From NCBI GenBank assembly GCA_000697665.1, contig KL197768.1:99547-139476 (forward strand): a stretch of 39,930 nt of DNA. The letters are read 5' to 3'. Below, piece after piece: positions 1 through 39,930 of the stretch. The stretch comes from Jaapia argillacea MUCL 33604 (lineage: Eukaryota; Basidiomycota; Agaricomycetes; Jaapiales; Jaapiaceae). Below the pieces are notes generated by a model that was not told the origin of the DNA, searched no databases, and saw only the letters and a list, made by a program, of their open reading frames with translations. A program made the position numbers and the translations under genes. Positions within the stretch are counted from its first letter, which is position 1; each line of letters opens with the position of its first letter.

Positions 1-913
1 ATAGACAATTCGGTGATGTCCATCTTCATCTCCCAGATGATGAGTGAGCAGAGTTCAAACACTCCCTTTGACAGATGCTTCGGAAGGGACTCATAACCCG
101 GTGAAGTTTCTCATTGCCTCTCAAATCAATTCGGACAGATACCCACTACAGAAATGTTTAGGTGCTCAAAGACTTGCCCAATGTGGCCTATCGATGAATA
201 CACCAACTCATACACCAACGCTTGCCCTCGAAGGGCTCGGATAGTTTAGGGACAAGGAAGGACACTCACGTACTTACTTTCTCTCTCCTGTTTAGCATTC
301 CCCCCATTCGTGCAAGATCGCTCCGGCGACCAAGCACTTAACTGCCGAATCGCCACAACCACGAGTATGCGCACACATCTAGCGCTTGGGAATGCATGCT
401 CCACACGTAGGAGTTGGCCGTGGTATCCCTGGGGGGCCTTGCCTGAAGGGGAGAGCGTACGGATGCTCGGAGCGCAGGAGTAAACGGGTGGAGGCCCGTG
501 TTATGCTACGTAGTGTAAAGTCTTACATGGGGTGACCCGATGGACAATAAACTGGACAAGAAAAAAAAAAATTCACATCTCCCTCTGCGCCATCTCCGAG
601 TCCAACCTCCCAAAATCGCACCAATCTCATCCTTCAACCACCCCGTTCTTAATTCCCTCCGCCCCCCAACCACCCAAGTCTCCACCATCTTAACCCTCAT
701 CCCTCTAAATCGTCTCCAACCCTCCAATCCCAGCAAATCCCCAAATCTCACAACGTTTGGCATTTTCACCCAATATGACACAGAAATTGCGAAAACCCCC
801 CTGAGATTTATCGCGTCATCGGGCTCAAGAGTCGTGTTTTTGTCGAGCGTTCGATGCGTGCATCGTCCGGGATTGAGGCTGATGAGGGTGTATTATTCGA
901 GGGTTCGAGAGTG
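1..913. other. No supported gene at the left end
   Basis: Several short reading frames are open on both strands, but none shows a recognisable domain or a convincing exon pattern. A run of eleven A sits at 561-571, followed by a C/T-rich plus strand to about 760. That compositional bias alone explains the open frame at 540-917. I see no RNA gene here. Confidence 0.5.
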
Positions 914-1530
914 TTAAGAGTCGTCTGCATTTGAGGGTTCAAGATGATATCGTCCGGGATGGACATAAGTAAGCCTGATATAAGAATGCGTCAATGAACA
1001 AACATGTCGAAGACGATGTATAAAACTTACCGAGCGTTCAGCAATCCGTAAAAACATGGACAGCAACCTGCCAGACTTCCAATCTTTGAAAGCCGCCACC
1101 CTGCGCTCCAGGTTTAACTTCATGTCATAACCGACTGGGACGATCAACTTGATCGTATTGCCCACTTGTGCTGCCTCGAGCAAGGGATGATGGGAAGACG
1201 AGGTATTCATGTGTTAGTACGAAGACGAGTAGGGACTGCCAGTGTGAGGAACAGAGGGACGCGTAGGATTGCAGAATGTTTGGTGTTGGAGATGAGGACG
1301 GCGGTGGTCGGTGGTTTGGGTTTGTATGCCGAGTTTCTGAAAGGATGTGGATGGGAAGACATGAGTGAGTGGATGGGTTGCTGCAACTTGAAGTCGAGCT
1401 CATTGACATCGGACGATACAACGACAGAGCCAATACCTCCGCCTCCACCACTCTCCCTACCACAACCCTCCCAAGCGCAGGCTGATTGCTCAGCGCTCAA
1501 CTCGTGCATCCTCACCACTTCACCATCCAA
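914..1530 (-). CDS. Possible small unrecognised protein, minus strand
   Basis: An ATG at 1530 opens about 107 codons with a glycine-rich stretch and a Pro/Ser/Thr-rich end. Downstream, about 1031-1165 in another frame reads like folded protein (IKLIVPVGYDMKLNLERR) and ends at a good GTAAG donor just below 1031. A further short exon could start after an ATATCAG acceptor near 965. The pieces suggest a three-exon gene, but I could not fix the first junction. No family is recognised. The gene would diverge from the kinase gene that starts at 2011. It could equally be chance open frames. Confidence 0.27.
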
Positions 1531-2010
1531 ACAACCTTCCTCATCATCCTCTCACGTCTCCACTCCATATAAAATTTACTGTGTCATTTTGACTGGTACG
1601 AGCGTAAAGTCTGACGTTGTTGTTCATGCTGGACTCCGATGCGGTCCTGGATGGGTAAGAGAACTTCAACGATAGCTTTGTGGTTTGGTGCTGTAAGTTT
1701 CTACTGGTTTAGATCCGATACAAGATATTCCTGACGTGAACGGGACCGTCAGACGAACACAATGCCAATCACAAGCTCAGCGCTCAACGCTCCTCCACCG
1801 CACCTTCCCCACAAATTGATCGACGCCTCTGAGCGTAAACTCGACAATCACGACATCTTAGGTATGCTTCCCATATGAATCGTTTCAAGTGGTCATACGA
1901 CTTGCTAAATCCTAGCCGCGATATCATTGGGTCAGAGCTGACACCGATATACCACTCGCCTCACCGCCAAGAGCTCACATTTTCGGTCATCCATTGAGCC
2001 CGTGCCAGCG

Positions 2011-4234
2011 ATGCAGCGCCAAAATCGATCCGAGAAAAAGGCCAAAAAATCAACTCCCTTTGTGATCAAGCCTGACGAGGTGAAGGTCGACCGTAGTAAC
2101 GTCCTTGGGAGAGGTGGCTTTGGAACCGTGTACCGTGGACGTTGGGGAGGTCATGATGTAGCTGTCAAACTCTTGGATCGAGGTATTTCCCCAGAAGTAA
2201 GTCTGCGTTCTTCCATCCCTCTCTGCCCCCTCATCTCTGGCTTCAGATCCTGCGGAAGGAAGTGGACGTATGGCAGTCCCTTCGACACCCCAATATTTTG
2301 GAATTTTACGGTTACAACTCATCGGATCCGTTATTCCTCGTGTCGGCCCTGAAGCAAGGTGACGCCCACGCTTTTCTTCGTAGTAACCCTGACGCCAGCC
2401 GACCAAAATTGGTATGTATATGTGATCAGTCCGATCCTGTAAGATCCGCCGTTGATCGCAGATATGTCCTTCAGCTCTATGAGACTTCCCTGGGCTTGCA
2501 ACATCTCCATCGCCATTCAATCATTCACGGAGATGTGAAAGCGGTGGGCTCTCTCATATCTCGTTTTATTAACGAACTCTGATCGTCGAACATTAGCTCA
2601 ATATATTGGTCGACCGACGTGGGACGGCGTGCCTATCCGATTTTGGCTTATCGCGAGTTAGAGAGCTTTCGACAGGCAGCTCAGGCAGCAACAACAAGGG
2701 TGGACCTAAAGGTTCGTTTCGATGGATGGCTCCGGAGTGTATGGTGGGTACTATCCTGGGTACTCCGATGTCAGACATCTACAGCTTCGGGATGACGATA
2801 TATGAAGTGAGATTTTTATGGAAGCTCTACGCCTTGTCTTCTTCTGATGTGTCCCAAATCGAGCGTAGATATTCACTGGACACCCACCTTTTCCTGGGCT
2901 CACTGATCCAGTGATATATGTCGAGGTTGCGGAGCGGAAGAAACGTCCTAATCGCCCTACTGATCAAGAGATCGAGTCATGCGGTCTGGATGAATCGACG
3001 CAGTTGATTTGGTCGATCGTCTCAAAGTGTTGGCGAAGCTGTATGCAGAGCGCCAAGCTGTTTCACTGGCACAACGGGACACACGCCCACCCCGGCGTAC
3101 CTCCTCATACACCAACACCGGGGATGTTATTGGACCGTCAGGTCAGGGTGGTGCCGATCGGGGATCATCAGTCCACTCCCGGAGAGGCACCTCGCAACCT
3201 TTTGCTTGGCAGACTCTTTGTGCGAACGAGGACTCAGGTGATTCAAAGTTCGTTATACATGCTCAGGAAACAAATCCGAAGCAGACCATGATCGGTGATC
3301 ATGTGTGAGTGATGACCTCAGATCGGTGCAGCGAAGTATGAGTTACTCACCAATCATTTGTCCACAGTATCATCGACCAACTTTCGCGAAGTACCGACAC
3401 CGAAATCAGTGCCCCGGCCCCTCCACCCACCCCAGCCAGTAGTGAGGAAGCGGAACCTACTCGGTCTCAGGTGAGCTAGCTCATGCTCAAGGATATCTTT
3501 ACTCCGGTCTCATCTCCTCTGGTAGGTCTTTCCCAAACCCAGCTTATCGCTAATCGCGTTAAATACCTCCTCCACCAATTTGAAAGCACCGGTCGGCTGG
3601 AGGACTTGGACGAAGTAATCAAGCTCGATCGAGAAGCGCTCATGCTTCAATCAGCACCCAATCTTAACCGTGCTCTCGTCCTGGAAGATCTTGCATATGA
3701 ACTAGGCTTACGATTCAGACAAACTGGTCGGCTCAGCAATCTAGATGAAGTGATAAAGCTACACCGGGAAGCCCTCGATATTCGGACGGAACCCTCTCCT
3801 GGCCGAGCACAGTTACTCGCGCACCTCGCCTGGAGCTTCTGACTCAACTATCCATTGACCTCGGCAAACGATTCGAGCTCACGAAGGCTTTGGACGACTT
3901 GGACGAGGCAGTAGCAGTGGGTCATGAAGCACTCATTCTCCAGCCAAAACCCAATGCCAACCGAGCTCGGTTGCTGACCACCCTTGGCGTCTACCTCTCG
4001 AAAAGGTTCGACTCCACTTCCCAGAAGACGGACTTGGACGACTCCATAGTACTTTTCCGCGGAGCCCTGAATCTTTACCCAGGATCCTCGAACCGCGAGA
4101 GGCTCTCCCAAGCTATAGAAAGCCTCACTACGAGATATAATCACTTTGGAGCGACTGAGGATTTGGAGGAGTTGGATAGGCTTTGGAAGGAGAAATGGAA
4201 GCTGGGTCGTGATCCTCCCTCTCCTCAGTGGTGA
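2011..4234 (+). CDS. TKL Ser/Thr kinase fused to C-terminal TPR repeats (copy A), reading frame disturbed
   Basis: Exons 2011-2196, 2247-2411, 2475-2543, 2597-2806 and 2869 onward join in frame into a protein kinase. It has a glycine loop GRGGFGTV, VAVK lysine, HGDVKALNIL catalytic loop, SDFGLS, WMAPE, and an IFTGHPPFPG segment leading to KCWRS. A Ser/Pro-rich linker follows, then about four TPR-like repeats of the DLDEV/DLDEA type (3526-4200). Frame breaks appear at two places. Near 3040 the expected end of the kinase (YAERQAVSLAQR) is in another frame; an alternative intron from about 3041 would also restore frame but would delete that helix. Near 3840 a TGA falls inside a repeat and the array resumes two frames on. 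The linker joins the TPRs in frame only if the donor is at 3439. Related to the copies at 35241 and 37969. It is either a recent pseudogene or carries sequencing errors; the kinase core itself looks catalytic. Confidence 0.72.
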
Positions 4235-5134
4235 CCAGATGGGCTCATCATTCGTTTCCTGTTGGCAAGTACCTTGATTTACCATCCGTCGTTTTGATTC
4301 TTCCGCATCGAATTTATTGACTCTGTTCATGGTAGACACTTTCGGAGGGAACTTGAAGAAGAATGTCACGACCGATCCAGATATCAACCGAAGAGGTCTT
4401 GCGCGTGGATTCAACGGCCGTGAAACCGAAGGGGAGATAGCTCCACCCAAAGGCGGGATTATCTATTGCTGAGTCTCCGTGGCTTCACAGTATCACATTG
4501 GCGACCCATTTCCAATGCGAACATTCAACATAATCATCCTAGCATCAAATGTCGAGCTCCAGTCGTGGGAGGGAGGGGAAGCTACATTGCTACGATTCGC
4601 CTTGATGGCAAGGGGACGGAACATCTTATTCATGACGAGGTCGGAGTTGAACCAGAGGGAAGGTAGATCAGTCGAACTGTGCCACAGACGTTATGCAGCA
4701 GTAAAGTTGGTTGAGATGTATGTAGGAGATCGGCGAGAGTTTGAGTTGCTGTAGCCAGTTCCTGGAGAGTTCGATCCCACCCGGCAGAAAATGAATTGAT
4801 GAAGGTGGAAGCCAAGTTGGAGCATTCTGTCTCGTGTCGAGATGCCCACGGCGGATGTTGAAGTTTCTTCCTCTCCCAACCATCGTAGGCGCTGATGTGT
4901 AACCTCTGGCTTCCCCCTCACTGTTCTCTAGGTCTCTAGGCTTGCATATTCCTTTGACTCTCCACAATCCCTTCAACATATCCCGATGTCACGGAATTCG
5001 TCGATCAGCGTCGGTGGCGATGCCAGTTTGCGTCGTCGTTCGGCTGCACTTTGTTAGCCGACCAACCACTTTACAAAAGATTCCGTTCCTCAAGGAACTT
5101 GCTCTCGATCAACCGCCTGCCATCTCGCTATCAG
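4235..5134. other. Intergenic, no supported gene
   Basis: Frames at 4479-4754 (plus) and 4630-4815 or 4668-4979 (minus) are open, but none joins to neighbours or shows a domain. The last 100 bases before 5135 partly match the segment before the second SDR at 11277 (a shared CCGACCAA, then TTACAAAAG here against TATAAAAG there). They probably hold the degraded promoter of the SDR pseudogene. Confidence 0.45.
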
Positions 5135-6295
5135 ATGTCTTGGAGATTGTTTGCTCGTAATAACGCTATCGAACGCGTAAGTCGTTGTCTCTCCATGAAC
5201 AACTGGCAATAGCCTTTATCTCATCAACCATCTCCCCAGTTTCGACACGGAGAAAGACCATGGGCACTTGTGACGGGTGCTTCAGATGGGATTGGGAAAG
5301 CGTAAGTCCTTTTTCTTAACCTAATCTATCCATCTCCCTGTCGCTGAGACCACTCTCCCAGCCTCGCCCATTCCCTTGCTGACCGAGGCTTTAACGTCCT
5401 CCTTCATGGCCGAAACTCAGCCAAACTGGATCAAGTCCGAGAAGAACTTCTCTTAGCCTACCCCACTCGCGAATTCGACATCATAGTCGCCGATGCGACC
5501 CAACCGGCACTCGTTTCGAAGGTGGCGGAAGCTGTTGTTGGGAAGAGGGTGACGGTGGTTATCAATAACGTAGGAGATGTTGGGGGGCCCGTTCAACTTG
5601 TGACGAATGCTACAGCCGAAGGTTTGTTGTTCTCTTCGGTTTTTATGTACCCCCGGGGATTGAAATACTGATTCAACCTGATTGTTCGCCAATAGACATC
5701 GAGAAGTGCATCAACCTTGGCGTGTCGTGGTTACCCCGGCTTACCCGCGTCTTGCTCCCTCATCTCATCACCAACCAACCTTCCCTAATAATCAACATCG
5801 GAAGCCTGGTCGCCGAGCATCCCGCGCCTTACTTAGCTATTTACTCAGCTGCGAATGCATATACCCAGGTAAGTTTGTATCTCTTCCCTTACGACCCGAG
5901 ACTTGACACGCTCGTGCTATCGTTAGGCGTTCACTCACGCGTTAGCTGTCGAAAACTGAAGACCACATCCGAATCTCAAAATCCAATATCATGAAATACA
6001 TGGCGTCTCGACCCTAGTCTCCAAAACCCCAGAATCATTCATCATCCCTTCCCCTCCAACGATCGCGCAAGCCATCGTCTGTTCCGTAGGCGCGTAATTT
6101 CGCCTGTCCATACACGAAGGCTGAGCTGACTTCCATCATGCACCTTTAGGCAGGAGAAGTGATTATGTCGTGCCGTACTGGCCACACAAGTTGACGGGGT
6201 GGATCATGGCTTGTATACCCAATGGTTGGGTTGATGGAATGTTGGAGAAGACAATGGGTGAAAGGAGGGCGGACGTCCAGGGAAACGATAACTAG
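5135..6295 (+). pseudogene. Short-chain dehydrogenase/reductase copy 1, inactivated (17beta-HSD/3-ketoacyl-CoA reductase type)
   Basis: Six exons (5135-5176, 5240-5301, 5362-5621, 5696-5868, 5927 to about 6087, then from about 6150 to 6295) match the SDR at 11277 in structure. The cofactor loop VTGASDGIG and the INNVG motif resemble the 17beta-hydroxysteroid dehydrogenase 12 / very-long-chain 3-ketoacyl-CoA reductase branch. Three defects are visible. The YxxxK active site reads YSAAN, with Asn (AAT 5854-5856) in place of the catalytic Lys. An in-frame TGA lies at 5957-5959 where copy 2 has CGA. The last donor is GGCGCGTAAT instead of GGTAAGT. The reading frame is otherwise preserved, so decay looks recent. 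The N-terminal membrane anchor common in ketoacyl-CoA reductases is not seen. It converges on the kinase gene ending at 6423, with 127 bp between. Confidence 0.82.
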
Positions 6296-7680
6296 GTTTC
6301 CTTCGCATTTCTTATTCCAGATATCTTCTAATTTCTCGAAGTTGTTATTTATTACGACCGAGGATTTGCATACGAGATACGGCTACAAGTACACTGCTAC
6401 GTAGATAGACAGTCCATAGTATTTATCCCAACATTTGAACAACTCCATTCATAGTTGGACGTAACAACGGCTCTGCATCTACGCACCGTTCTACCACGCC
6501 CCACAGACGGTCATCTAAGCCTGCAACCACAAGAGCAGGGTCTCTCGGTCGTGACGGCTTTTGTCCGCGTTGGATCTTGGCCATCATGATTTGAAGGTCG
6601 CTCATTGTTGGGAATGGTAATTCACCTGTGAAAATCTGAAAGGAAGGTAATACGGGATTTGATATGCATCTTCCTAAAGGGCGAGAGCTGAGAAGCTTTA
6701 CCTGGACAATAAGGCATCCAAATGCATAGACGTCGCTTCGGGCTGTGGGTCGAGTTTCGGGTAGGAAGAGTTCAGGGGCGGCGAACTGAGCCAGCCCGAG
6801 AGTTGGGATTCGGGATGGGGTCATCGAGTGGGACGATAACTTTTCTAGATGTCGGGTCAAACCGAAATCGGCCAAGAGAGCATTGCCTTCTTCCGAAACC
6901 AGGACATTATCCTGCCAAGCAGTCAACGAGGGTTGAGTTTCTAAACCTGTAGAAGGACGTACCCCTTTCAGATCCCCGTGAACGTACGACCAACCAGACT
7001 TTCCGGAGTGAAGGTAGTGTAAAGCTTGTGCGGTCTGTGACAACTGTTAAACAATGAAATTAACGCACGAGTAGGAGTGATAGCTAAGGAAACGTACCAG
7101 TTTGACACGGTCAGCATTTGGGTTAAGTTTGAGATACCGTAAACAATCGCCATTGTGGACCCAAGGAGAAATCATGCAGAAGAATGACCCGTCGAGAACC
7201 GTAAAGCCCAAGAACTGTAGAATATACGGGTGATTCATTCGGGACCATATCTTCACTTCGTGACGAAAGAGCTTGGTTGTGGTATGAGTTAGATTCCATT
7301 ATATTAACACGAAGATGGAGGAGATACCTTGAGGCAATCACCATTATGCTCAAGGTAAACTCGCAGTTTCTTCATCGCAACCTCCACCTTTTGACCTTGA
7401 TGATCCCAAACACCACGGTAAACATCTGAGAATCCACCTCCTCGAATTGGGCCTCCTACGATAACCACACTATTACCAAGGTCAAGGGGACCTCCATCAT
7501 CGTATTCAAATGTCGAGGCCTCCTCAATACCTCGGGAGTCCTGGGTCTAAGCTTAAGCGCCTGGGCAGAGAAGTTACTGCAGTCGCTTACCGAAGTAGTA
7601 GCTCCTGAGACCTCCGCCGCCGGCACTGACGAAGTCACAGACTCTGCCGGACGAGTGGTTTGCTCCCTCCCACGCACCGT
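5135..7680. repeat. Duplicated block, copy 1 (SDR plus convergent kinase cassette)
   Basis: The plus-strand SDR and the minus-strand kinase 3' half have the same order, orientation, exon pattern and short spacing as 11277-13800. Homology of the kinase genes fades in the linker near 7651-7680 (protein context GREQTTRP against ERQTARP). The two blocks lie in direct orientation about 6.1 kb apart. Confidence 0.8.
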
Positions 7681-9695
7681 GTGTCCATTTCCGAGGATGC
7701 TAGTCTTGGACGAAACCCCAATTTTCGCGAGTAGTTCTGGAGGTAGTGTGGTGACAAGTAGTCGGACGAGACGATTCATTTCTTTTTCTGCATTCCCCGC
7801 GTCGATAACATCTCGAACATGCGGTCGTGTGGTATAGTCAGAGATATCCTGATGGACAGTCGATAGAAGTGTCGACTTCCTGTATGACTCGAAGGCAAGA
7901 TCAACATCCTCCCATGTGAGAGGCCTCGAACGTTTGGCCAACATAACGAGAAGCAGATTTTCGAGGATGGCGATGAGGTCGACAATATACGCCATCAAAC
8001 ATTTCAGCGTTTCGGGACTACGACACTTGTCAGCACTGGAAGGACAAACTGGCCGAGGAGAACCTACGTCATTTGAGAAGTGTCATGTACCAACTTGATA
8101 AACGTCGACGATAAACCCACGACGTCTACGGCAGCCCCAGTGGGAGTAGAGATGGCCTGCAAGATGGAAGCAATGTTGTTGTTGCTACATGTCGACGAGT
8201 GAGCGTCGGTATCGCGGGACGATACAAGTCACCAACTTACTCTGACGTCGTGGCGGCGTTATCGGGTGCTAGTCCCTCAATGAGCCCCAAGACCATGCCT
8301 TTGAATTTAAGCCCTGAAAGAAGCTGGAGACTAACTTAATCATCAGACGCGACGGAAGAAGCGAAGACTCATACTTTCTGTGGATCGTTGAAGTTCCATA
8401 CGGAGACCATGTCGGTATGGACTGCGTCGAGGAATGCCATGAAGCCCTTTTGGCCAGCTATCGCTTTTGCACAGAGACCATCCCAATAACCTGCGGGCGA
8501 TGACATCCATAGGTATGAGTTGAAGGTACATAATGGACAACTCACGTTTCATCCCAACACTGTGAATAGTGGATTAGGTCAGGAATAATCATACGAAGGA
8601 TTTGGGTTGGATTCATACGCAATTGATGCCTCGAGCTTCAGGGGAACACTGACTCGTTGTACAATGGCCCAAAGGATCCAGACATCCCCTTCAACGTGGC
8701 GCACGATGATGTCGTAGGTGACATTGGCCAACCAAAGCAACGAGGAAGTGTCATCGCCTAAAATGTAAGAGGAGCGTGAGTCAAATCGGCGGGAACGGGT
8801 CGACCGGACTGTCAAAGCTCACGAGAGACTTTCACGCAGCTCGTATTCGGAGCAAGGCGAGCCAAGGGCTCTTTACAATGCTCCTCCAAAAATCGTTCAC
8901 CCTGCTTCTCAGCTTCAGGGGCTATCTCTTCTTTGGAAAGTTTACCCCTCAGCTTGTTGCGCTCCAGAAGGAGGAGCAAGTCAAACTTGGTGAATACGAC
9001 GACGATCGGTACTGCGGCACGCTCAGCGATTACCAGCGATACCAGTTTCGCAAAGAGCGTTTACGACTCACGCGTATCCTGCATGAGCTGTAGCAACTCC
9101 TCGGTCCCGGTCTCGAACAAACGCCCACCCGCCCGGGGAACCTCAATACAGAGCCTGCGAGACGGTTGTCGAAAAATCTGTTGGACACAAAGGATGACTC
9201 ACCAGATGGCATGAAGTCTGTCCTTGATCTTAGGCTCGGCCATCCGGCGCTTAACAAAATCCTTTATCTTGTTCAAGGCATCGACATCGCCGGGCTCGAG
9301 ACCTTGAGAATCGTGGAGGACGAACAAAGGGTTGTCTGGAGATGTAATTTCGTCGTCGATGTTTGATTTACCAGCATGATGTTCAGATACTTTCTGATAG
9401 CGAATCACATGAGGTCGATGCAACTGATGTAAGGAACATGGATATCTTACTGCGAGGTCGACATTGAAGGTGCGATTGATCAGGGTAGACTTCCCAACTC
9501 CGGTCTGTGAACTTATGAGACGCCATAAGAAACCCTGCGAAACAGCCCCTCACCGTTCCAATCACCAAGATGCGGAAACTGTGGCAGTACGTACAGAACG
9601 CTCAGGAGGCGCAAGAGTGTCCCTGTTTGACGATCTTACCGAGAGTACTCCTCGATGACCTCTGCAGCTCTTGATGGAAGATCCGGACTGTCCAT
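6423..9695 (-). CDS. Fusion of a P-loop GTPase domain to a TKL Ser/Thr kinase
   Basis: From ATG 9695, a chain of about 16 exons joins without a frame break into roughly 793 residues ending at TAA 6423. Residues about 20-200 form a GTPase: G1 GTTGVGKST, G3 HDSQG, G4 FTKFD, with conserved TSPDNPLFVLH and RLHAIWLC stretches typical of a basidiomycete G-domain family. Residues about 200-460 are helical (for example AYIVDLIAILENLLL). A Ser/Thr/Pro linker leads to a kinase at about 525-793: GPIRGGGFSDV, VAMKK, VHGDLKGDNVLV, ADFGLTR, FAAPELF, SDVYAFGC, RPTM. All catalytic residues are present, so an active cytosolic kinase gated by a nucleotide switch is plausible. One exon is only 14 nt (8546-8559). 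The key junction is phase 0 after a shared ATTS linker, and the same junction occurs in the kinase gene at 12539. The fusion is my splice model, not a measured transcript. Confidence 0.82.
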
Positions 9696-11276
9696 GATGG
9701 GTGGGAGTTCAAGGTCAAGATCAACACGCGGCTGCGTAGCGCTCGCAAAGGAAGCTCAAAGTTGTGCCATCGATTCTGCCAAACTAACGCCCAGCGCCTA
9801 TAGAAGCCACTTCAAGCCAGCTGGGCGTTGCGCCTCGTGTTGAGGTCAGAGTTCTAAGTTTCGTAAATGATGATACCAGCTCTTTCGATACAAGATTGGT
9901 GGTTGTCGCGCCATGAACGAGGGATCTAGTTGACATAGCGTCGAGAATAAGTACTAATTCCAACGAGCTCGACGCAACCGACTCGGACGGTGATGAGGAG
10001 TGATGAAGCTAGAGAAATACTGGGCGGCCCGTACAGGCCAGTTGACTCGGGCAGGTGATCGAATGACAGACCAACGCAGTGCCACCATAGCACAACCTCT
10101 GCTAGCGTCCCACAATCAGACTTCGAACTGGCAAGGAGGGGCAGGGGGCGACTGGCTGTTACATGTCACTGACGCGCTCAGCTACATATCTGGAGGTCCA
10201 GGGTTTATATTTTCGGATACCCAACACCATCGTGATTCCAGTAGGAGCAGCTCGGATGTATGGGCGCTGGCCATCGGGAGTTGAGACTATGGTTAAGCAT
10301 TCACTCACTCCCTCGTCATCGAAACCGAGGGACACACTCTAATCTCATAGTCCAATCTGACGAGTTACACTTCCTCTCGAATCTAGGGAAGCAAGAACAT
10401 CATTCATGCCCTACGGAACCACACGAGTTGTCGCGGACCGCGGTGGATCATGGCGTCTATGCACAAAGATCGGGCTGGTGGCTCGGGGGTGAAAGGAAGA
10501 TCGACTTTCAGGGAAATGATTCCAGCTGGGTTCGCGTCATATTTGTTTGTTGTTCTCTTGTTAACCGATTGCTTGACGCTGTTGTTAGCGTGAACCTCGA
10601 TGCACTCACTGCTATGAGTTCCTCACTTCCTCCATTTGCGGTCTATTTGTAGACAGTGGTCATTCGGGGAAATGATGTCCCGGTTTGTGTCATATCGATT
10701 TGTCCTTGGTCTCTCGTCTGAGCTGACGTGAGGACGATGCAAACCTTCGGAGAAAGGATACGCCGCTGCGTAGATATCCATCTCTGAATCGCGGAATCGT
10801 ATCCACGATCCACGAACCCTCGAAAATGTACGAGCCAGCATCACTTTGGAATTGCCAAGAGTCTGGGGTGGATATGCTTTGGAAGAGGACATGAATCTAG
10901 CCAGTAAGTCTCCCCCATTTGAATACTTATCACGTCCGGAACCTCAGTTCCTCATCCCTCGGGCCTCAGTGCTAGCAAACGAAGCATGGTCATACGATCA
11001 TCACACTTGACCGTCACGGAACGAAGTTACGATGATCAGAGCCCTCCCTCCACCATCGGTGCTCGTAAGGAGCCTCTGGCTTGCCCATCGTAGCCTTCTA
11101 TGCTTCCTTAGCATCCGATATCATACCGGTGCTACGCGTTACCATGTACGTGGTCACCCCTCAACTGCACTTACCTGGCCGACCAATATCTGTATAAAAG
11201 GGTTGGTCAACGAAGACACTTTCCCAACAAGCTTCGTTGCACCCGTCTGAATACCGCCCGATACGCACCTGAAAGT
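9696..11276. other. Long intergenic stretch between the duplicated blocks
   Basis: Several 60-130 codon frames are open on both strands (for example 10260-10652 plus, 10623-10892 minus). None has a domain, a matching neighbour exon or a paralogue in the window. No transposon protein is seen. The right end holds the promoter region of the second SDR. Confidence 0.45.
11193..11199 (+). promoter_or_regulatory. TATA box of SDR copy 2
   Basis: TATAAAA lies 78 bp before the ATG at 11277, inside a segment shared with SDR copy 1, where the same place reads TTACAAAAG. Position and conservation support a core promoter element that has decayed in copy 1. Confidence 0.5.
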
Positions 11277-12433
11277 ATGTTTTGGAGATTATTCACTCGT
11301 AGCAGCGATATCGAACGCGTAAGTCTTCAGCAGCCTTCCCGTGGCGACTGCCAAAGTCGCCTTTGCTCATCTACTTTTACTATACCCCAGTTCAGACATG
11401 GAGAGAGTCCATGGGCCCTTGTAACCGGTGCTTCCGATGGCATTGGGAAAGCGTAGGTCCATTTCCTCGCCAAGTCATCTGCCTGTCACTAACATCGTTC
11501 TCGTAGCCTCGTCCAAACTCTTGCTAGTAGAGGTTTCAATGTCCTCCTTCACGGCCGGAACCCAACGAAACTAGCGAAACTTCGAGAAGAACTTCTCTCA
11601 ATTTACCCCCGCTTGCGAATTCGACATCATAGTCGCCGATGCGACCCAGCCAGCCCTCGTTTCTAAAGTCGCCGAAGCTGTTGTTGGGAAGAGGCTGACC
11701 ATCGCGATCAATAATGTGGGAGATGTTGAAGGTCCGGTTCAAATCGTGGAGAATGCCACTCCAGAAGGTCCATGCTTTCCCTCAACCCTGATTCCTCTTG
11801 GCGAATTACATTTACTGATTGATCTTCTTTCTTCACAATAGACATTGAGAGGAGCATCAACCTCGGAGCTTCATGGTTGACCCAACTTACCCGCGTCTTA
11901 CTCCCTTATCTCATCGCCAATCAACCATCCCTTATGATCAATATTGGAAGCTTGGTCGCCAAGCACCCTTCACCCTACCTAGCTATCTACTCAGCTACGA
12001 AAGCCTATACCCTGGTGATCCTCTCCTCTATTTCTGTAAACCTAACAACAGACTAATAGTCCTTTGTAGGCATTCACTCATGCCTTGGCAGTCGAGCACC
12101 GAAAGCCCCACCCCAGCTTAAGAATCCAATACTGCGAAGTGCACGGGGTGGCAACTCCGTCCTCTAACAACCCAGAATCATTCATTATCCCTTCGCCGCA
12201 GACGATCGCGAAAGCGGTCATCAGTTCTGTTGGTAAGTTCTTCGATGCCCCCGCTCTGGGTTCATAACTAACACCCGGATGAATTCCCAGGTCGGAGAAG
12301 CGATTATGTCGTTCCATACTGGCCCCATGAGTTTATGAGTTGGGTTTTGGCTGGATTACCTGGTGGTTGGATTGATGCGATGTTGGAGACCATGTTCCGA
12401 GAGAAGAGGACCGACATTCGAGGTGATAAATAA
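11277..12433 (+). CDS. Short-chain dehydrogenase/reductase copy 2, one frameshift
   Basis: Exons 11277-11318, 11391-11452, 11507-11767, 11842-12014, 12070-12232 and 12291-12433 give about 280 residues. Visible motifs are VTGASDGIGKA (NAD(P)H binding), INNVGDV, INIGSLV with the serine region, and an intact YSATK active site (Lys codon 12000-12002). The type is closest to 17beta-HSD12 / 3-ketoacyl-CoA reductase, which reduces a keto group on acyl chains or steroids; the actual substrate is unknown. The N-terminal membrane helix of those enzymes is missing, so the protein may be soluble. Exon 3 carries one extra base in a C5 run at 11606-11610 compared with copy 1. It shifts the frame and leads to an early TAA. 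This is either a real loss or a homopolymer sequencing error. The gene converges on the kinase gene ending at 12539. Confidence 0.8.
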
Positions 12434-13800
12434 ACTCGATATGAGACTCGCTTTCTACCTTTTCGCTGTCTTATCTTCTCATGTCTTTCTTGACGTTTCA
12501 TCTCGTGTTAATATACATCTAATGATACACTACTAAGTCTATGGCACCAACCCAATCATCCGAACAATGTCATCCATTGTTGGACGCAAAGCTGAGTCCG
12601 AATCTGTACACTTTTCTACCAAGGCCCACATCTGGTCATCCAGGCCCGCCTGAGCCATAGCAGGGTCACTTGGTCGAGACGGCTTTTGTCGAAGCATAAT
12701 CTTGGCCATCATGATCTGCACGTCGCTCATATTCGGGAACGGCAATTCACCCGTGAAGATCTGAAAACCACGTAAACATACATCTCCCTAAATGGTGGGA
12801 GCTGCGAAGCAATACCTGGAGGACCAGACATCCGAAGGCGTAAACATCGCTTTGGGCCGTAGGCCTAGTTTCGGGTATGAACAGTTCAGGAGCCGCGAAT
12901 TGAGTCAGTCCGAGGGGAGGGATTTGGGATGGGGTTATCGAGAGGGAGGTCAACCTTTCTAGATGTCGAGTCAAACCGAAATCAGACAACAGAGCGTTTC
13001 CCTCTTCCGAAATGAGGACATTGTCCTGACCAGAAGGTTAGTGGGAGTAGAATTCAAAGCCGCCTGAAAGACGCACTCCTTTCAGGTCCCCGTGAACATA
13101 GGGACAACCAGCCTCTCCGGAATGAAGGTAGGCTAGAGCTTGTGCGATCTGCGAGAGCTGTCGAAGAATGAGTGTTATGTACGAGGCGAGCGTGATTGGT
13201 GAGAACACGTACCAGTTTGGGACGGTCTGTGTTGGGGTTTTGTATGAGATAATGCAAGCAATCGCCGTTGTGGACCCAAGGAGAAATCATGTACAGCAGT
13301 GACCCTTCGAGAACGCTGAAGCCTAGGAATGGTAGGATAAACTGGTGTTTCATCCGGGACCAGATCATCACTTCATGACGAAATAGCTTCGTAGATTATA
13401 GATCAGATTCAACAATACTAACACAAGATAGAGAGAGATACCTTGACAGCCTCATTTTTACGTTCGACGTAAACTCGAAGTTTTTTCATGGCAACCTCCA
13501 CTTTCCGTCCTTGATGATCCCAGACGCCGCGGTAAACATCTGAAAATCCACCTCCTCGAAGGGGACCTTCCACGATGACGACACTATCACCAAGGTCAAA
13601 CGGTCCTCCGTCGTCTCTTTGACCCATATCAAATATCAAGACTTTCCCAACACCTTGGGAGTCCTGGGTCTACGTTTAAGCGCTTGTACAGAGAAATGAG
13701 CGCAGTAGCTTACCGAAGTAGTGGTACTTGCGACCTGTGTCGGTGGCACTGACGAAGCAACAAAATCGCGAGGACGAGCCGTTTGACGCTCACGTGCCGT
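11277..13800. repeat. Duplicated block, copy 2 (SDR plus convergent kinase cassette)
   Basis: Partner of 5135-7680. The SDR, the roughly 105-bp gap and the reverse-strand kinase cassette keep order, intron positions and spacing. Homology of the kinase gene ends near 13771-13800, in the linker between the N-terminal module and the shared kinase. Confidence 0.8.
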
Positions 13801-15550
13801 GGGTCCACTTCTGTTGAGGTTGATCTTGGACAAAACCCGACTCATCGTCGGTCGTTCCGAAGGCGTTCTCTTCAAGCATAGTGTCATAATGTCCCGCATA
13901 TTCCTGGGGATCCCATCGACAATGCGAGAATACTGATGTCGACTCCAAGTCATAGTGTCTTGGAAGTCTGAGCGATTTGATGCGTTCATCGGTTGTCCCG
14001 TAAAGAGCTATGAAATAGACGTGCGTTAGGAAAGATTCCCTTCGAGTGAGATATTCGAATGCGGACTTCAAAGCATGTGCAACCATAGGCATAAACATCT
14101 GAAGCAAATGTTTTCTGATATTCTAAACCGAATTCGGCCGGATCGATGAGTTCGGGAGCCGTTGAAGAGTACTCGCCATCCCACTGGTCTGTGTGTCTTG
14201 TGGAATCGCGGTCAAAGACATCTGCCAGTGCAAACGAAGCGATTTTGACGCAGGAATGGTCGTCGACCAGAATTGAGTCCTGGAGCGGGCGGGAAGGTCA
14301 GATCCTTGAGAATAAGTAGCGAGAAACCATTTACGGCTCGTATATCTCCATGTACAATATCGTGGGCATGGATGTACATGAGACCAGACGCAACTTGCGC
14401 GAGCTAGAGGGCTCAGTTTAGTTGGTTAATTTTTATGAGTGGGTGAGAGCTGACTAATAAAGTGACACTATTTCCAGCTAGTTGATTGGCGGCCACATAC
14501 GCACGAAGGTTCCCATTTTCAAGCCAAGGTGAAACGACACACGGCGAGGTGCCATCAACGAAGACCCCAAGGAAGGGAAGAATGTTATCATGCTTTAGTT
14601 GTCGCCAAACGAGTGCTTCTCGGTAATAAATCTAGAAGGGCGGATTAACGGACGAACAAACGAGAGAGGGGAGTAATCGAAAGCAAACCTGGTTGATTTG
14701 GGTCTCGCTCAAGAATTGGTCGGAACCTCCATAATTTTTGACAGCAATGATTGTTTTCATCTGGAAGATGCCTTTGTGGATGGAAGCAAAGGCGCCAGAT
14801 GTTATCGGGTACTTGTCAAACCAGTCTACATTGGAGAGGACGATAGACGGAGGGAGGGTGTTGTATTGGAACGACGCTTGGATGAGGAGCACATGGATTG
14901 ATTTGCGAAGCTCCACGAGCTGTGGGACTGAATAGAAGGCTGATAAACGGAACAGTCTATACTTATGTTATATGCACGTTACGACCGACATTTGGATTCT
15001 CGAAGATCGTCAAGGGTCTAAGGGCTGTGATTAGACGAGGATAAATGATCGTCATCGCAACAATACCTTTTGCAGAACCTCCAGAAACGACACAGCATCT
15101 TTACCGGAGAATGAAAAGGCGAGTTTCTTGCCCTCCTCAGAATTGACAAGGACTTGGAGCAAACGGGCCACCTCCCCACCATCCTTCTCCATAGCTTCGC
15201 GTACAGTCTTCTCATCGCAAGCTTTGGAATCCAACAGGAGCTGTAAATTCGGGTGAGCGCCGCGCAAGTCGAAGGACACACAATGCGCACTTCACTCAGC
15301 CTTTCCTGAAGGCGACTGCGACGAGCCAGTGAGAGGGCAAGGGGTTGGCTAGAGACTTCCCGGAGGAGATATTGGAGTGATTCAGCCTCTGGTTCAGTTT
15401 TGTGGTCTTTAGGCTCAGATCGGCCAACCGTGGATGCTGCCAGCAAGGCCAAGTTCTACACCAATCAGTTAAGTCCGGGAATAGCGAGCGGGGAGGCAGC
15501 ATTGCACTCAGGACCTGGCAAACAGGGAATTGTCCAGAAAGTGAGTCCAT
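12539..15550 (-). CDS. Tandem pseudokinase-kinase protein (two TKL domains)
   Basis: Joining exons from ATG 15550 down to TAG 12539 gives about 770 residues in one frame. Residues 1-150 form a helical leader (LLDSKACDEKTVREA and LQVLVNSEEGKKL). Residues about 160-440 are a kinase fold: loop ITSGAFASI, lysine in IIAVKN, HGDIRADSILVDD, then IASFALADV, TAPELI, SDVYAYGC, PSERPTM. The magnesium-binding Asn is Ser, and DFG reads SFA, so this domain should be catalytically dead. After a linker ending STTTS, a second kinase (about 490-770) has GPLRGGGFSDV, VAMKK, VHGDLKGDNVLI, SDFGLTR, FAAPELF and RPTM, and looks active. It is a close relative of the kinase half of the gene at 6423. The likely role is signalling, with the first domain as sensor or regulator (inference). 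The true start could be further upstream, near 16020. Confidence 0.8.
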
Positions 15551-16500
15551 GGCAGAGATATCAGGCAAGGTCCCTAGTGTCCGTGGTTGCGTCAATCGTA
15601 AGTCAAGAGGATGATGGAAAGCTCGTGAGATCCAGCATATCCCAGTTGATGCTGGGTGGGCGGACTGAGTGCCGACGGCAAAACTTGTTCACGCTGGCAA
15701 AGTCGGTCTCCCGCGTCGTTCAAAACGGTTGACATCGTTGTATGTGTCCTCATCACTCTCGTTCAAGGAAACTCTGTCGATACCACATCGACTTCGTCGC
15801 TACCCTATCTGGCCGATCATCCAGAGATCGCAATGTCGACTCCGTCCGCAGCTGGAGTCCACTCCTCCGATGAAGAGAGCACGTGACAGGATAGGGCTTG
15901 TAAAGAAAGAAGTCAGGAAAGAGGGTCGGTACTGGACTTGGAATGATACAGTATCTGCCCAAAAACCTCCCCGAACTTTCAGGGAATCGTTGAACATGGC
16001 CTGTCCAGCGTCGACCAACACTGGAGCAACTCGAACACATACAGGCAGGACGATCGCCGGTGATTTGGGAATGCTTCTGGGCGGGTTGAGGTTAGTTCTC
16101 GTGGCTGGCGTTTGGCCTTGTTTGCCGTTGATCTACTTTGACGTCCGCCAAATTCCCCAGTGACACCGTTCGTCTCCCAGCGCCTGCTTGAAGCTGTTGA
16201 AGTGTATGAACCAAGGACTCTCGATGGTTTAGCTTGGGTTTGGACTCAGCACCGACCCCTATTGGTACTGCGCCGTTCGAGGACCTCACCAGGATCAAAC
16301 ATGATTGATATTATGCTTTCACGAAACATCCTGTCGGCCCTACGAAAGTAGCTAAGGCAGCCCATATATAAAACGTGAGTTTCCATGCCTATCCTTCAGC
16401 CAGTATTCCTCCCATATCCATCTGTCTTCTTGCACGTCTGTTCCACAACGACATATCGGCTTCTCCCTGACTTTCCCCTTCTTCGCCCTCGAACATCTTT
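15551..16500. other. Upstream region of the tandem kinase gene, unresolved open frames
   Basis: On the minus strand 15800-16021 reads plausibly as protein near its start (VDAGQAMFNDSLKVRGGFW), followed by a GT at the end of ADTVSFQ. It may be an upstream exon of the tandem kinase gene or a separate small gene. I could not connect it in frame. Plus-strand frames at 15400-16163 look like shadows. Confidence 0.35.
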
Positions 16501-16521
16501 ATCGCCTCCTTCCGGTCACAC

Positions 16522-17055
16522 CTACCCGGCATTCGCTCTCCGGTACGATTTTTGCCATTGAGCTAATGCTTCGAGGTAGGCAGGGCAAGTTTGATTCCAG
16601 GCAGGGTGACCCCCTCCGCAGTTCGGGCAACAATGGGCTCGACTGGAACACTTGCCTTGCGGATGGCCTAAACTGCATTTTGGGCAGACGTATCCGTCGT
16701 GCGAACAATCTCTAGCCCAGTGTCCCCACTTCTGACACTTGAAGCAACGCGAAGGTTTCTTCCATACCGCCTCCAGCTTGTCTGCGCGAAACCATGTCTC
16801 GTCAAGTTCTATCCCTCTCTTCACAACCGCCTCTGCTATCTCTTCGTCTCGGAACTTTATCTTCACGTTGGCCACTTCTTGCCCGACGGCCCTCCTCTCA
16901 GGCAGCACGACCCAATCGATCTCCAATACGGATCCCCTTGGGAGATCATTCACGTCCTCGACTCTCTCCTTCTCTCCAGAAGCCTCCAGTTTGAATGCCA
17001 CTGGTACAAATTTCACCTGTACCGGGAACGTCTTCGTCTCCGTGGAATCCTCCGT
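16522..17055 (-). mobile_element. Fragment of a retrotransposon Gag-like ORF1 with zinc knuckles
   Basis: About 178 codons are open. The first part (PVQVKFVPVAFKLEA, NDLPRGSVLEIDWV, VANVKIKFRD) matches the layout of Gag-like ORF1 proteins of fungal non-LTR retrotransposons. Cysteine knuckles follow: CFKCQKWGHWARDC (CCHC), CPKCSLGHPQGKC, and CPNCGGGHPAWNQTCPA. Such proteins bind the element's RNA. A TAA at 17056-17058 closes the frame upstream and a TAG ends it at 16522. No reverse transcriptase or endonuclease is present next to it, so it is a dead fragment or a co-opted exon. A GTAAGT about 60 bp upstream could in principle splice the preceding open frame onto it. Confidence 0.7.
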
Positions 17056-17073
17056 TTATCAGGCTATGCGGCG

Positions 17074-17647
17074 TCAAAAAAGTGTATCCTCACGACTTAC
17101 CTTTCCCGTAGGTCTAGGGGCGGTATTTCTCTCGGCCACGAGTGCTTGATCTTCCGTATAGATCCCTCCATGTTCCTGTGGTGTAGTCACGTCCTCTTCG
17201 AGATCTACGCGGACCGGTCGAGCTCGGAGCCGTCCTCCCCGAGTTGTCTCAATATCCGCTAAACCTATGCACTCTCCTCGTTCAGCGCTGGAGTGTCTAC
17301 GTGGGATACGTGAGTCAGAGACTGGGGGCTCGAAAAAGGTCAACACACTGGTCCTCTTCTCGTAGCTTTTTAGCTCCCTCCCTGTTTCGATTGGAGTAGA
17401 TGGTCCTTAATTGACGGCAGACAGCGATGGTCAATTTAATTAAGTGGGAGATGCATGGCTCGTACCATCCTGTGGGGACAGCAGCGACGAGAGAAAATGC
17501 CCCCGAAACTAGGGCGAGTCCGTGGTGACTTTGGACAATGCCAATTATAGTCGAGATCAGCGTTCCCCCCGTTATGACCAGACCTCCAAATAGCCCGCGT
17601 CGCTGTCCGACTGTCAGGTCGCGATGGAAATCAATGATCCGACTCAT
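17074..17647 (-). CDS. Putative small membrane protein with a polar tail
   Basis: From ATG 17647 the frame has two hydrophobic stretches (LFGGLVITGGTLISTIIGIV and LALVSGAFSLVAAV) and then a GTACGA donor. A separate frame at 17074-17346 is a charged tail (for example RPVRVDLEEDVTTPQE) that ends at 17074. I could not make the two join in phase with the visible acceptor (CAATTAAG). The gene may therefore be split, broken, or two unrelated frames. No family is recognised. It lies directly upstream of the Gag fragment. Confidence 0.33.
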
Positions 17648-18173
17648 GGGGGAGAGCGCAGGGTGAAAGAGAAGGAGATGAATGCGAACGCTGACACGAA
17701 CATGCAGCAACAGTAAGAACAGCAAGGCTGTGCACTTAAGGTGATCTGGGCAATGTGAAAGCATGCTGTGCTCCAGTGCTTTTGCTTTCGTTGGACATTC
17801 CTTGGGCGTCAAGTATCGTGATCGACGCTAGCCGTCAGCGCATGTTTGTGAAATAACCCCCTTGGACGCTGGGAATCACATCAATCACATTCTTCCCACA
17901 CAGCATTATCCGTCGACAATACATTGCATCCTAGAGGCCGCGTACTGCTTTCGACATCCACACCGGAATGTGATTACCGCTGGGATGGAGTTGGAGAGGA
18001 ATCACGACGTGTCGCCGCAGCGCCGCGGCATGCCACCCCTTTCACCCATGCTTTACGCCTATCATTTATACTTTTGAAGTTTGTCGAGTAGTTGTACTCC
18101 GATAGAAGGGGATGCGACTACGAACAAGCAATTCAGATAGATATTATGTATAGTTTCGGGAATAAGACTTACC
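17648..18173. other. Intergenic, nothing recognised
   Basis: Short open frames only, on both strands. A GTAAG-like donor lies immediately after the stop codon of the kinase gene that ends at 18174, which may mark an intron in its 3' untranslated region. Confidence 0.4.
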
Positions 18174-21100
18174 TCAGGTTGGGATGACAGGTTCCCGATA
18201 TACTGACAATGTGGATGATATTTCATCCATAGTAGGTCTCGAGGATGGCTGGTGTTCCACACATCTTCCGATCAGATCCCACCACGTTTGATCGAGCCCA
18301 GCTTTGATTGCCTGTTGATCAGTCGGTCGTTCGGCTAGCGGCTTCGTACCATGCAGAACCTTGGCCGTGATCACTTCGACGTCCGTCATGCCAGAATAGG
18401 GGAGCTTTCCCGTGAATACCTGGGAAAATCTGTATCTCAGAGAGTGATTTAGGGGGCTGATTTGACTGACCTGAACGATGAGACACCCGAAGGCATATAC
18501 ATCACTTTCTCGTGTCGGTCTGTCGCACGAAAGAAGTTCAGGCGAAGCAAACCTAACAAGACCCATGGCAGGTATTATCGACGGAGTGGCGGACATGAAG
18601 GCACACATCTTTTCCATGTGGCGAGTGAGGCCGAAATCTGCGAGCAGTGCGTTGCCTTCGTCGGAGATGAGGACATTATCCTACAGATTTGAATGTCACC
18701 AATTATCATCAGGGAACGTCGTCAGTAAGGTTGTGTACTCACCCACTTCACGTCACCATGAATATACGAAGTTCCCGATCTCCCCGAATGAAGGTAGTCC
18801 AAAGCGTCTGCGACTTGAGACAGCTAACAGTTGGGCTCTTGTGAGGGAATCGTTGATAAGAGGAAGAGCTGATCGGAAGTCAACATACCAATTTTGAACG
18901 ATCTGCGTGGGGGTGTGTTTCCAGGTACTCCATACAATGACCGTTTCTAATCCAAGGGGATACCATAAAAAATTGGGTGTCCCCAATTATGGAATATCCG
19001 AGAAACGGTAAAATATACGGATGCTCAAACTTTGACCAAATCTTCACCTCCCGACGAAAAAGCTGCCCGGCATCTTGGCTTAGTGATAGTGCAGGGCGAT
19101 ACAGATGAGAATCAAGATGCGACGCACCCGTATTGCTTGAGCAGAAATACCACTATAAACACGTAGTTGCTTCATTGCAACTAAAGAACGGTGGGTTCCA
19201 CTTTGACATTCCCCCAGGAAGATATCGCAGTATCCGCCACCTCGGATCGGCCCCTCAAGCACGACAGCGCTGTTACTGAGATCTGCAGGTTCCTGAACAG
19301 AATCGTCCCCAGTATGGAATCGGAAAATTGTGCCCAAAGCGCATAGGCCCTGAAATATCTGTCGGTACCAATACGTGAATACCTGCAAACAAAACGAACC
19401 ATAGCAGCCTTTGTCTCTTCATTCGCCAACAAGTCCGGTTTGTCTTCTGTTCTTCTGCCCACAAGCTCGTTCACATCCGCAGCGCCATTAACGATTCCCA
19501 TCGATGGAGAAGAGAAGAGAGTTCGGCCGGGGGTCAATTCTCCGGAAGGAGAGGAGGCTGGGATATCGGAATGGAGAGGCACCTCTTCGGCGAAAACACT
19601 TGTGTCGCCGAAAGCGTAAAAGACCTTCTCCGTTGCATGTAAGATTCTCCTCGCTCCACCCAGATTATCGTTGGCTGTGACAAAAACATTGATACTGCCC
19701 CGAGTAGCTCTTAGTTTGAGCTTCTTTTGCAGTAGAGTCGTCAAGTCGGAGACGATACATGTCCGGTGAAGGTGTATCGTATGAATTGCCGGCCCTGCCA
19801 CTTCGCTCCCGAGCCATGTTACGTGAACACACGCGGGGTCGTGCTGCTGGACCCCCCAGTAGAGCGAGTTACATAGATCGCATATAATGCTGGATTCTAC
19901 ATCAGCTGGGTCTTCTCCTATACCCATGAATTGGAATTCGACATCGGGTTCTAGAAATGATGTAACAGACGCATATAAGTCGAGATCATTGTGACTGAGG
20001 CGGGTGTAGCAGGTATGACCTGACAGAGCAACGCGATGATGGGATTGACATATGGGAGAGACCGAAGGGAGGTCGGGGAAGTGTTGTGTGATCTCGGAGA
20101 CAAGTGCGAACCAGGCGGACCAGGCGGTGGGGATGACGTGCGGCGGCACTTCCGAGTTGTCTGCTCCGTGGACAGCGGCCAGAGTAAGCCACACGACAAC
20201 GCCAAGAAATGTACGAGGGTCCGTGCTACGAGGAGTAAAAGGGTAGCGCCCAGCCGCATTGCCGACCTTCGAGGAACAACTGGCGAGCATCGTTTGCAGG
20301 TGGAACCAATCCCAATGGGTCCACTGGCTAGAAAAAAATTGTATTCGCCAGGCATCAGGATACCTGTTAACCCACGGACAAGACCAGACAGAAGGATCAT
20401 CAACGGCGAGGAACTGCCCCAGTTTGATCTGGGAGTGGACGATGGCTTGGGGGGTGAATACGCTCGAGACAGACGTGTAAATCCGCTCTGCCACGGTGCC
20501 TTCGAATAGTGCTTCGGCGTCTGTGTGGGTAGCTGAAAGCCAGATGATTGCGTGCAACATTTGGGGGTGAACATTTCCCAGAATGTCTTTGGTAATTGTG
20601 ATAATTCCAGGACTGGGTGTCTCCACCGCTGTATAGCGTAAATCTTCTGCAAAGCCATACCACGATGTAGTGGGGATCGAACTATAGAATAAAATCAGCT
20701 CGCCACCGAGATATTCGGTAACTCGGTTTGCTCATACCAGGAACAATCAATGCGATTCATACACAAGACCCCAAGCTCTGCCTTGTCGTACAGCCATAAC
20801 ATGAAGTCATGCCAATGCCTCAGATCCTCACGAGACAGTTCCAGGAGGGGAGGGCGATGACAACGATGCCCGGCTCCATCCATGGCTGCCTCGAACTGAG
20901 AAAATCTATCATCATCCAAAACATACGAATGGTCCGGAATCCGCTGGAGGATGAGGCATAATTTTTCGACGGCGTATCCGATGTACAGGGTCCGAAGTGA
21001 CCTCAATCCGCTTTGCAGGTCGACTTCCACCTTCGCAGCAGAAGTCATAGCCAACCACGCGATGGCTGCGAAACGAAGCCCTGAATCAGGAGTCCCTTGA

Positions 21101-21594
21101 ACCCTATGTCGGAGTGCAGGATCTATTGCAGAGGAAAGAAGTGGATCGTCGGAAGATTTGTAGTGTTGACTTCGAGATAAGGCATGCTCCGCCTCACGCC
21201 AAATGCCGTCAAAAAGGGCTGGCGGCGCCCACGGCATGAGCCCAGCAAAATGCTCTGCCCGTGCCTCATCACCGTCCTTCCATAACCAAACGTCGTTTTT
21301 GGGGTCACGGCGGTCAATAAGTCGTAACCATGTTTCTACGACCGCTCGCGGGACGAGCTTCGGTTCAGCGGTCAAACCGATATCCTCCATGGCTAACAAT
21401 ACAGCGAAAAGGAATAGTAGACGATGACGAAACTCGTGAATGCGCGGGGGTGGAGAGGGGGAACTTGAATCTGCTGATAACGGGGGTGCGGTGTCGACGG
21501 CTGAAGGGGGGCCATCAGGCTGGAGTTCTGCGGAAGGAAGGTAATGTATGGGACGTGGGTGCGGGTGACTTCGATGGTTGTTCGATTGCACCAT
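18174..21594 (-). CDS. TKL Ser/Thr kinase with a long unrecognised N-terminal region
   Basis: The C-terminal third (about 18174-19350) is a kinase of the same subfamily as those at 6423 and 12539: GPIRGGGYCDI, VAMKQ, IHGDVKWDNVLI, ADFGLTR, FASPELL, SDVYAFGC, RPTM. All catalytic residues are present; Ser replaces Ala in the APE motif. Upstream, a 480-codon frame (19181-20626) and a 299-codon frame (20695-21594) are open on the same strand and separated by under 120 bp, so I treat them as exons of one gene of about 1,000-1,100 residues. A splice from about 20745 (TGTATGA) to 20632 fits the phase. The join into the kinase needs a very short (about 41 nt) intron near 19385. The N-terminal region has no motif I know; it contains a CDLCNSLYWG stretch and a Ser/Pro linker. 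The start codon is tentative. Confidence 0.7.
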
Positions 21595-22520
21595 GCTGCT
21601 GAGAGAAAGCTAACCTCTCTTGAGGTCGGTTCTGTGAGGAATCGGAAGGGCCGTCCAGCACGACCGTGGAGGTGGGAGCTGAATATCGATGTCTCCAAAG
21701 GAGATGGTGGGTCGAAGGGGATGAAAGTGTATGCTGAGGAGCGGGGACTCTGACTCACAGCTTTTATCGCCAACCAGATATGAACGTGGGCATTTCTAGT
21801 CGAAGGCGTATGGCGTTCATAACGGTCGAAATGCCATCTATGCGAGATGAAATGCCAACCATGAAGGCGAAGAAGAAGAATGAGATGTATTAATGAATGG
21901 ATCAAATGAAGACAAGATGCCGTACGGGGAGGTCGAGCCGGGGATCCCAGACAAGTAGTGCAGGTAGGCGCAGATATCAATCGCTGTGTCGAGCCATTGG
22001 CATGCGAAAGCAGTAGGATGATGCCCCAACGTCTGCATCTGGTGTGGAATCACAACGCCTATCGATGAACCGATTGGATACTTCTCCCATGAGAATCGAG
22101 TAACTCAACAGAGCTTTTTTTCATAGGAAGAGGTTCCAGCGGCGAAGTCGGATTGTGGTGAATGAATTAATTAATGAGTCCAGTGACGCTGTAAAGCAGT
22201 GTTGATGAAGGTTATGCTGGCACTGTTGTGAGAACTGTTCATTTCCCGGCCAACAAACAAGTTTGCGACCCCCTTTCAGTCAACCTTCTCCCCACGTTCG
22301 TTTCTGAGCGCGACATAGCTATCAGATATCCTCTATGATATTGACTAGATCACTGTGTTATATTACATCGATGATACAAATACAGAATCACGAGCCTTCT
22401 ATCCTTCCATGGCATCCTATGACCATTGCAGAACCAACCATCACAAAACCATCAACCTCCGGAGCCTTCAAACAAGACGCCAAACTCACCCTCCCCAGAC
22501 CAAAGGACCCACACGAGACA
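21595..22520. other. Region upstream of the third kinase gene
   Basis: A minus-strand frame at 21838-22053 begins MIPHQMQTLGHH and could be a first exon of the kinase gene ending at 18174, but no clean join was found. Another overlapping minus frame (21393-21980) is probably a shadow. The segment 22080-22334 has no long frame. The plus-strand frames at 22335-22831 are antisense to the proline-rich gene. Confidence 0.4.
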
Positions 22521-25056
22521 TCAAAGTCTCTCCCATCCCTGTCCAGCAGGCCACTTCATATTATCTCTCTCCCCAAACCCTTCCCTCCCCCGTTCCCCAC
22601 CTCCTCCCTCCCCCTCCTCATCAACCCCAGCTACACCATCATCAACTCCAAACCCCCCATCATCCCCCTCCCCACTCTCACCCTCCATCAACCCATCCTC
22701 ACCTCCATCCTTCCACATCCCCCCTTTCAAATGCGAATGATTCACATACCCCCTCTTCCTCATCAACCCAGCCTCAGCTTTATACCTCGCCTTCTCAAGT
22801 TTCGGTACAGCTTTTAGTTGAAGGGACGTAAACGTCCTTTGTAAATTCGCAAGTGGTGAATCTCCTTGCGTTTGGTCTGTACTGGCTGGAGTTCGAGAAT
22901 GGTATGAGAGACTGGAATGACGGGAGAGTGGGGCGCTATGTGGTGGAGTCATCGTAGTCGAGTTTGCGTTATCGAGCGCTGAGAGAAGTTGGACACTCTC
23001 TGGTCGTTTTCGACGAGGGGGAGGTGGGATGGGTGGTGGTGAAGGCTGATGCATCGATTTACTCCTCCCAACCCTCCCATTCACACTCGTCGGCGTCGCA
23101 GGTGAACCTTCCGGAGAATCACCAATCGCACTATTCCCAATCGACAACGAAGGAGGATGAGGTTTCCGATCGGGATGCGTAGGAGGAGCCGACTTGAGCG
23201 GCGAGTTTGGTTGTGAAGGTCCAGGTGAGATAGTCGTGGTAGTTGTAGTGTCTAATCGGGTTGGTGAACGAGATCGGGATGGGGTTGGATGATGGTGGTG
23301 ATGTGGTCGAGGGGGTGGTGGAGGTGAAATAGATCTGAATGACCTTTCATCTCCAACTCCACCTGTCCGGAAAGGATTCAACGAAGCACTAGCAACCTGT
23401 TTCAAACTCGCCGAGCCTACGCTCGAGACGGAGGCAGAGGACGAAGAGGCTGATGACATGGCGGACGGACGGCGAGGTAAAGGAGGTGTGATCCCGTCTC
23501 CGGGATAACCAATAGAAGGAGGACCAGAAGAAATCGATCCATTCCTCATCCCCGCCCCCGTCCCAGACCCCAATCCAGGCCCGAATTTAGTCGGACTACT
23601 ACTCCTCGCCCTCCCGCTCCCGCTCCCCCCACTGCTCCGCAACACCATCATCACTCTCTCCTGTTCCAGCCTCTCCTCCATCTTCCTGATACTTTGTCCC
23701 ACCTTTGAAGCTTCGAGCGATTGCCGCATGAGCGGACTGACTGCATGCGCTGGTTTGAGTGATGTGGAGAGTGAGGTGGGTTTCGGGTTCGTGACAGGCG
23801 GGGGGTTGGGAGCTTTAATTGCAGAGGTGGATGGTTGACCTGATGCCATAGATGATGACGCCGGTACGTGGAGTGAGGAATGTCGGGGAGGCGGAGGTGG
23901 TGCGACAGGCTTTCGGGGAGGAAGAGGCGGAATTCTGTCCTTCTCTCCATCTTTCTCTTCAAACGAGGACCTCGGGGTAGTCGTTTTGGACGAATTTGCA
24001 CGTCTCAGGAACGGGTTATTTGATTTTGGCGCCAGAAGAGTTGGGATGGGGGGAGGCTCAAACACCGGACGTGAATCTTGAGGTCGGTCAAACGACGACC
24101 GAGAATGCGAGTCAGGGTGTTGAGGTGGGCGCGTATTTGAATCCGAGGAAGATCGAGCAGGATGGATATAGGGTTCAAGTTTATCGTTTGGGGAGGCCGA
24201 TACTGAGAGTGATTGGGAGGATCGGTGATGACGGGTTGGAGGAGGGGGAGGCGCCGGTGGATAGGGTTGCGATTGGGATGATGGGTAAGAGGGTAAAGGA
24301 TTGGGCCGTTTCGGCGGCGATTGCGGGCGGGAGGTTGGTAAGTCGGGATGAGCTAGCGGGAGAGAAGTCACGTCAATAAGAATGCAAGCCGAATGGGAAT
24401 AGGCAGGGAAAGGCGTTCCAGCTCTTCGTCTTTCGGTATACATAACCCTAGAAGTATGAATCAACTGAGCGCGCTTTCGTGCATAGCACAACGCTGCAAG
24501 CGACCGAGTGCCAGAAGAACAAAGGTACGCGCGGGGCCAGCTACAGCCTTGGCCCATCATGGGGGAGTCGACAAATCAAGGAAGTGGAGCTCGCCGCAGC
24601 CGCAGTCCAACGACCGTGAATCTCTTTGAAAAGACGGAGGACACTCACCCTGAACAAAAACGAGCCCTCTCTCGACACCCAAGCCTTCGTGTGTGTGGGT
24701 CACGAGGCGTAGTACGGCAAAAAACTGCCCGCCAGTCAAATAGTCGTTGGGATCTGGTGTCGGGTGAAATAGTTTGAGAATCTGATGTGAACAGGATCTG
24801 TCGACAATGGTTTGGATTGTATTTGATAGTGAAAGCGTACCATGTCAAGGTCCGAAACGTGCAATTCAGGATATCGACCTCTAAGCCACGCCCTGACTTC
24901 TCGGACACCAACGGAGATGCGTTCGTAATAAGCGTCGTCTCGTATAGCATCGCAATCGCCTGGCTCGCTGAGTTCGGCCAGATCATGAAGAGATGTAGTG
25001 TAGACAGAGTATTCGGCGTCGTTGAGAGCAGAAATGTGAAGAGTCAGCGGTCGCAT
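22521..25056 (-). CDS. Scaffold-like protein: EH/EF-hand-like N-terminus, long proline-rich region
   Basis: Three exons join cleanly: 25056-24841, 24781-24649 and 24352-22521, about 725 residues. Exons 1 and 2 encode a helical module (REVRAWLRGRYPEL, then LTGGQFFAVLRLVTH) laid out like an EH or EF-hand-type domain. From about residue 117 the protein is rich in Pro, Ser and Arg, with possible SH3 ligands (PPLPPRKPVAPPPPPR), an NPF tripeptide (NPFLRR; NPF is the ligand of EH domains) and a second NPF. A conserved-looking helix follows (SLEASKVGQSIRKMEERLEQ) and the tail ends DNMKWPAGQGW. This suggests an adaptor in endocytosis or actin patches, by analogy with EH/NPF proteins; the link is inference. 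The second intron is unusually long (296 bp) and could hide a further exon. The start codon is the first ATG of exon 1. Confidence 0.7.
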
Positions 25057-25493
25057 TGATGGTCATTTGTGAGCAAGCCTTGCAGCGGCGTTGTGATTTC
25101 AGTGTCCGTATTTCTTGCCGAGTCCGCAGGCAGTCCCGCGGTGGACGCGAATTCCCACGGTCTACGAGGCTAGCGACGCGACTGGGACGCGACTGGAGCT
25201 TTCCTCCAAGCCCAACCCTACGTCGAGGTGCGTGTCGTGAAACCTCCCCGTCCATCCTGCAATTGAGGAACCTTTTTGAAGGGGAATTTATTATTCGTTC
25301 ACGTTACGAGCTACCGTCACTCCGCGCTTTTCGCGCCGATATTTCTCTGAGTTTTCCCGCGTCCACGATTGCCACGCTGATCAGCTATCTGTTCAGAAGT
25401 GTTTTCGCTGATAACAATTTCACAGCCACTCCTTCACATGAAGGAAAATGATCCGTGAACGAAGCATCGGCGCTGAAGCAATTCCAGGACGCG

Positions 25494-25917
25494 ATGGCGA
25501 CGTCTGAGCTCCTCCGAGTCGTCAGTTCCGCTATCGTCACTACAAAGGTTCATACCGTGTTTCTTTATGAATTTCGTTGTGGACAGATTCAATCACCGTC
25601 AGCGTCCCACAGACTTGTCTCGATGCCCCGATTGGAGACGCTTCGCACTCCGGGAGGTGTCCCACCTGGTTCTCTGCATTTCACCCGAGAGGATGTGGGA
25701 CGTGGAGGATGTGTTGGAGAATTCGTTATTCGCCTACAGAAGAATGTGTCTCCCCGATTATCTCGAGAGGCTATCCGATTGTGGGTGCATTGTCGAGGGA
25801 GATGTAGTCGTTCGAACTGTGACTCTCAGTTACGTGCCTTTTGACCTGATCAATCGTATTGGATCGTGGTTTTGTGGTTCGCCTGCCTTCCTGGTGACGG
25901 TCGTTCCTTCAGCGTGA
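25494..25917 (+). CDS. Possible short unrecognised protein
   Basis: Two plus-strand frames overlap here. The frame from 25567 reads more like folded protein (VSHLVLCISPERMWDVEDVL, then LPDYLERLSDCGCIVEGD) and ends with TGA near 25915. A short upstream part (MATSELLRVVSSAIV) lies in another frame, with an unclear intron between. Three frames are open over part of this stretch, which weakens the case. No domain is recognised. It would diverge from the proline-rich gene at 22521-25056. Confidence 0.33.
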
Positions 25918-26089
25918 GTCTGGCAGCGCTCCTTCCCTTCACGCTTGCTGTCGTCTCAAGGTTGATGCACCGTTCTTCTTTGGGTTCAAAGAGTGATACA
26001 TGAAAGGATATGTACAATACATCGCGATCTCTTCTATATAGTCCTCCTGGAAAGCATAAGCACGTCACAACAAGAATGCGTAAGGTTCG

Positions 26090-27007
26090 TTAAACAGCAT
26101 CACAGGCGATGATGGATGGATGGGTGGATAGAGGTGATGGTATGGGAGGACTGTGTTCCGAAGCTCGTCTAGTCTCTATTCTGAGCTGGGGCTGCTTCGC
26201 GTGCTTCACCGTCTCATAATGCTGACAAGCATAGATTTGTGAAAGCTCTCCCAGGATCGAATGAGATAAACTTACTTTCAGGTGAACTGGACGGGGCATA
26301 GCGGGGGGCTATAGAATGAATAGAGTTAAAGAAAGATCTCCTGAGGAAGAGGGCAAAGACTTACGACGTAGATCCTCTTATCATTGCTAGGACTGCCCTT
26401 TGCCAAATACATTTCGTACGTAGCAGAGGCAGTCGTGACAATCCCAGCATGATCACTACTCATAGTCGACATCTTCGACGAGCTGATCGACCTCATACTC
26501 GGTCCTCTCACAGGACCAAGACCAGGTGGAGGCCGGTCATATCCACCCGACCTCATAGTCGACCCATACCACTGAGTAGGACTCTGATATCTTCCATATC
26601 CCACCTCTGAGGTTGGTAAAGTATCACTGGTCGAGCTCGTAGCGCTCGAGCCGTGAGCGGGGACCGCCATTCCGGGGTATGGTCGCGGTCTGGTTACATC
26701 GGGGTGCAATCGGGGGTAGGGTCCAGAGGGACGTGGTATCCGAGGTCGAAGACGAGCCTTCGTGCATAGATAATAATCCAAACGGGCGAGGACTATGGCT
26801 ACCAATAAGCAGATGGTAGCCAAGCCTACGTAGGGTGAGACGCATCAGGAACGAGGGGTTTAACTCGCCAAATATTTTCAGATACTCACCAAGAGCAAAT
26901 CCTACCCAAGCTGCAATCGGCCACTTGGAACCACTAGAGCTCGAACTCTGAGCTCTGGCGACGACACCAAGCCATAAAATCATCAAAAATCGCGAACAGG
27001 ACGCCAT
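26090..27007 (-). CDS. Single-pass membrane protein with signal peptide
   Basis: Four exons (27007-26890, 26825-26365, 26308-26276, 26221-26090) join in phase. The protein starts with a signal peptide (MASCSRFLMILWLGVVARAQ), a short Ser-rich outer part, and a membrane helix spanning the first junction (AAWVGFALGLATICLLVAIV). A long Pro/Ser/Thr-rich cytoplasmic tail follows. The topology is that of fungal type I proteins with a small Ser-rich ectodomain, such as mid2-like stress sensors, though the ectodomain here is much shorter. No enzymatic motif is seen. A wall or membrane sensor role is a guess. Confidence 0.7.
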
Positions 27008-28094
27008 GAAGGAGAATAAAGCAAAATAGGAGGAAGGGCAGGTATAAAGAACATCATCGATTCTCTGCTTTTGTAGGGGCTTGCGTTAGGAGAGTAAGTG
27101 ATTTGTTGATCCATCGCAGAGTTGTTCAAGAAGGATAGTAGCTGAGCAATCCAGAAAACAGGAATTCTAGGGAAGGTGGCGGCAGAGGTTGAAGAGGCAG
27201 TTTGACCCAACCTTCAGCCACTTGCACTCGGACTTCCACATCTGGACGACTCACCTACAAGACGCCCTCTACAGTCCAGCTCACCTACTTATCTACCGTC
27301 TAACAGCCGCCTGCGAGCTTGAAACCCTTGCCTCGCTCCGGGGAATGACGAAATTAACCTGCAGCTGGCACCTCCGTCTGGCAGACGAAGTCTGCTAGGA
27401 AAGACAGGAGATGAATCTACCTACCGCCGTGACTACTGATTGTAGCCACGAAGCCTGTAACCCCCAGACGTACGCCCTTCACCCATGGAATCCAAGGACT
27501 AACGCGCATTCCTCTTGTTCCAAGTAGCGGTCAGGCCCGGCTAACGCGTACGCATACGACTCAGGCTTCATCCGTAATCATGGCGGATGCAAACCTGACG
27601 CCATTCACGCACTACCACCTCCTATTCTCAACACAAACCTCCATTCCCTTCAGAACCCGGTCGACAGCTAGTGTAGCTCGGTGTAAGTCGAGCATATCAG
27701 GCTCTCCATGGTTTGGGTAGCTCGAATCCCTTTGACAGATGTATAACTCATGGTTGACCAAAATCCCGTTCCCACATCCCTTGGGGTAGTATTCCTCCGA
27801 ACAGAGACTTTGCTCGTCCCCTGATCGGCATCTGTCTCACCTATCGAAATTTCTGAGGGACGGGCCCTGAATCATGCGGAATGTCAGTTGGGAACGCAAC
27901 CATCATATTTCCGTCGTTTTATACATGTACAACAAGTTCGAGAGCTGCCATGGCTACTCAGCGGAAAAAACAGCGAACCGAAAGGCCGACAAGAGTCACT
28001 GGTACGACAGAAGTGATCCTGCGAAATACTATCTTACAACAGAAAATCGGGTGCGAATGGAGGGGTAGGGGCGACAACGATCGCACGACAGACA
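27008..28094. other. Intergenic, nothing recognised
   Basis: About 1.1 kb lies between two minus-strand genes. Only short frames are open (27189-27398 and 27874-28111, plus). A tRNA-like CTCGAATCC at about 27721 lacks a matching A box and acceptor stem. Confidence 0.45.
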
Positions 28095-29490
28095 TCAAGC
28101 GACTCCATTGAGGGTGTTTGCTGCCGCGATTGGCTGCCCCTTGTCAACCCAATCAAGGAGAACGAAGTTGGGAGCTCGACCGCCTGCGAGGGGGGCACAC
28201 CCGTAGGCATTGGTTAAGATCCTAGAACGGGAGTGCGTTAGAGCATAGGAACGTAATGTTAATGATAGCACATTACGATTTGACACCGTTGGTCGTTGGT
28301 GCATCTGGGCCATCAGGAATAGGAACGCCAAGGACGTTAGTGTCGAGGTAGTGATTGATCATGTACATGTGATCTGTGTTGGCAAGTGGGCCATTGGTGC
28401 GATCGATCTTGCATGGGAACGAAGCGTCCGTCGAGTCAAATGGAGTTTCCCATATCTATCATTCGTGGCAATGAGTGTCCGGGAGTAAGGTCCGTTAGCA
28501 TTGGAGAGGTGGGGACGTACCATTGGGAATTCCATGAGAATATAGTTGGCGGAAGATCCATCCTTTGGGGCGGCATCCATGAAGACAACCAACCGTTTTC
28601 CACTATCAATCATGCTCCCCAGCGTAGGCCAGGATGATTGCTTGACTGGAGTGCTTGAGGGGATGTAGACGTAATCAAGAATCCCGGAGGCGACGAATGC
28701 GGGATGCCACATATTGGCGATGGAGAGGCCGTCGGGGTTGGTAAAGATAAAGGTGATTACTTCATTTGGATTGGCGTCAAGGAAGGTTTTGACTTTGCTA
28801 AGGTACGCTAAATGTCATGGAGGCGTGAAACTTCGGCGTTACATTGAAAAGGAACTCAACTTTACCCGAGACAGTGCCACCGTCAAATATGAGCTTGGAA
28901 GATAAGTCAGTGCGGAGAAGATCTCCATGGATGCGACGCTCACGCAAGCTAACATGGTCAGCACGAGATAATGGCAAGTTTAATCGCAGTACGCACTGGT
29001 ATGACAGAAGTGAAGTTCCCCGTTATTCCTAGCTCGAATGAGATGAAAAAAATCTGAGAGGTGGCGGAAATCGTACTCATGGGCTTGAGCTTGAAGAAGG
29101 CGAACCCCCAGACTAAGCTGAGCGGGTATGTCAACTTCTTGAGTTCTGCCAACTGGACGAGAATTAGCGAGGTCGCGGAATGCGAAAAACGGGATGGAAG
29201 TACCAGCCAAAATGGAGGTGCTGGAAGCGAATGAGTCATGGGCTGAAACCAGAACTTGTAAGAGGAGGCAGAGGATCCGAAAAAATTGAAAGCAGACCCC
29301 CAATAAAGGTGACATTTCCATAGCCTCTGTTGCATAGTTGGGCATGACCATTGCATACCGTGGCGCTAAGGGGAGCTTGAGGACTTGACAGAAGGTAGGG
29401 ATGCTGGAAGGCAAAGTCTCACCGCGAGACCATAGGCGCGCCAAGCACGAACGGAGTAAGAACAGCCGCAAGTAGGAGGACACCCAACAT
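28095..29490 (-). CDS. Secreted PLC-like phosphodiesterase (PI-PLC X-type TIM barrel)
   Basis: ATG 29490 opens a signal peptide (MLGVLLLAAVLTPFVLG). Exons then give a TVCNGHAQLCNRGYGNV segment, AHDSFASSTSIL with the first active-site His, VDIPAQLSLGVRLLQAQ, LHFCHTS with the second His, and YLSKVKTFLDANPNEVITFI. Further on come DYVYIPSST, MIDSGKRLVVFMDA, MINHYLDTNVLGVPIP, ILTNAYGCAPLAG and PNFVLLDWVDKGQPI. TGA is at 28095. Order and motifs match fungal PLC-like phosphodiesterases, secreted enzymes of the PI-PLC fold that lack the calcium-dependent C2 part; their natural substrates are poorly known. The gene has about eight exons. Most junctions are canonical; the intron after LHFCHTS is hard to place (a GC donor may be used) and the expected Cys is not visible. 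All other joins are in frame. Confidence 0.85.
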
Positions 29491-29533
29491 GATGCCTTTA
29501 GTCGCGGTGGGTTGAATGCGACCGATTTTTTCG

Positions 29534-29540
29534 CTTTATA
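29534..29540 (-). promoter_or_regulatory. TATA box of the PLC-like gene
   Basis: On the minus strand TATAAAG lies 43 bp upstream of the ATG at 29490. Distance and match fit a core promoter; no other support is available. Confidence 0.4.
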
Positions 29541-29934
29541 AGACTGGAGAGACGCTGTTCCCGCATTCTTGGATCACAGAAGCTTGAAAGGCAGCGAATC
29601 CCTCCAATCAAACACGTTCCCAAACGTTGTGACGAAGATCTCTCCACAATATCATTCCAATTGCAATAGGTAGGGTCCAATTGGAAGCTACGGAAGTAAT
29701 TGTGCGTGCTGAGTATTCGTTGGAGGGTGACTGGCAGCAACTCACCTGTCGATAGACAACGGCTGGATCCCCGCGTTCAGGAAATATGATTTGTCTTTCT
29801 GATGACGAAGGGTAAGAGCAGATACCAACAGGTGATTCATCTTCAGTGGGGTTCACTTCGATGAGGGGCATCGTCATTCCAGCAGTTCAACCACGGAACG
29901 ATCGGGCCCCAAGGACGAGCCTTATCAAACGCTG
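29541..29934. other. Short intergenic region
   Basis: The minus-strand frame 29608-29877 is open for 89 codons and has a plausible GTGAGT donor after VVYRQ. I could not decide whether it is a last exon of the gene at 29935-32835 in another frame or chance. Confidence 0.35.
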
Positions 29935-32835
29935 AAGACATCGACAGATTGGCTCTCCGCAACCCTAATTGCTCAGACATAAATGAGCTGGAGACGCACC
30001 GTGTATGTAGTCCGAGAGTTGAGTTTGGGCGCTTCAGGTTTTCCCACGCCTCAGGGATGAGGGACCAAACAGTAAACGTCGCTCTACTATTATTCCATAC
30101 GAAAGAATGGCTAGCTATCAACTCCATAGGAAAGATGCCGTCCCAAGTCTAGTCGAGAACAAAAGCGAAAACGTTTCGAAAACTGAGTCCAAAGGCGGCG
30201 CTAGGATCCGGACCCGCATGACCTCAGCCTGCTTTTCAATGCGGCCATAAACGCGCAAAAACGGCATCGAAGCCCCAGTGCTGAGGGAGGATCCTCTTGA
30301 ATTAACAACGTTTGGATTAAACTGGTGCTGAAATCAGAGGTTAATAACCGTGTATGAAAGAAACAAGGAATCCCATACTCTGGAAGCCAGTAAACAGGCT
30401 CACCACAGCCGCAGTTCGCGTCGGTCATCCTTACTGCAAGGAAATGAAGGTGCTTCCAGTGATGCAGTTGGGGTAACATGGCTTGTGGGAATGAAAAGAT
30501 CCGCATCCCCTCTCGTCGATCGCTTTGAGCGCTTACGATCCACTTGATCTCTCCTTTGACACAGCCTCGAGAAGGGTCCGTGATGATGGGACGATACACG
30601 CGATCATTCCCAAGAAGCGCATTGGCGCTCACCCAACGAACGGCGAGAGAATCAGTGGGGCAGAAGGAAGACGGATCACTTCCTAAGCCAACCACGGAGC
30701 TCGCAGGGAGCATCGGATCGGCCTGCGGCAAAACCTAATCACCATGAGCAGAGAACAATAACACATCAACACAGATCGGCGTACCCAAGTATGGTTGGTC
30801 GATTCTCCTGAATTTGAACCCGTGGTGTGAGTGCCATCAAAAGGGTGTATGAGAGTTGATGGTGCCACGAGCACCTCCGGGACGCAAGGTTGGATTCGAG
30901 TTATGGGTGTTACCTGTGGTTTTAAACGTTGGTAAATGGGTCCAAATCGTTTTCTCCACCTGGGGTTATCGCAGGGAAGAAGTCCTTCGATACGACGGAC
31001 GATAACATCGCGGCAATCAGGATCGTACTCCGCTATCTGGACAACATCCTCTGTTGTGCAGTGACGACTGCAATCTAGTTTCAGCAAGCAGCGAGAAAAA
31101 TGGGAGATTCAAGTATACCTATTCACAAAACCAATAAGACGTGTACACAGCTCCTCAATTCGGGTTTGGGGTATAGCGCGCTGCATTCGAAACGTGTTGG
31201 GATCATGAAGATGCTTGATTTCGTCGTGAGATACAGGTAGCTTGATGAGCCATTCGCTATAAAAATCGGCAAGAAGCTTTAAGAAAGGCGACAGCAATGA
31301 TTCCAAGGCTTCCAATATTCCAATAACGCTTCTATGATACCTCATTCTGTGGTAATCACGATCCAGCATCTTCCATAGGCGTTGGACTGCCCACTCGACT
31401 TTGGGAGTCATGCTCGCAACCATGGTTGTCGGCAGAGAGATTGCCATACGAAGTGACTCCACGCATGTGTCGGGTAGCAGCGAGAAGATGTTCGTGGAGG
31501 AGTTGTCTCTACTCGATTTGATTCAGCGAGGCCAGAACAGCGATGAGGAGTCAGGACCTACTTCATCATCTGCGATCCGACCTTGAGAATGGGGAGCCAT
31601 AAGTTCTCCCATTGCCACGTAGACTCGTAACACATCTCAGTATTGCCGAAATAGAAGGCGTCCAGAAGCTTTCGAAACGCTACTCTCCCGACAGCAGGGG
31701 CATCTCGGCGTACACATTGCTTTAGCCAATGTTCGACGCGCAACGATGAGACGGCCTGACGAAGTGAATGATAAAACTCATCTCGAGAAGTGACGGTGAA
31801 TCGATGGTTGGCGAATAAAGAAGCGAGACGTGACGCAGCGACGAGTTGACAATCGGGATGCCTAAGAGATTGTCCAAAAAACCAAGGAAAGTCGTCAGCC
31901 CCAAGGGTAGAGGGTCTGTAATGTTGCCAAGAAGAATTACACCGTCAATTCCATCAGGAGTGAAAGTCTGTCCCTGATGCAGTCGACGCTGACACCCATT
32001 CCACCTCGCGAGGCTACCGAAACCAGGTAGCATTCGATGCTGTCGAGGTCTTGTATACATGCGAAGAGTCTAGAAGTAGAAAGGCAAACCAAGGCACGAT
32101 GAGCGGAAACAAAGATTTCAGGAGCAAAAAATCGTTGAAGGATATGAGTCGGCCAATAAGACATGTGATGAAGGTAAGAATAAAACGCCGGGCCAGCATC
32201 AAATTCGAAGAATAGAGTCGAAAATTCATGGTGAAGGTTGATAATATCAGATATATAGGAAGCCGTAAGGGACCTCGTGGGGATCGTTCCACTGTCATCC
32301 CTTTAAAAAAAAAAAGGTAAAACTTGATACGAGGATTTAGGACCGAACAAGCACACCTGAGCAACCAGATTAACTTCAAACATCCTCGTCTAAACCAAAG
32401 GTCGCCCCTCAGCGCTTTGGCAACAACGTCGCGACAACGCTGACACAGAGTAAGGAATATTGAGGAACTCCCATCAGGTGTAAGGCTGAATAAGGAGTGG
32501 TTTGTAGGGAGGTAGGAAGAGAGTCGATGGTGACACTCGGGACACACAAGACATCGGTACTTGTGGGGTAGGGAAAACATACGCGATACGATTGCTCTGG
32601 GACCATGACCCAATCGCTCCGAGCAACGACTAAAGGCTGCTTCAACCCTCTTCCCCAATGCGGAGATCAACACCCCAAGTGTCCGGCCCACTCCAGGTTG
32701 GTTCGAGATTGTTGATGAAGAGATCGAGTCTGGATAGAGAAGGTCATTGTCACCGACGCACGATCGGCGACCCGACCTCAAGGCAGCCGCAAAGGCGATG
32801 TCCGAAAGTACGTACTGGTCAGGGGAGGCCGTCAT
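29935..32835 (-). CDS. Large unrecognised protein with a CxxC...CxxC segment
   Basis: Exons 32835-32357, 32300-31941, 31861-31562, 31511-31119 and 31067 onward join in phase with good donors and acceptors; intron 1 has a 12-T tract before its AG. Residues about 95-134 hold RCLVCPEC and LCQRCRD, a possible zinc ribbon. The rest is mostly helical (QRFFAPEIFVSAHRALVCL, RVEHWLKQCVRRDAPAVG, ELCTRLIGFVNSRHCTTEDV). Further downstream the frame 30201-30731 stays open, and a last part (FPMELIASHSFVWNN, ENLKRPNSTLGLHT) may end at TGA 29935. I do not recognise the family. The five consistent introns make a real gene likely, about 850-900 residues; the 3' exon joins are uncertain. Confidence 0.6.
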
Positions 32836-33520
32836 CGGTGGATAGATGACGAGCGAGGACGAGATAGGGAGGGAGGGTAAGAACATCGTTAGACTGGTAA
32901 GTCCTCTCCTTTTGAATGACGTTGAGTTGCAGCTGCGCTTGCGAGACATATTTGCGACGAGCGCTTGGCCTTATCAAACGTGTGTTCCGTGATAAGCATA
33001 TCGCACTAACAAGTCCCAGAATAGTGTGGAGAGAACGCGGGGAAAGGATCGGTTACCAAGGTGTCGATTATCGTTGCTGTGGATGGACAGCTCGGCCTTT
33101 CGGAGAACGTGAATAAGGTTAAGCAACTCTAGAGCGTTCAATATGAGCGGCCACAACTTACCATAATCCAAAGTGCAAGCGCGGGTTTGCAACTTTGGAA
33201 GGAAGCTCTTGACAAAAATGGGCTTGAGTGTTGTTAGATACGTAGGTATAAACTTGAAAGCCGTTGATGCCGAGATATAAAACAAACGGAGATATCAAGT
33301 CCGACCAGAGCAAGATCTCTTGGAGGACAGAGTCGCACACCGTCCACTCGATTAGCACGTCGATAAGCCTTCGGGTCATGATATCGGAACAGGAACAGAG
33401 GATGTATACGCACGTTTTGAGAAATGAAAGCCAACCAGAACCGAACCTTCGCAACCTCTGCATTGGACGGACCAAGAGTTTGGCTACCTTGCGGGATCCA
33501 CGTGTTTTTTCGCTCTGCAT
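32819..33520 (-). CDS. Unrecognised helical protein, or the broken 5' part of the gene below it
   Basis: Minus-strand pieces read as helical protein: WLSFLKTLIDVLIEWTVC (after a phase-2 intron near 33400), then in another frame FVKSFLPKLQTRACTLDY, ELLNLIHVLRKAELSIH, STLFWDLPSARRKYVSQ and VLTLPPYLVLARHLS, ending at TGA 32819. The frame changes near 33260 with no convincing intron. The end overlaps the start of the next gene (32835) by 17 bp, unusual for a fungus. One explanation is a single gene with two frameshifts; another is two separate genes, one of them decayed. Confidence 0.4.
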
Positions 33521-34396
33521 CGTTGTCGATGATTAGGGCAAGCTTGGCTTGATCAATCCAGGTAGACCAACGGACGGATCAAGCAAGCATGGTCGAGAGG
33601 CTGTCCATCGCCAATTCCAAGTCAATACGGCGTTGGTCAGGGATAGGAGTAACGAGAATAGTTCAGATAAGACCGCGCTTTACGAGACGATAATCAAGTG
33701 GAACCGAATCATGGCGAGTGCGGTTGCAGAGGTTGGTGTAACTTTGCTCAAGGAGAGTTCAAGTTGGTTTAACAGACTTGGGCGGTGATTGCACGTGGAT
33801 GCCATGTTGCCGCCGCCACATAACGGATGCGATTGCTACGTCAGATTGTCGGACTGAGCCTCTTCATGGTGTTCCACATCTCCGAAGAGACTCAAAATAA
33901 TGATCGGAAAAGGGGGACGTGAAGTAGAAGTGACAAGGGTGCGCAAGGGAGTTCAGAGTGCATAAGGCTGCATAAGGGGCTCCCGAATAAGTTTCTTGGG
34001 CACCAAACGATCGACACTGCATCGACGAGACAAACTGATCCCCATTCACAATTCAGAACAACCACAGTAGGTAGTAACCCAGCCGTATAATCAGCGCCCA
34101 TCATCGGTCGTTAGTTATGGTTAGATTCCTGCGTGAGGACGAACACACGAGAACATCTGAATTGGCCGAGTGTTGCCAACCCATACCATACTGTATCAAC
34201 GACTCCTGTCGAGAGATGCTGTGAATAAAAAAAATCTGGCATGATTGGAAACTGAAAGGCCGATCAAATGCGAGCAAAGCGACATGGAACTGCATCAAAG
34301 GGACATTAACGTAACGGGATACTAACTTGAAAACAAACAAGTTCGCCGTGCTGTGATTATTCCTCCTGCTGTGCCTCGACCGGAAAGCACAACCGC
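33521..34396. other. Unresolved region with scattered coding-like minus-strand frames
   Basis: Minus-strand stretches such as 34101-34400 (VSRYVNVPLMQFHVALLAF) and 33864-34104 look partly coding and are flanked by splice-like sites. They could be upstream exons of the genes at 29.9-33.5 kb or remains of another gene. A possible start, MASTCNHRPSLLNQ, lies at 33805. No domain is seen. Confidence 0.3.
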
Positions 34397-34740
34397 TCAC
34401 TGTTTCTCCTCGCCAGACATCAAACAGTCTCGGATGTGGGATGAGCTAGCAAACAAGACATATCTCGTCGCTGGGCACAAGTATATCATGGTTACCTACA
34501 AGAGAGGAAGGAGCATAACAGTGTGTGCATTGGTGAGTTAGCGTTGTCGTGAATCTGACGTAGTACCAACCTGGATTTCTACGAGTCCGTAACGGCGATT
34601 CGGTAAAGATCGCCAACGGCGGGCGAAGGGAGGTAGCGTCTCAATTATAATCTCCCCGTCTCGATTCTTAGAGGTGTTGAACCAATGTACTGATCCAAAG
34701 GAAAGGACACCAAGGCTTGCTAAATATTGCTGTGAAATGT
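34397..34740 (-). CDS. Fragment of an unrecognised gene (two exons)
   Basis: An exon after the acceptor CATTTCACAG (QYLASLGVLSFGSVHWFN, then FARRWRSLPNRRYGLVEIQ) ends at a GTTGGT donor. It can join in frame after CTCTTGTAG to a final exon (YLCPATRYVLFASSSHIRD) with TGA at 34397. The start was not found. It could be the end of a longer gene or a relic. Confidence 0.33.
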
Positions 34741-34892
34741 GAAATGTATGACAACTCATGCAATCAAAGACGCGATCATAGGGAGTCAGGAGTAGTTAGA
34801 CCAGAATTGGGAAGGCGACGATGACGAGGTTCGATCTATACGGGTGACATTCGATGTGCTCGGCTGATCAGGGTGGCTGGTCAGCGTCGGGA

Positions 34893-35240
34893 CGGTGAGG
34901 GGGACGTGAGGGCGGAGATTGAATTCATGTTGAACCCAACCTTGGCCTCCGGTCCCCTCAGGCTGCCAGCACTCTGGCTTCTCTCGACCTCATCTACGTA
35001 GCGCCCTGGTGGTGGTGCTGTGGTGGCGTCAGAAAAATGTGTCACTGACAAGCACTGGTCCCCGCCAGCACTGCAGAAGTCCCACTTCACCACACGTCTC
35101 GACGTTTGACTTCCTGAGGTTTCTGTCTACTGCAGTAGTGCTATTATCTTGGACTTGTCTACGCTTGTGACTGAGTTCTCCAACCCAACGTCGCCTTCGA
35201 ATATCACTTTTTGAAGGATATAACCCATCATCAGTCATCC
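34893..35240 (+). repeat. Upstream region shared by kinase copies B and C
   Basis: GGCGGAGATTGAATTCATG, ACGTAGCGCCC, a TTGTGACT...GAGTTCTCCAA segment and AGTCATCCATG occur here and at 37531-37970 in the same order and orientation, at somewhat different spacing. The segmental copy therefore included the promoter. Confidence 0.7.
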
Positions 35241-36218
35241 ATGCAGCCCTGGATACACCTTCGAACCAAGGAAATAGTATCGAAACGAGATAGTTTTGTG
35301 ATCAAGCCTGATGAAGTTGGCGTCAACCGCGAAGCCCTTCTTGATGAAGGAGTTTTTAGAGCCGTGTACCGCGGTCACTGGGGAGAACATCTTGTCTCGA
35401 GGTATTCCCGCTAAGGTGTCTATGATCGTCCAGTTGTCTCCGTTTTCCTCCTAACTCGCTCTAGCTTCTTCAGAAGGAAGTTGATGTATGGAAAGACCTT
35501 CGACACGCAAACATTGTAGAGTTCTATGGGTACAACTATTCCTCTGTCCCGATGTTCCTAGTGTCTTCCCTCAAGGAGGAAGGTGACGCTCTGACGTTTC
35601 TCTTGAGTAATCCTGATGCCAACAGAGCAAAGTTGGTATGTATTGATTAGCTCCATGAAGCACCCCCGGGCTTGCAATCTCTCCATTGTCATTCGACTGT
35701 TCACGGTGATCTGAAGGCGGTGAGCTGTCCCACCCTCGTCCCTGAGTCAGATCGTGATGACCTTCATTGGCCAATATAGCTCAATATTTTGGTGGACAAA
35801 CACGGGATCGCATGTTTATGTGATTTTGGTTATCGTTGGTTAGAATGCACTCCAGAAGAACCACTTGGGAGAGGACGGAGATTGGTCAATGTCGAGCGAG
35901 TCAGATCTCAAATGGCCATGTATTGTGTATTTTACATGTTCTAACCCTCCTTGTCGCCGTCGAGTGTTGTAGCAACGATTGGAACAGGGCAGCAGGCGTG
36001 ACGAGTGGTCACAAATTTGGTTGGGACAAATAAAACGAAAAATCTGATTGTTCACGGAATTATGCAAACGGCAGTATCGCGAAGCCGTGTATTCCTGTCC
36101 GGGACCGAGCGGTGCTTCACACTTCGCTAGACCTATCAAATCCCTTACAACACGCTACGAACGCTTTGGTAGACGTGACGATCTGGAGGAGTTGGTAAAG
36201 GTTCGTGTTGAGGAATAG
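35241..36218 (+). pseudogene. Decayed kinase-TPR gene (copy B)
   Basis: The start matches copy C, but the glycine loop GEGGFGTV is DEGVFRAV. About 17 bases are missing after GEH, removing the catalytic lysine segment DVAVKV and shifting the frame. Exon 2 (KEVDVWKDLRH to NRAKL) is well kept. The next intron has shrunk to about 15 nt. HGDLKA and NILVD remain, and DFG continues as DFGYRW. Similarity to copy C is lost near 35845. A TPR remnant (SLTTRYERFGRRDDLEEL) follows, closely like the last repeat of copy A, and ends with TAG at 36218. So the ancestor was a kinase-TPR fusion, and the region from the activation loop to the penultimate repeats was deleted. Confidence 0.82.
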
Positions 36219-37968
36219 TAGATGGGATGTCAGCCCCGAGGTTATGTTGGTCGCGGCTCACACTGAGATCCTCGACTTCGAGACAGCGAGAGCGAATCGT
36301 TAGACTCGGGACTCGTCGAGGCCTCGTTGGGAGACTTGAGAATTAAGGGGTTGAGTTAGCTTTGGGTGGAGTTCGATGAAAGAGTGTTTTGTTTTGGACT
36401 CATATGTATTGGACTCGGAACGTAATTCATGTCGTGAGCGTTCCTTTAGTTACTGTTTTTCTTGAGCCTTTTCTTAGGACCCTCATGTCGACCTACCTCA
36501 TACTAGTACTAGGAAGAGATGACTGTGCTTTCTCTCCGTGAAATCATTTCACATTGGGATACATAGAAGGTATGTTAGTTGCTCACGAGACCTCACCTTC
36601 ATCGGTCTGAGTATAGCCGTGGCGTCCATCGTTGATCTATGGATGCAGATCTCCTCCAATTGACTCGCCTCCGTCTTCAAAGTCGACAGTTGACGTCTGC
36701 CCTGTCTACACCCAAACGGCCTTACTATATCCCCATCTCCTCGTCGACAACCAACCCCGGCCTCTGGCTTACCCAAGTTCACCGACAGTCGAGTCAGTTC
36801 GACATCCCTTGGCTTCGTCTGAGATCACGGAATTCGTTGTGTATTCGTTACATACCGCGATGTTGATCTCGCGGCCGTAGATGCTCCCGAGGGTTCGTCA
36901 TGCTTCACATGAAATCTCCCTCGTTTCACATCGTACAGGATGCGGAGATATGAGGAAAGGGTGAATATCTTGGTGTTGAGATGTGTAGAGTTGGTATGCT
37001 CGGATAAATCATCATGGTAAAATCGGTTGCGAAAGTGGTGTCGGAGTTGTCGGTCAGCGTTCAAATGAAATAAGTTGGTTATTTGCGACGACTGGGCGTT
37101 CATCTGAGATAGTTTCCACGAAAATTGAATCCGTGAGCTCGTCAAATTGCAGGCTCAATGATACTGAGAACAGGACAGAAGCTGTGTAGTTAGCTGTTGG
37201 GTTGATGGCGAGAGGCATCCCGGCGAAATGAACGCGCTGGCAGGTGAAACCTTGGCTTTATGATAAGAAGGTTCTGGGTCTGCTAGGCTCCTCAGCACCC
37301 GAGCTCGTAACTGCCTCCCTGTCCAGCCTCAACCTACAGGTTCCATCGTGGGGTCCTAGGGAGTTGGGCGAGTTGTAAGTAGTGGGGAGGAAATAATGAC
37401 GCGGTTGCAGCTGTGCGGTGAATCTTTCATTGTCAGAGTCTTTCAACAACTAATATGCTGGGCTGGCGGCTGGTCATGGCGTCGGGGCGATGGGCGGGAT
37501 GCCGACGAACTACTCGGGGTCGGTGGCCGAGGCGGAGATTGAATTCATGATGGATCTAACTTGATCTCCACCACGCAAGGTTGACGCAAGCAGTTGCCTC
37601 GTCCCCTTCCCGTCCCTTGTACAAGTTGTGTACAAGTTGTAATTCTGGTTTGGATTCATACACCTGGACTCGAGAGCTCATATACGTAGCGCCCCGGTGG
37701 CAGACCTTTTTAAACATCAGAAGAATACAGTGTCAATCCCAACCACAGTTCCGTCTCTTCGACTTCTGTCGAGATCCGTCTACAGCTCGGACAGCAGAAT
37801 CCTCACTATACGCCTCAAATTTTGGTAGGCAGTCGAGACTTTCATCTCTTTGCAAGTGCTACTATTTTCTGGGTCTTGTCTACATTTGTGACTCACTACG
37901 TGAGTTCTCCAAGCCAACATCGTCTTCGGACACCGCTGTTCGAGGGTATTGCCCATCTATAGTCATCC
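36219..37968. other. Intergenic between kinase copies B and C, including copy C upstream repeat
   Basis: Open frames at 36639-36866 (plus) and 36825-37145 (minus) show no domain. From 37531 onward the sequence matches the region upstream of copy B. A perfect tandem repeat of an 11-mer (GTACAAGTTGT twice) lies at 37619-37640. Confidence 0.5.
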
Positions 37969-39076
37969 ATGGCGTCTGGAATACAGCTTCGAACCACTGA
38001 AGTAAGAGTATCAACACAAGATAATTTTATAATCCAGCCCAATGAAGTCAACATCAACCAAGAAGCCCTGCTTGGCGAAGGAGGTTTTGGAACCGTGTAC
38101 CGCGGTCGTTGGGGAGGACATGATGTGGCCGTTAAAGTGTTGCCGCGAGGTATTCCCGCCAAGGTGCGTACGATCGCTCGGTGGTTCTCCCATTTTCTGA
38201 TCACTCGATCTAGCTTCTTCAGAAAGAAGTTAATGTGTGGAAGGACCTTCGACACCCGAACATTGTAGAGTTCTACGGCTACAACTATTCCTCGGCCCCG
38301 ATGTTCTTATTGTCTTCTCTCAAGGAGGAAGGTGACGCTCTGACGTTTCTCCTAAGTAATCCTGATGCTAATAGGGCAAAGCCGGTATGTATTCGAGCTT
38401 CTGCTACGATTGTGACTGATTTGGATTTTTGTCCTCCCAATAGCTATATGACGTATCCCTGGGCTTGCAATATCTCCATTCCCATTCGATTGTTCACGCC
38501 GATCTGAAGGCGGTGAGTTGCCCCACCCTCGTCCCTGAGTGAGGTAGTAATGACACTCATTGGTCAATATAGCTCAACATCCTGGTGGACAAACACGGCA
38601 TCGCATGTTTGTGTGATTTTGGGTTATCCTTGGTTCGAATGCATACGACTTCAAATACCTCCAATAGCATCAATTCCGGAGGCCAAGGGACATTACGATG
38701 GATGGCTCCAGAGCAAATGGATGGCGGCAGAGCCACTCTGAAGTCCGATATCTACAGCTTTGGCATGACCATCTACGAGGCGAGTTGTATTCAACAACCC
38801 AACTTTGTCATCATCTAACTTTTTTGCTAGGTATATACCGAGTCTGCGCCGTTTCCTCATCTCCCAAACGACCTAGTGTATGCGTATATCACCAAGGAGG
38901 ATCGGCGACCTCGACGCCCATCCGATCCAGAGGTTATATCCCACGGGTTGGACGACACCATGTGGGACATCGTCGTGGAGTCACTATGGGAAGTAAGTCA
39001 ACTGAAAAAGAGTGACAGAAGCTCAGCGAAACCAGTGTCCGCCGCTCTCAAAAGGAGTGCCCACGAGTGCCCATAG
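37969..39076 (+). CDS. TKL Ser/Thr kinase without TPRs (copy C)
   Basis: Exons from ATG 37969 give a kinase: GEGGFGTVYRG, HDVAVKV, RHPNIVEFYGY, VHADLKALNILVD, CDFGLSL, WMAPEQM, SDIYSFGMTIYE, then VYTESAPFPHLP. It ends HGLDDTMWDIVVESLWE and a short odd tail stopping at TAG 39076. Catalytic Lys, Asp, Asn and DFG are present. The fourth intron needs a GC donor (GAG|GCGAGT) and a TTTGCTAG acceptor; copy A has a normal GT there. The C-lobe is cut short: the usual CW...ERP segment is replaced by ESLWEVSQLKK, and the TPR array of copies A and B is absent. The stop codon lies in a hairpin at 39063-39083. It is probably a truncated but possibly expressed kinase. Confidence 0.75.
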
Positions 39077-39172
39077 CACTCGTACGACAAGTGCCTTGGA
39101 CACTTTTCTGACGAGTGCCGTGTGCTCTGGACTGGACATGATTGCTATTTAACATCCAGAGCAGACAGCACT
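39063..39172. repeat. Hairpin-forming inverted repeats at the truncated end of kinase copy C
   Basis: ACGAGTGC (39063-39070) pairs with GCACTCGT (39076-39083) across a 5-base loop. ACGAGTGCC recurs at 39111-39119. An 18-bp inverted repeat with two mismatches joins 39114-39131 and 39155-39172 across 23 bases. This may be the edge of a small insertion or a folded RNA element; no transposon is identified. Confidence 0.55.
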
Positions 39173-39930
39173 TCTTTTCGAGGGGGTGGCACTGTTTTTG
39201 AGTGAAGGCATCCCTCTAAAAAGAACGACGATGTTATTTCTTTGTAGCGTCCCGAGCACTCAAATTGAATAGCGTCCGGGGCTCATTTTGAAGTGTTATC
39301 ATCACTCCTCGTTAGTAGCCCTGACACTTCTTCTCTCAGAGGATTAGACAGTCGATTAAATTGAAGAAAGCACTCTATTTTCAAGTACAATGAGTCCAAT
39401 ACATGGGCCATACACGACGCCATCCAGTTTCACCCAAGCAATCCAATCACCAAGCAGGGAGAGGGAACACCACCATATTGGAGTGTCGGGAGGAAGGCCG
39501 CAGAACAACGGATACGAGAACCTTAGAGTTTGGAGCTGGTTGGGTTAGGGCTCAATATCTGGAGGAGTTTACGAACCTCAGGCTCCGAAGACGAATCGAC
39601 GATCATAAAGACATGACTGAACTTGAGTGGAGTCTCGCTTTCGGTGAGATCCGGCGCAATACAATTCAACTTCGCTGAGACAGGGATGAAATATGGAAAC
39701 CTTTGAGCAAGAGTTATGTGAGGAATACAGATGAACGGACCTGTTTCGCTTGAGGAAACTCAAGTGACATTAATGTGCGTGCAAGGAGGGCCTGATTTTC
39801 AGATGAAGATTAAGACCCCGTCGTGAATTTCGACCCTTCTGGGTATTGAGGGTCCTGCATGCCATGTGGTAAGTATCACATGCTTGCGGGAGACGATCTG
39901 AGAAGGGGTATGACCTCACATGACAGGGGA
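39173..39930. other. Right end, no supported gene
   Basis: A plus-strand frame at 39403-39678 (91 codons) is open but has no domain and no upstream exon. No TPR sequence follows kinase copy C, unlike copies A and B. Confidence 0.45.

Follow-up and report, generated by a model that had tools for sequence, protein, structure and literature searches.

A fungal family of TKL-type kinases that has probably grown by domain capture

The window analyzed here, a stretch of 39,930 nucleotides from Jaapia argillacea MUCL 33604 to which the coordinates of genes A, B and C refer, harbors three genes on the minus strand, A (6423-9695), B (12539-15550) and C (18174-21594), which end alike, at the C-terminus, in a TKL-type kinase cassette. 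An earlier note on this DNA had placed three minus-strand genes with these ends, and the gene models with their GT-AG introns bear this out. It had also assigned the kinases to one subfamily with matching introns, in agreement with the common motifs GGGF/YxD, VAMK and ADFGLTRH or SDFGLTRH and with the four phase-0 introns found at identical positions within the kinase of A, B and C, to which the gene models add one more phase-0 intron in the linker. The HGD motif reads HGD(L/V)K in the three genes. Assignment to the TKL type (PF07714) is based on a domain over the Pfam cut-off and on the Lys, HxD, DFG and APE motifs, the last of which reads SPE in C, and the closest kinases in the PDB were SymRK, B-Raf and TNNI3K, which we take to be TKL or receptor-like kinases. 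The front ends are a GTPase in A, a degenerate TKL pseudokinase in B, and about 735 residues of no known family in C. Telomere repeats were absent from the window, and an Rfam search gave no match.

The front module of A (7762-9695, minus strand) is a P-loop GTPase with a C-terminal extension, recognized by its PF01926 domain, by homology to a stand-alone GTPase gene and by the exon structure of a related gene on contig C24. It is encoded on the minus strand by exons 9695-9640, 9578-9554, 9504-9451, 9393-9203, 9154-9072, 9011-8823, 8757-8619, 8559-8546, 8490-8375, 8323-8241, 8184-8068 and part of 8017-7591. The motifs GTTGVGKST, HDSQG and TKFD are present, and residues 21-145 match PF01926 (MMR_HSR1) over the cut-off (E = 9.9e-7), confirming the GTPase proposed earlier. 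This module shares 77% DNA identity with the stand-alone GTPase gene, located at C24:424-426k, and the homology stops within a coding exon at the fusion junction (7718-7761, minus strand): upstream, A matches the stand-alone gene, and downstream it matches B, which narrows the junction to the 44 bp that separate two independent homologies. Linker and kinase cassette follow (6423-7717, minus strand; PF07714, E = 2.4e-36), with kinase exons 7540-7328, 7271-7098, 7043-6963, 6911-6702 and 6635-6423 and the motifs GGGFSDV, VAMK, HGDLKGDN and DFG. Convergent with A, within the duplicated unit described below, lies a short-chain dehydrogenase (SDR) gene on the plus strand (5135-6330, limits approximate), in which PF00106 matches ORF 5569-5994 just under the cut-off (E = 4.7e-5), and which shares 77% DNA identity over 651 bases with the SDR gene adjoining the C24 copy. 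That copy is a second GTPase-kinase gene of 17 exons, all in frame. Projection of the exon borders of A onto it revealed GT-AG at 16 of 16 introns, exon lengths that differ by a multiple of 3 (17 of 17 exons), and one stop, at the end.

In B, the front module (13839-15550, minus strand) comprises an N-terminal extension and a second PF07714 domain (residues 180-432), which contains HGDIRADS and has SFA in place of DFG. As both DFG and the catalytic-loop Asn are missing, the domain is classed as a pseudokinase, as had been suggested. Its phase-0 introns sit at the intron positions of the cassette; its derivation from the cassette was rejected, the best non-self match being C91:3081-3671 (49%). 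The linker and kinase cassette of B (12539-13838, minus strand), recognized by homology to A, has kinase exons 13663-13442, 13386-13213, 13157-13077, 13025-12816 and 12760-12539 and the glycine-rich motif GGGFSDV, and is accompanied by a convergent SDR gene (11277-12480, plus strand, limits approximate) homologous to that at 5135-6330. The DNA common to A and B amounts to 2625 aligned bases (71.5%, E = 0) that span the linker, the kinase and the convergent SDR gene; the SDR gene is part of the duplicated cassette in the branch of A, B and the C24 copy. As the homology breaks off at the start of the front modules, an ancient tandem architecture common to A and B was rejected.

The front module of C (19400-21594, minus strand; exons 21594-20738 and 20681-19400) consists of two diverged repeats, with GHRCH and GHTCY at their ends, and is followed by a kinase cassette (18174-19349, minus strand; PF07714, E = 2.3e-33) with exons 19349-19128, 19062-18889, 18823-18743, 18680-18471 and 18419-18174 and the glycine-rich motif GGGYCDI. 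A 48-nt "intron" at 20375-20328 was rejected as coding according to relatives. In the final model of 1023 residues the kinase begins at residue 737, so the previous figure of about 750 unrecognized residues was right. N-terminal to the kinase no Pfam family was found above the cut-off, the sole row being USP7_C2 (E = 0.0025, under the cut-off), in a domain search that, like the genome survey of this module, used the version without the 16 residues of 20375-20328. Pfam re-search of the module gave no row for C and one for a relative (E = 0.17), and the PDB gave one row (E = 0.82); a known family or fold was rejected on these results. The survey located the two-repeat module at 16 places in the genome, partly coupled to kinases. 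The copy at C8:294k looks partly decayed, and that at C71:33k was judged separate from the kinase 3 kb away, which has an ATG of its own.

That front modules and kinases are separate neighboring genes, joined only in the gene models, is very improbable. The in-frame ATG in kinase exon 1 of B, 11 codons upstream of the kinase, would fit such an artefact, and the fusion in B rests on this account on the homologous linker, the splice sites and the frame; the automatic gene finder gave no path for the C24 gene, and the case at C71:33k is itself judged to be one of separate genes. On the other hand, kinase exon 1 of A, C and the C24 gene has no ATG between the upstream in-frame stop and the kinase, module and kinase exon 1 form a single uninterrupted ORF in three of the seven kinase genes with the two-repeat module, and the 17-exon fused structure of A is conserved in C24. 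Separate genes were hence rejected for A and C, and the gene models describe A, B and C as kinases that share one reading frame with a pseudokinase or with a domain of another kind.

A survey of the genome examined 24 cassette places corresponding to 22 genes. Front modules were the two-repeat module (7 genes), a GTPase (2), a pseudokinase (1), Sel1 repeats (1) and a mutilated ataxin-2 copy (1); two genes have a C-terminal pseudokinase arrangement, five have no recognized module and the other three are broken. All of the motifs Lys, HGD and DFG are intact in 19 of the 22, and PF07714 has 163 exon matches across the genome. The modular exchange of N-terminal domains on a common kinase, noticed in three genes, is strongly supported and extends more widely, over the 22 genes examined, with five front modules and the C-terminal pseudokinase arrangement. 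For the GTPase, Sel1 and ataxin-2 modules this genome also encodes stand-alone relatives, of which the ataxin-2 relative bears LsmAD (E = 1.8e-29); this protein and the Sel1 protein look, in our judgement, like ordinary conserved proteins. In the Sel1-kinase gene the repeat is just under the Pfam cut-off (29.4 vs 30.7 bits). In the ataxin-2 chimera, a run of G in the glycine-rich loop carries a frameshift, so this gene is possibly dead or wrongly assembled; an in-frame stop interrupts one of the two K-pseudokinase genes. A Sel1-gene fragment was observed 2.8 kb from a broken kinase (C26:379-382k).

The cassette kinases are under purifying selection in 11 of 12 pairs, those with finite dS (dN/dS 0.10-0.29), as is the GTPase module (0.27-0.29), which changes no faster than its kinase. 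Positive selection, for which the earlier note had proposed a test, was not seen in these comparisons, all kinase and GTPase-module pairs with finite dS lying at 0.10-0.29. The two-repeat module has a dN 1.2-4.5 times that of its kinase in 9/9 module comparisons from five gene pairs, and dS differs between module and kinase within the same gene pair, so that module and kinase may have had different histories. In a first kinase tree, A pairs with the C24 gene, C groups with A, B and the K-pseudokinase genes, and the two-repeat module occurs in three separate clades, a pattern compatible with either ancestry or repeated capture. When distant kinases served as the outgroup, the tree settled no deep order and recovered neither of those two groupings, and so points to no ancestral architecture.

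We consider it probable that A, B and C are members of a TKL-type kinase family growing by domain capture. The sequence comparisons show that the cassette, a linker with a five-exon kinase, has been duplicated and now lies in frame 3' of different genes, with one kinase type carrying a GTPase, a pseudokinase, Sel1 repeats, an ataxin-2-derived segment or the two-repeat module. The order of events agrees with the synonymous distances (dS 0.85 for the kinases of A and B, 0.59 between A and the stand-alone GTPase, and, between A and the C24 fused gene, 0.45 for the kinase and 0.51 for the GTPase). From the architecture, the front module would be the input: by binding, localizing or oligomerizing on a particular ligand or partner it may draw kinase molecules together or free them from inhibition, whereupon they would autophosphorylate and send a common output. 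The degenerate kinase of B could be a regulatory or bait domain, and in A a GTP-driven switch could set assembly.

What such a family would serve can be read in several ways. Close to an even chance is given to regulatory or developmental kinases, in which lineage-specific TKL growth has shuffled inputs for development or stress rather than recognition. Shuffling of this kind in an expanded family, with no immune role, accounts for the same facts, and is in line with the 163 PF07714 matches, the purifying selection on kinases and GTPase module, the large TKL set reported for Laccaria (PMC2838846) and the TK-near lineage FslK expanded in Agaricomycetes (PMC3937382), although neither a fast front module nor the uptake of several unrelated host genes by a single family is predicted by it. 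A surveillance system would be expected to have front modules with stand-alone relatives in its own genome and a two-repeat module that changes faster than its kinase. It is possible, if doubtful, that the modules are integrated decoys copying host proteins attacked by mycoviruses, competitors or non-self hyphae, whose binding or damage would turn the kinase on, a more specific form of the surveillance or self/non-self system suggested in the earlier note, whose interpretation is partly supported. Three module kinds are homologous to stand-alone host proteins, two of them seemingly ordinary and conserved, and the two-repeat module outpaces its kinase; parts of Lr9 and Sr43 have been hypothesized to be integrated decoys (PMC10260399), and PKinase is among the 12 classes of N-terminus listed for fungal NLRs (PMC4986451). 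Yet the GTPase module is no faster than its kinase, no positive selection was seen, module and kinase differ in dS within the same gene pair, and the faster module could reflect relaxed constraint, the copy at C8:294k looking partly decayed. That these are mostly transient chimeras, cassettes landing next to genes, co-transcribed for a time and then decaying, is unlikely: the three broken cassettes, the in-frame stop in C42:256k, the frameshifted ataxin-2 chimera and the Sel1-gene fragment near a broken kinase speak for it, whereas dN/dS is low for kinases and GTPase module, and A and its C24 copy have kept the fused frame across a dS of about 0.5.

Among known systems, the agaricomycete TKL and FslK kinases (PMC2838846, PMC3937382) likewise form large lineage-specific sets in mushrooms; neither "domain architecture" nor "N-terminal" is used in the main text of the latter paper, and the text of the former, which counts kinase-associated domains, does not contain "Sel1". 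In titles and the beginnings of abstracts, in a search covering part of the journals, no fungal kinases with captured N-terminal modules were described. Fungal NLRs, numerous in Agaricomycetes and with protein kinase among their N-terminal effector classes, are also modular (PMC4986451, PMC9815663), but a search at E up to 1, within HMMER's filters, gave no NACHT or NB-ARC row in any of A, B and C, and A bears MMR_HSR1; membership among the NLRs was rejected. Plant NLRs with exogenous domain fusions repeatedly take up such domains in a similar way, with the NLR as receiver where here it is a kinase (PMC5819176). The domain-capturing family resembles plant tandem-kinase and kinase-fusion proteins such as Lr9/WTK6-vWA (PMC10260399) and Sr43 (PMC10260397), in which a kinase is fused with either another kinase or unrelated domains; here the organism is a fungus, the modules are GTPase, Sel1, ataxin-2 and two-repeat, and one cassette is reused within the genome. 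We treat as an analogy this likeness of a chimeric kinase family to some plant disease-resistance proteins. It is tentative at most that fungi evolved their own kinase-fusion surveillance receptors, parallel to those of plants and independent of NLRs, with one kinase family as integration platform for bait copies of vulnerable host proteins (a GTPase, an ataxin-2, a Sel1 protein and a further kinase). If the front modules were sensors, mushrooms would own a second intracellular recognition system besides NLRs, and a build like that of the wheat kinase-fusion resistance proteins would mean convergent evolution of integrated-decoy receptors. Regardless of sensing, this one genome documents a case of domain capture through the cassette, the stand-alone relative of the module and the 44-bp fusion junction, and carries an uncharacterized two-repeat module at 16 places, partly coupled to kinases.

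Gene models for the three minus-strand kinase genes of the window, here called A (6423-9695), B (12539-15550) and C (18174-21594), were built with a splice-aware script and then curated manually, giving 17 exons and 794 aa for A, 14 exons and 771 aa for B, and 7 exons and 1023 aa for C, with the kinase starting at about residue 519, 493 and 737, respectively. One extra intron in gene C proved false and was removed from the final model. A Pfam search assigned the C-terminal part of A, B and C alike to PF07714, and their kinases share the Lys of VAMK, HGD(L/V)K, DFG and (A/S)PE, together with four phase-0 introns in the kinase and one in the linker. As the top-scoring solved structures were SymRK, B-Raf and TNNI3K, the kinases are assigned to the TKL group, with a probable Ser/Thr specificity. 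The kinase type and the short introns would point to a basidiomycete, probably an Agaricomycete. The earlier note had claimed that one kinase cassette (linker plus five-exon kinase, K) is carried on different N-terminal front modules; this was right and even under-stated.

The front module of A is an MMR_HSR1 GTPase, weakly related in the PDB to GTPase Der (EngA) and septins, and that of B is a TKL pseudokinase lacking DFG and the catalytic-loop Asn. For the part of C that is N-terminal to the kinase, Pfam gave no family above its cut-off; it is made up of two repeats that have diverged from each other, each about 200 aa long, with the ends GHRCH and GHTCY; their profiles (8 sequences in one, 7 in the other) matched each other with 92-93% probability (E 4e-7 local, 9e-8 global). 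Additional Cys residues of this two-repeat module are conserved in three relatives, and our guess would be zinc binding.

To survey the cassette, the B kinase was compared with its own genome (43.7 Mb, 95 contigs, the window being the right-hand end of contig C60), yielding 170 exon matches. Among the stronger ones, 21 places beyond the window were picked by eye, leaving out weaker or general TKL rows such as C13:637k (contig and kb position; 47%, one exon) and C60:62k (37%), which with A, B and C makes 24 places. Two active kinase-then-pseudokinase pairs, joined by phase-0 introns of 60 nt (C71:29k/28k) and 55 nt (C42:256k/257k), were each counted as one gene, reducing these to 22 genes. Within the places examined, to which all counts refer, the architectures were GTPase-K (two: A, C24:81.7k), pseudokinase-K (B), two-repeat module-K (seven: C, C8:294k, C8:317k, C27:199k, C83:59k, C72:9.8k, C72:18k), Sel1-K (C26:251k), ataxin-2-derived-K (C8:92k), K-pseudokinase (the two pairs), no recognised module (five: C26:358k, C8:623k, C8:629k, C4:78k, C72:12.6k) and broken (three: C26:379k, C71:49.6k, C71:4.8k). 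Of the 21 extra places, 18 have exactly four introns, the exceptions being C42:256k (three), C27:199k (five, from the aligner fit at the first exon) and C71:4.8k (a degenerate fit), and the Lys, HGD and DFG motifs are all present in 19/22 genes. Module and kinase exon 1 form a single unbroken frame in three of the seven two-repeat genes (C72:9.8k, C72:18k, C83); in the other four the link is a predicted intron.

The DNA match between the A and B loci (5135-7718 versus 11277-13838; 71.5% identity, 2625 bases) spans the linker, the kinase and a convergent short-chain dehydrogenase (SDR) gene, and ends at the front-module border. The second GTPase-kinase gene, on C24, matches A over its full length (77.3%, 3297 aligned bases) and also has the SDR beside it (76.8% over 651 bases). 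The model of this C24 fused gene is a projection of the exon borders of A, the automatic gene finder having given no path there; it has 17 exons, GT-AG at 16/16 introns, exon length differences from A that are all divisible by three, and a sole stop at the end. A stand-alone GTPase gene at C24:424-426k, whose stop is followed by 0.6 kb of read sequence that lacks a kinase, matches A at 77% between the start-codon region and about 7761. Because this match ends at about 7761 and the match to B begins at 7718, the alignments place the fusion point of A at 7761-7718, within a coding exon. The order of events would be given roughly by the synonymous distances, themselves rough, simple Nei-Gojobori values: 0.85 between the A and B kinases, 0.59 between A and the stand-alone GTPase, and 0.45 (kinase) and 0.51 (GTPase) between A and the C24 fused gene. 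At the level of sequence, modular capture in this kinase family is demonstrated. The same SDR lies tail-to-tail with the kinase at all three A/B-type loci (5135-6330, 11277-12480, C24:79-81k), which may reflect a functional link or simply joint duplication.

Other modules also have relatives elsewhere. The module at C8:92-95k contains three copies of a segment, named Sm-like after its match to C8:1207k (Pfam gave it no score), and a second segment; both match that one stand-alone gene (78% over 69 aa), identified by its LsmAD domain (E 1.8e-29) as ataxin-2/Pbp1. LsmAD was not found by Pfam search in the C8:92k chimera, which carries a frameshift in the first exon of its kinase. The module at C26:250k (Sel1 E 1.1e-6, slightly below the Pfam cut-off) matches in two pieces (62% and 51%) a stand-alone Sel1 protein at C26:504-507k (E 5.6e-23; C-terminal end CVIM), and a piece of the latter gene recurs at a distance of 2.8 kb from the broken kinase C26:379k. 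Five further GTPase copies occur on C24 (74.7k, 418k, 424k, 428k, 495k), the stand-alone reading being based on one, at 424k; among the matches listed for the B kinase, none places a cassette near the last four, and the copy at 74.7k is about 5 kb from the C24 fused gene on the opposite strand. The two-repeat module occurs at 16 places, seven of them kinase genes; eight have no downstream cassette among the matches listed for the B kinase, and at C71:33k a kinase that has an ATG of its own lies 3 kb from the module. Twelve of the 16 places are on the small contigs C67, C71, C72 and C83, which are perhaps fast-changing chromosome ends.

Of 12 cassette pairs, the 11 with finite dS gave dN/dS of 0.10-0.29, A-C being saturated. 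The GTPase module of A gave 0.29 against the C24 fused gene and 0.27 against the stand-alone gene (455 codons each, gapped codons dropped), with no dN excess over the kinase; the ataxin-2 segments gave 0.17 over 148 codons (singly 0.21, 0.25, 0.03), and dS was saturated for the Sel1 module. The dN of the two-repeat module exceeded that of the attached kinase 1.2 to 4.5 times in 9/9 comparisons from five gene pairs, which share genes and are not independent; bootstrap intervals were separate in eight, the overlap being the second repeat of C27-C8:317k (0.15-0.24 versus 0.12-0.20). Two comparisons gave it a dN/dS of 0.88 and 0.90 (one of them involves C8:294k, whose module looks truncated), and the remaining six with finite dS gave 0.21-0.48. 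Module and kinase dS differ within pairs in both directions (e.g. 0.21 versus 0.47, 1.5 versus 0.74), so either dS is imprecise or module and kinase have had different histories. Judged by these distances, the two-repeat module is evolving fast, short of proof of positive selection.

In a midpoint-rooted kinase tree (23 rows), A and the C24 fused gene pair (87/84), B attaches to this pair (100/100), and the same group also takes in C and the K-pseudokinase genes (98/98); the two-repeat module is spread over three kinase clades that are separate from one another. When distant outgroups were included (26 rows, two C-terminal pseudokinases excluded), A, B and C24 remained together (97/100), but neither the A-C24 pairing nor the larger group nor the deep order was recovered.

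The most likely mechanism would be that the front modules act as inputs to a common kinase output. That the chimeras form a surveillance system, as the earlier note proposed along with self/non-self recognition, is possible, if rather doubtful. Laccaria has a large TKL set (PMC2838846), a TK-near kinase lineage is kept in Agaricomycetes (PMC3937382), and fungal NLRs have protein kinase among their 12 N-terminal classes (PMC4986451). For Lr9, a tandem kinase fusion, it has been proposed that the second kinase and the vWA domains are integrated decoys, and the same paper gives Sr43 as a second example (PMC10260399; for Sr43 see PMC10260397). None of the titles and abstract beginnings in the literature searched described fungal kinases that carry captured modules.

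The last base of the window (39930) is also that of contig C60 (139476), and no TTAGGG repeats occur within the window. Several long coding-like stretches lie on the minus strand at 28100-33600, where the two ORFs tested (32017-32970, 28362-28814) matched no Pfam family at E 0.01. Between B and C, a minus-strand zinc-knuckle protein (16525-17827; PF00098, E 3.1e-5) with three distant genome matches (28-39%) is possibly a mobile-element remnant. The C8:294k chimera (C8:294450-300500) has, a few kb upstream, an ORF that by eye resembles a retrotransposon gag protein. At 2050-4300 the plus strand encodes one more TKL kinase (HGDVKALN, SDFGLS), with a weak TPR signal after it (E 0.005, below the cut-off). 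Two plus-strand copies of it lie at 35141-35849 (about 35.2-35.9k), broken by stops, and at 37862-38643 (about 37.9-38.9k), where the fitted frame contains stops.
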